Below, one piece after another: positions 1 through 64,000 of a stretch of DNA of 64,000 nucleotides. How positions within the stretch are numbered: position 1 is the first letter of the stretch; each line of letters begins with the position of its first letter. This DNA is from Methylobacter sp. KS41 (GTDB lineage Bacteria > Pseudomonadota > Gammaproteobacteria > Methylococcales > Methylomonadaceae), in contig PHSP01000003.1 in the NCBI GenBank assembly GCA_002862125.1, forward strand, positions 1,054,001-1,118,000, given 5' to 3'. The notes beneath the pieces were generated by a model. The model was not told the DNA's origin, did no database searches, and worked only from the letters and a program-made list of their open reading frames with translations. The position numbers and the translations under genes are program-made.

Positions 1-94
1 CCGGGTAAAGAATTACATGCTTTTGCTGCGCATCTTCCCATTGCAGGCGGTGGGTGCGGGAAAATTGAACGGGTAGTTCCGGTTTTATGGTCAT
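1..94 (-). CDS. pqqD: PqqD, PQQ biosynthesis peptide chaperone (5' part only)
   Basis: The first 31 codons of a minus-strand gene run off the left edge of the window, starting at the ATG complementary to 92-94. The translation begins MTIKPELPVQFSRTHRLQW and continues WEDAQQKHVILYP, which matches the PqqD N-terminus (the family has an RLQWE...LLYPEG-type stretch). PqqD binds the precursor peptide PqqA and presents it to the radical SAM enzyme PqqE. It lies downstream of pqqC on the same strand, but 575 bases and a Uma2-type gene separate the two. The family call rests on 31 residues plus the operon context. Confidence 0.8.
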   Translation of the reverse strand, partial: MTIKPELPVQFSRTHRLQWEDAQQKHVILYP

Positions 95-197
95 TGTTTA
101 GTGTTTTATTTTGTAAGAAGGGTGATTTATGATGACATTCAGAAAAGAAACCGGCAAAACGGCGGGCAATAAAGTCCTGGGAAGCCTATCAAATTAG

Positions 198-671
198 CTA
201 AGATGCTGGAATTGTCACGCTAATACCATAACTGGATTGCTCTAATTTCCCCATTTTGCCGTAATAATCAACAATGCCGTTTTCCCATACAATCCAAACT
301 TCCTGTGCGCCTGCCTGCAAATACAATTGCACCTTGTTAGTCATCTCTTCTTTTGAATTGGAAGGCGAGACGATTTCAATACACAGCTCAGGCGCATGCG
401 AATAAGGAGTTTCATAACCGTACTGTTTGATAAATGCCTTGGAACACCAGGCGACGTCTGCGACTTTTACGCCGTCCGTGGTTTGAACTGAGCATTCAGT
501 CAGAGCTTCACCCTGTTTGAGTTTGCGCTCAAGCAAAGCGCCGATGAGTGACTGCAAGCGGCCGTGTTTATTGGACGCAGGTGTCATTTCAACTTTTCCA
601 TAGCGGTTTAACTCAATTTTAAAAGGCAAGTTTTTAAAATACGGATTATCGACTACTTCTGACCATTGCAT
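198..671 (-). CDS. Uma2 family (DUF820) restriction-endonuclease-fold protein
   Basis: A 157-residue protein with the Uma2/DUF820 pattern. Asp72 in VADVAW, Glu95/Glu99 in ELCIEIVSPSN and Lys113 (TNKVQLY) fit a PD-(D/E)XK nuclease-like site. The typical GAQEVWIVW stretch follows at about residues 121-129. The full family is usually 180-200 residues, so this copy is slightly short. The function of these proteins is not established, and many bacteria carry several copies as mobile accessory genes. It sits in the same orientation between pqqC and pqqD, where no PQQ role is known for it, so it looks like an insertion into the operon. Confidence 0.85.
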   Translation of the reverse strand: MQWSEVVDNPYFKNLPFKIELNRYGKVEMTPASNKHGRLQSLIGALLERKLKQGEALTECSVQTTDGVKVADVAWCSKAFIKQYGYETPYSHAPELCIEIVSPSNSKEEMTNKVQLYLQAGAQEVWIVWENGIVDYYGKMGKLEQSSYGISVTIPAS

Positions 672-705
672 CGTATCTTTCCTGTTCTATCAAAACCTTA
701 GCAAG

Positions 706-1437
706 CTACGCCTCAATATTAAAATACGGCGGCATGTCGTTAATATAAGCCATATACATGGCATCCGCCATAGTCCACAACACATCCAGCTTAAACTTTA
801 ATATCTGTATCATGCGATCCTGTTGTTCGCGCGTTTTGTACCAGCCCAGCGTAATCGCGAGGCCGTGTTCGACATCGCGACGCGCTTCGGTCAGGCGTTT
901 ACGGAAATAGTTGTAGCCTTCCGCGTCAACCCAAGGGTAGTGTTCCGGCCAGTTATCCAGACGCTGCTGATGGATCTTGGGCGCGAACAATTCAGTCAGC
1001 GAAGAGCTTGCCGCTTCATGCCATTCGGCTCTACGGGCAAAATTAACGTAGGCGTCAACGGCAAAACGGACGCCCGGTAATACGTGCTTTAATGAGGTGA
1101 CGTCTTCACGGCTTAATCCGACGGCTATGCCCAGCTGTATCCAGGCTTCAATTCCGCCGGGATCGCCGGGATGACCATCGTGATCCAGTATGCGCTGTAT
1201 CCACTTCGAACGGGTTTCCCGGTCAGGACAGTTGGCTAGAATATTGGCATCTTTTATAGGGATGCATACCTGATAATAAAAACGGTTGGCAACCCAGCCT
1301 TGTAATTGTTGTTTGGTAAGTTTTCCCTCGTTCATCAGGGTATGGTAGGGATGATGAATGTGGTAATACTTTTCCATGCCGCGCAGGGCGGCTTCAAATT
1401 CTGTTTTTGTCCATGCTGTATTATCGTTATTGTTCAT
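706..1437 (-). CDS. pqqC: Pyrroloquinoline-quinone synthase PqqC
   Basis: PqqC is a cofactorless oxidase that carries out the final ring closure and eight-electron oxidation giving PQQ. The 243-residue product has the family's all-helical haem-oxygenase-like sequence. It includes [28 protein letters not shown], and late [11 protein letters not shown]. An ATG at 1437 (MNNNDN) is preferred over the upstream frame start at 1473, because AAAGGA lies seven bases before it and family members start near this point. It follows pqqB on the same strand after about 60 bases. Intact as far as visible. Confidence 0.95.
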
Positions 1438-1500
1438 GGTGTTGTCCTTTGGAATTAAAAAGACGTAGTGCAAAAACAGGCCTTTGCACTAGCGTAAAGA

Positions 1501-2412
1501 CTATAAATCGATTTCCAGGCCGTCGTAAGCGACTTCAATACCTGCGGCGTCAAGGATTTTACGTTGCCCGGAATCATCGTCCAAAATCGGGTTAGTGTTA
1601 TTGATGTGTATCAATATTTTACGGGCTTTAGCCACGCCATCCAGCACTTCAATCATGCCTCCCGGGCCTGATTGAGGTAAATGACCAATTTCACGGGCTT
1701 TTTTATGGCTGATGTTTTGCGTGTACATTTCGTCATCCGTCCAGAAGGTGCCGTCCACTAACAGGCAGTCAACGGACTGCATGGCCGCCATCACATGCGG
1801 CTCTATTTCGCCCAGTCCGGGAGAATAAAACACTTTTTTTCCGGTGGAAATTTGCTCAATGATGACGCCGATATTGTCGCCTTGGTGCGGATCATGACGG
1901 TGTGGAGAATAGGGCGGCGCTTTGCTTTTTAAAGCCTGGGTGTAAAAGCGCAAATCAGCGATGGCGGGAATGGTAAAGCTGCTGCCATCGATGGGCACGG
2001 GATGATGATTGACCGTGCAATAGTGTTCCAGCATGTTGAATAAGGGAAAGCCTGTGGTCAGGTCTTGTTTGACCATGTCCGTGCAGTAAACATCAAGCGG
2101 TTTGCCTTCCCTGAGCATCAACATCCCCGTGGCGTGGTCAATTTGGCTGTCGATGAGCATGATAGCCTTAATGCCGGTGTCACGAATGCCTTCTTTAGGT
2201 TGAATGGCGGGGAAGGCTTCCAGTTGCGCGCGAATATCGGGTGATGTATTAAATAGCAACCAGTTTTTGTTGTCAGTGCTCACGGCAATGGATGACTGGG
2301 TGCGTGCTTTGCCGTTCATTTTGCCATGACGCAAATGGTGGCAATTGTGGCAGTTGCAGTTCCATTGCGGAAAGCCGCCTCCTGCGCCTGAACCAAGAAC
2401 TCTAATTTTCAT
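1501..2412 (-). CDS. pqqB: PqqB, metallo-beta-lactamase-fold protein of PQQ synthesis
   Basis: A 303-residue protein of full family length. The N-terminus [15 protein letters not shown] is followed by a CNCHNC cluster typical of PqqB, and [10 protein letters not shown] and DGTFW segments match the fold. PqqB hydroxylates the Glu-Tyr-derived intermediate during PQQ assembly. It is separated from pqqA by about 125 bases containing a strong hairpin, and pqqC follows. All run on the minus strand and are probably transcribed from the pqqA promoter. Confidence 0.95.
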
Positions 2413-2465
2413 GATGGAAGCCTAAAAAGAAAGGCTCGAATGATACGGGAATAACGATTTTCAGG

Positions 2466-2500
2466 CAAAAAAAAGGGGTTCTCAGTCAACCCCTTTTTTA
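2466..2500 (-). terminator. Hairpin with T-tract between pqqA and pqqB
   Basis: The left arm AAAAAAGGGGTT (2469-2480) and right arm AACCCCTTTTTT (2488-2499) enclose a seven-base loop. On the minus strand the stem is followed by a run of T, so it looks like a rho-independent terminator or attenuator placed just after pqqA. The arms are A/T-flanked on both sides, so it may work in both directions. It would let pqqA transcripts outnumber those of pqqBCD. Confidence 0.7.
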
Positions 2501-2537
2501 ATTAACTCCCAAAAGTTAAGCAGGGGGAGAATACGTT

Positions 2538-2612
2538 TTAGCGATTGTAGATGTACATTGTTACTTCAAAACCGAAACGCAGGTCTGTATAGCTTGGTGT
2601 TTCCCATTTCAT
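2538..2612 (-). CDS. pqqA: PqqA, precursor peptide of PQQ
   Basis: A 24-codon gene with a strong GGAGG ribosome binding site seven bases before the ATG at 2612. The peptide starts MKWETPSYTDLRFGF and ends EVTMYIYNR. Glu16 and Tyr20 in the ExxxY motif are the residues that PqqE cross-links and that become PQQ. This is the classic PqqA sequence at its usual length, at the head of the pqq operon. PQQ is the cofactor of periplasmic methanol dehydrogenase, which fits a methylotroph. Confidence 0.97.
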   Translation of the reverse strand: MKWETPSYTDLRFGFEVTMYIYNR

Positions 2613-2671
2613 CGTGAACCTCCAGAAGTTTATTAGAATAGTTGCTAGCTTGATCAAGTAAGCTGGTTAAA

Positions 2672-2700
2672 AGTATACGATGAACTTTTTTTTTACGCAA
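2672..2700 (-). promoter_or_regulatory. Putative sigma70 promoter of pqqA
   Basis: On the minus strand TTGCGT (2695-2700) and TATACT (2672-2677) are separated by exactly 17 bases, including a run of nine A. This places the start of transcription roughly 50 bases before pqqA. Called from sequence alone. Confidence 0.5.
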
Positions 2701-2808
2701 CATTTGACATCGCTTAGCAAGGATGTTTTTCTTATGGGAAAAAGAGTATTATTAAAACTCACCCAGAAAAAATAATAATATACACATAAAAAACCATGAG
2801 GAGGAATT

Positions 2809-3015
2809 ATGGGGGGAGTAATTGAGCTGTTTATAGTTATGTTACTTATTGCTGCAGCTGCGTTTGCGCCGTTAGGCTTTTTTATTTACAAATACACCCA
2901 AAAAAATGTTAAACCGTTTGGCGAAACTGAGCCGCATGGTGATAGCCCGTCTTTTGTTAACGACTTGGCTGAAAGCGCCATTCATTTTTTCAAAAGCCGG
3001 GTCGCCAAAAAATAA
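2809..3015 (+). CDS. Small single-pass membrane protein, unknown function
   Basis: A 68-residue protein with a GAGGAGG ribosome binding site just before the ATG. Residues about 5-27 form one hydrophobic segment (ELFIVMLLIAAAAFAPLGFF). A basic, polar tail follows, ending in KSRVAKK. No family was recognised. The gene stands alone between the divergent pqqA promoter region and the convergent moeB gene. The good ribosome binding site and the clear membrane segment support it being real. Confidence 0.6.
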   Translation: MGGVIELFIVMLLIAAAAFAPLGFFIYKYTQKNVKPFGETEPHGDSPSFVNDLAESAIHFFKSRVAKK

Positions 3016-3102
3016 ACCCTGTCCGTGAGTGCGGTTTCTGGATGGCTGTTGTCATGCAGAGTTAGAGTGTTTGCAAGTCGGGTTACGCTAAGTTAACCTG
3101 AC

Positions 3103-3846
3103 TTACATTCCGCAAGTCGGGCACTGGGGGTTTTTTCTTAGCTTCATAATATTCCATTCCATCGTTAAGCCGTCCAGCAGCAATAGCCGTCCTGTTAAGG
3201 TTTCGCCGATAGCCATAATCAACTTCATCGCTTCCAATGCCTGAATGCTGCCGACTATCCCGGTGATGGGCGCTATGACGCCATTGGTGGCGCAGTTTTG
3301 CAACTCTTCGCCATCGCTGCTATATAAGCAGTTATAACAGGGGCTGTTGTTAATGCCGGGGGTAAATACCGCCACCTGACCTTCAAAGCGTATTGCCGCA
3401 CCTGAAACCAGCGCTGTTTGGTGCCTAACGCAGGCTTTATTAATCGCAAATCGCGTTGAGAAATTGTCGCTGCAATCCAGCACCACATCCGCTGTAATAA
3501 CTTCCGGATCTAATTGTTCATCAGCCAGTCTTTGCTTTACCGCCCTGACTTTGACGTCAGGGTTTAATTTATTCAGCGTCTGAAGGGTTGAAATTACTTT
3601 ATCAGTCCCAATATCGGGTGTGTGATGGGCGATCTGCCTTTGTAAATTGGATAATTCAACCTTGTCATTATCATAAATTGTAATACCGCCTATACCAGCT
3701 GCGGCCAGATACATGGCCGCGGGTGAACCTAAACCTCCGGCGCCGACAATTAAGACCTTGGCTGCAAGGAGTTTTTGTTGTCCCTGAATATCGATTTGGG
3801 GCAGCATTATTTGACGGCTATACCGTAGTAGTTGGTTGTCATTCAT
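3103..3846 (-). CDS. moeB: Molybdopterin-synthase adenylyltransferase (MoeB/ThiF family)
   Basis: MoeB adenylates the C-terminal glycine of the sulfur-carrier subunit MoaD during molybdopterin synthesis; ThiF does the same for ThiS. The 247-residue protein has the nucleotide motif GAGGLG (35-40), Arg70 in SNLQRQ, DCSDNF, the NCATNGV segment with the active-site-type cysteine, and two CxxC zinc pairs (CYNC, CPTC). Length fits MoeB. No moa or thi gene is adjacent, so MoeB versus ThiF is decided only by overall similarity. Confidence 0.85.
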   Translation of the reverse strand: MNDNQLLRYSRQIMLPQIDIQGQQKLLAAKVLIVGAGGLGSPAAMYLAAAGIGGITIYDNDKVELSNLQRQIAHHTPDIGTDKVISTLQTLNKLNPDVKVRAVKQRLADEQLDPEVITADVVLDCSDNFSTRFAINKACVRHQTALVSGAAIRFEGQVAVFTPGINNSPCYNCLYSSDGEELQNCATNGVIAPITGIVGSIQALEAMKLIMAIGETLTGRLLLLDGLTMEWNIMKLRKNPQCPTCGM

Positions 3847-3892
3847 AGGTCAAATTAATTATGTATTGTGATGGGAGATAATGCCAAAGAAC

Positions 3893-3920
3893 TTGACAGA
3901 CTGCAAAAGCTCATTATCAT
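3893..3920 (+). promoter_or_regulatory. sigma70 promoter of groESL
   Basis: TTGACA (3893-3898) and TATCAT (3915-3920) are 16 bases apart. The -10 box touches the left arm of the CIRCE operator, so repressor binding would block polymerase directly. Confidence 0.7.
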
Positions 3921-3946
3921 TAGCACTCATTACTAGCGAGTGCTAA
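3920..3946 (+). promoter_or_regulatory. CIRCE operator (HrcA binding site)
   Basis: A perfect match to the CIRCE consensus: TTAGCACTC, nine bases, GAGTGCTAA. HrcA binds this inverted repeat and represses groESL until heat shock. It lies 38 bases before the groES start. hrcA itself is not in this window. Confidence 0.95.
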
Positions 3947-3984
3947 TAACTGATAACCTTTATTTTTAATGTTAGGAGATATAG

Positions 3985-4272
3985 ATGAATATACGTCCGT
4001 TACACGACAGAGTGATAGTCAAGCGCGTTGAAGAAGAAACCACCACTCCTGGAGGTATCGTACTGCCGGGGTCTGCTGCTGAAAAGCCAAGCCAGGGCAA
4101 AGTTTTAGCTGTAGGCACTGGCAAGTTGCTGGACAATGGCACAGTGCGCGCGTTAGAAGTCAAAGTTGGCGACAAAGTGCTGTTTGGCAAATACTCAGGT
4201 AACGAAGTTAAAGTTGACGGTGAAGATCTCATCGTTATGCGTGAAGAAGACATCATGGGTATTTTAGGTTAA
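3985..4272 (+). CDS. groES: Co-chaperonin GroES
   Basis: A 95-residue protein starting [18 protein letters not shown], with the mobile loop [19 protein letters not shown] at about residues 20-38 and the C-terminal [10 protein letters not shown]. It caps the GroEL ring during protein folding in the cytoplasm. AGGAG precedes the ATG. It is co-transcribed with groEL, which starts 70 bases downstream, and controlled by the CIRCE site upstream. Confidence 0.98.
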
Positions 4273-4339
4273 TCCTGGCAGCCTGTAGGGTATGCACTTT
4301 ATACCATTCATAATCACACACAACATAATTAAGGAATAA

Positions 4340-5995
<1,656 letters not shown>

Positions 5996-6027
5996 TCCCG
6001 CTATCTTAAAGCTCATTGCTTTAAAAC

Positions 6028-6067
6028 AAAGCCCCGGTTGTAATTAAAACGGCCGGGGCTTTTTTTA
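6028..6067 (+). terminator. Rho-independent terminator after groEL
   Basis: AAGCCCCGG and CCGGGGCTT arms enclose an approximately 15-base loop and are followed by a run of T. It lies about 35 bases after the groEL stop codon. Confidence 0.9.
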
Positions 6068-6240
6068 TGCGTCTGTTGAGGATGCCCTATCAGATGTTAT
6101 GTAGTTCGGGCGTTATTGAATAATGCATTTTCCGGCCCAGTCTGAACTTCCTCCATGTTCTTTGCTTCTCAGTGGCGGCAAGGTTTTTGTGTCATCCATC
6201 CGCTTGATTGATCCAGTGTTATTTTTTAAATTAAACAGGG

Positions 6241-7938
6241 CTACATTAGGACATAACCAAACGTCTTGATATAAGGCTCAAGAATAGGCAGAACTGATGC
6301 AAAATGATCTTGGTAATTGCGCCAGCGAGCGACCGAAGACTGGTACAAAGGCTTAGTGACCTGATCAAAGCTCGGGGTTTTAATGATTTTGCTCTGCGAA
6401 TGACGATAAAAATCACTGCACTCATCAGACCATTCCAGGCCCATCTTAACAAATATGGGCCTGAATTGCCCTTCGAGGTCATCAAGCACGTCTTCGTAGC
6501 GAAGTTCAAGCCATTGCAGCGACAGGCTGTCACGAATTGAAAGCCAGTAATCCATAATTAAAGCATAAAATCGGGCTGTTTCCGTCCAATTAAGAAAATT
6601 AACCGTCAACGGTGATAAGGTAAACGGCTGCATAAAACAGCTTAGACATACATCACGCGGGTCTCGCAAGGCAAAGATGGTTACTGAATTGGGAAAAATA
6701 GTATTAATCAATTCGATATTGAGCGTATTCAGAGCAGTTTTATCAACCAACACCTTGTGCAGAACTTGTTGTCCCAATCTGTGTTTTGCTGTTTGCCAAT
6801 AGTGTTTGCGCAAATGGGCTATTTCACCGCTGCCAAGAGATTTGATGCGTTCAGGCAAGGTCATTGCAGAATCGGTAATTTTTGATAACTCATTCAGCAC
6901 TTCAGTGATTAAATGAGCTTCTTCGCTACTAACAACTTCAGTGTGCGCAGTAAGAATTTGTTCGGCCAGTGTGGTACCGGAACGATAAAATCCAAGCAAA
7001 AATACCGGAGACGGTAAGCCATCATCAAGCACAAGATTGGCGCTGAGTTGTAAAAATTCCGCAGTAAATGACTCCCGGTATTGACTGATCTCGCGATACA
7101 CTGCATTTTTATTCATCCAGCGAATCACAGGGCTATCCAGACTGATTTTTCCATACTCTGTTAAATGCTTAAAGGCGAGATCAAACTCACCCGCTTTATG
7201 CAGAATCACTCCAAGTTCCAGGTGAGCCCGGCCCGCATTCGGATCGCCCTTCTTTTCAACAAGCAATTCAAGACGCCGCCGAGCGTCAGCCAGATGGCCC
7301 AATTTACCTTCCAATACCGCCAGCTGAATAATGGCATTGGATTCAAGCGGCGCAAGTTCAACAGCACGTCTGGAGTACGAATAAGCCTCGGCATGTCGGT
7401 TTAATGCTTGTAAACTGAGGGCTGCGGTATGGCATGCGCTGGCTGAATTGGCATCAATGGTCAGCGTAGCAGTTGCCAACATCAAGGCTTCTTCCGGCGC
7501 ATGCCAGCAAACCAATTGGTAGGCAAGATCAAGAAGATAATGGATTTTCCCGGTTTGCCGCGCCTCTTTTAGTAATACTTTACCTGCCTGATACAGAAAA
7601 GGGATGCCCTCATTGGGTCTGGTTAATTGACATAAACATTGCCCTCTTCCTGCCAAAGCATGCGCAGAATTTTTTTTATATCGTAAGGCATTAGCAAAAA
7701 GGCTTTCAGCGAGTGTAAAATCTTTTTTTAAAACAGCATGTTGGGCGGAATCCAGATAATCCTGATAAGGATTTTTTTGTAAATTGCCCAAAGCTGCCTG
7801 ACTGTTCAGGCAGCACTTTTTATATTTTTTTCCGCTGCCGCATGAACATGCGTCATTACGTTGCGGTATTGACTGGGGTCGAGTATTAATCTTGTTCTCC
7901 AAAAGTGTAGTCTTTAACGAGGTTAAATAGCAGGACAA
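6241..7938 (-). CDS. SEC-C / TPR / sulfotransferase multidomain protein
   Basis: A 565-residue fusion. Residues 31-43 form a SEC-C zinc motif (CSCGSGKKYKKCC). Residues about 60-265 are helical repeats of tetratricopeptide type. From about 310 a sulfotransferase domain begins with the PAPS 5'-phosphosulfate loop (GFYRSGTTLAEQIL, 316-329) and has the 3'-phosphate motif ALRDPRDVCLSCF near residue 430. Similar TPR-sulfotransferases are common, and their acceptors are mostly unknown; protein or glycan tyrosine/sugar sulfation is possible. The gene is monocistronic, downstream of and convergent with groEL. The substrate cannot be told from the sequence. Confidence 0.88.
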   Translation of the reverse strand: MSCYLTSLKTTLLENKINTRPQSIPQRNDACSCGSGKKYKKCCLNSQAALGNLQKNPYQDYLDSAQHAVLKKDFTLAESLFANALRYKKNSAHALAGRGQCLCQLTRPNEGIPFLYQAGKVLLKEARQTGKIHYLLDLAYQLVCWHAPEEALMLATATLTIDANSASACHTAALSLQALNRHAEAYSYSRRAVELAPLESNAIIQLAVLEGKLGHLADARRRLELLVEKKGDPNAGRAHLELGVILHKAGEFDLAFKHLTEYGKISLDSPVIRWMNKNAVYREISQYRESFTAEFLQLSANLVLDDGLPSPVFLLGFYRSGTTLAEQILTAHTEVVSSEEAHLITEVLNELSKITDSAMTLPERIKSLGSGEIAHLRKHYWQTAKHRLGQQVLHKVLVDKTALNTLNIELINTIFPNSVTIFALRDPRDVCLSCFMQPFTLSPLTVNFLNWTETARFYALIMDYWLSIRDSLSLQWLELRYEDVLDDLEGQFRPIFVKMGLEWSDECSDFYRHSQSKIIKTPSFDQVTKPLYQSSVARWRNYQDHFASVLPILEPYIKTFGYVLM

Positions 7939-8935
7939 AATCAGGTTTATCGGATGTTTAAATTACAGACGATCCGGTAATAAAGAATCTCCAAGTTGGC
8001 ACTGCATTTTGCTATTTTTGTTGACAATATGACGCCACCAATACCTCCATCAGTAATAAAGCAAAAATAGCGCCATTTTTGATTGTTGGTGCGATTGCTT
8101 TCAGCCGCTGCCTCATGGGCAATCCCTGTTCGAACGATGTCGTGTTAAGAGGGTCAGTCGTCAATTTCTCTACGCAGACTCAGAAAGATTGCATGGAATT
8201 AACCGCTGTCAAGGGAAAAATACCCGCGTTAACCGCCCTGATTTTTTTCGAGTATGCCATACCAACTCACTATTATAAAAATATAATGTTTTTCAAGTTA
8301 TTATCGATTGCAAAGGTGTAATTCTGTAATGCCGGTCCACCAAGTATCAACGAGTTGCCACGGTCTGCTAAAAAGCGCGTATCCACCAAAAGGTTATATG
8401 GGGCATATTGATAAATAGTGATTATTTATAAAACAAGCAGTTTCTGACTCTGATCCAAGCGCAGTGCGGATCATTGAAAATAGGTTATATGCCACATTAC
8501 CGGCAAGGCATATGACCTGTTTTTATTAAATGAAATTAAGTTGGGCATGGACAAGCGGATTTTGTCATCAACAATAAAAAATATTTTCACTTTTTAACGT
8601 TCGCATATTGTTGATAAACGGCTTACCTATTTAAAAAATTAAAATTGGAGTTCTGTGGGATTCTATAACAAAGGAAGGAGCCTATAAGTCATAGAAAATT
8701 ATAATATAACTGTTTTCACACTTGCCGCCATTTTGCCTTCGAGCACTCGATTTCATCCAAAAATACCAGCTATCTACAACACAATTGTTTAATCAAAAGC
8801 ACGCACAAACCGGTTGCCGAAATGGCTGGCAATCATGCTGGTTGCCCAACTATTAAAAATGGCATGGCTTGTGCATTAAGTAGATGGTCTTGAAGAAGTA
8901 AGCTGGTTAAAGAATTTCAAATAAAGCATATTTCT
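7939..8935. other. Long AT-rich intergenic region without a convincing gene
   Basis: About 1 kb. One frame (8079-8321, plus strand) is open for 80 codons but has no clear ribosome binding site and no recognised family. An isolated terminator-like hairpin lies at 8482-8525. The region otherwise looks like decayed or regulatory DNA upstream of the PEP-CTERM gene at 9185. Confidence 0.6.
8482..8525 (+). terminator. Terminator-like hairpin with no gene upstream
   Basis: AGGTTATATGCC (8482-8493) pairs with GGCATATGACCT (8507-8518), and a T-rich tract (GTTTTTATT) follows. No coding region precedes it on the plus strand, so it may end an unrecognised small RNA or be a remnant. Confidence 0.45.
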
Positions 8936-9015
8936 TCCAGGCATATCGCCACACCCGTCGCAAGTAGGGGCCGGAAAGCCAAGGGTCTTTATGAGATAGC
9001 CAAGCTGCATACCTA
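8936..9015 (+). promoter_or_regulatory. Candidate c-di-GMP-I (GEMM) riboswitch, divergent
   Basis: The order of conserved elements resembles the GEMM aptamer. GGCA begins the closing helix (8940-8943), then comes a hairpin CCC..C-GCAA-G..GGG with a GNRA tetraloop (8960-8963). GGAAAGCC (8973-8980) stands where GEMM has GCAAAGCC. GGGTCT...AGATAGCC (8983-9001) forms the P3-type helix, and CTGCAT closes. It lies about 170 bases before a PEP-CTERM gene. Two mismatches in the tetraloop hairpin and the changed GCAAAGCC base make it either a variant or a decayed copy. Judged by eye against remembered consensus. Confidence 0.5.
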
Positions 9016-9184
9016 GCGTATTAGTGGACTTAGCAGAGATGAAAACCCAGGCATTATCAGCGTCACTCCTCAGTCTTCGTAGTACCAGGTATTAAGATTC
9101 ATCGCCAAGATGTATTAGCTGTTTCAGCATGCATATTAATTATCTTAAACACAAAAAAGTGCGAAAGCACCATGGAGATCAAGT

Positions 9185-10030
9185 ATGAATAGAAAATTGC
9201 AAATTGCCATAAAGTCAGTTTTGGCAGGCGCAGCCTTATTAGGCGGCACCGGCGCTTTTGCGGCCGGCACGGTAGCGATAGCTAACAATTGGGATGCTAA
9301 CGGCAACATGCTTGGGGCCGATTCCATGATACAGACGGTTTCAAAAGCCATGGCCTCGAATAAGTCCTGGACTGGCAATGCGGCAGCACTAGCCAACGAT
9401 GGCTGGGCGCACACGGGTACCTGGTTGACATTTGGCGTTGCTGCCGCCAATCAAAATGTCACGGTAGACGCTCAGATTTTAAGCGGCAACTTTAATCCCG
9501 CGTTTACGCTGTATGCCTCCGGAAATACTCCTTTTAATGGCGGTACGGCCAGTCCAGGCGAAATAAGCACAACTGGAGGCAACGCGCCGCATGATTTCAA
9601 TCAGGTAGGTCAGGTCGGTTCTGACGGCATAGGATGGGCATCCAGTCCGGCGATAAATGGCCCTACGGGCAACTTTCTGGAAACACTGGCTTATGCCAAT
9701 TCGGGCGTAGCCTCTACAGCAGCGCAAACCGGCTACGGCCAGACCATCAACTACGGAGTCAATCAGGTTGCCACCGACAATATCTATTTTAGCGGCAGCG
9801 TCGGCGGCAGCGTCAGCTCCACAGATGCCAAGCTGATCTTTAATGATCTGGCGATGGGTTATTACACCATATTTGTCGGCGGCGCAAACGCTGCGCAAAC
9901 ATTAGCGTCTACATACCAGATTACCGTCAGCAGCGTCAGCTCAGTGCCTTTGCCTGGTGCGGTTTATCTGTTCGGTTCCGCCTTGGCGGGGTTAGCCGCT
10001 TCATCACGTAAGAAGCAAAAGCTGGCATAA
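9185..10030 (+). CDS. PEP-CTERM sorting domain surface protein
   Basis: A 281-residue exported protein. The N-terminus has a signal peptide (basic MNRKLQ, then hydrophobic core, likely cut after GAFA at about residue 26). The middle is Gly/Asn/Thr-rich with no enzyme motif. The C-terminus has the exosortase sorting signal: VPLPGAVYLFGSALAGLA, then a basic tail SRKKQKLA. Exosortase cuts at this signal and links such proteins to the envelope or extracellular polysaccharide. A riboswitch-like element lies upstream and a hairpin terminator downstream. It precedes two MauG-like genes on the same strand but is probably a separate transcript. Confidence 0.88.
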   Translation: MNRKLQIAIKSVLAGAALLGGTGAFAAGTVAIANNWDANGNMLGADSMIQTVSKAMASNKSWTGNAAALANDGWAHTGTWLTFGVAAANQNVTVDAQILSGNFNPAFTLYASGNTPFNGGTASPGEISTTGGNAPHDFNQVGQVGSDGIGWASSPAINGPTGNFLETLAYANSGVASTAAQTGYGQTINYGVNQVATDNIYFSGSVGGSVSSTDAKLIFNDLAMGYYTIFVGGANAAQTLASTYQITVSSVSSVPLPGAVYLFGSALAGLAASSRKKQKLA

Positions 10031-10042
10031 GGCAATTGCTTG

Positions 10043-10072
10043 AGGGGCCTTTCGTAGGAAGGCCCCAATTTC
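10043..10072 (+). terminator. Hairpin terminator after the first PEP-CTERM gene
   Basis: GGGGCCTT (10044-10051) pairs with AAGGCCCC (10059-10066) around a seven-base loop, followed by a short T-rich stretch. Confidence 0.65.
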
Positions 10073-10189
10073 TCACATTAAGTAGTGGAATAATTAATAA
10101 AAAGCCTACCTCACTCTACACCTGTCACAGGTAAAAAGTGAGTTGCGGTTATAGATGATAAATTGAACATCAAACTTCGGAGTCTTGCT

Positions 10190-12433
10190 ATGTTTCACAA
10201 GCTGATTAATGCTTGTACCCTTGCCCTTTTTATGCAAGTCAGCGCCGGCATGTTCACGCCGGTTATGGCAGACAATAATCCTGGGCCTATGCCTCTCAGT
10301 CTGCAAGGCGTCCCCATCCCCCCTGTTCCTGGCTTGCTTGATGGAAAAAATCCGGTTGTGGTCGATAAGGACATGGCCATAGCCCTTGGCAAGGCGTTGT
10401 TTTGGGATACCGCTGTCGGTAGTGACGGCTATGCCTGCGCTAGCTGTCATTTTAGCGCCGGCGCCGATATCCGGACCAAAAACCAGTTATCGCCCGGCGG
10501 CCAATTATCGACGCTACCCACAACCGGCGTATTCCAAGCTACCGCTAGCGGCAGTTCAGGCGGGCCGAATTACACGATGACTCATGCGGATTTCCCGTTT
10601 TTTCAACTGAGCAACCCTTTGGATCCAGGTTCAGCCGTTATTTTCCAGAGCGATGATGTGCTAGGTTCATCCGGTACTTTTGCTGGAGTTTTCTCATCGG
10701 CGCTGCCTAATGATTTTACCTTGGCGGGGCCAACCAACAGCGCTGATGTCTGTAGCCGCTCGGCTGATCCGGTGTTTCATGTCGGCGCAATAGGTACAAG
10801 AAAGGTGACGTCTCGTAATGCGCCGACCGTGATCAACGCTATTTTCAACTACCGCAACTTCTGGGATGGACGCGCCAACAATGTATTCAACGGCAGCAAT
10901 AACTGGGGCGATCGCGATCCGAATGCAGGTATCTGGGTAAAAGCCGGTAATGGCACAGTACAGCACCAGCGCCTTGAATTGATCAACTCTTCAATTGCCT
11001 CGCTTGCCTTGACGCCGCCGTTAAACGATACCGAAATGAGCTGTGCCAACCGGACTTTCAAGGATATAGCACGAAAGATGTTGAACCGTTATGCGTTGGC
11101 AGGGCAAAAGGTGCATTATGAGGATAGTGTGCTGGGAACCTTGAGCAACAGCTTCGGCAACCAGGATCCCGGCCATTTGCAGCTGGGGCTGGGTTACACT
11201 TACCATGATATGGTTGTGCAGGCGTTTAATCCGATCTATTGGTCTTACAGCAAGCGCGACAGTTTTGGCAGTCCGGCCACGCCCGGCGCAGTTGCCTACA
11301 GCCAGATGGAGGCGAATTTCCCGATGTTTTTCGGGTTGTCCATACAAATGTATATAGCCACCTTAGTTTCCGATCAATCGCCTTTTGATCAAAGCGCCCG
11401 CGATTCTAATGGCTTTCCGACCGAACTTAGCGCCACGGCATTGAACGGGATGAAACAGTTTATGGCTTCCAGTTGCTCTGAATGCCATATTGGCGCGACG
11501 TTTACCGGAGCGACCGTGGCCGCCAACGCGCAACTGGTGAAAAGCCATCCTGAAGGGTTCGGCAGCATATCCAACATCATCAGGACCTCAAGCAGCGTAG
11601 TAAACCGCATTCAAAGCAATGCCGGCATGACCTTAATGGATACCGGATTTTCCTCAAACGGCGTATCGCCTGATGGCGCGGATATCGGTTTGGGCGGGCT
11701 CGATGACTTTGGCGCCCCGTTGTCTTTTAGTAAGCAATATCTGCAATATCTGGCGGGTAATAACGCCGGTGTTTACGATGCGCCGGTAAGCGCCGTCAGT
11801 CCATGCAATTTCCAGGTAGCATTTGCATTGAATCGTGCAGGGCCGATGGCGGTAACTTTTACTCAAGCCGATGGCATTATGCCTCAAAGTACAAGCACGG
11901 ACGGTTGTAGTGTGCCTGCTTTCGCCTACCAACCGGCCCCGGCTGCGGTAAAAGCGGAACTGGCCAACCCTAACAGCCGTAAAACGCTGGCGGTCGTAAA
12001 CGGCATCTTCAAAATACCCGGCTTGCGCAATATCGAGCTGACCGGCCCCTATATGCACAATGGCAGCATGTCGACGCTGGACCAGGTTTTGGAGTTTTAT
12101 GCCAGAGGTGGAAATTTTGACACATCAGGCAAGAATTTTGCCGCCGTGTTTCAAAATTCAATTCTGGGAGCCAGTCCGGAAAATCGCGCCGATATAGTCG
12201 AGTTTTTAAAGTCATTGACCGATGAAAGAGTACGCTATCAGAAAGCGCCCTTCGACCATCCTTCAATTACCATAACCAATGGGCATGCCGGCGATAATGT
12301 TTCGATTACCACAGCCAGTCCCTTGTCTGCTGATTTAGCAGCCGATCAGGAAGTTGTGATTAATGCGGTAGGCGCAAATGGCAGTTCAACGCCATTGCAA
12401 GCATTCGACACGGCTTTAGGTAACTCGCAATGA
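10190..12433 (+). CDS. MauG-like di-haem cytochrome c peroxidase family protein (copy 1)
   Basis: A 747-residue exported protein. The ATG at 10190 is preferred over a TTG at 10163, because GGAG lies seven bases before it and it gives a clean signal peptide (cleavage near residue 27, VMA). Two haem c motifs are present: CASCH at residues 83-87 and CSECH at 429-433. The motif TGPYMHNGSMSTL near the C-terminus is typical of the bacterial Ccp/MauG family. It is much longer than classical Ccp (about 330 residues), with inserted loops. The family uses peroxide or high-valent iron to oxidise small substrates or partner proteins. The gene at 12518 is a clear paralogue. Confidence 0.88.
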   Translation: MFHKLINACTLALFMQVSAGMFTPVMADNNPGPMPLSLQGVPIPPVPGLLDGKNPVVVDKDMAIALGKALFWDTAVGSDGYACASCHFSAGADIRTKNQLSPGGQLSTLPTTGVFQATASGSSGGPNYTMTHADFPFFQLSNPLDPGSAVIFQSDDVLGSSGTFAGVFSSALPNDFTLAGPTNSADVCSRSADPVFHVGAIGTRKVTSRNAPTVINAIFNYRNFWDGRANNVFNGSNNWGDRDPNAGIWVKAGNGTVQHQRLELINSSIASLALTPPLNDTEMSCANRTFKDIARKMLNRYALAGQKVHYEDSVLGTLSNSFGNQDPGHLQLGLGYTYHDMVVQAFNPIYWSYSKRDSFGSPATPGAVAYSQMEANFPMFFGLSIQMYIATLVSDQSPFDQSARDSNGFPTELSATALNGMKQFMASSCSECHIGATFTGATVAANAQLVKSHPEGFGSISNIIRTSSSVVNRIQSNAGMTLMDTGFSSNGVSPDGADIGLGGLDDFGAPLSFSKQYLQYLAGNNAGVYDAPVSAVSPCNFQVAFALNRAGPMAVTFTQADGIMPQSTSTDGCSVPAFAYQPAPAAVKAELANPNSRKTLAVVNGIFKIPGLRNIELTGPYMHNGSMSTLDQVLEFYARGGNFDTSGKNFAAVFQNSILGASPENRADIVEFLKSLTDERVRYQKAPFDHPSITITNGHAGDNVSITTASPLSADLAADQEVVINAVGANGSSTPLQAFDTALGNSQ

Positions 12434-12517
12434 ATAAAATTCGAACCGGACGGGGTTTGCAATTAGGTCGCGCAAGTTTTTGGGAAATTAAAGTAGTAAA
12501 TTCATTAGAGGTAAAGT

Positions 12518-14818
12518 ATGCGATTTATCCATAAAATTATTTTAACTGTAAGTGTGTTGGGTTCATCGGCTGCGCTTGCTCATGGTCCTGGGCCGGTGTC
12601 TTTGCAAAATGTACCCATTCCGCCGGTTCCTGGATTGCTGGATGGCGCTGATCCTATCGTCGTCAATAAAAACATGGCCATTGCCTTAGGCAAGGCCTTA
12701 TTTTGGGACACGGGTGTCGGCAGTGACGGTCAAGCTTGTGCTTCCTGTCATTTCTCGGCCGGAGCGGATGTACGCAGCAAGAATCAGATAAATCCCGGCC
12801 AAAACAGCAGTTATCATAGCGGACAGACTTTTTCCATACTGCCTTCGGGAACCGGAGGTCCTAACCATACCTTGACGCTGGCGGATTTTCCTTTACAGCA
12901 GTTTAGCGATCCTTTGGATAATACCAGCAGCGTTATTTTTAGCACCGACGATGTGGTAGGGTCCGCCGGCACGTTCAGCGGTCAATTCATAGGGTCATCA
13001 AAATTTACCGGCGAAAATGACCAGTGCATTCGTGGCCCGGATCCGATATTTAATGTCAACTATACCGGCGTCCGGAAAGTTGAGCCAAGAAATACACCGA
13101 CAGTGATCAATGCGGTTTTTAATCATCGTAATTTTTGGGATGGCCGGGCTAATAATGTTTTTAACGGCAGCAGCCCATGGGGCATGCGTGATCGCCAAGC
13201 CGGGGTCTGGATCAAGCAGGGCGCGAGGTCAGTGGTGAAGAAGCCGCTGAATCTGATCAATTCTTCGCTAGCCTCTCAGGCAGTGACCCCTCCCATCTTT
13301 AATAATATCGAAATGGGCTGTGAATCCAGGATTTGGCCGGATATCGGCCGGAAATTATTGCTGCGTCAGCCTTTACAGAATCAGCAGGTCCACAGTCAGG
13401 ATAGCGTTTTGGGGCCATTTAGCCTGAGCCAAAACGGAAATCTTAAGCCGGGCTTGAACACCATCTATATGAATATGATTACCCAGGCGTTTAATTCCAA
13501 GTATTGGTCATACAGCGGAACAGGCCGGTTTGGCTCACCTCCTGGGGGGGCTCCTTACAATCAGATGGAAGCTAACTTTTCAATGTTTTTCGGGATAGCC
13601 ATACAACTTTATGAGTCTACCCTGGTTTCCGATCAATCTCCTTTTGATCTCAGTCCGGTCACGTCAACGCAGAATGGCTTGTGGACGCCAACATGGAGCA
13701 ATATTGACGAAGGCGCTCCGGCGGCTACAGTAGCAAAAATTGCTGCGCTTAAAGCGGGCTTCACCACCTTTACCGAATCCCACTGCGGCGACTGTCATTC
13801 TGGCCCGAACTTCAGCACAGCGAGTATTGCTACCAATGCTCTGTTGCTAACGCCAATCGCTGGAAGCGCCTTCGGTCCTCCTGCAACACCGATACCTTAT
13901 GGACCGGGTGCGCTGGGTTCCGGCACTCATAAGCTCGCCCCATTCGGCGTGACCCAATATGGTAATATCGTAAATCGGGATTTTAATAATGCGCAAGGCC
14001 AGGTGTTTATGGATATGGGCTATTTTAATACCGGGGTTGGGGATCCTGATTCGGATAGTGGTATTGCAGGTACCGATCCTTTTGGTAATCCTTTGTCATT
14101 TAGCGCGCAATATGTCAATTATTTAGTGGGTAATTCCGCGGGAATACTTGATCCAGGCATAAGCGGTATCCGTGCATGCGATTTTTCTACGCCCCTGGCC
14201 TATAACGCAAATCCAGCTAATAACCCCTATCTGAACATTCCAGGTTATTTTTCAGAAGCGGATGGCCTAATTCCCGACGGCACACGGGAAGGTGTGCTCC
14301 GCAATCAAAATTGTGTTGATCCAAATACCGCCTATATCCCCAGCATTGCAGCGGCTCAAGCCAATTTAACCGGTCCGGATATGGGTGTTGGGACCCAAGC
14401 CGCCTTCAAGGTTCCCACGCTGCGTAATATAGAGCTAACCGGCCCTTTTATGCACAATGGCAGCATGGCGACCCTGCAGCAGGTACTGGAGTTTTATGCC
14501 AGGCAAAGCAATTTTCCTAACGACAACTTGAGTTTCAATATGCAGTCAATTCAAGGCAATGTGAGCGATCCCAATATAGCGCCCAATTTGATTACCTTCC
14601 TAAAGTCATTAACCGATGAACGAGTAAGGTATGAGAAGGCGCCGTTCGATCATCCGCAATTGATCATACTGCATGGCCATGTTGGCAGTGATCAGCAAGT
14701 AACGCCCGGCAACCCGCTAGATCCCAGCTTGGCCCGGGATCAGTACGTGGAGTTGCCGGCTGTCGGCGCGGACGGGTTGTCAACGCCGGTTAATGCCTTT
14801 TTGTCCACTTCACCCTAA
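12518..14818 (+). CDS. MauG-like di-haem cytochrome c peroxidase family protein (copy 2)
   Basis: A 766-residue paralogue of the preceding gene, sharing blocks such as PIPPVPGLLDG, ALFWDT.VGSDG.ACASCHFSAGAD and TDERVRYEKAPFDHP. The signal peptide ends near residue 21 (AALAH). Haem motifs are CASCH (74-78) and CGDCH (423-427), and LTGPFMHNGSMATL lies near the end. It starts 84 bases after copy 1, so the two are likely one transcript and arose by tandem duplication. The periplasmic substrate is unknown. The flanking PEP-CTERM genes suggest a role at the cell surface. Confidence 0.88.
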   Translation: MRFIHKIILTVSVLGSSAALAHGPGPVSLQNVPIPPVPGLLDGADPIVVNKNMAIALGKALFWDTGVGSDGQACASCHFSAGADVRSKNQINPGQNSSYHSGQTFSILPSGTGGPNHTLTLADFPLQQFSDPLDNTSSVIFSTDDVVGSAGTFSGQFIGSSKFTGENDQCIRGPDPIFNVNYTGVRKVEPRNTPTVINAVFNHRNFWDGRANNVFNGSSPWGMRDRQAGVWIKQGARSVVKKPLNLINSSLASQAVTPPIFNNIEMGCESRIWPDIGRKLLLRQPLQNQQVHSQDSVLGPFSLSQNGNLKPGLNTIYMNMITQAFNSKYWSYSGTGRFGSPPGGAPYNQMEANFSMFFGIAIQLYESTLVSDQSPFDLSPVTSTQNGLWTPTWSNIDEGAPAATVAKIAALKAGFTTFTESHCGDCHSGPNFSTASIATNALLLTPIAGSAFGPPATPIPYGPGALGSGTHKLAPFGVTQYGNIVNRDFNNAQGQVFMDMGYFNTGVGDPDSDSGIAGTDPFGNPLSFSAQYVNYLVGNSAGILDPGISGIRACDFSTPLAYNANPANNPYLNIPGYFSEADGLIPDGTREGVLRNQNCVDPNTAYIPSIAAAQANLTGPDMGVGTQAAFKVPTLRNIELTGPFMHNGSMATLQQVLEFYARQSNFPNDNLSFNMQSIQGNVSDPNIAPNLITFLKSLTDERVRYEKAPFDHPQLIILHGHVGSDQQVTPGNPLDPSLARDQYVELPAVGADGLSTPVNAFLSTSP

Positions 14819-14907
14819 AACTAGGGTGGCTTTTATGAATAGGCTTGGATCTCTTCTAACGTTTGAGGGTTATCTGGCGCCGTAGGCGTGCAAGCTGTAT
14901 GTGTGAG

Positions 14908-14945
14908 GTGAAGGCAAGTCGGCAAAAATGCGGGTTTGCCTTCTG
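14908..14945 (+). terminator. Possible terminator after the MauG-like pair
   Basis: GAAGGCAA and TTTGCCTTC arms surround a roughly 16-base loop and are followed by TGTTT. Weak T-tract, so moderate support only. Confidence 0.4.
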
Positions 14946-14974
14946 TTTAGCTTAATTAAGGTTAGGATTTATCA

Positions 14975-15721
14975 ATGAAAATTTATTTTAAAAACAAAAA
15001 AATGCCGGCGATGCTGGTTACTCTATTGATGCTTGGCATTGGTAATGGCGAGGCCAGTACTTCATTCAATAGTCAAGCAACGCTTGGCTTCACTATCAAC
15101 AGCATAAGCAATGCCAATGATCCAGGCGACTTGTCCGGTTTAACTATGCAGGGATCATTTGAACAAGCGCCATCGCCAACCGCCTATATTGCAACAACTG
15201 GCGACGGCAGCGTAATCGCAAACAACTCCAGCGTAGACTCAATGCCAATGGCGATTGGAAGCCCGTTTGTAAGCACTTTTTCCGTAAGCGGAAACGTTTC
15301 CAATGGAACCGTAGAATCCAGTAATGCTGGCTGGTATACCCTTGCATTTAACAACAGCAGCACGACTGACGACTATGTAGTTAATTTGACTTTGGCTTAC
15401 AATATTTTGGCCAATATCACGGGTCAATACGCGAATAGCGATATAATGCTGGATGTCTATAGCGATAACAATCCTATGTTAGGAAATATTTTTATAGACG
15501 CTAATTCGATTAATCCGCAAAATGCCGTGGCAAACAGCTCTTTTCCTCTATATACATTCAATATAGCGCATGGTTCATCTCTGGCAGTTTATGCAGATGT
15601 CACAATTAACAGCAGCTTACAGGCATCTGCTGTACCTCTGCCGGCTGTGGCATGGACATTTTTAACCGGATTGCTGGGGATTCTTGGCTTAAATAAACGT
15701 AGAACCAATTCCTCCGAATGA
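14975..15721 (+). CDS. PEP-CTERM sorting domain protein
   Basis: A 248-residue exported protein. A signal peptide at residues 1-28 (hydrophobic MPAMLVTLLMLGIGNGEA) precedes a Ser/Asn/Thr-rich body. The C-terminus is an exosortase signal: VPLPAVAWTFLTGLLGILGL, then basic KRRTNSSE. No enzymatic motif is visible. It follows the MauG-like pair on the same strand after 156 bases and a possible terminator. Its stop codon directly abuts an IS end-like sequence at 15722. Confidence 0.85.
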   Translation: MKIYFKNKKMPAMLVTLLMLGIGNGEASTSFNSQATLGFTINSISNANDPGDLSGLTMQGSFEQAPSPTAYIATTGDGSVIANNSSVDSMPMAIGSPFVSTFSVSGNVSNGTVESSNAGWYTLAFNNSSTTDDYVVNLTLAYNILANITGQYANSDIMLDVYSDNNPMLGNIFIDANSINPQNAVANSSFPLYTFNIAHGSSLAVYADVTINSSLQASAVPLPAVAWTFLTGLLGILGLNKRRTNSSE

Positions 15722-15739
15722 GGCGTTGTTGAATAAATT
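15722..15739. mobile_element. IS5/IS903-type terminal repeat remnant
   Basis: GGCGTTGTTGAATAAATT differs at only two positions from the remembered IS903-type inverted repeat (GGCTTTGTTGAATAAATC). It begins at the base after the PEP-CTERM stop codon. No matching transposase or second end was found, so it looks like a relic. Confidence 0.4.
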
Positions 15740-15981
15740 AAATTTTTCTCAAAGCTCGCAATTTCTATCGTTCGTCAGGTTTTTACAGACATAGGCATGT
15801 CCTGACTTAATATTCTGTTGAGTGCTGTGAGGCGCAGATTCATGCCTCTGTTTTGTGTTTCAGAATGCCCCGGCGGCCTACTCGGGTTCACGTCCAGGAC
15901 GGGCGTCAGCCTGGATATTGTATCTTCAGTAAACCGGATTGTATTTTCACCGCGTTGCCATCCAATGTTTAGACACGCCGG

Positions 15982-16442
15982 ATTATCGATCTATTAGAAA
16001 GCATTCTGAAAGACGTCTATTCACAAGGCGGTGCGTTACCAGGGGATCAAGCCGCCCTTCACCGCGAACAGTACCGAGCGATACTGGCGCAGGCGGACAT
16101 AGGTTGTCCGCCACCACCCGAACGGCAACAGGCGGACCGCAAAAAAGGCCGCCTTAAATGCAGTAAATCCCAAAATTTACTGGAGCGATTGCGCAATGAT
16201 GAGAAGGAGACTCCGCGGTTCAGACGGATGTGAATGTTCCCTTTACTAATAATCAGGGGGAAAAAGATATTCGCATGACCAAGCTTCAACAGAAAATATC
16301 CGGTTGCTTTCGATCTAAAGAAGGCGCGGACATCTTATGCCATGTTCGTAGCTATTTATCGACTTGCCGTAAAAATGATGTTCCGGCCTCTGATGCGCTT
16401 ACCATGCTTTTTGAGGGTAGACTGCCTGACTTTATTCTTTAA
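15982..16442 (+). pseudogene. IS66 family transposase, C-terminal remnant with frameshift
   Basis: Two adjacent frames together read as the C-terminal part of an IS66 transposase. The first (about 15982-16230) gives LLESILKDVYSQGG, then PPPPERQQADRKKGRLK and SQNLLERLRND, ending at a stop. The second (16230-16442) gives VPFTNNQGEKDIRMTK, QQKISGCFRSKEGAD and RSYLSTCRKNDVPASDAL up to a natural stop. The break between arginine 'RFR' and 'VPFTNN' marks a frameshift. The upstream catalytic part is absent. Non-functional. Confidence 0.8.
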
Positions 16443-16892
16443 CCGGATTGACAGAATAATGACGCAATACCCGGCACCGGAATTTTTGAGGGCGTAAACC
16501 TTAATTATGCTGCGTAATTACAAAAATTTAAGTCTATAGGCTAGTTTGCTGCGACTTTTAAAAGTAAAAAGCGGGGGGTATGCTTTTGCGGCCAAAAGCT
16601 ATTCTTCGAGGCAATCGTTAAAGTTGACGTATTAATGAGCATCATCTTGAAGATGATTTTATCGTTTGACTGCGCGTGATTGACTCGTCAAATAATTTGT
16701 ATTTTAACGGCATCTACCAATAAACAAGCGCATCAACCACGCGTCAGAGAAGCAGTTGATGTGCTGTGTTATTCTGTTCATTATCGAATACCTGCCAGTG
16801 CATTTACAGTCTGACACGTATATTTCGATACTATAGCGGGCGTTTTTTAATAACGCTCGCACTATCAAGCAGAAGTTAAATTTTAGGGCTTT
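16443..16892. other. 450-base intergenic stretch, nothing recognised
   Basis: The stretch is AT-rich, with no good coding frame, no clear hairpin terminator and no RNA family recognised. It separates an IS66 remnant from rpmE. Confidence 0.6.
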
Positions 16893-17093
16893 TTATTTGC
16901 CGTATTTCTTACGGAATTTATCAACACGGCCAGCTGTATCAACAACACGCTGCTTGCCTGTATAAAAAGGATGGCATGAAGAACAAACTTCTACCTGCAA
17001 ATCCTTGCCCAATACAGAACCGGTCTCAAATGAATTACCGCAACCACAGGTTACAGTAATTTGTTTATATTCAGGATGAATTTCTGGTTTCAT
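16893..17093 (-). CDS. rpmE: 50S ribosomal protein L31 (zinc-binding form)
   Basis: A 66-residue protein beginning [20 protein letters not shown], with a [13 protein letters not shown] motif. Cysteines at the first CGCG and the CxxC pair form the zinc site of the C+ form of L31, as opposed to the zinc-free ykgM form. The C-terminal [14 protein letters not shown] is typical. It stands alone on the minus strand. Confidence 0.97.
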
Positions 17094-17264
17094 AATACTT
17101 ACACATTACCCACAAAGAGACTACACACATATTTAAATAATCGCGTATGATACGTTTTTCATTAACAATTGGCAACCCTGGGACTTTTCCAGGCTAATAC
17201 TTTCCTGTCCAGCAAGTTGATGGAACTGTAAAGGGCGAGCAAAAAGTTCAGCATGGCTTATGTT

Positions 17265-17564
17265 TTATCTATGGTAGCCGCCAAAATAACCTCCGCCACG
17301 ATAACCGCCAAAGCCCCCATGAAAACCGTTATAGCCATGATGCCAACCATAACCGGAATATCCGCCTCGATAGCCGCCATAATTTCTGTAACCGTAATTA
17401 AGCCCGAAAAACGGATTATAACCGTATCTATAATTCCCATATGAGTAAGGATATTGATAATAGGCATATCCTGTAAATGGCGTATAGTAGTTTCCTGCAT
17501 AGGGATAATAAGGCGCACACGATACAGTGAACAGCAACAGCGTTATTAGTAATAGGTTTCTCAT
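17265..17564 (-). CDS. Small Gly/Tyr-rich lipoprotein
   Basis: A 99-residue protein. The N-terminus MRNLLLITLLLFTVSC is a lipoprotein signal peptide with the acceptor cysteine at residue 16. The mature part is almost wholly Tyr, Gly, Asn, Pro, His and Phe (for example NYGYRNYGGYRGG and GGFGGYRGGGYFGGYH). Such low-complexity outer-membrane lipoproteins occur widely in Gammaproteobacteria without an assigned function. Two other frames are open across the region because of its repetitive composition, but the signal peptide supports this one. Confidence 0.7.
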   Translation of the reverse strand: MRNLLLITLLLFTVSCAPYYPYAGNYYTPFTGYAYYQYPYSYGNYRYGYNPFFGLNYGYRNYGGYRGGYSGYGWHHGYNGFHGGFGGYRGGGYFGGYHR

Positions 17565-17775
17565 GACTAAAGCTACTTTATTCAGATGGCATTAACAGCA
17601 AACCAGTTTAATTTCCTCATTTGGCTTTCTCAATTTTTACTGGCGTCATATTAGTTTCTCGAATGTAATTTTTGTTCAATTTTTAAACATGCTTCTTTTT
17701 TAGCAGGTTGAGAAGCTGGTCAACGCTTTTCCCTCCATCCTTTCCAGTACAATAATGAGAAAATCAAAATCCAAA

Positions 17776-19155
17776 TCAACATTCGATCAAATTTACAGCC
17801 AGACCGCCGCGCGATGTTTCCTTGTATTTGGTTTTCATATCGGCGCCCGTTTCACGCATGGTTTTAATTACTTTATCCAGTGACACAAAATGCGAACCGT
17901 CACCGCGCAAAGCGATACGCGCGGCGTTGATTGCCTTTACCGAGCCCATGGCGTTGCGTTCGATACAGGGCACTTGAACTAGGCCGCCCACCGGATCGCA
18001 GGTCAGGCCAAGATTATGTTCCATGCCGATTTCAGCGGCATTTTCAACTTGTTGCGGGGTGCCTCCCAACACTTCCGCCAATGCCCCTGCCGCCATGGAA
18101 CAGGCCACGCCGACTTCGCCCTGACAGCCGACTTCGGCGCCGGAAAGCGAAGCATTTTCCTTGTATAAAATGGCGATTGCGGCGGCCGTTAATAAAAACC
18201 GGATAACGCCCTCTTCATTAGCGCCTTCGCAGAATCGCCAGTAGTAATGTAAAACCGCCGGAATAATACCGGCGGCGCCGTTGGTTGGCGCGGTCACCAC
18301 TCTGCCGCCTGCGGCATTTTCCTCGCTGACGGAAAGCGCAAACAGGTTGACCCAATCCAGAGTCCCTACCGGTACGCCGGGGGTTTGGCGGGGGATTTCA
18401 CCGGTCAACTGCTGGTAAAGATTTGCCGCCCGGCGTTTAACTTTCATCCCGCCCGGCAATGTGCCTTCCTGATGTAGGCCTCTTTCGACACAGGCTTGCA
18501 TAACATGCCATATATTAAGTAGATTTGTCCGGATTTCGCGTTCACTCAGCCAGGCTTTTTCATTGCTCAGCATCAAAGCGCTAATCGGCTTTTTATGCGT
18601 GGAACATAGTTTTAACATGGCATCGGCGGATTTAAAAGGATAGGGGAGACAGGTATCGTCATCGGTCAGACGATCGGCTGCCGCCGTGTCTCCGGTAACC
18701 ACGAAGCCGCCGCCGACCGAGTAATAATCCTTTTGAAGCAGTGCAGTTCCCGATTCATCGAAAACGGTGAAACGCATGCCATTCGAATGATACGGCAGGG
18801 TCTTGCGCTGAAACAGCAAATGCGCTTTTTCATCGAAACGCACCAGCCATTGCTTCAAAAGATTGATCCGGCCGGTTTGCCTGATGGTTTCCAGCCTATC
18901 GGATATGATTGCAGGATCGATCAGATCCGGGGATTCGCCTTCAAGCCCCAGCATTACTGCTTTATCAGTGCCGTGCCCTTTACCGGTGGCGCCTAAAGAA
19001 CCGTATAACTCTATCGTTAAGCGATCGATGCCGGCCATGAGTCCGAGGTTTTCCAGTTTAACGGCAAATTCCATTGCTGCGCGCATCGGACCGACGGTAT
19101 GGGAACTGGATGGGCCGATACCTATTTTGAAAATCTCGAAGACGCTGATAGCCAT
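17776..19155 (-). CDS. sdaA: L-serine ammonia-lyase (iron-sulfur type)
   Basis: A 459-residue single-chain L-serine dehydratase converting serine to pyruvate and ammonia with a [4Fe-4S] cluster. The N-terminal domain starts with the [12 protein letters not shown] motif. The alpha domain carries [34 protein letters not shown] and LTCDPVGG, which supply cluster cysteines. Length matches E. coli SdaA (about 454). Monocistronic on the minus strand. In a methylotroph with the serine cycle it could also regulate serine flux, but that is inference. Confidence 0.96.
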
Positions 19156-19228
19156 AAAGTCGAATCCTTTGTATTAGAAAGCGGAAGTGTATTGTATTCC
19201 GAGGCAAATGAAAAAGTCCGATATTGAC

Positions 19229-20095
19229 TCAGCTTTTTAATTCATGAGCCGAAAAATATTCACTGCATTCCTGTTCGCGGCCCCTTACTACCCGGCGGCC
19301 GGTTGCAGCGCCTCGCGTTTCAGTGACAACGGTATGCTGCCCCTCGTGATGGTGGTCATCGTAGAAAAAAATCACTACCCAGTCTTTCACGCGGTCCAGT
19401 TCGTGAGCACGCGCGGTATTTGAATATAAAACAGTAAAATGCCAACCCTGCCTGCTAGCATGTAAAATGGGCAGCCAGGATTCTCCGCCGGGGTTGAAAC
19501 GCTTCGGCGTGATGGTAGGCAGTTCACCGGCCACCGCTTTTTTGCGATACAGTTCGTCGAGTTTCAACAATAAATCGACAGGAGGCTCTGCGATAGTTTG
19601 CTGCGGAGTTGGACGGGCTCTGGGATAACCCAGAATATGGGCAAGCCAGGTTTGCACCAGGGCGATTTTTTTCGTGCTGAAGCCGGGGACTTGTTTCAGG
19701 CGGCCATTATGCGCAGCAAGCTCCAAAGCTTCCAGCGTGCCGATATGCAGAGTTTCGATGATCCGGTGCGCAGACCTGGGGCCGATTCCCGGAATTTGCT
19801 CGAATAACGCAATGGGATCATGCCCTGCCTGCAAGCTTTCCAAACGGCTCATGCGTCCGGTTAATATAAATTCATTAATGGATCTGGCGATGCCTTCGCC
19901 AATGCCCGGAATTTCCAGCAGGGCCGGAAAACCTTCCCGCCGCAGCAAATCCTCGACCGGCCCGGCCATTTTATCGATCGTTTTGGCCGCGCTCAAATAA
20001 GCATTTACCCGGAATGGATTGGCCTTCTGTTCGTCCAGTAAGGAAGCGATTTCACGCAATTTCGAAGTAATTTCTTTATTTGTTTCATTAGCCAT
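19229..20095 (-). CDS. Helix-hairpin-helix DNA-binding protein related to the PolX/DNA polymerase beta N-terminus
   Basis: A 288-residue protein. Residues about 5-55 resemble the pol beta 8-kDa/HHH region (ITSKLREIASLLDEQKANPFRVNAYLSAAKTI). Two HhH motifs follow (LLEIPGIGEGIARSINE and FEQIPGIGPRSAHRIIE), then QVPGFSTKKIALV. It lacks the polymerase catalytic aspartates and the PHP nuclease domain of full PolX. The last 120 residues include WHFTVLYSNTARAHELDRVKDWVVIFF and a basic tail, a conserved C-terminal region of unknown role. It is probably a DNA-structure-binding or repair accessory protein. It shares orientation with the phosphoribosyltransferase gene just upstream. Confidence 0.8.
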   Translation of the reverse strand: MANETNKEITSKLREIASLLDEQKANPFRVNAYLSAAKTIDKMAGPVEDLLRREGFPALLEIPGIGEGIARSINEFILTGRMSRLESLQAGHDPIALFEQIPGIGPRSAHRIIETLHIGTLEALELAAHNGRLKQVPGFSTKKIALVQTWLAHILGYPRARPTPQQTIAEPPVDLLLKLDELYRKKAVAGELPTITPKRFNPGGESWLPILHASRQGWHFTVLYSNTARAHELDRVKDWVVIFFYDDHHHEGQHTVVTETRGAATGRRVVRGREQECSEYFSAHELKS

Positions 20096-20135
20096 AAAAG
20101 GCCTCCTCGCAACTGAAACAGTCAGGCATCTTCAG

Positions 20136-20753
20136 TCATTGCTTTTCCGTGCCCTGGAGCAATGTCAGGGCATCTTCTATCTGCGGACGGCTTGCATCGA
20201 TGCCATGCCGCTGTTTGATTATCCGTTGCAGCAGTGTTACATCGGCATCTGCCAGCTGCATGTCCGCAATCATGCTCGATAGATCCTCGTTAACCGCCCA
20301 GGGATAGATAAGCCATCGCCATTCTCTGACCTCCTCGACATAAAAATCGGGAACATATCTGGAAACGGTTTTGAGGTGCAAGACCGCCGTGCGCAATTCG
20401 TTTACGGCCCCGCAGTGCCGGATATGCCCGATGCCAACCTCAAAAGTATCTCCGCTATCGCAAACGTCATCCAATAACAGGACATTCCGCCCATTAATAT
20501 CCGCATTCAACGGGTACTTGACAACGGCTTCTTGCTGTTTATAAGCGCCTTGATAATGCTCGATTTTGAAACAGTCCAGATCATGAATGCTGAGCATATC
20601 CGACAGAAGCCGCGCCGGCATATAACCGCCCCGTGCTATGGCGACGATGACATCGATCCGGAAATTTGCCTTACGAAGCTGTTGGGCCAGTTGGTGGCAT
20701 AAACTGTAAACTTCTTCCCAGGTAATAAAAGTACAAGGCAATTTACTGTGCAT
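20136..20753 (-). CDS. Purine-type phosphoribosyltransferase
   Basis: A 205-residue protein with the type I PRTase PRPP loop VLLLDDVCDSGDT (91-103) and the upstream VIVAIARGGYMPARLL segment typical of Gpt/hypoxanthine-xanthine PRTases. It would transfer the ribose phosphate of PRPP to a purine-like base. The exact base is not decided by the sequence. It lies 40 bases upstream of the HhH protein gene on the same strand, probably as one transcript. Confidence 0.85.
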   Translation of the reverse strand: MHSKLPCTFITWEEVYSLCHQLAQQLRKANFRIDVIVAIARGGYMPARLLSDMLSIHDLDCFKIEHYQGAYKQQEAVVKYPLNADINGRNVLLLDDVCDSGDTFEVGIGHIRHCGAVNELRTAVLHLKTVSRYVPDFYVEEVREWRWLIYPWAVNEDLSSMIADMQLADADVTLLQRIIKQRHGIDASRPQIEDALTLLQGTEKQ

Positions 20754-21167
20754 CTTAAAAACCTCAGGATTATGAGCAATGCTAAACGGAATTTACCCTT
20801 CCGGCGGCATCATTAACTCTGGTTTGCAATAAATACTCTTCCGCATCGGCGCGAAAGGGTATTATAGAGGGCATTTAAAGAGGTTAAGAAAATTAATGTA
20901 TCAGGATTTCAATACTGCCGCCTTAACCATGACAATCATTTTGTATCATAAATTTAAATTTTCTTTACCCGTAAAGTCCATTACACACGACAGGTAGATT
21001 AATTTAATATAGAACTATTGGAAATAAATTTTAAAGACCGCGTTTGTCATATCGGCTCTCTATTCCGGCAAATATTCAAAGAGAGCGCTACACGAATGAC
21101 AGAAAACGATACGGATAATTGATTTGGGCGGAGGCGATGCCCTATTGGTAATCGATATACATAGACT
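20754..21167. other. 414-base intergenic region upstream of the N-ATPase genes
   Basis: AT-rich. No ATPase beta (atpD) or epsilon (atpC) gene, which normally lead this type of operon, is found here, nor any recognisable fragment of them. It must contain the promoters of the two divergent transcripts, but none was clear enough to call. Confidence 0.6.
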
Positions 21168-21440
21168 ATGAATAATCAACAGCGCCTGAAAGACAAGATT
21201 GAACGCCAGCTTAAACGCATTCAAAAAGCGGAACATGATAGGCCGAATCTGTTATCACAAACGGTTTATATTGGCACCTTGGGTCTGGTCATGGTGTTGC
21301 CTATTATCGGCGGTGTTTACCTGGGGCGCTGGCTGGACGATATGGTTCAAGGTTACTCAACGCGGTGGACGCTGAGTTTATTGTTTACCGGACTGGTTAT
21401 CGGGATTTTTAATGTGTACTTTCTGATTAAAGAAAAATAG
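21168..21440 (+). CDS. atpQ: AtpI/AtpZ-like membrane protein, AtpQ of N-ATPase
   Basis: A 90-residue protein with two predicted membrane segments (LSQTVYIGTLGLVMVLPIIGGVYLGRWLDD and TLSLLFTGLVIGIFNVYFLI). The pattern is that of AtpI/AtpZ family proteins. In N-ATPase operons this position is called AtpQ. It may help assemble the c-ring or carry ions. It is the first gene of the operon here; family operons normally have atpD and atpC before it. Confidence 0.75.
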   Translation: MNNQQRLKDKIERQLKRIQKAEHDRPNLLSQTVYIGTLGLVMVLPIIGGVYLGRWLDDMVQGYSTRWTLSLLFTGLVIGIFNVYFLIKEK

Positions 21441-21569
21441 AGTAAAGGCCATCTAATTTTAGAGTCCTTGCCGCCAATCAATAAATGCCCATAAAGGTAA
21501 CCCGTCTTGCCGGCATGGCTTTACGTCCGGACATTCCGCCTGACGCCCTTAGGATTAATGCAAATCTGC

Positions 21570-21680
21570 TCCAGGCGGATATGCGCCGGCATCCAGACTG
21601 CAAGGATGCGATTAGCGCTTGCCATCCGTGGCATCAGGATTCCGGCATTGCGTGCCGGAAGGACGACGTAGCCGGTATCG
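21570..21680. repeat. Extragenic palindromic (REP-like) sequence in place of atpR
   Basis: TTCCGGCA-TTGCG-TGCCGGAA (21640-21660) is a perfect hairpin. A related CGCCGGCATCCAGACTGCAAGG lies just upstream. The style matches common extragenic palindromic repeats. It occupies the 306-base space between atpQ and atpB where N-ATPase operons usually carry atpR. Confidence 0.5.
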
Positions 21681-21746
21681 TATGCAATTGCTAGGCGGCG
21701 GGCTTTAGAGAGTTTTTTACTGATCAACAATTCGCGTGTATAAATC

Positions 21747-22412
21747 ATGGAGCATGAATTTTCATTTACTCTTGGTCCCGTGACGATAGGCATATCAATC
21801 ATCACCACTTGGGGAATTATGCTGGTTATCACGATGCTAGCCTGGTTATCAACCCGGCGGCTGGAGATGTTGCCGGGTTCATTGCAAACCCTGGTTGAAG
21901 GCATTGTTGCGGCCATTGACGAGGCTATAAGCGCTGTCGCTCCAGAACACGGGAGGCAAATTATGCCTTTTATCGCCTCGCTTTGGCTGTTTCTTATCAT
22001 CGCCAATCTGGTTGGTTTAATACCGGGTCTGCATTCGCCAACCCGTGATCTTTCAGTCACTTCGGCGCTGGCCGTTTTAGTATTTTTTTCGGTGCACTGG
22101 TTTGGCATAAAGTCGCTGGGGTTGAAAAATTATCTGCATCATTACCTGACGCCCAGCCCGGTTTTGCTGCCTTTTCATATAATCAGCGAATTTACCAGAA
22201 CCCTGGCGCTGGCGATCCGGTTATTTGGCAATATGATGAGTCTGGAAATGGCCGCCATGCTGATTTTGCTGGTGGCCGGTTTTCTCGCGCCCATCCCCAT
22301 TTTGATGCTGCATATCATTGAAGCGCTGGTTCAGGCCTATATATTCGGCATGCTGGCGCTTATCTATCTGGCGGGCGCCATGCAATCCCAACAACTTAAT
22401 ACACAGGAGTAA
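21747..22412 (+). CDS. atpB: N-ATPase F0 subunit a
   Basis: A 221-residue polytopic membrane protein, with five or more hydrophobic segments. It has the essential arginine in ALAIRLFGNMMSLEMAA (residues about 153-169), plus HIISEFTRTLALA and the C-terminal IEALVQAYIFGMLALIYL. It forms the ion half-channels next to the c-ring. The N-ATPase type is short, without the long loops of housekeeping subunit a. Only three bases separate its stop from atpE. Confidence 0.92.
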   Translation: MEHEFSFTLGPVTIGISIITTWGIMLVITMLAWLSTRRLEMLPGSLQTLVEGIVAAIDEAISAVAPEHGRQIMPFIASLWLFLIIANLVGLIPGLHSPTRDLSVTSALAVLVFFSVHWFGIKSLGLKNYLHHYLTPSPVLLPFHIISEFTRTLALAIRLFGNMMSLEMAAMLILLVAGFLAPIPILMLHIIEALVQAYIFGMLALIYLAGAMQSQQLNTQE

Positions 22413-22415
22413 TTT

Positions 22416-22682
22416 ATGTCCGACATATCCTTGATCGTTCTTGGTTCGAGCGTCGCCGCTATTTTCGGCATCGCCCTGGGGGTCATGTTACCCGCTCTGG
22501 CCATGGGCAAGGCCATCGGCAGCGCGCTTGACGCCTTGTCGCGGCAACCGGAATCGGAACGTTCGATCATGCGCACCCTGTTTATCGGCTTGGCCATGAT
22601 CGAATCACTGGCTATCTACTGTCTGGTTATAATTTTGATTGTGCTGTTCAGGAATCCCTTGCTTGAATATATCGTTAAATGA
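22416..22682 (+). CDS. atpE: N-ATPase F0 subunit c
   Basis: An 88-residue two-helix proteolipid with the polar loop ALSRQPESERSIM. The ion-binding glutamate lies in the second helix (GLAMIESLAIYCLV). In sodium-type c subunits the site uses Gln in helix 1 and Glu-Ser-Thr with a Tyr in helix 2. Here Glu, Ser and Tyr are kept, but the Gln position appears to be Met (LPALAMGKA) and the Thr is Leu. Sodium binding is therefore uncertain and proton use is possible. Confidence 0.9.
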   Translation: MSDISLIVLGSSVAAIFGIALGVMLPALAMGKAIGSALDALSRQPESERSIMRTLFIGLAMIESLAIYCLVIILIVLFRNPLLEYIVK

Positions 22683-22695
22683 GTTAGTAATATAA

Positions 22696-22799
22696 TTCAC
22701 CACGAAGACACGAAGACACGAAGATTTAGATAAGATACTTAATATCAATCTTCAGATGATTTCATATCTTTGCTTTTTTTCGTGTCTTCGTGGCGAATA
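22696..22799. repeat. Inverted-repeat element between atpE and atpF
   Basis: The left arm TTCACCACGAAGACACGAAG (22696-22715), with an extra CACGAAG unit after it, matches the reverse complement of the right arm around 22779-22798 (CGTGTCTTCGTGGCGAA). The roughly 100-base element is a MITE or REP-like palindrome. It has widened the atpE-atpF gap to 153 bases in an otherwise tight operon. Confidence 0.7.
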
Positions 22800-22835
22800 G
22801 TTTTTTATAGAAAACTTAAACCGGCAATAAAGTAT

Positions 22836-23585
22836 ATGGAATTCAATCTCTCCACCTTTATCCTTGAAATCATCAATTTCCTGATACTGATTTGGATTTT
22901 GCAGCGGCTTTTTTATAAACCTTTGCTGGAAGTTATCGCCAGACGCAAGCAATCTATTGATCAATCACTTGCCGATGCAAAAATGATGCAGCAAGAGGCT
23001 GAAGAGCTACGCAGTCATTATGAAAATCGCCAAAAGCTTTGGGAACAGGAAAAACAAGCCGCTCTTTCCGCGCTTCATCAGCAAATTGATGCCGAGAGAA
23101 GAGCGCAAATGGCTCAGCTCTATGTTGATCTTGAGCAGGAAAGGCAAAAAATTAACGTGACTATCCAGCGTCAGCAGCAGGAACTTCAGCAACAAGCCGA
23201 AAAAAAGGCCTTGCAAAACGGCGCCCGCTTTGCCGGGCTGCTGCTGAAACAATCAGCCAGTCCGGAGCTTGAGGCGCAATTATTCGTCATGCTGCTCGAT
23301 CATCTCAAGACTTTGCCGGAAGCCTGCACTTTATGCCTGCAAATGCTGGGAGGCAAAAAATCGGTGCCCATCAAAATCACCAGCGCCTATCCATTAACAG
23401 CCGGGCAGCGGCGACAGCTGGAACAAAAGCTGGGCGCGTTAATCAACAGCCCGATTAATTTTCAATATCATCAGGATGCAGAGCTGATTGCCGGTGTGCG
23501 CATGGACATCGGCGCATGGGTGTTGAACGCTAATCTGCAACATGAGTTGGTTGGCTTTACCGAGATTGCCAATGGCTCTGAATAA
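22836..23585 (+). CDS. atpF: N-ATPase F0 subunit b
   Basis: The ATG at 22836 ([20 protein letters not shown]) is preferred to a frame start at 22770, because the earlier codons fall inside an inverted repeat. The 249-residue protein has one N-terminal membrane helix. A long Gln/Glu/Arg-rich coiled coil follows (about residues 35-125). The C-terminal domain resembles delta ([19 protein letters not shown]-type region), as in the fused b-delta stalk of N-ATPases. It overlaps atpA by 14 bases. Confidence 0.88.
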
Positions 23586-25068
23586 GCCGCAAAATCCGGC
23601 CAGTTTATTGGACAGGCAGGCAGACTGGCTTGCTGATTACCAGCCTGGCCTGCGTGTTATCGAACAGGGCACGGTGGTTGCCATCGGTGACGGCATCAGC
23701 TGGATTAAAGGCTTGCCCTCGGCAGCCATCGAAGACATTCTGATTTTTGCCGATGGCAGCCGGGGCATGGTATTCGACCTCAACCGCGACAGAATCGGCG
23801 CAATCTTATTATATGAAACCGAGGCGCTGACTGCAGGTACGACTGTTTTTCTTTCCCGGCATTCGCTCAGCATACCAGTCGGCGACGAGTTTTTAGGCAG
23901 GGTTATCGATCCATTGGGAACGCCGTTGGATGGTCTGCCGCCGCCCAGCCATTCAGGGCGGGAAAATCTGGAAAAAGTATCGCCCGCCATTATCGCGCGG
24001 GATTTTGTCCATAAACCGCTATACACCGGCATTAAAATTATTGACACCCTGATTCCCATAGGAAAAGGCCAGCGGCAATTGATAGTAGGCGATGAAGGTT
24101 TGGGCAGGAGCTCAATCGCTATCGACGCCGTCGTTAATCAGAAAGATCAGGAAGTTTTATGCATTTATGTGTTGATTGGTCAGAAACGTTCGGCCGTGGT
24201 CAGCACCCTGGAAACCCTCCGGAATCAAGGTGCGCTGGACTATACGGTATGCGTAGTCGCCGAAGCCAGCGCCTTGCCCGGTTTACAGTATGTCGCCCCG
24301 TTCGCGGGTTGCGCACTGGCCGAATACTGGATGGCGCAGGGCAGGGATACGCTGATTATTTACGATGATCTGTCCACCCATGCCAGAACCTACCGGGAAC
24401 TGTCCTTGTTGCTGCGCAGACCGCCCGGACGGGAAGCCTATCCCGGCGATATTTTCTTTGTCCACTCCCGTTTGCTGGAGCGGTCAACCAGCTTGAATGC
24501 GGAAAACGGCGGCGGCAGCATGACCGCGTTGCCCATAGTCGAAACCAAGCAGGGTGAAATTGCCGCCTACATTCCCACCAATCTTATTTCAATTACCGAT
24601 GGGCAAATCTATCTGGATAATGATCTGTTCGTATCAGGATTCCGTCCCGCTATCGACATTACCAAGTCGGTTTCGCGGATAGGCGGCAAAGCCCAGCATA
24701 ACAGTATCAGCAATCAAGCCGGACAAATGAAACTGGATTATTTGCAGTTTCTGGAACTTGAGACTTTTACCCGTTTTGGCCAGCGCCTGGAAGCATCCAT
24801 GGAGGCGCGGATAAAGCGGGGACGCCTGTTGAGGGAAATACTGAAACAGGATCGATTAGCCCCGCTCAGTAGTCTTTTTCAACTGGCCTGGCTGAGCGCT
24901 TTTAATGAAGGCTTGTTGAATAAGGCGGAACCCAAGGATATTGCGGGCTATCTTGATCTTATTCACCTGGGCGTTAAAACCACGAACTTGACGCTGGACA
25001 GCAGCCATGAACAATGGCTGCACGCGATCGGCGATTGGCTTAACATAGCTTCCAAAGAACCGGCATGA
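23572..25068 (+). CDS. atpA: N-ATPase F1 subunit alpha (Walker A lysine replaced)
   Basis: A start at 23572 ([10 protein letters not shown]), overlapping the end of atpF, gives 498 residues, close to the usual alpha length. It contains [72 protein letters not shown] and the arginine-finger region VSRIGG. The Walker A sequence is GDEGLGRSS where alpha normally has GDRQTGKT, so the lysine is Arg. Alpha sites are non-catalytic, so function is not excluded. There is no catalytic beta gene in the operon. Confidence 0.92.
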
Positions 25069-25913
25069 GCCAAAGCCGCGAGCTGCAATTGCATATCGCT
25101 CAAATGGAGGAGATACGCAGCATTTTAAATTCGATGAAAAACCTGGCGTTGATCGAGATTCATAAACTGGCGCGTTTTCAAACCATGCAGGGCCAGGCCG
25201 TGGCTAATATTGAAAAGGCGGCGCTGGATTTCCTGGATTTTTATTCCCTGCCCATAGCTGATGAGAAGGTCACGCCTATTTGTATTTTGCTGGGCGCCGA
25301 GCGTGGGTTTTGCGGCGATTTTAACGAAAGCCTGATTAATGCGATCCTGCCGGAAACTTGTTCCGGCATTATTGCCATCGGAAGCAGGCTTTGCAGCAGG
25401 CTGGCGGATCATCCTCTTGACCTGGTCGCCACGATTGAAGGCGCGAGCGCCGCGGAAGAAGTGCCTGTTATCCTCAACCGGCTGATTGACGCCATCAGTT
25501 CATTGCCGGATTCCAGAGGCGGTTTTAACAAGGCGGACAATGCCGCGCCCGCACTGCAATTGACAGTTGCATATCACGACAATGTAGCCGGTCAAATCAC
25601 CCGCCGGCAGATACTTCCGCCTTTCCCCCGGCAACCGCAAAGGACGCAGGTATATGGAAATCCGCCGGTGCTCAATCTGGAGCCAGACGAATTTTTTTCT
25701 GACTTGACGGATCAGTACCTGTTTGCCGCGCTGCATGAAATCTTTTATATTTCATTAATGGCCGAAAATCAGCGGCGTTTGCAGCATCTGGAAGGCGCAG
25801 TAAAACATCTGGATGATGAAACCGGAAATCTGCGCCGTAAATCCCAGATCTACCGCCAGGAAGAAATTACCGAGGAAATTGAAGTTATTTTGTTAAACTC
25901 GGAAATCAATTAA
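25065..25913 (+). CDS. atpG: N-ATPase F1 subunit gamma
   Basis: A 282-residue protein starting [29 protein letters not shown]. Its N-terminal helix and C-terminal helix ([29 protein letters not shown]) form the central rotor shaft. It contains [15 protein letters not shown], the family's GSDxGLCG-like stretch. It overlaps atpA by four bases (ATGA). N-ATPases pump ions at the expense of ATP; without beta and epsilon genes here the complex cannot be built from this locus alone. Confidence 0.88.
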
Positions 25914-25941
25914 CAATAAATCCGGAAGCGTTAATCAGGCA

Positions 25942-27315
25942 ATGAGTAAAAAAATCAAAACGGCTTTTGTGTGCGATCAATGCGGAGCGGATTATCCGCG
26001 TTGGGGAGGGCAATGCACCAGTTGCGGCGAATGGAATACGATCAAGGAAGTCAGGCTGGGTTCAGCATCCGCTGAGCGTAGCAGCCGCGCGGGTTATGCC
26101 GGGAGCCGGTCCGAGATTAAGTTATTATCCGATGTCAGCCTGTCTCAGGCTGAACGCATTTCGACCGGGATTTCAGAATTCGACCGCGTGTTAGGCGGCG
26201 GCATTGTCAGAGGCAGCGTGGTGTTGATTGGCGGAGCGCCGGGGGCAGGGAAGAGCACGCTCTTGTTGCAGGCGATTGCCAATATCGCCGACAGGTCCGT
26301 CAGCGTGCTGTATGTATCAGGCGAGGAGTCGCTGCAGCAGATTGCCGAACGGGCGCACCGCTTGAAACTGCCGGCGGATAAAATCATGATGCTGATGGAA
26401 ACTTCGGTACAGCGGATTTGCGATGTATTGGATGAAATCAAGCCGCAAATTCTGGTGATAGACTCGATTCAGGTGGTGCATACGCAAGAGGCCGATTCAG
26501 CGCCCGGATCGGTTTCTCAAGTCAGGGAGTCGGCCAGTTACCTGACCCAATATGCGAAAAAGCATCAGGTTTCCATTTTTATGGTCGGGCATGTGACCAA
26601 GGATCAGTCGCTGGCAGGGCCCATGACCCTGAGCCATATTGTCGACACCCAGGTGATGCTGGGTTCGACGGATGACGCCCGGTTCCGGGTGTTAAGGGCG
26701 GATAAAAACCGCTTCGGCAGTGTCGGCGAACTGGGTTTTTTTGCCATGGACAGTTCCGGGCTTAAAGAAGTCAGGAACCCATCCGCCATGTTTCTAAACC
26801 GGGCCGAAAAGCCGTCATCCGGCAGTGTCGTCACCGTATTGTGGGAAGGAACGCGGCCATTGTTGGTGGAAATTCAGGCCTTGGTGACGGAATGCCAGTA
26901 TGGCAATCCAAGACGGCTGGCTGTGGGTTTCGATCAGAACCGGCTGTCCATGCTGCTGGCGGTGCTCTACCGGCATGGCGGCATTTTTACCGCACAGGAT
27001 GAAATTTATGCCAACGTCGTGGGCGGCATTAAAGTGACGGAAACCAGTTCCGATTTGGCGATTGTGGTCGGGATTGTTTCCAGTTTGAGGGATAAGCTGA
27101 TTCCGCATGATGCGTTCTTTTTTGGAGAGATTGGGTTGAGCGGGGAAATCAGGCCGGTTGCCAATGGTCATGCGCGCCTTAATGATGCGGCGAAACATGG
27201 CTTTAAAAAAGCGGTGATTCCCAAAGCCAACGCCCCGAAAACGCCGGTTAAAGGTCTGGAAATACACGCAGTGACTATGCTTTCCGAGGCGCTTGATATA
27301 CTTGCCGATATGTAG
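25942..27315 (+). CDS. radA: DNA repair protein RadA
   Basis: A 457-residue protein with all four RadA regions. These are an N-terminal CxxC...CxxC zinc finger (CDQCGADYPRWGGQCTSC), the Walker A GGAPGAGKST (about 93-102), the KNRFG motif (RADKNRFGSVGELG) and a Lon-like C-terminal domain ending LSEALDIL. RadA is a RecA-related helicase that drives branch migration in recombination. It follows atpG after 29 bases and could be read through from the ATPase operon. Confidence 0.97.
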   Translation: MSKKIKTAFVCDQCGADYPRWGGQCTSCGEWNTIKEVRLGSASAERSSRAGYAGSRSEIKLLSDVSLSQAERISTGISEFDRVLGGGIVRGSVVLIGGAPGAGKSTLLLQAIANIADRSVSVLYVSGEESLQQIAERAHRLKLPADKIMMLMETSVQRICDVLDEIKPQILVIDSIQVVHTQEADSAPGSVSQVRESASYLTQYAKKHQVSIFMVGHVTKDQSLAGPMTLSHIVDTQVMLGSTDDARFRVLRADKNRFGSVGELGFFAMDSSGLKEVRNPSAMFLNRAEKPSSGSVVTVLWEGTRPLLVEIQALVTECQYGNPRRLAVGFDQNRLSMLLAVLYRHGGIFTAQDEIYANVVGGIKVTETSSDLAIVVGIVSSLRDKLIPHDAFFFGEIGLSGEIRPVANGHARLNDAAKHGFKKAVIPKANAPKTPVKGLEIHAVTMLSEALDILADM

Positions 27316-27572
27316 GCGCCGCTATTGGTTTTCATACAGCCCGCCGGATTTTGCAGGTCGTGCATTTTGAGTTAGATGAAGCTAATATCCGGATTAGAGC
27401 TGCATGCACGCCGGGCAACGGCTTAAGCGTTTCCGGGCATTACAGCGGCCGGAATCGAGACGCCGGCGGTTACCTGAAAATTTTTCGTGGAAATGTCCGG
27501 CGCGAAAAGATACGCACGATCCGGCTACGTTTTCGCGCAGTCCTGCTTGAGTGTAAAGTTAGATGTAATGTG

Positions 27573-27812
27573 CTACGCCTTCGTGACTTTACCATCTTGA
27601 TTGAAATGAAAGACCTCTGCGGATGGGCCGCGGACACTCATGTAATAAAGACTAATGCTGTTTACGCCGGCAAGCGTGGTGACCAGCTCGAAATGAAGAT
27701 CCGGAATAACCAGTTGAAGGGCTTTCGCCCAATAGGAACCGGCTGCATCCTTGCCTTTTAATGTTCCTGACGGTTCGCCGGCCACCTTGTCGATCATGAT
27801 TACCTCTAACAT
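27573..27812 (-). pseudogene. NTF2/SnoaL-like domain protein, truncated
   Basis: A 79-residue frame reads as the second half of an NTF2-like fold protein: KVAGEPSGTLKGKDAAGSYW, then LQLVIPDLHFELVTTLAGV and GPSAEVFHFNQDGKVTKA. Complete family members are about 130 residues, with an N-terminal helix pair that is missing here. The frame also stops just before the usual final strand (a TAG where an Ala/Phe codon then His would be expected). Probably a degraded gene. The stretch from 27316 to 27572 holds nothing recognised. Confidence 0.6.
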
Positions 27813-28030
27813 GGAGTTGACCGGGCGCGGCGCGGAAAGCTGAAAAAAATCGTATTATAACCGCGCTCCGGTTGAGCGCAATGTCAGGCTGGATGCGTAA
27901 TTGCAGGACCGGTGTTTTTAAATCATAGGCTGTAGGGTTAAACGCGCAGCAGGAAAGTCATTCCGTTTCAATTGCTCCATGGGCGCGCCGTAATATTGCT
28001 AAGGCCCTATAATCCGAATGTCATGACATT

Positions 28031-28927
28031 CTATTGCCGTTTTTTAGCGATTACTGACTCTGTTAGAATATCCGCCAGCCGCCTTACCCCTGGCCCGGCA
28101 AAGTCGGGATTTGCCAGAATGAGATAGAGAGGCACTTCGCGCGCATTGCCTTCACTCAATGGCAAGGGCTTTAGTATCCCGGTTCGCAGCTCTTCACTGA
28201 TATATTCTTCGGGCAGCCAGGCAAAGCCATATCCCCTGCAGACAGCCTGAATCGATGTAGCAACCTGACTCACTGTCCAGCGTTGATCAACCTCGACGGA
28301 TACCTCGCGATGGTTGCGCTTGGCTCCTGAATCCCGGATTACAACATGGCGATATGCCCGCAAGTCTCGATAACTCAACTCCCGGCCTTGGTGATGGAGG
28401 GGGTGTCCGGCATGAGCTACGGCCTGCAAACGTATTCGCATCAGGACATTACCCAAAAATCCTGGCGGTAGTTGGGGCGAAATTGCCAAATCCACATTCC
28501 CGCTGAGCAGGGCGTCTGAGGTTCCGCCCAGTACCGACTCAATCAATTCGACTCGTGTACTGGGACTTTCCTGTCCAAAGTCGTGAAGACAGGTTAATAG
28601 CCGGTCAGTGGGGAACAGGATTTCAGCGGCGATAGTGATAACGGCTTCCCAGCCGGCTGAAAGCTTATGCGCGGCACGCTCTAAATCATTCGCTTCGTCC
28701 ACCAGCGCAAGCGCGCGCCGGTAAAGCATCTGTCCGGTCGGGGTGAGGATGGCCCTGCGCCCTTGTATTTCAAAGGCTTTGATCCCCAGCAAGGATTCGA
28801 TTTTTTGCACGGCATAGCTGACAGCAGATTGGCTTTTACACAGCTTTTCCGCTGCTTGGGCGTAACCGCCAGCGTCCACGACTTCGATCAAAGAACGCCA
28901 TTGTTCAAGAGTGATATGAGGGCTCAT
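28031..28927 (-). CDS. LysR family transcriptional regulator
   Basis: A 298-residue protein. An N-terminal winged helix-turn-helix occupies residues 1-62 (GGYAQAAEKLCKSQSAVSYAVQKIE), and a periplasmic-binding-like effector domain follows. It is divergent from the azoR-like gene across 108 bases, the usual arrangement in which the regulator controls its neighbour. The effector is unknown; quinones or electrophiles would fit an azoreductase target. Confidence 0.93.
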   Translation of the reverse strand: MSPHITLEQWRSLIEVVDAGGYAQAAEKLCKSQSAVSYAVQKIESLLGIKAFEIQGRRAILTPTGQMLYRRALALVDEANDLERAAHKLSAGWEAVITIAAEILFPTDRLLTCLHDFGQESPSTRVELIESVLGGTSDALLSGNVDLAISPQLPPGFLGNVLMRIRLQAVAHAGHPLHHQGRELSYRDLRAYRHVVIRDSGAKRNHREVSVEVDQRWTVSQVATSIQAVCRGYGFAWLPEEYISEELRTGILKPLPLSEGNAREVPLYLILANPDFAGPGVRRLADILTESVIAKKRQ

Positions 28928-29035
28928 GAAAACCTATCTAATGAATTGATGAAAATTAACTAATTATTATGCTTTTTTATCTGATGAATAAGAAGTTAAA
29001 TAGCACCACATTCACTGACTTTAGGAAATAAAACC

Positions 29036-29638
29036 ATGACTACTCTACTGCAACTTAATTCAAGCATCTTCTCATCGGGTGGGCAGTCCAGCCAGCTCGC
29101 CGGCGAGTTTGTATCTACCTGGCGTGCCAATAACCCGGAAGCGCAGATCAATGTTCGTGATCTGGCAAATGACCCTTTGCCTCATCTGGATGCCAAACGG
29201 GTTTCGGCTTTTTTCACGCAGGCCGACGACAGGACACCTGAACAGCAGATCTATGTTAATGAATCGGATGCGCTGATCAACGAGATTAAGCAGGCGGAAA
29301 TCATCGTCATCGGTTTGCCCATGTACAACTTTGGCATTCCCTCGACGCTGAAAGCCTATTTTGATCAGATAGCCCGCGCCGGCGTGACTTTTCGATACAC
29401 CGGGAACGGACCTGAAGGCCTGCTGTCAGGTAAAAAAGTCTACATTTTTGCGGCCAGAGGCGGTATGTATGCAGGAACTGCTCTGGATAGCCAAACCGCT
29501 TATGTGCGTGATTTTCTCAATTTTCTCGGTATCAGAGATGTCGAGTTTGTTTATGCCGAAGGGCTTAATATGGGCGATGATGTTAAGGATAAAGCGCTGG
29601 CAGGAGCCAAGGAAAGGCTTTTAAAGCTGGCTGCTTGA
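29036..29638 (+). CDS. azoR: FMN-dependent NADH-azoreductase / quinone reductase
   Basis: A 200-residue flavodoxin-fold protein. The N-terminal LQLNSSIFSSGGQSSQLA binds the FMN phosphate, and GLPMYNFGIPSTLKAYFDQIARAGVTFRY with AARGGMYAG line the flavin. AzoR reduces quinones and azo compounds by two electrons using NADH and protects against thiol stress. The ATG is preceded by AGGAAA. It probably answers to the divergent LysR regulator and is followed by a YceI gene about 110 bases on. Confidence 0.93.
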   Translation: MTTLLQLNSSIFSSGGQSSQLAGEFVSTWRANNPEAQINVRDLANDPLPHLDAKRVSAFFTQADDRTPEQQIYVNESDALINEIKQAEIIVIGLPMYNFGIPSTLKAYFDQIARAGVTFRYTGNGPEGLLSGKKVYIFAARGGMYAGTALDSQTAYVRDFLNFLGIRDVEFVYAEGLNMGDDVKDKALAGAKERLLKLAA

Positions 29639-29749
29639 ATAACAAACCGTGCCTGCGCTATCCTTGCCGCTCTGGAAGCTGCAAAATTCTTCCGGCTGAT
29701 GCCGGAACCAGATTTTATTTTTAAACCAACCTAAACCAGGAGCTTTACC

Positions 29750-30316
29750 ATGACACGCATCATGTTATTATCACTCATTGCAGCATTTTCAACCGCCGCA
29801 CTGGCGGCCCCGGAAACCTACAAGGTTGACGGAACGCATACATTACCGCGCTTTTCTTACAGCCATTTTGGCTACTCGACGCAACTAAGCCGCTTCGATA
29901 AAACGTCCGGTAAAATCGTGCTGGACCACCAGGCAAAAACAGGTTCCGCAGAAATAACCATCGATACCACGTCTGTGGATACCGGCTATCCGCTTTTCAA
30001 CGAGCACATTCAGGGTGAAGATTTTCTGGATACCGCCAAATACCCTACCGCGACCTTCATCTCAAACAAGTTCAAATTCGAGGGTGAGAACTTGGTGGAA
30101 GTTGACGGAACCCTGACGCTGAAAGGGATCAGCAAACCGGTGACGCTGACAGTAACGTCATTCCAATGCATGCCGCACCCAATGCTTAAAAAAGACGCTT
30201 GCGGCGCAAACGCCACGACTGTCGTCAAACGTTCCGGCTTCAATATGGGCAAATACGCGCCTAACGTGGGTGATGATGTCACCATAACCATCCCGGTTGA
30301 AGCCGTCAAAGAATAA
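29750..30316 (+). CDS. YceI family periplasmic lipid-binding-like protein
   Basis: A 188-residue exported protein, with a signal peptide cut after AALA (about residue 19). The YceI lipocalin-like beta barrel follows: YKVDGTHTLPRFSYSHFGYSTQ, GKIVLDHQAKTGSAEITIDT, FISNKFKFEG and GTLTLKGISKPVTL. Members bind isoprenoids or polyisoprenoid quinones. A cysteine pair (CMPH...KKDACG) may form a disulfide. An AGGAG site precedes the ATG. It follows azoR in the same direction. Confidence 0.92.
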   Translation: MTRIMLLSLIAAFSTAALAAPETYKVDGTHTLPRFSYSHFGYSTQLSRFDKTSGKIVLDHQAKTGSAEITIDTTSVDTGYPLFNEHIQGEDFLDTAKYPTATFISNKFKFEGENLVEVDGTLTLKGISKPVTLTVTSFQCMPHPMLKKDACGANATTVVKRSGFNMGKYAPNVGDDVTITIPVEAVKE

Positions 30317-30358
30317 GCATTGGATTAACGAAATCGCTTTAAAATTCAAGCTCGTTGG

Positions 30359-30456
30359 GAGGATTAGAGATGCAAACCATGCACGCTTTGGACAGGTAAA
30401 GATTTTCCGTGCGTCGTAGTCGGTCGTACGAATGAACACTGCACACGGCCCTATGA
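30359..30456. repeat. Palindromic repeat family A, copy 1 (diverged)
   Basis: Shares with copies at 31273 and 32243 the core GATTAGA..., CAAACCATGCA.GCTTTGGACAGGTAAAG, ATTTTCCGTGCGTCGTA. The right part is diverged. It lies about 40 bases after the YceI stop codon. Confidence 0.75.
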
Positions 30457-30480
30457 TTCATTGTTTTATAGATTTTAGCG

Positions 30481-30560
30481 GTAGCCTCGATGAAGTATAA
30501 CGGAGTCGAGGATTATTGGCTTCGATTATCCTCGATTCCACTGCGTTACATCGAGGCTAC
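30481..30560. repeat. 80-base palindromic element
   Basis: GTAGCCTCGATG at the left pairs with CATCGAGGCTAC at the right, and the pairing continues inwards (CGGAGTCGAGGA against TCCTCGATTCCACTG) with a few mismatches. No coding content. A structure like this may fold in RNA or act as a mobile palindrome. Confidence 0.75.
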
Positions 30561-30717
30561 TTGCTACTTGCTCCCGCCGGCCTTTTGGCAGAGCGCCCGT
30601 GTCGACCGGGGTGTTGGGTCGGATGTGTGTACGCCAGATTTGACCTTATCACTCCTTAAGTATTTTGCAATGGGAAACCTAATCCAATTCTCTTCATGCG
30701 CACAGCAAACGCGCATA

Positions 30718-31056
30718 CTACGGAGAAACCGTCCACAAAAGAAGGATAGGAATTCGTCTCTTCCGAATTTTACCGTGCATGGGGAATGACTGTTTCTCTC
30801 CACTTTTAACGTATTTATATTCATTGAATCGGATTTCTCTCGCGTCGAAAACTTGCTCTACGAGCTTTGTGGTTTCACCGGGTTGTAGCGGAGTATCATT
30901 ATAGATACTCAGCCTTTTAATCGTTCTGTCACGACTGGTTTGCGTGGCGATGATCTCTCCAGTGGGAAGAGTGCTTGTACCGGTGTTTTTAAGGAAAAGA
31001 TCCAAGTACGTGTCCACCGAGCATTTAACTCTCACTATTGTTGGAATTGCGGTCAT
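30718..31056 (-). CDS. Hypothetical protein
   Basis: A 112-residue frame starting MTAIPTIVRVKCSVDTYLDLFLKNTG, then TLPTGEIIATQTSRDRTIKRLSIYND and EVQV-like polar sequence ending KIRKRRIPILLLW. Alternating polar/hydrophobic residues suggest beta strands, but no family was recognised. It sits between palindromic repeats and may be a displaced or eroded gene. Coding support is modest. Confidence 0.4.
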   Translation of the reverse strand: MTAIPTIVRVKCSVDTYLDLFLKNTGTSTLPTGEIIATQTSRDRTIKRLSIYNDTPLQPGETTKLVEQVFDAREIRFNEYKYVKSGEKQSFPMHGKIRKRRIPILLLWTVSP

Positions 31057-31272
31057 CGTTTCTTCCTTATCAATGTTGTAGCGTTTGGAATGGTGATGGG
31101 TAGCCGAAGCACGCCTAACAAGTAGTTATCCAGCTCAGAATATTCTACTCTTCGCAATCTCAATAGACAAGAATAACGCCCAAGACTAGCTATTCCTGGC
31201 GGGATAGTCTGCAAATAGGCATCAAAAACCGTTTCCGGATAACGGCGATACTTGCCCTATTAAAGCGGGTCA

Positions 31273-31449
31273 AGGGCCGTAGGGTGGATTAGACGCGCAA
31301 ACCATGCAAGCTTTGGACAGGTAAAGATTTTCCGTGCGTCGTAATCCGCCGTATGCATGAACACCGCATACGGCGGATTACGACGCGCCCATAGATCAAT
31401 CAAAGCGGAAAGACTCTCAGGTTGCGCGTCTAATCCACCCTACGGTCCT
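31273..31449. repeat. Palindromic repeat family A, copy 2 (complete, MITE-like)
   Basis: Terminal arms of about 30 bases are nearly perfect inverted repeats (AGGGCCGTAGGGTGGATTAG at 31273 against the complement of 31430-31449), with one mismatch in this part and one indel nearby. Inside, a perfect 20-base hairpin (31337-31356 with 31366-31385) is built on CGTCGTAATCCGCC. It has no open frame. Copies 1 and 3 match its left half. Confidence 0.85.
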
Positions 31450-31531
31450 AACCTTACGGGGAAATGAATCGAGACGCCGACGGATTTACCCAAAGTCATT
31501 AAAAATGCCATGCTAACAAACGTCTTTACAA

Positions 31532-32104
31532 TCAAGCTTTGGGAAGCATTATTTTCAGTACCCCGTTTTTGTACTCTGTTTTCATGGCGTTTTTGTCTAC
31601 ATCGCCCGGCAGCGTTAAATCGCGTCGAAACTCTCCATTAAACCGTTCGCGTCTTTGGTACTTATTGTTGTCAGCCGTTTGGTCGCTTTCACTCCCGGTT
31701 TTGATTGAAATGGTCAATTGACGGCCGTTAAGCGCTAAATTAAGAGAAGATTCATCGGCGCCGGGAACGTCAGCGGTAACAACATAACGATCCTGCTCAT
31801 CTTTCACGTTAATCGCGGGCATTCGAGTCAGCGAGCCCGCGTTAGAATTTTGATGAAACCGGGAAGCGGTGTCATTAAATAGCCGCTCCATTTCATTTCT
31901 CATCCGGAACAGTTCTTCATAGGGATTCCAGTTATTTGAAGCCTGAACCCAGCTATCAGAACCTTGACCGCTAGACAAATCCAGGGTTTTTTCCAAGGAA
32001 AACCGCTGTTCCAGCTTTTCATGTATTTGATAAAACATATAAACTTGCATGCCGAACGCAAAAAGCAATAAGGCGCCAATTATTATAATTACGGAGTTTT
32101 TCAT
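31532..32104 (-). CDS. Membrane-anchored Hsp20/alpha-crystallin small heat shock protein
   Basis: A 190-residue protein. Residues about 4-27 form a membrane helix (VIIIIGALLLFAFGMQVYMFY). A linker follows, then an alpha-crystallin domain from about residue 95 (MPAINVKDEQDRYVVTADVPGADESSLNLALNGRQLTISIK to GVLKIMLPKA). The GVLKIMLPK motif includes the conserved G-x-L strand. Cytosolic Hsp20 proteins lack such an anchor, so this form would hold a holdase at the inner membrane. It is followed by repeat copy 2 and preceded by repeat copy 3. Confidence 0.9.
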   Translation of the reverse strand: MKNSVIIIIGALLLFAFGMQVYMFYQIHEKLEQRFSLEKTLDLSSGQGSDSWVQASNNWNPYEELFRMRNEMERLFNDTASRFHQNSNAGSLTRMPAINVKDEQDRYVVTADVPGADESSLNLALNGRQLTISIKTGSESDQTADNNKYQRRERFNGEFRRDLTLPGDVDKNAMKTEYKNGVLKIMLPKA

Positions 32105-32242
32105 TGTTTGCTCCCGGATTAAGGTTGTTAAAGTGACGTTTTTTCGTTGAGGTTTAAGTTATTCTTATTGTGTTCCTCCTAACGCAACAGAACGGTATTG
32201 GCAGCGTTGATCATAATAACCCGCAAAGAGAATTAATTCAAA

Positions 32243-32349
32243 AGGGCCGCAGAGCCGATTAGACGCACAAACCATGGAAGCTTTGGACAGGTAAGGATTT
32301 TCCGCGCTTCGTAATCCGCCGTTTGCATCAACACCGCCTACTACGGTCC
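32243..32349. repeat. Palindromic repeat family A, copy 3
   Basis: Matches copy 2 through GATTAGACGC.CAAACCATG, AAGCTTTGGACAGGTAA and GATTTTCCG, CGTAATCCGCCGT, and ends in TACGGTCCT like copy 2. The internal segment after the first hairpin arm is deleted. It abuts the ppsA stop codon. Confidence 0.8.
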
Positions 32350-34764
32350 TTAAACTCGACCCAATCGCTTTTCGGTTTCCAGCACCTGTTGCGTGGTTTG
32401 CAGCACGGTATCCGGGTTCAAGCTCATCGAGTCTATGCCGGTTTCCACCAGAAAATCCGCCATTTCAGGATAATCCGAAGGCGCTTGGCCGCACAGGCCG
32501 CAATGTTTGCCGTTGCGTTTCGAGCCTTCCACAGCCAGCCGGATCATTTCCTTTACGCCGGGGTCGCGTTCGTCAAAATCAATGGCGACTATGGCGGAAT
32601 CGCGGTCAACGCCTAAAGTCAGCTGGGTAAGGTCATTGGAGCCGATGGAAAAGCCGTCAAAATATTGGGAAAAGGCGTCGATCTGGATGACGTTATTGGG
32701 AATCTCGCACATCACATAGATTTCCAGCCCGTTTTCGCCACGCTTTAAGCCAAGTTCCGCCATGTATTCAAGCACCCGCCGGGCTTCATCGACGCGGCGG
32801 CAAAACGGAATCATCAGGATGACATTGGTCAGGCCCATGTCATCGCGGACCCGTTTCATGGCGGCGCATTCCAGCGCAAAGCCTTCCGCGTAAGCGGGAT
32901 GGGTGTAACGCGACGCGCCGCGAAAACCTATCATCGGATTGGCCTCATCAAACTCGAACCAGCGTCCGCCCAGCAAAGTAGCGTATTCATTGGTTTTAAA
33001 GTCGGACATGCGCACCACGACGGGTTTGGGATAAAAGGCCGCGGCGATCGCGCCCACGCCTTCCGACAGGCGTTCGATAAAGAAATCCTTGGGGGTGTCA
33101 TAGTTGCGCGTCAACTCGGTGATCTGTTCAAGCTCGCCGGCATCCTGAACCCGCTCGGGGTGGATCAACGCCATCGGATGCGCTTTGATATATTCGGTAA
33201 TAATAAATTCCATGCGCGCCAGACCCACGCCGTCGTTGGGCAAAAAACTGGTCTTGAAAGCCAGTTCCGGGTTGCCGATATTCAGCATGATTTTAGTTTT
33301 CGGACGTTTCAGGCCGGACAGGTCGATGGTTTTGATTTCAAAATCAAGAATGCCGTCATAGACCTTGCCGTTATCGCCTTCGGCGCAGGATACCGTCACG
33401 GGACTATCCTTTTTAAGGATAGTCGTCGCATTATCACAACCGACTACTGCCGGAACGCCCAACTCCCTGGAAACTATTGCCGCGTGACAAGTGCGTCCGC
33501 CCCGGTTGGTGACGATCGCCGAAGCAATTTTCATCACCGGCTCCCAATCCGGCGTAGTAATATCCGCAACCAGCACATCTCCGGCTTTAAAGCCGCCCAG
33601 TTGACTTAAATTCTCAATAATCCGCGCATTGCCCGTGGCAATTTTGCTGCCCACCGAATGACCGGTAACAATCGGGTTGGCCCTGTCTTTGAGCGCATAT
33701 TGCTCCAGAACCATCCCGCTCAACTGGGATACAACGGTTTCCGGCCTTGCCTGGACGATATACAGGACGCCGTCAATGCCGTCCTTGGCCCATTCTATAT
33801 CCATCGGATTGGCTTGGCCCGCTTTGGCGCTGTAATGCTTTTCTATCTTGATGGCGTAATCGGCCAGTGTAAGCACATCCTGATCCTCAAGACAAAAATG
33901 ATTGCGTTCTTCGGCGGAAGTCACAATATTATGGGTGGATTCACGCGTACGCCCATCGCTGTATATCATTTTTATCTTTTTCGCTCCGAGCGTGCGTTTT
34001 AATACGGCGCGATGGCCTTGCTCAAAGGTCGGTTTGTGGACATAAAATTCGTCCGGGTCCACAGCGCCCTGCACGACATTTTCACCGAGGCCGTAAGCGC
34101 CGGTAATAAAGATCACATCGCTGAATCCCGATTCGGTATCCAGCGTGAACATCACGCCGCTGGCGTCCAGGTCAGAGCGCACCATTTTCATGATGCCTAT
34201 TGATAAGGCCAGTTTGAAATGATCAAAGCCCTGGTCGACCCGGTAATGGATGGCCCGGTCAGTAAACAGGCTGGCAAAACAGCGTTTGCAGGCTTCCAGC
34301 AGGGCCGCCTCGCCGCGGATATTAAGGAACGTGTCTTGCTGTCCGGCAAAGCTGGCGGTGGGTAAATCTTCGGCGGTGGCGGAACTGCGCACGGCAACGC
34401 TCATGTCATCGCCGTATTGGCGCAGCAACTGCGCGTAAGCCTTGATAATCTGGTCTTCGAGATCGGCAGGGAATGGCGCGCCGTAGATAATTTCCCGTGC
34501 TTTACGCGCACGGCTCGCAAGATCAGCGACATCTTCGGGATTCAGTTCATCGAGCGCCTGATGCAGGGGTTCCCATGCTCCTGCCTGATCAAGCAGATAA
34601 CGGTAGCCTTCAGCGGTCACGGCGAAGCCGTTGGGTATTTGAATGCCTTGCGGAGTCAATTCACGATACATTTCACCCAACGAAGCATTTTTGCCGCCAA
34701 CCAGGGGCACATCGTCTATCGTTAACTCATTAAACCAACGGATATAGTTTGCTTGTTCTGACAT
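32350..34764 (-). CDS. ppsA: Phosphoenolpyruvate synthase
   Basis: An 804-residue enzyme converting pyruvate and ATP to PEP, AMP and phosphate. The ATG at 34764 (MSEQANYIRWF) is chosen because AAGGAAA precedes it. The upstream in-frame codons do not resemble the family. The ATP-grasp domain holds VGGKNASLGEM and AVRSSATAEDLPTASFAGQQ. The swivelling phosphohistidine lies in NRGGRTCHAAIVSRELG, and the C-terminal barrel has GSNDLTQLTLGVDRD and CGLCGQAPSDYP. Complete. In a methanotroph it links glycolysis and gluconeogenesis. Confidence 0.97.
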   Translation of the reverse strand: MSEQANYIRWFNELTIDDVPLVGGKNASLGEMYRELTPQGIQIPNGFAVTAEGYRYLLDQAGAWEPLHQALDELNPEDVADLASRARKAREIIYGAPFPADLEDQIIKAYAQLLRQYGDDMSVAVRSSATAEDLPTASFAGQQDTFLNIRGEAALLEACKRCFASLFTDRAIHYRVDQGFDHFKLALSIGIMKMVRSDLDASGVMFTLDTESGFSDVIFITGAYGLGENVVQGAVDPDEFYVHKPTFEQGHRAVLKRTLGAKKIKMIYSDGRTRESTHNIVTSAEERNHFCLEDQDVLTLADYAIKIEKHYSAKAGQANPMDIEWAKDGIDGVLYIVQARPETVVSQLSGMVLEQYALKDRANPIVTGHSVGSKIATGNARIIENLSQLGGFKAGDVLVADITTPDWEPVMKIASAIVTNRGGRTCHAAIVSRELGVPAVVGCDNATTILKKDSPVTVSCAEGDNGKVYDGILDFEIKTIDLSGLKRPKTKIMLNIGNPELAFKTSFLPNDGVGLARMEFIITEYIKAHPMALIHPERVQDAGELEQITELTRNYDTPKDFFIERLSEGVGAIAAAFYPKPVVVRMSDFKTNEYATLLGGRWFEFDEANPMIGFRGASRYTHPAYAEGFALECAAMKRVRDDMGLTNVILMIPFCRRVDEARRVLEYMAELGLKRGENGLEIYVMCEIPNNVIQIDAFSQYFDGFSIGSNDLTQLTLGVDRDSAIVAIDFDERDPGVKEMIRLAVEGSKRNGKHCGLCGQAPSDYPEMADFLVETGIDSMSLNPDTVLQTTQQVLETEKRLGRV

Positions 34765-35107
34765 AGTATTTTCCTTAAGTGAGTTTCTCGGCTGCTTGTT
34801 TATACTCTCCACGGTCACACTTGCGGAACGAATAATATAGGGTTGATTTAATAAAAATCCGCAACGGTGCATGCGTGCATTATTGGATCAGGTTTTTTAA
34901 GAACTAGGGAATCAAAAACGGATAGTATACAGAACTGCAAACATGTTCAAGGTTCAATAAGTTAATGAAGCTCAATGCTACAGCAGAGCGCGCGCCTTCC
35001 GGCGACGCTCTTTTGAGCAAGGACCTGAGTCTTAACCAAAGGCTTTGTGCCTGAACACCCTACATTGGATATAATTAATTAACCATTATTTTCCCGAGAC
35101 AAAATCA

Positions 35108-36106
35108 GTGCTTATTTCTGATAAACAAAAAACAATCCTTAACCTGCTGGCAGACGGCGAGTTTCATTCAGGAACTGAACTGGCCGGGATGCTGGGAATC
35201 AGCCGGTCCGCTATTTGTAAACAGATAAGTGGTTTGTCTGAATTGGGCTTGCAGCATGCGGCAGTCAGCGGAAAAGGTTACCGGCTGGATAAGCCGCTGG
35301 AACTGTTATCGCGCTCCAAAATTAATGAAATCCTAAGCGAGCAAAGCAAGGCGTTAATTTCAGCGCTGGAAATACATGACACCCTCAATTCAACAAACAC
35401 TTATCTAGTAGAGCATTCCCGCAATGATGCGCCCTCCGGATTTGTTTGTTTTGCGGAACATCAAACAGCGGGCAAGGGCAGGCGAGGGCGGCAATGGGTT
35501 TCTCCTTACGGCAGCAATATACATGTGTCGATGCTCTGGCGTTTTCAGCAAGGCGGCATTGCCGGCACGGCGGGATTGAGTCTGGCTATCGGCGTCGCGG
35601 TCATCAGGGCTTTAAAACAGTTCCATATTAATGATGTTGGTTTAAAATGGCCAAACGACATTTACAGTCAGGGTAAAAAGTTAGGGGGCATCCTGATTGA
35701 AGTTTCAGGTGAAGCCGATGGGCCCTGTGCCGCCGTTATCGGTTTGGGCTTAAATATTTTCCTGCCGGAGCCGCAGGCACAAAGCATTAGCCAGGCATGG
35801 ACTGATCTGACAAAAATTACCGGCGAAACCCCGTTGCCTAGAAATGAGCTGGCTGTCGCGGTATTAAATCATATCCTTGCTATTGTTGACGGGTTTGAGG
35901 CTGCGGGCATCAAGGCTTATCTCGATGAATGGCGTAGTTACGACTGCCTGAAAGGCCGAACGGCAACATTGTTTATCGGCCGGCAACAAGTTGAAGGCAT
36001 CGTCGAAGGCATCGATGATAATGGCCTGTTATTGATTAAAGCGGCTGACGGCTCTGTACAGGCCTTCGCATCGGGTGAAGTCAGCTTTAACGCGCTAACT
36101 GTATGA
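35108..36106 (+). CDS. birA: Biotin ligase / biotin operon repressor BirA
   Basis: A 332-residue bifunctional BirA with a GTG start. An N-terminal winged helix (ILNLLADGEFHSGTELAGMLGISRSAICKQI, residues about 9-39) would repress biotin genes. The ligase domain has the GKGRRGRQWVSP nucleotide/biotin loop, LKWPNDIY and KLGGILIE. A C-terminal SH3-like domain ends the protein. It attaches biotin to acetyl-CoA carboxylase. It overlaps coaX by four bases (ATGA). Confidence 0.96.
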   Translation: MLISDKQKTILNLLADGEFHSGTELAGMLGISRSAICKQISGLSELGLQHAAVSGKGYRLDKPLELLSRSKINEILSEQSKALISALEIHDTLNSTNTYLVEHSRNDAPSGFVCFAEHQTAGKGRRGRQWVSPYGSNIHVSMLWRFQQGGIAGTAGLSLAIGVAVIRALKQFHINDVGLKWPNDIYSQGKKLGGILIEVSGEADGPCAAVIGLGLNIFLPEPQAQSISQAWTDLTKITGETPLPRNELAVAVLNHILAIVDGFEAAGIKAYLDEWRSYDCLKGRTATLFIGRQQVEGIVEGIDDNGLLLIKAADGSVQAFASGEVSFNALTV

Positions 36107-36834
36107 ATTTACTTATAGATTTCGGGAACACCCGGCTCAAGTGGGCCATTTTGCAAAATGGCGGTCTTATTGCCGGTCTTGCGCTGCTTAATCAACAGAT
36201 TACCCGGCATAAACTGGTAAAAATCTGGAAAGCGCTGACGCCGCCTGAACGGCTTGCCATTGCCAGTGTAAGTTCAACTCCGTTGTTGGATCTGGTGCTG
36301 GAGGTAGCCGTTGAACTATGGCCTGCTGTAGATATTATTCAGGTAAAACCGGAGGCTTACGCATTTGGCGTCCATAACGCTTATCAACAGCCGGATAAGC
36401 TGGGAGTTGATCGCTGGCTGGCCTTAGTGGCTGTTCGCAGCCATTACCAATTGCCTGCCTGCATTGCCGATTGCGGCACAGCCATCACCGTCGATTTAAT
36501 CGATGCACACGGCAGACACCAAGGCGGCCTGATTAGCCCCGGATTGACGCTAATGAAAAAATCCCTGGCTGAAGGGACTGCCGGGCTTCAGTATTATGAA
36601 ACTGATTATTTAGCGGGTCCTGCAAACTTTACCGGAGCCGCCATTTACAGCGGCACGTTATTCGCCGCAGCCGGTTTAATCGAGCATGTTTTAAGCAAAC
36701 AATCGAGCGCAATGAAATTGATTTTGACAGGCGGCGACGCCCGGATCATCGCTGCTCAACTTGGGATCAAACCAATTATTGACGCTGATTTAGTGTTGCG
36801 CGGATTAGCCGTAGTCCTGACTGATAAGGCATAA
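36103..36834 (+). CDS. coaX: Type III pantothenate kinase
   Basis: A 243-residue ASKHA-fold kinase that starts CoA synthesis. Visible marks are LIDFGNTRLKWA (phosphate 1), DKLGVDRWLALVA and DCGTAITVDLID (phosphate 2), and LTGGDARIIA (adenosine). The birA-coaX overlap is common in Gammaproteobacteria and Betaproteobacteria. No CoA feedback site of type I PanK is expected. Confidence 0.96.
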   Translation: MNLLIDFGNTRLKWAILQNGGLIAGLALLNQQITRHKLVKIWKALTPPERLAIASVSSTPLLDLVLEVAVELWPAVDIIQVKPEAYAFGVHNAYQQPDKLGVDRWLALVAVRSHYQLPACIADCGTAITVDLIDAHGRHQGGLISPGLTLMKKSLAEGTAGLQYYETDYLAGPANFTGAAIYSGTLFAAAGLIEHVLSKQSSAMKLILTGGDARIIAAQLGIKPIIDADLVLRGLAVVLTDKA

Positions 36835-37005
36835 AAGCCCCCGTTGTTTCCGGCGGCAACTTATTGGCTAAATTGCCAGCCGGTTATTGAGGTTGCAGCC
36901 TTGGAAATATAAGCGCTACAGGCTTGTTAACTTTTCTTTTTTGCTGCTTCCTATAATCGAGATCGAGGAGCATGCGCGATGCCGGACAAGATATGCCGAG
37001 TGCTT

Positions 37006-37998
37006 TTAATGCTCGTCCAGCCATTCTTTCACTTCAAGAGGCGTCATTGCCGTTCCGTTCAGTTCCCGCATAAAAAAATCAAAGTAGCGCCGGCATTTTT
37101 CCAGAAAGCGCTCGAGGTCCGCATCGCTGCGCACGTAGGGCGTGCCGCCGGGCATAATCGAGGGTGAGTGGAAGCTGAACACGAACACCCTGACGCCGTC
37201 GGCCAGTAAGGCATGGGTGAGGCGGCGCATTTCCGGTTCGCTGTAATCCTCCGGCGAGAGCCGGATGCGTTCAAGCAGGCGCAGCCGGGCGACCGCGCCT
37301 GAAATACGCGCCTTTCGCAGCCAGGGACGCGTGAGCCGCCGGTAGAGCGGCGACCCGCCCGCTCTTAATCGCCCTACGAAGCCGCCGGAGCCAGGCAATC
37401 CGAGCAGGCGGCGGGACTGTCCAAACCAGAACGGGTCGCTGGTGTAGCCCGAGTAATCGGGGCCACCGTCGGCGCTGTAATCTATCGATGCCGCAGCGCT
37501 GATGTCGACTTCATAGCCTAGCGACTCAAGAATTCCGCCAGTGTTGGGTCCGAATCCATAACGGCCCGCGAGATAAGTCAGCGGAGGAGCTCCAAATGCA
37601 GCAGTGATCCGGCTGGTGAGCAGGCGGAGCTTTTCCTGTTCCAAAGCTTGCGGCAAGTTGCCCGGATACGAATTGCGGGCATTGAGCTCCTCTTCGAACG
37701 GAGGCGAGACCCACGGATGCAGATGCGCGCCGATCAGCGCTCGTCCGGCGTCTGCGTAAACCTTCAGCGGGCCGTACGCTTCGGCTTGCGACGCGACCGG
37801 ATAGTCGATGACGTAGTTCGGAACGATGCCGAACGCGTCGAAAACGCTCTGCGCCCGTTCAATGTGGCGCATGTGCGTGACGCCGGTGGCGTTGCGATCG
37901 TATGGCTTGCTCCAGTCGAATTCTTCCTCGGTATGAATAACCACGACCAGGACCGGCCGGGAGAAGGGGTCGATGTGGATGAGCTCGCGTTCGATCAC
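37006..37998 (-). CDS. Polysaccharide deacetylase-like (WalW type) protein
   Basis: A 330-residue protein with the NodB-like core expected of the WalW branch: LVVVIHTEEEFDWSKP (in place of the classical TFDD), GIVPNYVIDYPVA, GAHLHPWVSPPF, LAGRYGFGPNT and FSFHSPSIMPG. His and Asp/Glu positions fit a metal site, although the first Asp of the classical motif is Glu. The likely substrate is a surface glycan. It is the last gene of a GC-rich operon and overlaps the preceding GNAT-like gene by four bases. Confidence 0.78.
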   Translation of the reverse strand: MIERELIHIDPFSRPVLVVVIHTEEEFDWSKPYDRNATGVTHMRHIERAQSVFDAFGIVPNYVIDYPVASQAEAYGPLKVYADAGRALIGAHLHPWVSPPFEEELNARNSYPGNLPQALEQEKLRLLTSRITAAFGAPPLTYLAGRYGFGPNTGGILESLGYEVDISAAASIDYSADGGPDYSGYTSDPFWFGQSRRLLGLPGSGGFVGRLRAGGSPLYRRLTRPWLRKARISGAVARLRLLERIRLSPEDYSEPEMRRLTHALLADGVRVFVFSFHSPSIMPGGTPYVRSDADLERFLEKCRRYFDFFMRELNGTAMTPLEVKEWLDEH

Positions 37999-38852
37999 AG
38001 GTCCAGTCCCACGATTTCGGAATAAAGGTTGCTGATGTCGGCTTCGGCAAGCGTGTCGCTGCGGAATACCTTATTGCGAAATCCTGCGAGTTCTAAAGAA
38101 AGCACCGGCAGCCGGGGCAAGAGCCGGGATTCGACGCGCGTGTAGAAGCAAGCCTGCATCAACAAATGCGCGCCGGTTGCATTGCGGTAGCCGAGGAATA
38201 ATTCCGCGTCGCTGAAAGCCAGCACCATCGCCCCTGGCACGCCTTTCAGCCGGTCCTGCTTCCAGACAACGTGGCAGTATGCGCCGGGTCGTCCCACAGC
38301 GGCGTGCCGCAGCCAGGGCAGGCGCCGGTGATCGCGGAAGACCTTCGCATCCTCAGCGGCGAGGACGGCTTCGATGGCGTCATGACCGGTGATGACGCGT
38401 ACGCCGCGGAACGGGGAAAACGGCCATGGAAAATTGGGCCAGACCGCTTGGCGCTCGTTCATTGGCTTGAACTTGAGGAATTGCAATGTCTTCGACACGA
38501 CCTCGGTGGGCGTGAGATCGGTGAAATGGAAGCCGGGCTGCGACACGACCGCCATCGCGAGCCGCATGCTCTGCGCACGGTACTCCTCGAGCACGCACCA
38601 GCTGGTGATGTTGCAAAACCGCTCGGGCCGGCCGCGAATCATGCGCTCCGCGTAGATGGCGCCGATGCCGCCGACTACGCGTTCCTGGTCACGGATGAGA
38701 AAGCCGTTGTTGGGCTTGTCTATTCCCCAGTTCTGCAGGAAAGCCTCGGCCCATTGTCCGGCGCTTCGCGCGGAGCTAAGATGCTCGTTGAGGAATTGGC
38801 AGAATGCAGGCAGATCACTGTCCCGTATCGGTTCGAGCGTCGGCAGCGCCAT
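37995..38852 (-). CDS. GNAT-like acyltransferase
   Basis: A 285-residue protein. The N-terminal half resembles GNAT acetyltransferases (LIRDQERVVGGIGAIYAERMI, then NITSWCVLEEYRAQSMRLAMAVV). This gives the CoA or carrier-binding loop as EEYRAQSMRL, and the C-terminal half probably repeats the fold. The acyl donor could be the acyl carrier protein encoded just upstream. Position within an operon with a deacetylase suggests glycan acylation, which is inference. Confidence 0.65.
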   Translation of the reverse strand: MALPTLEPIRDSDLPAFCQFLNEHLSSARSAGQWAEAFLQNWGIDKPNNGFLIRDQERVVGGIGAIYAERMIRGRPERFCNITSWCVLEEYRAQSMRLAMAVVSQPGFHFTDLTPTEVVSKTLQFLKFKPMNERQAVWPNFPWPFSPFRGVRVITGHDAIEAVLAAEDAKVFRDHRRLPWLRHAAVGRPGAYCHVVWKQDRLKGVPGAMVLAFSDAELFLGYRNATGAHLLMQACFYTRVESRLLPRLPVLSLELAGFRNKVFRSDTLAEADISNLYSEIVGLDL

Positions 38853-38915
38853 GGCTTAGCTAGCCGTTCCGGGCAATAGCGTCAGGGACTTGTGAGGGCG
38901 GATATCCATGCCGGT

Positions 38916-39179
38916 TCAGCCTTTCCGGGAAAGCAAAAAATCCGCCATCGCGTTGATCGAGCCGAGGTTGTCGATGTTGATTTCTTCCTGGCTGATCGGG
39001 AAATCATAGGCCGCCTCGAACCAGACGACGAGCTCAAGAATTGCGTTGGAGTCGAGCAGGCCCGTCGCCGGCAGAATGTCGTCATCGGTGACTTCACTCG
39101 CATCCATGTCGAGCGCTTGCGCGAGTTCCACGACCTTGGCATGCAGTGCGGTTTTGATTTCGTTGCGGTTCAGGTTCAT
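38916..39179 (-). CDS. Acyl carrier protein
   Basis: An 87-residue acidic protein with the phosphopantetheine site LLDSNAILELV (Ser44) in the usual helix II context. ATGLLDS replaces the common LGxDS. Start at 39179, where the ATG shares one base with the stop of the E2-like gene. Not a fatty-acid-synthase AcpP by sequence; it belongs with specialised ACPs of secondary or glycan pathways. A 63-base gap separates it from the GNAT-like gene. Confidence 0.85.
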   Translation of the reverse strand: MNLNRNEIKTALHAKVVELAQALDMDASEVTDDDILPATGLLDSNAILELVVWFEAAYDFPISQEEINIDNLGSINAMADFLLSRKG

Positions 39180-40324
39180 CAATAAGTGCTCTCTGGATGG
39201 TATGTTCCGGTCATGCCGGGGATTAGGGGACGGGATAGCGCCAGCAGCACCTGCGTGACGTCGAAACCGGTTAGAACGCGGTGATCGTAGGTTGCGCCCA
39301 GCACGGCCTTGCCGGAGGTCTTCGGCGCGGCATGGGCGACGATTAGCGATGTCTGCGGCGGCAGAATCGGGATATGGCGGCTCACGTTCCAGCGCGCCAT
39401 GCTCGAGAATGACAATGTAGCGCCGGAGGCCTCCTGCGGCGGGAGCTTGTGCGCCATCGCGTGACGCTGGACCTCGCCGAGGGCGGCGATAAATTGTCCT
39501 GCGTCCATGTCCTGGGTTTCGCGCACGACTGTAAGATAGAGCATTTCGCCAACCTGGACCGTAAAACCAAGGTTTACCGGACGATATTGGAAGCGGCGGG
39601 CGTTGACGATCGTGGAATTGATCAGGGTCCGCTCGCGGGCGAGCGCCGCCAGCCGGAAGGCCATCAGCGGCAGCAGCGGAGAGAGCATGAGTTTCTGTTG
39701 CGTGGCGTAATGCGCGGCAAGCTCCTCCCACGGCTTCGGGTCATATTCGAGCTCCAGATATGCCGCCGCCGCATGATCCCGGTGCCATGTGACAGTGTGG
39801 AGCATGCCTGCGGCTTCCGCCGAAAGCTCCAGCAATTCGCCGGACACCGTGGGTGAATCTTCCGTCCGCGTACTCGGAGAAGGCAGGGCGGCCGCAGGGC
39901 CTGTCTTGCCGGTACGGGCCAGCCAGTCCTCAATATCGGCCGCCGTCAAACGTTCACCGCTAGCGGGGATACGCGCCGGATCAAGATTGAGCTCTTTCAG
40001 CATCGCTCGCGCCTTGGCGGTGGGCCGTCCGGCGGCATTCCGCGCCTCGGCGTCAGTAGAAATTACCTCAGGAACGGGTTCATCGGCTGCAGCGCCCAGC
40101 CAGAACATCACTGAGCCTACGCGGGCTTTCTGTTCCGGCGCGCAGTCTATCCTGAGCACGTAGCCGTCCTGCTCAACGGCAACGTCGATCAGGGATTTGT
40201 CCGTCTCGACGGTGCCGACGACGTCGCCGTTCTTTACGAAGTCGCCCTGTTTGACGTTGAGGCTGACGATTTGCACGAACTCGTCGTTTATATTCACACA
40301 AGGGACGGTTTGGGGAGAGGCCAT
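39179..40324 (-). CDS. 2-oxo acid dehydrogenase E2-like acyltransferase
   Basis: A 381-residue protein in classical E2 order. The lipoyl domain comes first (KNGDVVGTVETDKSLIDV, lipoylated Lys in ETDKS). Next is an E3-binding-like helix pair at about residues 105-135 (AKARAMLKELNLDPARIPASG). An acyltransferase domain ends the protein (TYDHRVLTGFDVTQVL). The catalytic motif is normally DHRxxDG; here the His is kept but the Asp is Thr. It may still move acyl groups, perhaps to the adjacent ACP. It starts nine bases after the E1 stop codon. No E3 gene is nearby. Confidence 0.85.
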   Translation of the reverse strand: MASPQTVPCVNINDEFVQIVSLNVKQGDFVKNGDVVGTVETDKSLIDVAVEQDGYVLRIDCAPEQKARVGSVMFWLGAAADEPVPEVISTDAEARNAAGRPTAKARAMLKELNLDPARIPASGERLTAADIEDWLARTGKTGPAAALPSPSTRTEDSPTVSGELLELSAEAAGMLHTVTWHRDHAAAAYLELEYDPKPWEELAAHYATQQKLMLSPLLPLMAFRLAALARERTLINSTIVNARRFQYRPVNLGFTVQVGEMLYLTVVRETQDMDAGQFIAALGEVQRHAMAHKLPPQEASGATLSFSSMARWNVSRHIPILPPQTSLIVAHAAPKTSGKAVLGATYDHRVLTGFDVTQVLLALSRPLIPGMTGTYHPESTY

Positions 40325-40333
40325 GGCTACCAG

Positions 40334-42385
40334 CTAGAATAGTTCTAAAACTTGTTCGACGACTGACTGCTCGTCTGGAAGGATGCTTCGCTCCAGGCTG
40401 CGGGCGGATGCGATAGGAATTGGAGGCGTGCCGATGCGCAGCAATTGTCCCTTGAAACCGGACTCAAGCATCGCGGCGGCGATTTCGGCGCTCACGCCAA
40501 ACTCGTGGTGCGATTCCTCGACGATGACAACACGCGAACGCATTGCAAGATGCCGGATCATCGATCCGCGCGGCAGCGGCGAGAGCAGTGACGGCGCGAC
40601 GATTTCGACGGCTAGTTCCTCTTCATCCTCGAGACGGCGCGCCGCCGCCTCCGCCACGGCAAGCATGCCTCCGTAGCTAACCAGCGTTACGTCGGGGTCG
40701 GTAGCGCCGCGCAGCAGCGTGGGAAAGAGGTGCGCCGCGACGTCGTCGTCTGCCGCAGGCAGCGTGAGGTAATCGGCAGGGTCTATTTTTTCGCCGTAGA
40801 GCAGCTTGTGCTCGAGGAAAAGCACCGGGTAGCGCCAGCGCAGAACCGCATCGGTCAGGAGTTCGCCGAGATTGTGACGATGGCTGCCGTAGACCACGGT
40901 CAGGCCCGGCACGGCGGTGAACAGGTGCTCGGGACTCTGGCTGTGCGTGGGTCCGTAGCCGCGCCGGCCGCCGCACGGCGTGCGGATGACCAGCGGCACC
41001 GCCACGTCGCGGAACATGCCCGGAAATTTGACCGCGTGATTGAAAAGCTGATCCATGCACAACGACAGGAAGTCTGCGAACATGACTTCCATGACCGGCA
41101 AATAGCCATCGAGAGACAAACCGATCGTAGCGCCGGTGATGCCCGCCTCGCTGATCGGCGTGGAGATTACCCGGCCCGGAAAACCGGTGGATAGGCCTTG
41201 CGTGACTTTGAATGCGCCGCCGTAGGGGTCGTGCAGATCCTCGCCGATCAAGAGCGTGCGCGAGTCGGTTTCCAGCAGGTGTCGAAGCGCCGAGTTGAGC
41301 GACTGGCGTACGGTGCTGCCGGCCGCCATGACCGGATAGCCGGGCAACGGCTGCTCGACGTGCAGGGTGAAAATGTGCGCAGGTGTTTCGTCAAGGGTCG
41401 CTTCGGGAGACGCGTTGGCGGTAAGGCGCACCGATTCAACGAATGCGCGGTTGTTCGCCTCGATAGTTTCACATGTGGCGGAGGGCAGCTGCCGCGCCAG
41501 CGCAGCTAACGGATCCCGTTCGCGAATAGTATCCAGCTCGTCCTGTCCGCGCAGATCGTCGCCCTTGCTGTGAGGGCCCATCCGCCGGGTGTCCAGCACC
41601 AGGAAGCCGGGACGGCGGCTTTCGCGCATCTCGCTTACTGCCGCCGCCACTTTCCGGCAAAAACCGGGGTCGTCGTCGGCGAAGCGCCAGGTGTGAAGAC
41701 CGAAGGCCGCGCCGCGGGCCTCGATGCCGCCGCCCAGCGTGTCGCGGCTGTCTGTCGTCTGCGCAATACCGTTGTTCTCGACGACGACGAGCAAGGGCGC
41801 TTTCCATACCGACGCGAGATTCATTGCTTCATAAAGCAGGCCCTGGCCGAGCGTGCCGTCGCCGATGATAGCCGCGACAATGCCGCCGCTGCCGCGAAGC
41901 TTGCGAGCCAGGGCGAGACCGGCGCCGATGCCCATCATTCCGCCCTGCACGCCATTGCTGTGGAAATGGCGATAGGCAAGATGCTGGCTGCCGCCCCAGC
42001 CGCCGCATACGCCCGCTTCGCGGCCCATGATCTCGGCGACCAGACCGGCGAAGTCGCCGGAGTAGGCAAGGAAATGGCCGTGATTGCGATGATTGGACAG
42101 GACGGCGTCTTCCGGATGATCCAGCGCACGTATGACCGAGATTGCGGTTAGCTCCTGTCCAAGACAGGTGTGCGTAGTGCCGGATACGAGGCCGCGCGAA
42201 AACTGCTCGAGAATCAGCTGTTCGGTCAGGCGGATCAGGTGGCCGAAGGCATACAGGTTTTCCGGATCGAGCCCGATTTGCGGTTTGCCGTGATTGTTCC
42301 GCGTGAAACGGAGCTGCGCCCAAGGCGTGGACTCGCCGGCGAGCGTTGCTTCGCGCGTGTTGATTTTCAGGGTTTCGCTCATCAT
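40334..42385 (-). CDS. Fused 2-oxo acid dehydrogenase E1 alpha-beta subunit
   Basis: A single chain joins E1 alpha and E1 beta. The alpha half has GQELTAISVIRAL, LSNHRNHGHFLAYSG, MGIGAGLALARKL and the thiamine diphosphate motif GDGTLGQGLLYEAMNLASVW...VVENN. The beta half starts near residue 350 with SLNSALRHLLE, GEDLHDPYGGAFKVTQGL, SEAGITGATIGLSLDGYLPV and VRTPCGGRRGYGPTHSQ. The true start is not certain: the frame opens at 42445 but an ATG pair at 42385/42382 fits better. It decarboxylates a 2-oxo acid onto lipoyl groups. It is the first gene of the GC-rich operon. Confidence 0.88.
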   Translation of the reverse strand: MMSETLKINTREATLAGESTPWAQLRFTRNNHGKPQIGLDPENLYAFGHLIRLTEQLILEQFSRGLVSGTTHTCLGQELTAISVIRALDHPEDAVLSNHRNHGHFLAYSGDFAGLVAEIMGREAGVCGGWGGSQHLAYRHFHSNGVQGGMMGIGAGLALARKLRGSGGIVAAIIGDGTLGQGLLYEAMNLASVWKAPLLVVVENNGIAQTTDSRDTLGGGIEARGAAFGLHTWRFADDDPGFCRKVAAAVSEMRESRRPGFLVLDTRRMGPHSKGDDLRGQDELDTIRERDPLAALARQLPSATCETIEANNRAFVESVRLTANASPEATLDETPAHIFTLHVEQPLPGYPVMAAGSTVRQSLNSALRHLLETDSRTLLIGEDLHDPYGGAFKVTQGLSTGFPGRVISTPISEAGITGATIGLSLDGYLPVMEVMFADFLSLCMDQLFNHAVKFPGMFRDVAVPLVIRTPCGGRRGYGPTHSQSPEHLFTAVPGLTVVYGSHRHNLGELLTDAVLRWRYPVLFLEHKLLYGEKIDPADYLTLPAADDDVAAHLFPTLLRGATDPDVTLVSYGGMLAVAEAAARRLEDEEELAVEIVAPSLLSPLPRGSMIRHLAMRSRVVIVEESHHEFGVSAEIAAAMLESGFKGQLLRIGTPPIPIASARSLERSILPDEQSVVEQVLELF

Positions 42386-42657
42386 GGGCTCTGCAATAAA
42401 CATGCGCATAATATACATCAACCAGCGCGGCTGAGCAAAAGGCATTTAACCGGCGAATACAGACTCCTAAGCTTTTGGATAATATTTTCCTGATGGCTTT
42501 GGGCCAGCCATTGTTGACTGTTTATTTTCAAAAAACCGGTAATCCGTTAATTTGTTGAAGTTTGTTGAATGCACAAATATGCCCGCTTTTTTATTTTGAA
42601 AATTTGACATTTTTTTGCAAGAGGTTATATAGAGATTTTATCCGGCAGGAGGATATC

Positions 42658-43209
42658 ATGAGACAAAACAGAGATTATTTAACAGACCCGTTTGATAATG
42701 CCGTCTCCGCGATTATCAAGGGTATTGACCGGGATGTAGAGCGAGGAGAAGACATACTCATGCTGGGGCTTGGCACGGTTATGTTATCTTCTACTTTCGC
42801 GCCTGTGGCGTCGCCGGTTGTTCTTCTGCCATTGGTCGCCCTTGCTTTGGCAATAACTTCGAGTTTAGCGCGGATGAATTTTCATAAGATGGAGCAAAAA
42901 CTGCTAAAGTCGATGGCGTCTCTTCAAGAACATGAAATAGCCAGTCTGCGCCCTATAGCCGCTGTTTTTGCCGAGTATCCCATGCCTTGTCTGGCAGAGT
43001 CCTTTAATCCGCTCAAGAATTTGAAACGGACAGGAAAAAGCGCGCTGGGCGGGTTATTGATTAATCCTCTGTGGATGCCCATTTTTTATATGATGGGCAT
43101 GCAAATCCATGAAGAAAAAAACCTTGGCGTTTTGAACAGGGCTATTATCGGAGTTGAACAGCGTATGTCTCATTCGGCGATTAGAGAGGAGGATGCGCCG
43201 TGGGCATGA
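42658..43209 (+). CDS. Conserved hypothetical membrane-associated protein
   Basis: The ATG at 42658 (MRQNRDYLTDPFDN) has AGGAGG eight bases before it, so it is chosen over an earlier frame start. The 183-residue protein has a hydrophobic pair at about residues 35-75 (ILMLGLGTVMLSSTFA and VVLLPLVALALAITSSLA). A polar part with GGLLINPLWMPIFYMMGMQ follows. No family was recognised. It lies between the GC-rich operon and an EAL pseudogene. Confidence 0.6.
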   Translation: MRQNRDYLTDPFDNAVSAIIKGIDRDVERGEDILMLGLGTVMLSSTFAPVASPVVLLPLVALALAITSSLARMNFHKMEQKLLKSMASLQEHEIASLRPIAAVFAEYPMPCLAESFNPLKNLKRTGKSALGGLLINPLWMPIFYMMGMQIHEEKNLGVLNRAIIGVEQRMSHSAIREEDAPWA

Positions 43210-43365
43210 AGTGATTCAATGTCATAGTATCTGTTTTAAATCCGGGCCCAAAACTGCACGGGGTTTTCAGTCCCCGACGGAAAGTTTGAAGACTCCGCCG
43301 GTTCGCAAATCTGAGTGACGGGGTTCAAACTCGGTCAAGCTTTATTGGCATGAGAGCTATCCGGG

Positions 43366-43701
43366 TCATAAACCGATAAGAGCGGGCGATATTCCGGTTT
43401 TCAGCAAGGCGGCGAGCGCCTCCGCCGGCAACGGACGGCTGAAATAGAAGCCTTGGCCCTCGTCGCAATCCAGGGCCTGAAGAAAGGCATGCTACTCCGG
43501 TGTTTCCACGCCCTCCGCAATGACCCGATGATTGAGGCTTTTACTCATGCTGATTACCGCCCGGACAATGCTGGCATCGTCCGGGCTGCTGATCATCCGG
43601 TTCACGAGCGATTGCTCGATCTTCAGGGTATCAATCGGAAACCGCCGCAAATAACTTAGGCTGTGGAATAACCGGTGCCGAAGCAAATCATCGGTTATCA
43701 A
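43366..43701 (-). pseudogene. EAL-domain (c-di-GMP phosphodiesterase) remnant
   Basis: The minus strand reads SLSYLRRFPIDTLKIEQSLVNR, then SIVRAVISMSKSLNHRVIAEGVETPE, stop, and (after a TAG in place of a Gln codon) HAFLQALDCDEGQGFYFSRPLPAEAL to a final stop. These are the last third of an EAL domain. Upstream, FGTGYSS is scrambled by a frameshift (DDLLRHRLFHS). The rest is missing. Non-functional. Confidence 0.8.
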
Positions 43702-44025
43702 AAGAAATATCCTTAAAACGCCAACATGGCAAACTGGAGAATCATCTCTAGTTTTAATGCGTTATCTAACATTTATTATCTGCGCACAATATTATTTGCC
43801 AAAGGCGTTGTATTAATGACAACCCAAATTACGGTGAATGGCGTTGACTAGGCAATCAGGATATTAGCGGTTATCATATGACGCTACGCCCATCAAAATC
43901 TTTTAGAGTTGCTTAACGCATAGGCGTAATCTTCATAAATCTGGCTTTTCCTCTATCCTTGAAAATCGCGCGGATTGGAGGGTATTTTATCCGCCAGTAC
44001 AAACGATGGTAACGGAGATTGATTT
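43702..44025. other. Intergenic region before the Ter cluster
   Basis: A 324-base stretch with no gene. It presumably holds the promoter for the first TerD gene; no operator or riboswitch was recognised. Confidence 0.5.
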
Positions 44026-44601
44026 ATGGCTATTTCATTAACTAAAGGCGGCAACGTCAGTTTGTCGAAAACAGAACCCAGCCTGCAAAATGTGATCGTG
44101 GGCCTGGGATGGGATGCCAGACCCACGGCCGGCGCGGATTTTGATCTGGATGCCAGCGCTTTTATGGTCAAGGAAGACGGCAAGGTCAGGTCTGACAGTG
44201 ATTTCATTTTCTACAACCAGACTAAATCCGCCTGCGGTTCGGTCGAGCACACCGGCGATAACCGGACCGGCGCTGGCGACGGCGATGACGAAGTTGTCAT
44301 TGTTCTGCTTGATAAGGTCCCAATGGACATTCAACGGGTTGTTTTTTGCGTCACCATCCACGACGCCGGGATGCGCAAACAAAATTTCGGTCAGGTAAGC
44401 CATGCTTATGTCAGAGTCGTTAATAAAGACTCCGGCAACGAAGTCGCCCGGTATGATTTAAGCGAAGACGCATCCATTGAGACGGCAATGGTTTTCGGTG
44501 AAATTTACCGGCACGGCGGCGAATGGAAATTTAAAGCGGTGGGACAAGGGTACGCCGGCGGATTGGCTGCTTTAGCGAAGCAATACGGCATTAACGTTTA
44601 A
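44026..44601 (+). CDS. terD: TerD/TerE family calcium-binding stress protein (copy 1)
   Basis: A 191-residue TerD-fold protein: [31 protein letters not shown] and the calcium loop [13 protein letters not shown]. The C-terminal [23 protein letters not shown] is typical. TerD proteins bind calcium and occur in Ter clusters linked to tellurite, phage and general stress resistance. It starts the cluster; a close paralogue follows 40 bases later. Confidence 0.93.
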
Positions 44602-44641
44602 GCAAAAATATAAAAAACCTTAATAATAACAGGAGAGACTC

Positions 44642-45217
44642 ATGGCAATATCACTTAGTAAAGGCGGCAACGTAAACTTAAGCAAAGAAGCCCCCGGATT
44701 GAATAAAATCGTGGTGGGTTTGGGTTGGGATGCGCGCGCGACCGATGGCGCGGCATTTGATCTGGATGCCAGCGCATTTTTGGTTAAGCTGGATGGCAAA
44801 GTCCGCTCGGATAGCGATTTTTGCTTTTACAACAATAAAGTGGTTGCCGGCGGCGCGGTTCAGCATGCTGGCGACAATACAACCGGGGCAGGCGAGGGCG
44901 ATGATGAAACCATCAAGGTTGAATTAGCCAAGATTCCCGCTGACCTGGACAAGGTTGTTTTCGCGGTGACCATTCATGAAGCCGAAATCCGTAAACAAAA
45001 TTTCGGTCAGGTAAATCACGCATTTATCCGGGTTGTTAATGAGGAAGGCGGCCAGGAAATCGCCCGTTATGATCTCAGCGAAGATGCTTCAATCGAGACG
45101 GCGATGATCTTCGGCGAAATCTACCGCGTTGGCGCAGACTGGAAATTTAAAGCCGTTGGACAAGGTTTTGCGGGCGGTCTTGGGCCTCTGGCTTCGTCTT
45201 TCGGCGTTAGTGTTTGA
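44642..45217 (+). CDS. terD: TerD/TerE family calcium-binding stress protein (copy 2)
   Basis: A 191-residue paralogue of the preceding gene, with the same length and most blocks shared ([55 protein letters not shown]). The AGGAGAGA site precedes the ATG. The second loop differs (GEGDDE for GDGDDE). Tandem duplication is likely. Which copy corresponds to TerD and which to TerE is not decided. Confidence 0.92.
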
Positions 45218-45321
45218 ACCGTTAACGCATTGAAATAACTCAGGCGTCCGCTCCTTACCCTTACACTATCTGGAAGGCGGGCTTTTCAACATTTGCGCAT
45301 AATTTCCGGGGCATTTAATTT

Positions 45322-45915
45322 ATGGCTATTAATTTACAAAAAGGGCAAAAAATCTCGTTATCCAAAGAATCCGGCGGCGCGTTAAGCAAGGTTGTCATGG
45401 GCTTGGGCTGGGATGCTAAAAAAAGCGGCGCGGGTCTCTTGAAAGGCCTGTTTGGCGGAGGCGACAGCAGCTCTATTGATCTGGATGCGTCCTGCGTATT
45501 GTTTAACGAAAAGAATGATGTGCTTGATACCGTCTATTTCGGGCAATTGAAAAGCCGCGACGGCAGTATCGTGCATACGGGCGATAACCGCACCGGCGAT
45601 GGCGATGGCGATGATGAACAGATTATTGTCGATTTGGATAAAATTCCCGAGACCGTCAAAGCATTGGTATTTACAGTGAGCTCCTATACCGGTCAAACTT
45701 TTGAAACCGTTGAAAATGCCTATTGCCGCATTGTCGATAACAGCAATAAAAATGAAATCGCCCGTTATACCTTAAGCGCGCAGGGTTCGCATACCGCTCA
45801 AATTATGGCCAAGCTGTACCGCCATAACGGCGAATGGAAAATGCATGCAATTGGTGAAAACGGCACCGGCCGGACCATTGCAAATTTGCTGCCGCAAATT
45901 GTCGCTCATCTGTAA
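45322..45915 (+). CDS. terZ: TerZ-like TerD-family protein
   Basis: A 197-residue third TerD-fold protein, more diverged. It has an insert GAGLLKGLFGGGDSSSIDLD at residues about 34-53, and the calcium loop GDNRTGDGDGDDE. The C-terminus (IAAK-type IMAKLYRHNGEWKMHAIGE) differs from copies 1-2. The TerZ assignment rests on the insert. Its stop codon overlaps the ATG of the ATP-grasp gene by one base (TAATG). Confidence 0.8.
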   Translation: MAINLQKGQKISLSKESGGALSKVVMGLGWDAKKSGAGLLKGLFGGGDSSSIDLDASCVLFNEKNDVLDTVYFGQLKSRDGSIVHTGDNRTGDGDGDDEQIIVDLDKIPETVKALVFTVSSYTGQTFETVENAYCRIVDNSNKNEIARYTLSAQGSHTAQIMAKLYRHNGEWKMHAIGENGTGRTIANLLPQIVAHL

Positions 45916-46934
45916 TGCGGATTTGGTTTAACAAAACATTTTCAACCATTAGCGCTGTATTTAGAAATCTTCGTCAGCCGGCTCCGGCTGGCGAAGTCAC
46001 CCTGATTTGCACCCACACACACTCAGCGGCAGCGGCTTTTTTGGCCGCCGACGAAAGCTATCTTGAGCCTGCCGGATTAACGGGACTGGCCTATCTTGAA
46101 TGGTGCGTGATTTTTTGTCACCAACATAATATTCAGCTATTTTGGCCCGGCAAGGAAGCTCCACTCATTAGTCAATATCATTCCTTGTTCCGGGCGGTTG
46201 GCACGCAAGTCATGTCGGTTGCCGGTCATGACACCCTCGCGCTGTTGCATGACAAGGCGGTTTTTTACAGCGGCTTAAGTCCAGATGTGGCGCAAACCAT
46301 GGATTTTATTTCGGTAAATGACCGCGATGAGTTTGACGCAGCGGTCAGTAAATTATCGGCAAAACACGAAAGGCTGTGCGTAAAACCCGCTGTGTCGGTA
46401 TTTGGCTTGGGCTTCCGGATTTTAGACACGCACTGCGACAGCATCACCCAATTGCTCAACGGCGTTGAGTACCGGATTCCGCTGCAAGAGTTGCGGCAAG
46501 GCATGAATAATACGCCGCAATTCAACACGCTGCTGGTTATGGAGCATCTGGGAGGACCTGAATGGAGCGTCGATTGTGCCGGACGGCACGGTGAATTGCT
46601 GTGCGCCGTGCAACGGAAAAAATCGCAGCTGGCCGGCCACGGACAAAGCATAGATAATAATGCCGAAATCCATGACATGGCTATCCGGTTAACCGGGCAG
46701 TACCGGCTAAACGGTTTATTCAATATCCAGTTCAAGGAAGGCGTGAATGGGCCGCGATTATTGGAAATCAACCCGCGCCCTTCGGGCGGTTTCGGGATGG
46801 CGTGTTTATCGGGCGCTAATTTGGCGCATATCGCCTTGCAGAGTATCAGGGGTAAAACTTTTCAGCCGCCGGTTATTCGTTACGGGCTTAAGGTGACTGA
46901 GATTAATACGCCGGTGATTTTGCAAGAGGCGTAA
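45915..46934 (+). CDS. ATP-grasp ligase of the Ter cluster
   Basis: A 339-residue protein. The C-terminal half carries an ATP-grasp signature (LLVMEHLGGPEWSVDCAG, LFNIQFKEG and RLLEINPRPSGGFGMACLSGANLA). ATP-grasp enzymes join carboxylates to amines via acyl phosphate. In Ter-linked biosynthetic clusters an ATP-grasp gene accompanies PRTases and an aldolase. Translationally coupled to the TerZ-like gene; the AAA gene starts 34 bases after its stop. Confidence 0.85.
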   Translation: MRIWFNKTFSTISAVFRNLRQPAPAGEVTLICTHTHSAAAAFLAADESYLEPAGLTGLAYLEWCVIFCHQHNIQLFWPGKEAPLISQYHSLFRAVGTQVMSVAGHDTLALLHDKAVFYSGLSPDVAQTMDFISVNDRDEFDAAVSKLSAKHERLCVKPAVSVFGLGFRILDTHCDSITQLLNGVEYRIPLQELRQGMNNTPQFNTLLVMEHLGGPEWSVDCAGRHGELLCAVQRKKSQLAGHGQSIDNNAEIHDMAIRLTGQYRLNGLFNIQFKEGVNGPRLLEINPRPSGGFGMACLSGANLAHIALQSIRGKTFQPPVIRYGLKVTEINTPVILQEA

Positions 46935-46967
46935 TGAGTAAACGGCTACAAAAACGGAAGGTAAAGC

Positions 46968-48239
46968 ATGGCTAAAATCGAAGGCATCAGAGTAAAAAAT
47001 TTTCGTGCATTAAAAGATATCACGCTTGGTAGATTGTGGAATCAGCAACAATCAGAACCACTCACGCCAATGACTGTCGTTATAGGCAAGAATGGTGTTG
47101 GGAAAAGCACTTTGTTTGATGTCTTCGGTTTTCTTGCTGACGCGCTTAAATTTGGCGTTGAGGAAGCCTGTGATTTACGCGGCCGCGGAGGTTTCGAAAA
47201 AATACGCTCTCAAGGTCAAACCGGGTCAATTGAGTTTGACGTTTATTACAAGGAAGACGGTAACGCTCGCCCGATTACCTATGAAATGTCTATTAATGTG
47301 GATACTGCTGGCCGACCCTTCGTACAAAAAGAACGTCTTCGTCAACGACGTAAAAATCAGAGGCGCGGATGGCCTTTTTCGTTCTTGGTACTCAATGACG
47401 GTAAAGGTGTTGTTTGGAAGGGCGAAGGTAAAAATATTGATGAAGATAAAGAGTTTGATATTGATGATTTTCTTGAGTTACTTTTAAAAGAAGAGAGTAA
47501 AGAAACGGAAGTAGTAGAGCTTGCGGATAAAAGAAAGCTTGGCATTGCTACGCTCGGTTCTTTAAAGCAACATCCAAGGATTTCGGCTTTTCGACAGTTT
47601 ATAGAGGGTTGGTATCTTAGTTATTTCACGCCAAATTCTGCTAGAAGTCTCCCTCTTGCCGGTCCTCAAAAACATCTGAATATTCTTGGCGATAATATTG
47701 GTAACGTTGTGCAGTTTATGGAGCGCGAACATCCGGCCCGTTTTCAGAAGGTGCTTGATCGTATTGCAAAAAAAATTCCTGGTATTAATAAAATTGATAC
47801 AGAAAAAACTGCTGATGGTCGATTACTTTTGCGTTTTAACGATAAGGGTTTTCATGATCCATTCTATGCGCAACAAATGTCTGACGGCACATTAAAGGTT
47901 TTTGCTTATTTACTACTTCTGGAAGACCCTACGCCGCCCCCATTTCTATGTATTGAAGAGCCGGAAAACGGCTTATATCATAAACTTCTGGAAACTCTGG
48001 CTAGGGAGTTTCGCAACCATGCAACGGGAAGAAAAGACGGCTCTCAGGTTTTTATCACTACCCATCAGCCTTATTTTGTTGATGCGCTTGAACCGAATGA
48101 AGTCTGGATTCTGGAAAAAGGTACGAATGGTTTTGCAACTATTCGCCGTGCCAGCGATGATGAGCTAGTAAAAAACATGGTCGCCGAGGGATTGCCATTA
48201 GGCGGGCTTTGGTATAGCGATTATCTGGATGCAAGATAA
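46968..48239 (+). CDS. AAA (AAA_15/21, OLD-like) ATPase
   Basis: A 423-residue SMC/ABC-type ATPase. Walker A VVIGKNGVGKSTLFDVFG is at about residues 36-53. A signature-like YAQQMSDGTLKVFAYLLLL occurs near residue 305, followed by Walker B FLCIEEPENGLYH and the His switch FITTHQPYFVDAL. Such ATPases pair with TOPRIM or other nuclease partners in defence systems. It overlaps the next gene by 11 bases. The pair is AT-richer than the surrounding Ter genes and interrupts the usual cluster, so it was probably acquired separately. Confidence 0.88.
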   Translation: MAKIEGIRVKNFRALKDITLGRLWNQQQSEPLTPMTVVIGKNGVGKSTLFDVFGFLADALKFGVEEACDLRGRGGFEKIRSQGQTGSIEFDVYYKEDGNARPITYEMSINVDTAGRPFVQKERLRQRRKNQRRGWPFSFLVLNDGKGVVWKGEGKNIDEDKEFDIDDFLELLLKEESKETEVVELADKRKLGIATLGSLKQHPRISAFRQFIEGWYLSYFTPNSARSLPLAGPQKHLNILGDNIGNVVQFMEREHPARFQKVLDRIAKKIPGINKIDTEKTADGRLLLRFNDKGFHDPFYAQQMSDGTLKVFAYLLLLEDPTPPPFLCIEEPENGLYHKLLETLAREFRNHATGRKDGSQVFITTHQPYFVDALEPNEVWILEKGTNGFATIRRASDDELVKNMVAEGLPLGGLWYSDYLDAR

Positions 48240-48891
48240 AACTATGCATTTTGAAATACTCGTGGAAGACCAGTCAGGCAAAAAAACGTTAGATATTCTT
48301 GTACCCAAAATCATTGGCGATACACATACCTTCGACGTTAAATCTTACAAAGGAGTCGGTCGAATTCCTGCAAAGATGAACTCGAGTGTAGATGCAAGCA
48401 AGCGTATTTTATTGGCTAACTTACCAAGATTATTAGCTGGCTATGGAAAATCATGGCAGGGATACCCAGCGGTGGTTATTATTATTTGTGATCTTGATAA
48501 CAAATGCATGAACAGCTTTCGGAGTGAACTCATTGAGCTGTTAAATACTTGCAACCCTAGTCCAAAAACCCGTTTTTGCATTGCTATTGAAGAAGGTGAA
48601 GCCTGGTTTCTTGGCGATATTCCAGCAATAAAACAAGCCTACCCAAGAGCTAAAGATGCTGTGCTAAAGACTTATGTTAGCGATTCAATTTGCGGCACAT
48701 GGGAAAAACTCGCCGATGCCGTTTATATAGGCGGCTCTCAAGCTCTTTCAAGCCTGGGATGGCACGTTGTAGGGGCTGAAAAATCTGCGTGGTCAGAGAA
48801 AATTACGCCTCACATGGACTTGGAAAATAATACATCGCCTAGCTTTAATTATTTCCTGGGGAAGCTCCGAGAACTGGCAGAGGTCGGTTGA
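48229..48891 (+). CDS. DUF4276-like (TOPRIM-type) partner of the AAA ATPase
   Basis: A 220-residue protein (205-215 if it starts at the internal ATG). TOPRIM-like acidic positions occur in FEILVEDQSGKKTLDILVPKI (Glu), VVIIICDLDNK (DxD) and FCIAIEEGEAWFLGD. These match the DUF4276 pattern of proteins encoded next to AAA ATPases. Expected role: a nuclease or RNA-cleaving effector controlled by the ATPase. Both the family and the function are inferred from motifs and position. Confidence 0.7.
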   Translation: MQDKTMHFEILVEDQSGKKTLDILVPKIIGDTHTFDVKSYKGVGRIPAKMNSSVDASKRILLANLPRLLAGYGKSWQGYPAVVIIICDLDNKCMNSFRSELIELLNTCNPSPKTRFCIAIEEGEAWFLGDIPAIKQAYPRAKDAVLKTYVSDSICGTWEKLADAVYIGGSQALSSLGWHVVGAEKSAWSEKITPHMDLENNTSPSFNYFLGKLRELAEVG

Positions 48892-49068
48892 TTAAAGCTT
48901 ATGAAAGCTGCTTCTAAATTTTCCGGGCACTATCGGTTTATGTTTAGTAAGTTACTCCAATGCTTCGGCAATGGTTTTGCTGGATTTAATCGTATCAACC
49001 CCTCACTTCACTAGACAATAATCACTCAACAGATTACATATTGCAATGTACCTAGCCGACTTTAAATA

Positions 49069-49401
49069 ATGCCTTTAATTAAAATAAATTCATTCGTTGT
49101 TAAATACATCCGTTTCATCGAGATGGTCGGCGTTCTCATGCGGATTTTCAGTTTCTCGTTGGTCAGTTGGATGGGCCCGGAAAGTCCGTTTATGTTTGTA
49201 TGGGCCTTTAATACCACAGACGCGGTGATACTTTCCTGGTGTTCCATACTTAAAAAGGATAATGCTTATACCTTGCTGAACGTTTTTTGGATAATGGTGG
49301 GCGTTGTCGGAATGCTTAGAGCCAGCGCTTTTTCATTCATGGACTTTAAAGTTTCTGTGTTACATTTCCTGGTGCAATTAGCCACATTTTTCAGCCAATA
49401 A
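49069..49401 (+). CDS. Small membrane protein of the Ter cluster
   Basis: A 110-residue protein with two or three membrane segments (IEMVGVLMRIFSFSLVSWMG, FMFVWAFNTTDAVILSW and LLNVFWIMVGVVGMLRA). No clear ribosome binding site. Its family was not recognised. It lies 177 bases after the TOPRIM-like gene and 30 bases before the PRTase-TRSP gene, so it is likely co-transcribed with the latter. Confidence 0.55.
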   Translation: MPLIKINSFVVKYIRFIEMVGVLMRIFSFSLVSWMGPESPFMFVWAFNTTDAVILSWCSILKKDNAYTLLNVFWIMVGVVGMLRASAFSFMDFKVSVLHFLVQLATFFSQ

Positions 49402-49431
49402 CCCTCGAAATAGCTTCAGACAGAGCAATCT

Positions 49432-50631
49432 ATGCAAAAAACAGTAACAATCAAATTGGACACCGGAACGCTTCAGCTCGATTTGGAGCCCGGAAACATT
49501 CCTCTTAAGCGTTTGCTGGGTTTTGCTGCGCGGGTAAGCAGTAAGCGTAAATTTTTACTGGTCAGCAAGGTATTGGGCAAGCATTATCCGGTATCGCCCA
49601 AAACCATGAGCTGGTCCTATCGCGCCTTGGCAAGAGCCGTATTAAAGAAAGGGGCGGGGCGGTCTTCACTGTGGATAGGCATGGCGGAGACCGCAACGGG
49701 TCTGGGTTACGGGGTGTTCGAGTCGGCTTGCCATGGCGGATTGCAAGATGCCTTGTTTTTACAAACTACCCGTTATCATCTGTCCGGCATCGATCGGCTT
49801 GAATTTGAAGAAGCTCATAGTCATGCTACTGATTTTTTTCTGTATTATCCTGCTAATCCGGATTACCGGAAGCAGTTTTTAAATGCAGAAACCCTGGTGT
49901 TAATCGATGATGAAATCAGCACGGGAAAAACCTTTTTACGCCTGATTAAAGCCTATCAGTCTGTGAATCCAAGGTTGCGTAAAGTGTTTATCGTTAGCCT
50001 GGTGAATTTCGCGCATCCTGATGACCGCGCCGCGCTTGAATTACAGGCGGGTGTTGCGGTGGAGTGGGTTTGTTTAAGACAGGGCATATTGCATTTTGAA
50101 GACAGTCAAAATGCAGCCATTGATAAAATTAGCGTTAATGTTTCCGGCAATGGGGCCTGTAAAAAGCATTTAATGGCCTGGCCCGGGCGTCTTGGCATGG
50201 ATGCCCCGGTTCGTTTAGAAAAGGATGTGGTGGAACAGTTAAGCAAGTGCGGTTTTAGCATCGAGTCCGGCGATCTCCGTCCCATTCTGGTGCTGGGCAC
50301 GGGTGAGTGCAACGCTCCGGCTTATATGCTGGGGCGGGCGCTGGAGCAGGAAGGGTTAAAAGTAAAAGTGCAAAGCACGACACGTTCGCCGATTCACCAG
50401 GGCAACGATATTGCCCTGGCGTGCCGGTTTGAAGATAACTACGAAGACGGTATTCCCAATTTTATTTACAATTTGAACCCTGACGATTACCGGGAAATAA
50501 TTCTGTGTCATGAAACGCCTCCGGGCGAGCCGCTAACCGGCCGGCTGAACGCATGGCAAGCCATTAGCGCGCGTTTTGAACTTCAACAGCATAACTCAAA
50601 TCATGCAAAGCTTCATTTTTTTAGACCTTGA
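49432..50631 (+). CDS. Phosphoribosyltransferase-TRSP domain protein (Ter biosynthetic module)
   Basis: A 399-residue fusion. The N-terminal PRTase domain (PRTase_2) has the PRPP loop LVLIDDEISTGKTFLRLI at about residues 159-176. The C-terminal TRSP domain is named for the conserved TTRSPIHQGNDIALACRFEDNY segment. Its role in the Ter-linked pathway is proposed to be base-ribose phosphate transfer for a nucleoside-like metabolite. It overlaps the HAD gene by 56 bases if that starts at 50576; the later start at 50603 is likely. Confidence 0.9.
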   Translation: MQKTVTIKLDTGTLQLDLEPGNIPLKRLLGFAARVSSKRKFLLVSKVLGKHYPVSPKTMSWSYRALARAVLKKGAGRSSLWIGMAETATGLGYGVFESACHGGLQDALFLQTTRYHLSGIDRLEFEEAHSHATDFFLYYPANPDYRKQFLNAETLVLIDDEISTGKTFLRLIKAYQSVNPRLRKVFIVSLVNFAHPDDRAALELQAGVAVEWVCLRQGILHFEDSQNAAIDKISVNVSGNGACKKHLMAWPGRLGMDAPVRLEKDVVEQLSKCGFSIESGDLRPILVLGTGECNAPAYMLGRALEQEGLKVKVQSTTRSPIHQGNDIALACRFEDNYEDGIPNFIYNLNPDDYREIILCHETPPGEPLTGRLNAWQAISARFELQQHNSNHAKLHFFRP

Positions 50632-51358
50632 CGACACGCTGTTCCAGACCTTGAGAAAATGCGCTGGCGCTGATGATCCCAGGCTGCAAGCACGGGCTTT
50701 TTTGCCTGACGGCACGCCTAATTCCTTCGCTACGCACAAGCAGCAATGGTTATGGCATTGGCTGTCACTTGGCTTCAAAATCGTGCCGGTCACGGGGCGT
50801 GATGTTCATGCCTTTGAGCGAGTTGCTCTGCCTTTTCAGGAAGAGGTGGTATTGAATCATGGCGCTGTAATTCTGGATAAGCGACGTAATATTGATAACG
50901 CATGGATGGATGGAATGATGCATGCTTTACCCGAATATCATGAAAAATTGCTGGATCTGTGGGCGGAAGTTGAGTCGTTTTGCCGGCGTCATAACGGTTT
51001 TAAACCCCGGCTGGTGCATGATTTTGATATAACATGGTATGGCGTGATCAAGCATGCGGACGGTACTGAAACAAGCCTGAGATTGTTGCTGGACAGCGTT
51101 ATCCAAGCGCATCCGCATATTCTTGACGGCAAATTATACTGGCATCTGAACGGCAACAATCTTGCGGTATTGCCGGAAATTATTAACAAAGAAAGCGCGG
51201 TAAGTTATTTGATTGACGGCTACAAACAACAGCATCCGGAATTATTGACATTCGGTGCGGGAGACAGTAAATCCGATGCGCCGTTTATGGGCCTGTGTGA
51301 TTACGCCCTAATTCCAAAAAATACGCAATTGTCTCAATCGCTGATATTCGCCGGATGA
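50576..51358 (+). CDS. HAD-superfamily phosphatase of the Ter cluster
   Basis: A 260-residue HAD hydrolase. Motif I is FIFLDLDDTLFQT, motif II lies near PVTGRDVHAF, and motif III/IV is TFGAGDSKSDAPFMGLCDYALIP. The C2-type cap resembles sucrose-phosphatase or mannosyl-3-phosphoglycerate phosphatase. It would remove phosphate from a nucleotide-like intermediate. The ATG at about 50603 (MQSFIFLDLDD) is a good alternative start. Its stop overlaps the next gene by four bases. Confidence 0.85.
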   Translation: MNFNSITQIMQSFIFLDLDDTLFQTLRKCAGADDPRLQARAFLPDGTPNSFATHKQQWLWHWLSLGFKIVPVTGRDVHAFERVALPFQEEVVLNHGAVILDKRRNIDNAWMDGMMHALPEYHEKLLDLWAEVESFCRRHNGFKPRLVHDFDITWYGVIKHADGTETSLRLLLDSVIQAHPHILDGKLYWHLNGNNLAVLPEIINKESAVSYLIDGYKQQHPELLTFGAGDSKSDAPFMGLCDYALIPKNTQLSQSLIFAG

Positions 51359-52542
51359 AAAGTATGACTCCTTTCACCGGCAATGCTGTCAACTTAGGCG
51401 GTGTAAAGCCCTTGCCGGAGGGAGCGCGCGGGCGTGCTCTTGATTTTAATGCATTGCCTTTCACAGGCAGTTACACGTTGAACGATGTGCGGTTTTTGTT
51501 AAAACCGGTGACCTTGGCGGATACGCCGGTTCATATCAAGGAGATGCTGATTCAGTCCGGTAAAAAGCATTATTCTGAAATGCTGACCCACGAGTCCTTG
51601 CCGCCGGATGACTATTTGCAGCTATTTTACCGCGCCATGTCCCTGAATCAGGATAAAATGGCGGAACATCTTTGGCTGCTGGCGAAAGGTATTTTGTCTA
51701 CCCGTGCGCAAGGCATAACTCTGGTATCATTAGTCCGCGCGGGAACGCCGGTGGGCGTATTGCTCAAGCATGTTTTAAAACGTTATTTCAATACCAGTGC
51801 TGAACATTATTCCATTTCCATCCTGCGGGATGCCGGCCTGGACCTAAATGCACTGCGCTATATTTTGCAAAAGCACCCGCCGGAATCCCTGGTGTTTGTG
51901 GATGGCTGGACAGGAAAGGGAGTTATAGCGCGGCAGTTGGCAGCCAGTTTACAGGCTTTTGCGCTTAGTGACGGCATTTCCATACCAGCCGAGTTGTACG
52001 TGATGACCGATTTGTCAGGTTGGGCGGCGGTTGCGGCTTCATCGGAAGATTATTTAATTCCATCCTGCATTCTGAATGCTACGATATCAGGGCTGGTTAG
52101 CCGGTCCGTTTATGACAAAAACACGGCTAGCCCCGCTGATTTCCATGGCTGTCTTTATTATGAGCAGTTTGCCAGTGACGACTTATCTAATTATTTTATC
52201 GATGCGATACTTGCGAGAGTGGATATGATAGGAGCTGAATTTAGAGATACACTCAGAATACTCCCCCGAAATCGTCAACAATTACAAACACAATCCCGGC
52301 GGTTTCTGGAATGGATTGCCGGACAATACGGAATTACCCGGCACAACTATATCAAGTCAGGTATTGGCGAGGCGACGCGTGTTCTGCTGCGCCGGGAAGC
52401 GCGGCTTTTGCTGTTGCAGGATTTGGATTCGGAAGCAACGCTGCATTTACGCTGGCTGGCTGAGTTCAAGTCAATTCCAATAGAGGTTTTTAAGGATTTA
52501 CCGTATCGTGCGGCAGCGTTAATCAAAGAGCTTGAATTATGA
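51355..52542 (+). CDS. StiP-type phosphoribosyltransferase-like protein (PRTase_1)
   Basis: A 395-residue protein annotated in relatives as 'cysteine protease StiP', PF11202-like. It has GSYTLNDVRFLLKPVTLADT, KKHYSEMLTHESLPPDDYLQLF and a PRTase-type loop ESLVFVDGWTGKGVIARQL at about residues 179-197. In Ter-linked operons it goes with the PRTase-TRSP, HAD and aldolase genes, overlapping both neighbours by four bases. The PRTase fold is family knowledge; a protease activity is doubtful. Confidence 0.85.
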   Translation: MKSMTPFTGNAVNLGGVKPLPEGARGRALDFNALPFTGSYTLNDVRFLLKPVTLADTPVHIKEMLIQSGKKHYSEMLTHESLPPDDYLQLFYRAMSLNQDKMAEHLWLLAKGILSTRAQGITLVSLVRAGTPVGVLLKHVLKRYFNTSAEHYSISILRDAGLDLNALRYILQKHPPESLVFVDGWTGKGVIARQLAASLQAFALSDGISIPAELYVMTDLSGWAAVAASSEDYLIPSCILNATISGLVSRSVYDKNTASPADFHGCLYYEQFASDDLSNYFIDAILARVDMIGAEFRDTLRILPRNRQQLQTQSRRFLEWIAGQYGITRHNYIKSGIGEATRVLLRREARLLLLQDLDSEATLHLRWLAEFKSIPIEVFKDLPYRAAALIKELEL

Positions 52543-53474
52543 ACAAAATGTTAAAGTTGTTTTCGCCCTGGTGTTTGGGCGCTCCGCTTTATATGCCTGG
52601 AAATCGCCGCGATCTTATGGAAATTGCCAATGGCGAGAAGCATTCCCTGTTGCGCTCAATGATTTTCTGTACCGAGGATGCCGTGTCGAGCTCCGATGTG
52701 GCCAGTTGCGTGCGCCATATCGGCTTATGCTTGCAAGGCTTCCGGGATTCTCCCAAGCGATTCCGGTTTATCCGGGCCAGAAATCCGGATATATTGTCCC
52801 GGTTGCTGGATCTTCCCGATATTGAAAAAGTGGATGGCTTTGTTCTGCCGAAATTCAACCAAGACGTGTTTCATGCCTATTTTGATCAATTGCAGGGTAC
52901 GCCATTCAAGGTCATGCCCACTCTTGAAACCAAAGAGGTTTTTGATTTTAACGCAATGAGTGAGTTACGGCAGGGTTTATTGCAGGATGATATTGCCGGG
53001 CGGGTCCTGATGCTTAGAATTGGCGGGAACGACCTGATGAATCTTTTAGGTATCCGCAGACCGCGGTCTTCCACGATTTATGAAACGCCGCTAGGCGGTG
53101 TGATCTCGCAACTGGTGACTATTTTCAGGCCTTACGGATTTTCGCTGTCCGCGCCGGTGTTTGAATATCTGGATGATTCAGATACGTTGCAAAAAGAAAT
53201 GAAGCTGGATTTGGCCTTTGGTTTAACGGGTAAAGCCGCCATTCATCCAGCTCAAGTACCGGCTATTGAATCCGCGTATGCCGTTGATGCGGAGGACTAC
53301 GAGATGGCGCTCAGTCTGAGCGACAGACAAGCCCCGGCGGTCTTTAAAATGCACAATGCAATGTGCGAAGTGGCTACCCATCAGCAATGGGCGGAAAATA
53401 TCATAAACAGGCAAATGTGTTATGGCGTCAAAGACGGCTTATTAACGAAAGAATATGCCGGGTCGTCAGTTTAA
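52539..53474 (+). CDS. HpcH/HpaI aldolase/citrate lyase-like C-C lyase of the Ter cluster
   Basis: A 311-residue TIM-barrel lyase. Features include RFIRARNPDILSRLLDLPDIEKVDGFVLPKF and KVMPTLETKEVFDF (metal-ligand Glu), LMLRIGGNDLMNLLG and GLTGKAAIHPAQVPAIESAY (the GKxxIHPxQ motif of CitE-like enzymes). It belongs to the four-gene biosynthetic unit of Ter clusters. The substrate is unknown. It overlaps the previous gene by four bases. TerB follows after about 90 bases. Confidence 0.88.
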   Translation: MNKMLKLFSPWCLGAPLYMPGNRRDLMEIANGEKHSLLRSMIFCTEDAVSSSDVASCVRHIGLCLQGFRDSPKRFRFIRARNPDILSRLLDLPDIEKVDGFVLPKFNQDVFHAYFDQLQGTPFKVMPTLETKEVFDFNAMSELRQGLLQDDIAGRVLMLRIGGNDLMNLLGIRRPRSSTIYETPLGGVISQLVTIFRPYGFSLSAPVFEYLDDSDTLQKEMKLDLAFGLTGKAAIHPAQVPAIESAYAVDAEDYEMALSLSDRQAPAVFKMHNAMCEVATHQQWAENIINRQMCYGVKDGLLTKEYAGSSV

Positions 53475-53561
53475 AAGTTCATGATTCAAAAGCGTCAAAA
53501 GACAAGCAAGCAAGTAAAACTAAAATTAACCCCTACATAACTTTAAACCAGGAGAGCACTA

Positions 53562-54014
53562 ATGAGTTTCGACAGTTTTCTTAGCCAACTAAAAACCAAG
53601 GCCAATGAATTAAAAACCGAGGCCTTAAAATTTAAAAACAAGGATTTTCTGAATGCAGCGATGGCGGGTTCAGCCCTGGTTGCAATGGCGGACGGCAGCA
53701 TCAGTTCCGAAGAAAAACAAAAAATGATCAAATTCATCGAAAGCAATGATGCGCTGTCGATTTTTACCACCAGCGATGTAATCAAAGCCTTTCAGGATTT
53801 TGTCGGTCAACTGGAGTTTGATAAAGACATAGGCGAAGCCAAGGCTTATCAGGCAATAGGCAAAATGAAGTCTAACTCTGAAGCTTCGCGCCTGCTGGTT
53901 CGCATGATTATCTCCATCGCCTCGTCAGATGGTCTTTTTGATAATGATGAAAAAAAGGTAGCCGTTAAAATAGCCAAGGAACTAATGCTTGATCCGTCTG
54001 AATTTGAGCTGTAA
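53562..54014 (+). CDS. terB: TerB tellurite resistance protein
   Basis: A 150-residue all-helical protein with two acidic metal-binding helices (LVAMADGSISSEEKQKMIKFIE and IISIASSDGLFDNDEKKVAVKIAKEL). It is typical TerB. An AGGAGAG site precedes the ATG. It ends the Ter cluster. TerA, TerC and TerF were not seen in the window. Confidence 0.93.
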   Translation: MSFDSFLSQLKTKANELKTEALKFKNKDFLNAAMAGSALVAMADGSISSEEKQKMIKFIESNDALSIFTTSDVIKAFQDFVGQLEFDKDIGEAKAYQAIGKMKSNSEASRLLVRMIISIASSDGLFDNDEKKVAVKIAKELMLDPSEFEL

Positions 54015-54064
54015 ATTTTTTCCGGGGCGGGTGTAAGTTAACTCGCGAAAATGACTTTCCTTGA

Positions 54065-54126
54065 AAGCCGCCACTGGTTCACAGAGTCTAAATTAAGTTT
54101 AATCGTGAATCCGTGGCGGTTTATTA
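54065..54126. terminator. Bidirectional hairpin between terB and cpdA
   Basis: AAAGCCGCCAC (54065-54075) pairs with GTGGCGGTTT (54113-54122), extended by GTTCAC/GTGAAT pairs, with T-rich sequence on the plus side. It lies between convergent genes and could terminate both. Confidence 0.6.
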
Positions 54127-54142
54127 TTATTTGCGTGTCGCC

Positions 54143-54934
54143 TCAGTAACCCTGCGTAATCATTTCCAAGCCGGTTAATTCTCCGGATAACCGGGTGATT
54201 CCGGATTCAATCCCGCCATCATCGAACAGGCTTATCAAGCGATAACCGGGGGTGGCGGTGTCCAGGCTCAAGGTTGCGCTTTCCGGTTTAAACTGGAAGC
54301 AGGTTGACGGCGAGCCAAGGATGCGGACAGACCCGCTCGTAATATCCATAATTTGATGGATATGTCCTGTTGTGACGGCTTTCACTTGCGGATATTGTTT
54401 GATTATTGTCAGGAACTCCGGGCTGTTTTCTATCATCATGGTATCCATAAAGCTGTGGGTTTCCAGGCAATGATGATGAACGGCAATAAGCGCATGGCAG
54501 TCCGGCTTGCTAATTAAACAGTCCTCAAGAAATAGCAATTCCTGTTTTGACAAAAGACCTTCAGGCATATCATTGGGTTTCTTGCTGTTTAGGCAAATCA
54601 GTTGCCAGTTTTCCAGGAAAATTTGTTTGCGGCAGTTAACCAGTCCGGTATTAAAAATCCGCTGCATCAGTTCATAATCATCATGATTGCCGGGAAGGCA
54701 GATGCAGGGAGTATTACAGGCTTCAAGTCTGTCCAGGATGCGCTGGTAGCTTGCCGGGCAAGGATATTGGGCAAGGTCGCCCGTTAGCAGAATTAAATCA
54801 AAATGATGATGTTCAGCAAAGGCGAGTTCAAGCACGGCATGGAAATAATGTTCTGTATTGATGCCCAGAAAGGTCTCGTCCCGCCCCGGCATGATATGCA
54901 GGTCTGTTATTTGCAATAGTGATACGGGAGCCAT
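54143..54934 (-). CDS. cpdA: 3',5'-cyclic-AMP phosphodiesterase CpdA (calcineurin-type metallophosphoesterase)
   Basis: A 263-residue phosphoesterase with the complete metal motifs: ITDLHI, LTGDLAQ, LPGNHDD and TGHIHQ, plus VHHH. Length and gene type match CpdA, which hydrolyses cAMP. It lies next to argA on the same strand, nine bases downstream of it. Relatives can instead act on other cyclic nucleotides. Confidence 0.9.
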   Translation of the reverse strand: MAPVSLLQITDLHIMPGRDETFLGINTEHYFHAVLELAFAEHHHFDLILLTGDLAQYPCPASYQRILDRLEACNTPCICLPGNHDDYELMQRIFNTGLVNCRKQIFLENWQLICLNSKKPNDMPEGLLSKQELLFLEDCLISKPDCHALIAVHHHCLETHSFMDTMMIENSPEFLTIIKQYPQVKAVTTGHIHQIMDITSGSVRILGSPSTCFQFKPESATLSLDTATPGYRLISLFDDGGIESGITRLSGELTGLEMITQGY

Positions 54935-54942
54935 AAGAGTGG

Positions 54943-56301
54943 TTAGTCAATGTCCTTGCAAAGAATTTTGGAATTTCTTTGCGGATTGTACAGCGCCCTG
55001 AGCGGTCCGGGAAGGCTATTAATATCCGACGATAAAAAACCGCGCTCAATAAACCAGTGCATGGTTTGCGTTGATAGAACGAATAGTTTTTTAAGGCCCA
55101 GCTTTCCGGCTTTGCGATAAACATAGTCAAGCAAGCGGTTGCCGCGGGCCGAGCCCTGATAATCGGGGTGGACGGCAAGGCAGGCGATAGCGCCGAAATG
55201 TCCTTGTTCATTGGGATGCAAGGCCGTGCAGCCAATGATCAATCCGTCCCGTTCGATGACGATATAATCGGCTATTTCCATTTCAACTTTTTCTCTGGAA
55301 CGTTTTGCCAATATGCCTTGCTGCTCCAGGGGCTTGATTAATTCCAGAATGCCGACGATATCGTTCATCGTTGCCGGGCGTAGTTCTTCAAAAGGCGTGG
55401 AACTGATCAACGTGCCGATACCGTCACGGCTGAATAATTCCAGCAACAGAGCGCCGTTGATGCTCCGCTTAATCAAATGAACCCGTTCTATACCGGAACG
55501 GCAACTTTGAATGGCCGCTTTAAGAGGCAGGCTGACGGTGTCGTCTATGTCCTGATGTTGATGCAGGAAAGCATTCGCCTCAACGGTTGTCATTTGCCGT
55601 ATTTGCTCGCTGTTATCAGGGTTGCGGCAACTTTGTTCCGTTAGTAAAATTAACTTTTCCGCTTTTAAAGCAATCGATACGGCTGTGGCGACCTGTTCAG
55701 CGGACAGATTAAAAATTTCCCCGCTGGGTGAGTAGCCAATAGGCGAGATCAGCACGACATTGTTCTGGTCGAGTTGCTGATGAATGGCGGCGCTGTCAAT
55801 CCGGCGAACTTCACCAGTATGGCAGTAATCAATTCCATCGATCACGCCGATGGGTTTGGCGGTGACAAAATTGCCTGAAGCAACTTTCAATCCCGATCCC
55901 GCCATTGGCGAATTCGCCAAACCCATGGATAACAGCGCCTCAATTTCCACGCGGACTAATCCGGCAGCTTCTTTTACACATTGCAGGGCCAGATCGTCGG
56001 TAATGCGCAAGTGCTTATGGAAGAGAGCGGGGGCGTTGAGTTTATCAAGACGCTGGTCGATCTGCGGGCGTATGCCGTGAACCAGAACCAGGCGTATGCC
56101 GAGGCTGCTGAGTAAGGCAAAATCGTGGACATGATGATCAAAATCATCGGCCAGCACCGCTTCGCCGCCAAAAGTAATCACAAAGGTTTTGTTGCGGTGC
56201 GCGTGGATGTAGGGCGATGAGTCTCTAAACCAGGCGACGAATGATTTTTGTGAGTCCATGAATGTGTTGTTAACAAGGTGGTACGCATCGCTTATCTTCA
56301 A
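54943..56301 (-). CDS. argA: Amino-acid N-acetyltransferase (N-acetylglutamate synthase) ArgA
   Basis: A 452-residue fusion of an amino-acid kinase-like domain (residues about 30-290: TFVITFGGEAVLADDFDHHVHDFALLSSLGIRLVLVHG) and a C-terminal GNAT domain (ACLAVHPDYQGSARGNRLLDYVYRKAG). It makes N-acetylglutamate, the first step of arginine synthesis; the kinase-like domain binds arginine for feedback inhibition. Complete. Part of its sequence (codons about 15-65) is duplicated at 57764-57921. Confidence 0.96.
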   Translation of the reverse strand: MKISDAYHLVNNTFMDSQKSFVAWFRDSSPYIHAHRNKTFVITFGGEAVLADDFDHHVHDFALLSSLGIRLVLVHGIRPQIDQRLDKLNAPALFHKHLRITDDLALQCVKEAAGLVRVEIEALLSMGLANSPMAGSGLKVASGNFVTAKPIGVIDGIDYCHTGEVRRIDSAAIHQQLDQNNVVLISPIGYSPSGEIFNLSAEQVATAVSIALKAEKLILLTEQSCRNPDNSEQIRQMTTVEANAFLHQHQDIDDTVSLPLKAAIQSCRSGIERVHLIKRSINGALLLELFSRDGIGTLISSTPFEELRPATMNDIVGILELIKPLEQQGILAKRSREKVEMEIADYIVIERDGLIIGCTALHPNEQGHFGAIACLAVHPDYQGSARGNRLLDYVYRKAGKLGLKKLFVLSTQTMHWFIERGFLSSDINSLPGPLRALYNPQRNSKILCKDID

Positions 56302-56742
56302 GTACGATGCCGTTGGTACGGGACACGGAAACTTTTTGCGCCAGCGAATTTATGTTTAATTCAACGGGCGCTTGAGGGATTGTTTTCCAGTTCGCATGGT
56401 TAACAGCGGACCGTTTGAATCATGGCGGTAATATATAGCGCTGCACGGTAAACATCAAGCGTTAACAGCGCCTTAAAAACTTTAGTTGACTTCGATAAAG
56501 GCAGGCGTCGATAATTTCCACAATTGATTGCTGATTTTCGTGTAAAGACAATAGTCTGTTCGATTTCGGCTGAACGATCATGGAAACAGGTATTAACCCT
56601 GTTTTCACAATAAAGAGTAAACATGGCCTTTCCGGAACAGGATATTTACAAATTCCAGGCTTCCGGACATTGGGTAAAAGAGGCGACTCGCTTTTTTGGC
56701 AAAAATCCAGCAAACCAATATTTAATAAAGGAAATTAATTAC
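56302..56742. other. Intergenic region upstream of the PEP-CTERM metalloprotease-like gene
   Basis: About 440 bases. In-frame codons from 56623 precede the likely start at 56743 but do not look like a signal peptide. No riboswitch or clear hairpin was recognised. Confidence 0.5.
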
Positions 56743-57672
56743 ATGCAATTTAAACTCTTGCTTTCAACAGGCGCTTTACTACTTGGTTCAGTTCCCTTCG
56801 CTGCCAATGCGTCCCTTGTTATCTATGCAACTTGGGGCGGCAATGTTTCCTCCGCCGAGCAGGCTGCTTTCAATTATGCCGCTCAAGAGTTTGAAAACTT
56901 GTTCACCAACAACATCACCGTGAACATTACGGTGCAAGGCGACCCGAATACGGGCCTGGGTGGCAGCTTATCTTATATTGATGTGTTTCCTAACCCCCGT
57001 TTCAATACTGACTACAGTTACAGTACTGTCAGAAGCGCTATCAATGCCTCCTATGGTTCCAATTTATTGCCGGTTATAGATCCTGCTGGCTCCGGGAGTG
57101 TTTTTGGCATGACAACCGCAGAAGCCAAGGCATTAGGCCTGATAAGTCCTACTAGCTCGACTTCAGACGGCACATTTTCCTTCAACCCGAACTTGACATA
57201 CGCGACTGATCCCAATGCCCGGGCGGTGGCTGGCGCATACGACTTTATCGGGATTGCCGAACACGAAATTTCCGAGATTCTGGGCAGAGTTCCCGGACTT
57301 AATGATCAGACGGCAGGGACGAAGTTCTTAACCCCTCTGGATCTTTTCCGCTATACGGCGCCTGGAACGATTAGCCTTAGCCCAACCGCGACCGGGGTTT
57401 ATTTTTCAATTGATGGCGGCAATACCAATTTGCAGGGTTTCAACTCTAGATCCGGCGCTGATCCCCAGGATTGGAATGGTTCAAATCCCAACGATTCGTT
57501 CAATGCTTTCCTTAGTGCTGGCGTGGGTGCTTCTATCTCGGCTGTTGACATCACCACGATGAAAGCGCTTGGCTATCAGCTCGCAGCACCGGTTCCGCTT
57601 CCCGCCTCAATTTGGCTGTTCGTTTCCGCACTGTTAGGCATGGGTGGGTTTAGCAGGAGACGCAACAAATAG
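56743..57672 (+). CDS. PEP-CTERM protein, NF038122-type metalloprotease-like
   Basis: The start at 56743 (MQFKLLLSTGALLLGSVPFAANA) gives a clean signal peptide and has AAGGAAA upstream, so it is preferred over an in-frame ATG at 56623. The 309-residue protein has a HEISEILGRV stretch like the NF038122 putative metalloprotease family. That motif is HExxExxGR rather than HExxH. The C-terminus is an exosortase signal: VPLPASIWLFVSALLGMGG, then SRRRNK. Exported and probably surface-linked. Protease activity is unproven. Confidence 0.8.
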   Translation: MQFKLLLSTGALLLGSVPFAANASLVIYATWGGNVSSAEQAAFNYAAQEFENLFTNNITVNITVQGDPNTGLGGSLSYIDVFPNPRFNTDYSYSTVRSAINASYGSNLLPVIDPAGSGSVFGMTTAEAKALGLISPTSSTSDGTFSFNPNLTYATDPNARAVAGAYDFIGIAEHEISEILGRVPGLNDQTAGTKFLTPLDLFRYTAPGTISLSPTATGVYFSIDGGNTNLQGFNSRSGADPQDWNGSNPNDSFNAFLSAGVGASISAVDITTMKALGYQLAAPVPLPASIWLFVSALLGMGGFSRRRNK

Positions 57673-57763
57673 AGGCGGCAAATGTTGGGTTAGGCTGTTG
57701 CCCGGCAATTGCTCCTGCGTTGCTTTACCTCCTGCATCTATTCAGTCGTAACCAAACCTACAC

Positions 57764-57921
57764 CTACTGGGTAAGGCAAAATCGTGGACATGATGATCAA
57801 AATCATCGGCCAGCACCGCCTCGCCGCCAAAAGAAATGACAAAGGTTTTATTGCGATGCGCGTGGATGTAGGACGATGAGTCTCTAAAACAGCTGACGAA
57901 AAGATTTTTGTGGTTCCATGA
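57764..57921 (-). pseudogene. Duplicated fragment of argA
   Basis: About 157 bases match 56106-56262 inside argA at roughly 90% (same order, scattered substitutions, no rearrangement). They encode the N-terminal piece from DSQKSFVAWF to HDFALLSS. The copy has no independent reading frame of use. It lies on the far side of the PEP-CTERM gene, in the same orientation as argA. Confidence 0.9.
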
Positions 57922-57924
57922 TGG

Positions 57925-58215
57925 CTATTTTCTCGATTGCCAATAATTGGGCTGTTTTCTTAGGTGCATGACAGCAATTATTTCTATCTGAGCCGGTTTT
58001 GTTCGAAAAATAATTGCATAAGGAAAGTGCAACAGCCGACATTTCCTGACATCGTCATCTATCGTTCGATATAACAACGGATTTCGGCATACTCTATTGA
58101 TAGCATCTTCAAGAGCTTCAATAAAGCGTTTTTCTAAACCCGCTTGTTGTTTTTTATAAAATAAAATGGTCTGCTCCAGTTCCTCTCTTGCTTGAGGATG
58201 CAGGAAATATTTCAT
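57925..58215 (-). CDS. ParE/RelE-type toxin of a toxin-antitoxin pair
   Basis: A 96-residue protein with the ParE fold pattern: FLHPQAREELEQTILFYKKQQAG, INRVCRNPLLYRTIDDDVRKCRLLHFPYAIIFRT and IEIIAVMHLRKQPNYW. ParE relatives poison gyrase and RelE relatives cut mRNA; the sequence favours ParE. It overlaps the antitoxin gene by four bases. Confidence 0.88.
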   Translation of the reverse strand: MKYFLHPQAREELEQTILFYKKQQAGLEKRFIEALEDAINRVCRNPLLYRTIDDDVRKCRLLHFPYAIIFRTKPAQIEIIAVMHLRKQPNYWQSRK

Positions 58216-58436
58216 AAATAACGTGTTTTCAACTTGTCCATAAATTGTTCACCATCAATCAATAGTGAAGGATTGGTATCTATTTCCTTACAGCGTTTTT
58301 GTATTTCTTGCCGCCATGCTTCTGAAACAACAAAGTCTTCTTCATAATCCAGACTTTCCAGCAATATCTCCGCGATATAAGCTCTTAAAGCAGGCTCAAG
58401 CTTCAATGCCTGCTCGGTAATGGTTTCTATATTCAT
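58212..58436 (-). CDS. Addiction-module antitoxin (PF09720-like)
   Basis: A 74-residue acidic protein (MNIETITEQALKLEPALRAYIAEILLESLD..., ending MDKLKTRYL) of the type commonly encoded just before ParE-like toxins. Its gene is first in the pair, the order typical of such modules. It would bind and neutralise the toxin. The pair lies next to an argA fragment and an IS-split SIR2 gene. Confidence 0.85.
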   Translation of the reverse strand: MNIETITEQALKLEPALRAYIAEILLESLDYEEDFVVSEAWRQEIQKRCKEIDTNPSLLIDGEQFMDKLKTRYL

Positions 58437-58520
58437 AAATTACCTCCAATTATTGTGCGTAGTGCGTTATAGCTAGCGTATTACACCAACATGCGGTGCC
58501 ATACGAACGCCTTTTTCACC

Positions 58521-58829
58521 CTACGGATCGCGTCTTACCGTGTTGTCACATTCTCCATTTACAGCACGCGCGATTTTTTCGTAATTACAACAGGCTTTTT
58601 GCATACCACCGTACCAGATAGATAAGGGTGTGTCAGGATCATTTGAACTTTCAAATGCATCAATTTCATTTAATTTTTCAACACGCTCTGGATAGGTATG
58701 ACCAGACCATTCCATAGATGTCGGTTCGTTACCAAAGAAGTTAATAGCTTGTTTAGCAGAGGATAACGCATCAGGACTTGATCTACTAACTGTCATAGTG
58801 TCACCATCCGCATAGTCTATAACTACCAC
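58521..58829 (-). pseudogene. SIR2-like protein, C-terminal fragment (split by IS)
   Basis: A 102-residue frame that continues the SIR2-like protein interrupted at 60486. The upstream part ends LLFSGYRNNRRRPV and this part begins VVIDYADGDTMTVSRSSPDALSS, which joins smoothly. It ends AVNGECDNTVRRDP at a natural stop. The frame was separated from its start by insertion of the IS3 element. Its ATG at 58829 is not a true start. Confidence 0.75.
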
Positions 58830-58880
58830 TATAGTGGACCCCGAAATCCGGACAATAGTTTAAGCTATAGCCTGTTGTGA

Positions 58881-59189
58881 ATGAAGAGGCAGATAATGAG
58901 CGAAAGCAAACGGAAAATTTTTACAGGCACGCAAAAAGCCAAGATTGCGCTGGAGGCGGTGAAGGGCACTAAAACAGTCAATGAGATCGCACAGGAGTTC
59001 GGAGTCCATCCGACCCAAGTGACGCAATGGAAGAAGGAATTGCTTGCCAATGCAGGCAGTTTATTTGAAGGCAAGCGTGGCCCTAAACCGGTCAATGCCC
59101 AGAGTGACCCAGACCGGTTGTACGCCAAGATCGGGCAACTCAACATGGAACTGGATTGGCTTAAAAAAAAGTCTGGACTCAGCCTGTAG
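58881..59189 (+). CDS. IS3 family transposase OrfA (helix-turn-helix)
   Basis: A 102-residue protein with an IS3 OrfA helix-turn-helix (FTGTQKAKIALEAVKGTKTVNEIAQEFGVHPTQVTQWKKE) and a C-terminal leucine-zipper part. Near the end (WLKKKSG) a run of A forms a slippery site; a -1 frameshift there would produce the OrfAB transposase. Frameshifting is the usual mechanism in this family. Confidence 0.92.
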   Translation: MKRQIMSESKRKIFTGTQKAKIALEAVKGTKTVNEIAQEFGVHPTQVTQWKKELLANAGSLFEGKRGPKPVNAQSDPDRLYAKIGQLNMELDWLKKKSGLSL

Positions 59190-59257
59190 TTGAGCGGCAG
59201 AAGTGGATAGAGCCAGGTGGATTACTTGCCCTATCCACGCAATGCAAGCTTCTCGCG

Positions 59258-60106
59258 GTGACGCGCTCGGTGGTGTATGACCAGAAAAAGCGTCCACAAA
59301 AAGCAGTCGACGAGTTTGAGTGCATGCTGTTGAACAAGCTCGATGAAGAGTACACGCGGCATCCGTTTTATGGGTCGCGGCGCATGACGAAATACTTATG
59401 TGGCTGTGGGTACGCAGTCAATCGCAAGCGGGTGCAACGCTTGATGCAAAAGTTGGGACTGGCCGGTATGGCTCCCGGCCCCAACACCAGCAAGCCACAT
59501 CCGGAGCACAAGCTTTATCCGTACGTGTTAAGGGGCTTAGCTATTATCCGCCCCAATCAGGTATGGAGCACCGACATCACTTACATTCGACTACGGCACG
59601 GATTTGTGTATCTGGTTGCGATTATTGACTGGTACAGCCGCAAGATACTGTCATGGCGATTGTCGAACACGATGGATGCGGGATTCTGTGTGGATTGTTT
59701 GGAAGAAGCCATCAAGAACTATGGTGCGCCGGAGATCTTCAATACCGACCAGGGCCCTCAATTCACCAGTGACAGTTTCACTGGCGTATTGATCAAAAAT
59801 GGCATCACCATTAGCATGGATGGGCGAGGCCGTGCTTTGGACAATATTTTTGTCGAACGGCTATGGCGCACGGTGAAATATGAAGATGTGTACTTGAAGG
59901 GATACGAAAACATGCCGGATTTACTATTGGGGTTGACGCAGTACTTCCTGTTTTACAACGAGGAAAGGCTACATCAATCGTTGGACTATACAACACCGGA
60001 TAGGGTGTATCAGACAGCAACGGGTGGCGGCGCCAAGATTGTGGATAAATTTAACAAGCCGGCAGAAACATTAGGTATTGAACTTACGAACGTCAGCGAA
60101 AGTTGA
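59258..60106 (+). CDS. IS3 family transposase OrfB (DDE integrase domain)
   Basis: A 282-residue protein with the DDE catalytic core: WSTDITYIRLRHGFVYLVAIIDWYSR (D), FNTDQGPQFTSDSF (D) and RGRALDNIFVERLWRTVKYEDVYL (E). Expressed mainly as OrfAB by frameshift from orfA; coding likely reaches upstream of the first ATG in this frame to about 59190. Intact, so the element may still be mobile. Confidence 0.95.
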   Translation: MTRSVVYDQKKRPQKAVDEFECMLLNKLDEEYTRHPFYGSRRMTKYLCGCGYAVNRKRVQRLMQKLGLAGMAPGPNTSKPHPEHKLYPYVLRGLAIIRPNQVWSTDITYIRLRHGFVYLVAIIDWYSRKILSWRLSNTMDAGFCVDCLEEAIKNYGAPEIFNTDQGPQFTSDSFTGVLIKNGITISMDGRGRALDNIFVERLWRTVKYEDVYLKGYENMPDLLLGLTQYFLFYNEERLHQSLDYTTPDRVYQTATGGGAKIVDKFNKPAETLGIELTNVSES

Positions 60107-60485
60107 GGTTAAAAAGAGCGGATATTGGTTTAAAGCCTCTACCGGCGGTCTCCATGTGGACAAAGCGTGAATTTCCTTCGGAACGTGTGGATAAGCTGAT
60201 AGAAAACTGCTTAGGCAGTTTACCACGAGCTTACCCACACTAATTCACCCTTTGACCACATTCCGCCGCAGTAAACATAAAGGAATATCAAAATGCCTGC
60301 GGCGCAATAATAACAATGTATTGAAATGAAAAAGGAAATGACTTAATTTTTGAATAATTTGTTGTGGGCAATAGGGAGTACTCTACTCCGTATAGAAGAA
60401 TTGGGACAGCGCCATTCAGCTGTAATGTGGACAGGACTCTATCTTAAACTCAATGAATATTTGTCTGGACAGAGGGGGCCACTTT

Positions 60486-61480
60486 ACTGGACGCCTGCGG
60501 TTATTACGATAGCCTGAAAATAATAAATTCAAGTGTTCATCGGCGAAACCATATCCCAGAAATAAAACCCCTTCACACTCATGGACTAATCGGTCCAGTT
60601 CAGCATGATATGTTCTGAATGGTTGGTATTGCAGTTGCAATAACTTCCCGTATCCAATCACAATTTCAGAGCTGTGCAAAACCAACCCTTCTTTGGTATG
60701 TGTATTTGATCGTCCTCTAGCCCCTCCAGAATCTCGATTATAGGTTTTGGATAGATCATCTATCCATTTCAAATCACGCCAAGAATCGAAGTGAACTGAA
60801 CCGTGAAGATGCAACAAGCATCGCCAGTTTTTGCGATCAAAAATAGTTTCGGGCTTAAATAATCCTGTGGTAGGATCGAAACCTGTATTTATGGGGTGTA
60901 ATGCTTGGTATACAAGATTATCGTAGTTAAGGCTGACAATAGCTAACTCAAAATCATTATCCAATCTCCTTAAAAAACTATTCCATTGGTCCAATTGATC
61001 TTTGTAATTACACTCAACTTTTTGACACCTTTCTCTAAATTCTTGGAGTAGTGATTCAATCAAATGGTCTACTAGAGAATCTAAAACACGCGAATCTGTT
61101 TTTTGGTGCCTACCAGAACGACGAATATCTGGTAGTTTCCTTCCGCTCAGAAAAGCGCCAATAGAAGAGGTATAAACACCATTTAAGAAAAAGGCGGGCA
61201 AGAGATACAAAACATATAAAACTTCTTCAAAATTAGTTGGTGTTCTAAGATGATTCTCTAAATGATCTTTTTTATACCTTTCAATTTCACGTACAAAAAA
61301 TGAATATAGGCTTCCGTACTTGTTGGCAGCTAAGGGATAATCGTCTTTTGCCCATTAAGGAATAGGTTATTGATGCACCTAACCGAAGGCATACCAAGCT
61401 CTATTGATGCTCCCGCACCGACAACCACTAGGATCTTTTTCTTTCGAGACATTATTGCCCTTAAACTTTTATTTAGTGAT
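60486..61480 (-). pseudogene. SIR2-like protein, N-terminal part (frameshifted, cut by IS)
   Basis: The gene starts near 61453 with SRKKKILVVVGAGASIELGMPS, the NAD-binding GAGAS motif of SIR2. A frameshift lies near 61350, where the frame passes from ...NNLFLNGQK to KDDYPLAANKYGSLYSFFV. Later parts carry VSLNYDNLVYQAL, LLHLHGSVHF and VLFLGYGFADEHLNLLF (SIR2_2 domain). The protein then runs into the IS end at 60486 and continues at 58829. Such proteins often act as NAD-depleting defence effectors. This copy is doubly broken. Confidence 0.8.
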
Positions 61481-61496
61481 ATAAATTTTAGAGCCA

Positions 61497-61575
61497 TAGG
61501 TTGGGTTAGGCTATAGCCGTAACCCAACACATCGAAGCGGCAATGTTGGGTTACGCTTATCGCTAACCCAACCTA
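61497..61575. repeat. Palindromic repeat between the SIR2-like gene and ilvD
   Basis: TAGGTTGGGTTAGG (61497-61510) and CTAACCCAACCTAC (61563-61575 region) are inverted repeats. An inner pair GTAACCCAACA / TGTTGGGTTACG forms a second palindrome. Similar in style to family A at 31273 but a different sequence. It partly covers the first codons of the frame preceding SIR2. Confidence 0.75.
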
Positions 61576-61577
61576 CA

Positions 61578-63275
61578 TCAATCCAGATTATCAGTCACCG
61601 CGCCCAACGAAGCAGAACTCACCAGCTTGGCATATTTCGCCAATACGCCACGGGTATAACGCGGAGCGGGTTGCTGCCATTTTTCAAGGCGGCGCGCCAT
61701 TTCGTGTTCGTTGATAACCAGTTTCAGTTCATTGTTTTCGGCATCTATCGTGATGGTGTCGCCATTTTCAACGATTGCTAAAGGGCCGCCAACGTAGGCT
61801 TCAGGTGTAATGTGTCCGACTACAAAGCCGTGAGTGCCGCCGGAAAAACGGCCATCGGTTATCAAGGCCACTTCTTTTCCTAAGCCTTTGCCCATAATTG
61901 CGGAAGTGGGTGAGAGCATTTCGCGCATGCCGGGGCCGCCTTTGGGGCCTTCGTAGCGGATTACGATAACATCGCCTTTGACGATGTCGCCGTTCAATAT
62001 GCTCTGCAAGGCCTGTTCTTCGGCGTCGAATACTTTGGCGGTGCCGATGAAACGCAGACCTTCCTTGCCGGTGATTTTTGCAACCGCGCCGCCGGGCGCA
62101 AGATTGCCGTACAAGACCACTAGATGACTGTCTTTTTTAATCGGATGATCCAGGGAATGAATCATATCCTGGCCTTCGGGATAGGGTTTCACAGCCGCTA
62201 AATTCTCCGCCAGGGTCTTTCCGGTTACCGTCAGGCAGCCGCCGTGCAGCAAGCCTTCGTCCAGCAGGATTTTCATCAGTGGTTGAATGCCGCCTATTTC
62301 GATCAGTTCGGCCATCTGGTAACGGCCGCTGGGTTTTAAATCGGCAAGCATGGGCACGCGCTTGCCGATGCGGGTGAAGTCATCCAGAGTAATGTCAACG
62401 TTTGCGGCATTTGCCATTGCCAGAAGATGCAAGACTGCGTTGGTCGAGCCGCCAAGCGCGATGACTACGGTAATGGCGTTCTCAAAAGCGGCCTTGGTCA
62501 TGATGTCGCTGGGCTTGATGTCATTCTTCAGCAATTCCAGGACGGCAGCGCCGGCGCGTTCGCAGTCCAGCTTTTTATCATTTGAGATAGCGGCCTGGGC
62601 TGAACTGTTGGGTAAGCTCATGCCCAGCGCTTCGATCGCGGAAGCCATAGTATTCGCGGTATACATGCCGCCGCAGGAACCCGCGCCGGGAATTGCCTTG
62701 GCTTCAATTTGAGCCAGTTCGGCATCATCGATCTGGTTGTTGGCTCTGGCGCCGACCGCTTCAAAGACTGAAACAACATCGAGTTTTTTGTCATTATGAC
62801 ACCCCGGCATGATGGTGCCGCCGTATACGAAAATCGCCGGACGATTCAGGCGTGATAGGGCTATCATGCAGCCCGGCATATTCTTGTCGCAACCGCCGAT
62901 CGCAACAATGCCGTCAAAACCCTGGCAGCCAACGACGGTTTCAATGGAGTCGGCGATCACTTCGCGTGACACCAGCGAATATTTCATGCCCTCGGTGCCC
63001 ATTGATATGCCGTCGGATATCGTGATGGTATTAAAGATAACCGCTTTGCCATCGGCTTTGTCAACGCCCGATGCAGCCGCATCAGCCAGTTTGTTGATGT
63101 GCATGTTGCACGGCGTCACCATGCTCCAGGTTGAGGCAATGCCGATTTGCGGTTTGATAAAGTCTTCATTTTTAAAGCCGACCGCGTGCAGCATGGCGCG
63201 GCTTGGCGCACGTTCCATGCCGTCAACGACTAAAGAAGAAAAGGTGCGGGTGTTGTGGTCATCTGAATGAGCCAT
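61578..63275 (-). CDS. ilvD: Dihydroxy-acid dehydratase
   Basis: A 565-residue iron-sulfur dehydratase making 2-oxo acids in valine, leucine and isoleucine synthesis. The ATG at 63275 ([19 protein letters not shown]) is chosen over an earlier frame start because the family starts here and AGGAA precedes it. It has [14 protein letters not shown] and [20 protein letters not shown] with cluster cysteines, [17 protein letters not shown] and [18 protein letters not shown]. Complete. Confidence 0.97.
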
Positions 63276-63359
63276 GTGATCGATTCCTGATGTTAAGATA
63301 ATAATGGGCAAAGGTGAAAGTCACAGAAATATGGATTCCTTGGCTTTTTGCCTTGTTCC

Positions 63360-63998
63360 TTAAAATGAATCCCAGCTGTTTTTGCGCCGCCAGCCGAGTT
63401 TGGGCAGAATAAATCCTAATATAACCCCGGCAAGAGCGAGTATGCCGCCATACAGGAACCAGTCCTGGCTGGCGCTGTCTTTTAATGCCTGGTTTTCAAG
63501 TTTTAATTGCTGCAATTCCCGGTCCGCACTGACGAAGCGTTCCCGAAGATCATCACGTTCATTTTTTAATTGAGAGCAGTTGGAGGACGTCATTTTCAAT
63601 TCGCCAAGTTCTCTTTTTAACTGATCGCGTTCATTAGCCAATGATTGTTCGAGAGTCGTTCCAGGCGTGATAGAACTTTTAACTTGAGTTAATTCAGTCT
63701 TGAGTGCGGTATTTTCAGTCTGTAACGATTCAATAAGTTTGCTGCTGGTTTCGTTTTTGTTGAGAACGGGCAATTGAGTTGTAATATGCCGGGACTCAAT
63801 GAAGCCTTCTATGCCGTTAATCGTGCGAACCCGCGTGAATCCGCTTTTTTTGTTTACTTTAATAACAGTCAGCGGAGTTCCTATGGCGAGCGTTTGCAAC
63901 ACTTTGCCCCGCATACTTTCTTCGCTTTTCAGCGTTAAAGCCAGATTGGTCGTAACGTAGACAGTTTCGGCCTCCGCTAGGCCGAAAGTTAAAATCAA
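63360..63998 (-). CDS. TIGR04211-type SH3 domain protein (5' end beyond the window)
   Basis: A 212-residue frame that remains open to the window edge; the TTG at 63998 is probably internal to the signal peptide (ILTFGLAEAETVYV). An SH3b-like domain covers residues about 12-75 (YVTTNLALTLKSEESMRGKVLQTL...RVRTINGIEGFIESRHI). A coiled coil rich in Gln, Glu and Lys follows, then a C-terminal membrane helix (WFLYGGILALAGVILGFILPKLGW) and a basic tail. This matches YgiM-like/TIGR04211 proteins of unknown role. Confidence 0.85.
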   Translation of the reverse strand: MILTFGLAEAETVYVTTNLALTLKSEESMRGKVLQTLAIGTPLTVIKVNKKSGFTRVRTINGIEGFIESRHITTQLPVLNKNETSSKLIESLQTENTALKTELTQVKSSITPGTTLEQSLANERDQLKRELGELKMTSSNCSQLKNERDDLRERFVSADRELQQLKLENQALKDSASQDWFLYGGILALAGVILGFILPKLGWRRKNSWDSF

Positions 63999-64000
63999 GA

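Follow-up and report, generated by a model that had tools for sequence, protein, structure and literature searches.

What is a pair of ATPase and DUF4276 genes doing inside a Ter biosynthetic cluster, and does it belong to the pathway that surrounds it? In the window (the whole 64,000-nucleotide stretch of DNA analysed here), the preliminary description had placed two overlapping genes with Walker A/B motifs between an ATP-grasp and a PRTase-TRSP gene, and had proposed a defence module either parked in the Ter locus or cooperating with it. Open reading frames and conserved ATPase motifs agreed on two such genes at the positions listed, and Pfam placed them as described, with ATPgrasp_Ter upstream and PRTase_2-TRSP downstream:

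44026-45915, plus strand: three TerD genes, upstream in the same cluster (Pfam)
45915-46934, plus strand: ATPgrasp_Ter gene, the left anchor of the slot (Pfam, genome comparison)
46935-46967, plus strand: 33-bp leader from the ATP-grasp stop to the ATPase start, with a ribosome-binding-like GGAAGG
46968-48239, plus strand: HEC-01A-type ABC/AAA_21 ATPase, 423 aa (ORF, Pfam, PADLOC, motifs)
48244-48891 (ORF caller start 48229), plus strand: HEC-01B-type DUF4276 protein, probable TOPRIM-like nuclease (Pfam, PADLOC, alignment)
49069-49401, plus strand: ORF of 110 aa downstream of the pair and upstream of the PRTase gene, no Pfam match
49432-50631, plus strand: PRTase_2-TRSP gene, the right anchor of the slot (Pfam)
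50606-53474, plus strand: HAD, StiP-PELOTA and C-C lyase genes of the Ter biosynthetic set (Pfam)
53562-54014, plus strand: TerB gene

Searches of PADLOC-DB matched the ATPase to HEC-01A (PDLC04182, E 3.3e-198, residues 1-422) and its DUF4276 partner to HEC-01B (PDLC04205, E 5.8e-96, residues 6-215). Judged by these protein matches, the pair is HEC-01, already catalogued in PADLOC as a candidate defence pair. (In one other model pair the PADLOC labels are apparently swapped, PDLC04144 'HEC-01B' matching the ATPase and PDLC04143 'HEC-01A' the DUF4276 protein.) Against Pfam, the ATPase matched AAA_21 (E 8.5e-49) and resembled RecF/RecN/SMC, and the second gene matched DUF4276 only, with 31.5 bits at a cut-off of 30.2. 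Across 16 aligned sequences, G40, N42, G45, K46 and S47 of the ATPase motif GKNGVGKST are invariant, with further conservation at S305, D306 and T308 of SDGT, E330 and E331 of CIEEPEN, and H366; we take these to be, respectively, the Walker A, signature-like and Walker B motifs and the switch histidine, a predicted set that is a complete ABC-type signature. The overlap of the two genes holds for the ORF caller's start at 48229 but is doubtful, as alignments with most relatives begin only at the Met at 48244, 4 bp past the ATPase stop. The pair is AT-richer than its neighbours, as first described, with third-position GC (GC3) of 0.337 for the ATPase and 0.375 for the DUF4276 gene versus 0.49-0.57 for the Ter neighbours (three TerD, ATP-grasp, PRTase, HAD, StiP and lyase; TerB 0.464).

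At 33 bp, the leader leaves too little room for a usual promoter, and by eye similar leaders stand before several further copies in Ter clusters and before at least one copy outside Ter (L124). Promoter-like sites (21 versus 16.1 ± 4.1 in shuffled sequence) and terminator-like sites (14 versus 13.8) were near shuffle level, and co-transcription of the pair with the Ter operon appears likely. The 110-aa ORF has, by eye, the look of a membrane protein; several relatives have it ahead of their PRTase gene, some of them carrying the pair and others lacking it. Two other places in the window also stand out: positions 37006-42445 (~5 kb; GC 0.60-0.64 versus ~0.49 around), which encode on the minus strand a fused E1 dehydrogenase (703 aa), a lipoyl/2-oxoacid acyltransferase and a phosphopantetheine-binding protein, along with two proteins without a Pfam match at E ≤ 1e-4, and look like an acquired acyl-chemistry island; and positions 58881-60106, where two adjacent ORFs have, by reading, the appearance of an IS3-type transposase pair.

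The DUF4276 protein had been called TOPRIM-like, and its acidic residues and predicted fold fit that name. TOPRIM domains carry acidic residues after strand 1 and at the end of strand 3; E8, D83, D85, E117, E119 and D125 are invariant in 47 sequences, and in an AlphaFold2 model built from these 47 (pLDDT 88.6; order b-a-b-a-b-a-b) E8 is predicted just past strand 1 and D83/D85 at and just past the end of strand 3. Two Foldseek searches with two AlphaFold2 models returned no solved-structure relative at E ≤ 0.001, and a PDB sequence search yielded nothing useful. A profile comparison with OLD proteins of the same bacterial family aligned 24 columns at the first motif with a probability of 33% (2% with a narrower alignment), and comparison with DUF4435 gave 0.1%, a weak test in that the DUF4435 alignment contained truncated frames. 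Because Foldseek gave no match and the OLD comparison aligned the first motif only, we go no further than to infer a probable TOPRIM-like nuclease, compatible with the motifs and the model.

Among known systems, the closest is HEC-01 itself. HEC denotes an Hma-embedded candidate, and several HECs, HEC-06 among them, are reported as antiviral in assays in the accessible part of PMC12988326; in the accessible parts of the literature on HEC-01/DUF4276, HEC-01 is listed as predicted only and we found no phage assay. The present pair shares with HEC-01 its two adjacent genes and near end-to-end model matches, but it is embedded in a slot of a Ter cluster that is shared with other modules, rather than in an Hma system: none of the seven flanking proteins scanned against PADLOC matched Hma, the flanks being Ter genes. 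Embedding in Hma is the context of discovery and no requirement for later HEC-01 copies. The ATPase is also homologous to the ATPase domain of OLD/GajA (hhalign probability 99.3, E 6e-20), and the first acidic motif of the DUF4276 protein resembles that of OLD over the 24 columns noted above, whereas OLD/GajA is a single polypeptide and two ORFs are present here. In PARIS (AriA-AriB), AriB is a DUF4435 protein, in contrast to the DUF4276 partner here. The two-gene ATPase layout is the same, the ATPase and TOPRIM part of PARIS being encoded by two genes according to the accessible part of PMC10568477, and the ATPase matches the AriA model PDLC02980 (E 6e-45), which has the same length as Pfam AAA_21. 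The ATPase also matches mad3 of MADS (E 1.2e-24), but its 101.5 bits are far below the NCBIfam cut-off of 420, and none of the seven flanking proteins scanned had a mad match.

We then assessed where relatives of the pair occur, wide occurrence outside Ter loci with no enrichment having been named in the preliminary description as contrary to its proposal and occurrence inside other Ter clusters as favourable; the outcome was split. Among the best 80 of at least 550 GTDB relatives (tblastn), a DUF4276 match was present in 75 and the ATPase stood among Ter genes in three, all titled Methylococcaceae or Methylobacter; for the other 77, tblastn showed no Ter gene in the DNA covered, numbers that fall short of a census given that part of the contigs are short and that tblastn can overlook distant Ter genes. 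Within the same bacterial family (201 genomes), the ATPase matched 44 genomes at E ≤ 1e-20 and the ATP-grasp gene 77. The close ATPase lineage occurs in 18 of the 201, 13 of them also with the ATP-grasp gene, and in ten (10/18, or 10/13 of those with both genes) the ATPase lies behind ATP-grasp on the same strand (G000, G004, G050, G071, G097, G115, G120, G146, G188 and G198), nine of these with 24-41 bp between the matches and G071 with 239 bp from the last matched piece of a broken ATP-grasp gene. A sister lineage, ~40% identical, adjoins ATP-grasp in none of its 26 genomes, including the 15 with an ATP-grasp gene (10/13 versus 0/15, Fisher P = 2.2e-5, for draft contigs and related genomes). 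The pair is thus common away from Ter loci, but in this family it is clearly concentrated at one slot. Of 78 upstream neighbours examined among relatives, 58 share the strand of the ATPase (30 of them no more than 100 bp away), as do 44 of 65 downstream neighbours. Because such same-strand neighbours are usual for HEC-01 in general, codirectional placement with Ter is weak evidence for a tie.

Two further kinds of placement were seen in the family. In two other genera (L152 and L126), the pair lies behind an ABC-transporter permease gene, with a transporter ATPase downstream by eye, a second recurrent operon place that is apparently inside a transporter operon (L152:5329-8621, L126:6092-9435). 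G000 carries, besides its Ter copy, a distant AAA-DUF4276 pair away from Ter (G000:C3:804192-805900, L127), with an ATPase 40-44% identical.

Some relatives reside on mobile elements. Among 210 plasmid records matching the ATPase, only two reached at least 60% identity: an 81%-identical relative that follows the type IV secretion genes of a conjugative plasmid, and a 74.5%-identical relative on a plasmid record, in a prophage region where an antitermination gene flanks it on one side and lysozyme/lysis genes on the other. One phage record matched the DUF4276 protein. A 64%-identical relative (L330:10001-11883) has a replication-nicking protein on one side and the portal gene on the other, in a phage contig that, by gene content, looks P2-like, and the replication-portal interval of P2 is described as an antiviral/defence hotspot in the accessible part of Rousset et al. 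(PMC9122126).

To characterize the place that the pair occupies in the Ter cluster, the Ter regions of ATP-grasp genomes were collected and the window's Ter genes mapped onto them, giving 50 clusters (window included) with the ATP-grasp and then the PRTase gene in order on the stretch. Left out were 24 further ATP-grasp loci whose stretch shows no PRTase gene after ATP-grasp (including G198 and G188, cut contigs that carry the ATPase), the remote ATP-grasp matches L146 and L147, and G118, a short ATP-grasp fragment. HEC-01 of the close lineage occupied 8 of the 50 slots (window, L070, L080, L082, L096, L121, L122 and L148) and nine more had a gap of more than 700 bp, for 17 filled slots of 0.9-3.8 kb. 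The guests were varied: a second HEC-01 lineage in G024/L111 (PDLC04175, E 5e-137, and PDLC04188, E 6e-71) and, in tandem behind the first, in G115/L121; a PtuA-like ATPase with a PIN-domain protein in G088/L099 (L099:3159-4753); an ORF whose end is PDC-S68-like, together with two ParE-type toxins, in G070/L098; a HigB toxin and an HTH gene besides HEC-01 in G004/L070; a short Mrr_N-like fragment in G049/L065 (21.2 bits, below the cut-off of 29.5); and, alone in five slots (L075, L077, L078, L079 and L089), a 274-275-aa ORF that in the one scanned (L075) was AIM24, to our knowledge not a known defence gene. The identified guests run on the operon strand, and defence or toxin-antitoxin guests were found in 12 of the 50 clusters (11 without the Mrr_N fragment), that is, in 12 of the 17 filled slots. 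Guest-free slots with a gap of 151-700 bp were common (13/49).

A phylum-wide ATPgrasp_Ter search found matches in 44 of 398 genomes at E ≤ 1e-10, with only the window, G577, G534, G574 and G222 under 1e-38, and the family of G577 (f9, another gammaproteobacterial family) plus G534 served as a control, with 31 clusters from 30 genomes (two from G769); G222, from yet another family and with a different gene order (L254), was left out. In this control family the slot was empty in all 31 clusters, with gaps of 43-240 bp. The two families differed in defence-type guests (12/50 versus 0/31, Fisher P = 0.0025, or 0.0053 with 11) and in guests of any kind (17/50 versus 0/31, P = 1.2e-4), these P values being only descriptive, as they ignore relatedness. 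Inspection of the slot junctions by eye revealed no obvious target duplication, and no recombinase was among the slot ORFs scanned with Pfam. The best reading of the ATP-grasp-PRTase interval is a small defence slot refilled repeatedly by this bacterial family. A second insert-taking place in the Ter cluster is the HAD-StiP interval (L111, L118), which contains a metallo-beta-lactamase-fold protein in G024 and a methyltransferase with a transposase-like ORF (below cut-off) in G124.

In the accessible parts of PMC10250203 and PMC9122126, core defence hotspots (Pseudomonas cDHS1/2; P2/P4) have fixed core anchors, varied defence content and no tie to one particular mobile element. The Ter slot is similar in all three respects: its fixed anchors, ATP-grasp and PRTase, are shared by the 50 family clusters and the 31 of the control family, and several unrelated systems occur at one site (two HEC-01 lineages, AAA-PIN, toxin-antitoxin and the sub-threshold Mrr_N fragment). 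It differs in its small size, its position inside a biosynthetic operon with codirectional guests, and its being filled in a minority of clusters, with defence-type guests in 12 of 50.

Because the pair is HEC-01 and the same slot elsewhere holds the pair or other defence or toxin-antitoxin modules, the view that the Ter locus has a defence module parked in it is well supported. With its identity, gene order, foreign composition, repeated slot filling and relatives on mobile elements as observed, we read the pair as a defence module of the split ATPase-nuclease type that is mobile and is carried by the Ter operon as a guest in its defence slot, with a probability of about three in four; its nuclease activity and anti-phage function are candidate properties. 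In such a module, the ABC-type ATPase would work with a separately encoded DUF4276 protein, most likely the nuclease subunit, much like a split OLD/PARIS-type effector. The ATPase would keep the nuclease inactive until a phage- or plasmid-derived trigger was sensed, on which the nuclease would be released or positioned and would cut nucleic acid, stopping the infection at the sacrifice of the cell. Foreign to the Ter pathway and with no promoter of its own, the module would be expressed from the Ter operon.

A different possibility is that the pair takes part in the Ter response itself, with a nucleoside-like signal or modifier from the Ter enzymes licensing or restraining the ATPase-nuclease in one defence circuit. 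Ter is proposed to produce a signal derived from a nucleoside or nucleotide and to contribute to phage resistance (accessible part of PMC7824862), the ten codirectional copies lie behind ATP-grasp, nine of them at 24-41 bp, and ATPase-nuclease modules repeatedly fill the same slot, all of which would suit such a circuit. However, no Ter gene was found in the DNA covered for 77 of the best 80 of at least 550 relatives, the close-lineage pair is present in only 8 of the 50 family clusters with both anchors, the slot is empty in all 31 clusters of the control family, and unrelated toxin-antitoxin genes occupy the same place. Cooperation with Ter through a shared metabolite, as the preliminary description had entertained, thus found no direct support and, though possible, seems to us unlikely.

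Whether the module arrived once or repeatedly bears on another alternative, namely that the slot is merely a tolerant place in an operon, where the pair sits by chance and descent and defence genes are not favoured. A quick ATPase tree was built from 93 rows (10 Ter), leaving out L154, L156, L164 and L219 (duplicates of included genomes) and G198 (a short fragment). On this tree, the label 'Ter' changed five times, at least four of these forced by well-supported branches, and a single Ter clade was rejected (p-AU = 1.7e-5). One clade comprised 16 rows (ten Ter, six non-Ter), drawn from the same family and a Methylobacter, with the family members G084 and G098 falling outside; because these 16 rows form one clade, a family-specific ATPase lineage likely circulates. 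On an ATP-grasp tree of 73 rows, nine of them occupied (L148, a broken gene, and short rows left out), slot occupancy changed seven times and was scattered, with the caveat that occupancy counts are non-independent samples and that tree changes may mix gains and losses. Partner types also switch. The DUF4276 proteins fall into two types ~45% identical to each other (G000, G071, G097, G004 and G115 versus G120, G146 and G050), at odds with the ATP-grasp and PRTase relationships, which place G097 with G120 and G115 with G050; for example, between G120 and G097, ATP-grasp is 83% identical and the ATPase 70%, and their DUF4276 proteins are of the two types (the G097 copy broken). This disagreement between ATPase and host-gene relationships, the shared strand of the identified guests and the defence or toxin-antitoxin genes in 12 of 17 filled slots all stand against a merely tolerant place. 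The five slots holding AIM24 alone, the common guest-free gaps of 151-700 bp and the two family relatives in the second operon kind behind a permease gene would be expected of one, and we give it a low probability.

The pair might instead be a toxin-antitoxin or housekeeping DNA-repair module with no anti-phage role. The DUF4276 gene is broken or shortened next to an intact ATPase in G097 (Ter) and in G065 and G098 (both non-Ter; loci L082, L124 and L125), as expected of a toxic subunit, and the resemblance of the ATPase to RecF/RecN/SMC would fit repair. The distribution in the family is patchy, however, its relatives on mobile elements include one at a P2-type phage hotspot, one in a prophage region and one on a conjugative plasmid, and both proteins match defence models; we hold this account to be just as doubtful as a merely tolerant slot. 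Two simpler accounts were rejected: a single insertion inherited vertically, on the strength of the ATPase tree, the ATP-grasp tree and the switches of partner type, and a core Ter component, on the lack of the pair in 42 of the 50 family clusters and in all 31 clusters of the control family.

Read as a mobile defence module and operon guest, the pair ties ATPase-nuclease defence modules, in a concrete and testable physical way, to the Ter pathway, which is proposed to act in phage resistance by an unproven mechanism. If the 'guilt-by-embedding' reasoning from which the HECs take their name is applied here, the presence of defence modules within Ter operons hints at a defence role for Ter as well, and the contents of the ATP-grasp-PRTase interval offer a simple route to module discovery. 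A bolder extension, to which we give little credence at present, is that the Ter operon of these methanotroph-family bacteria may act as a defence platform whose effector slot has interchangeable contents, in which a nucleotide-like signal from the Ter enzymes would be joined by guest modules between the ATP-grasp and PRTase genes (the two HEC-01 lineages and AAA-PIN) serving as swappable effectors or back-ups under the same control.
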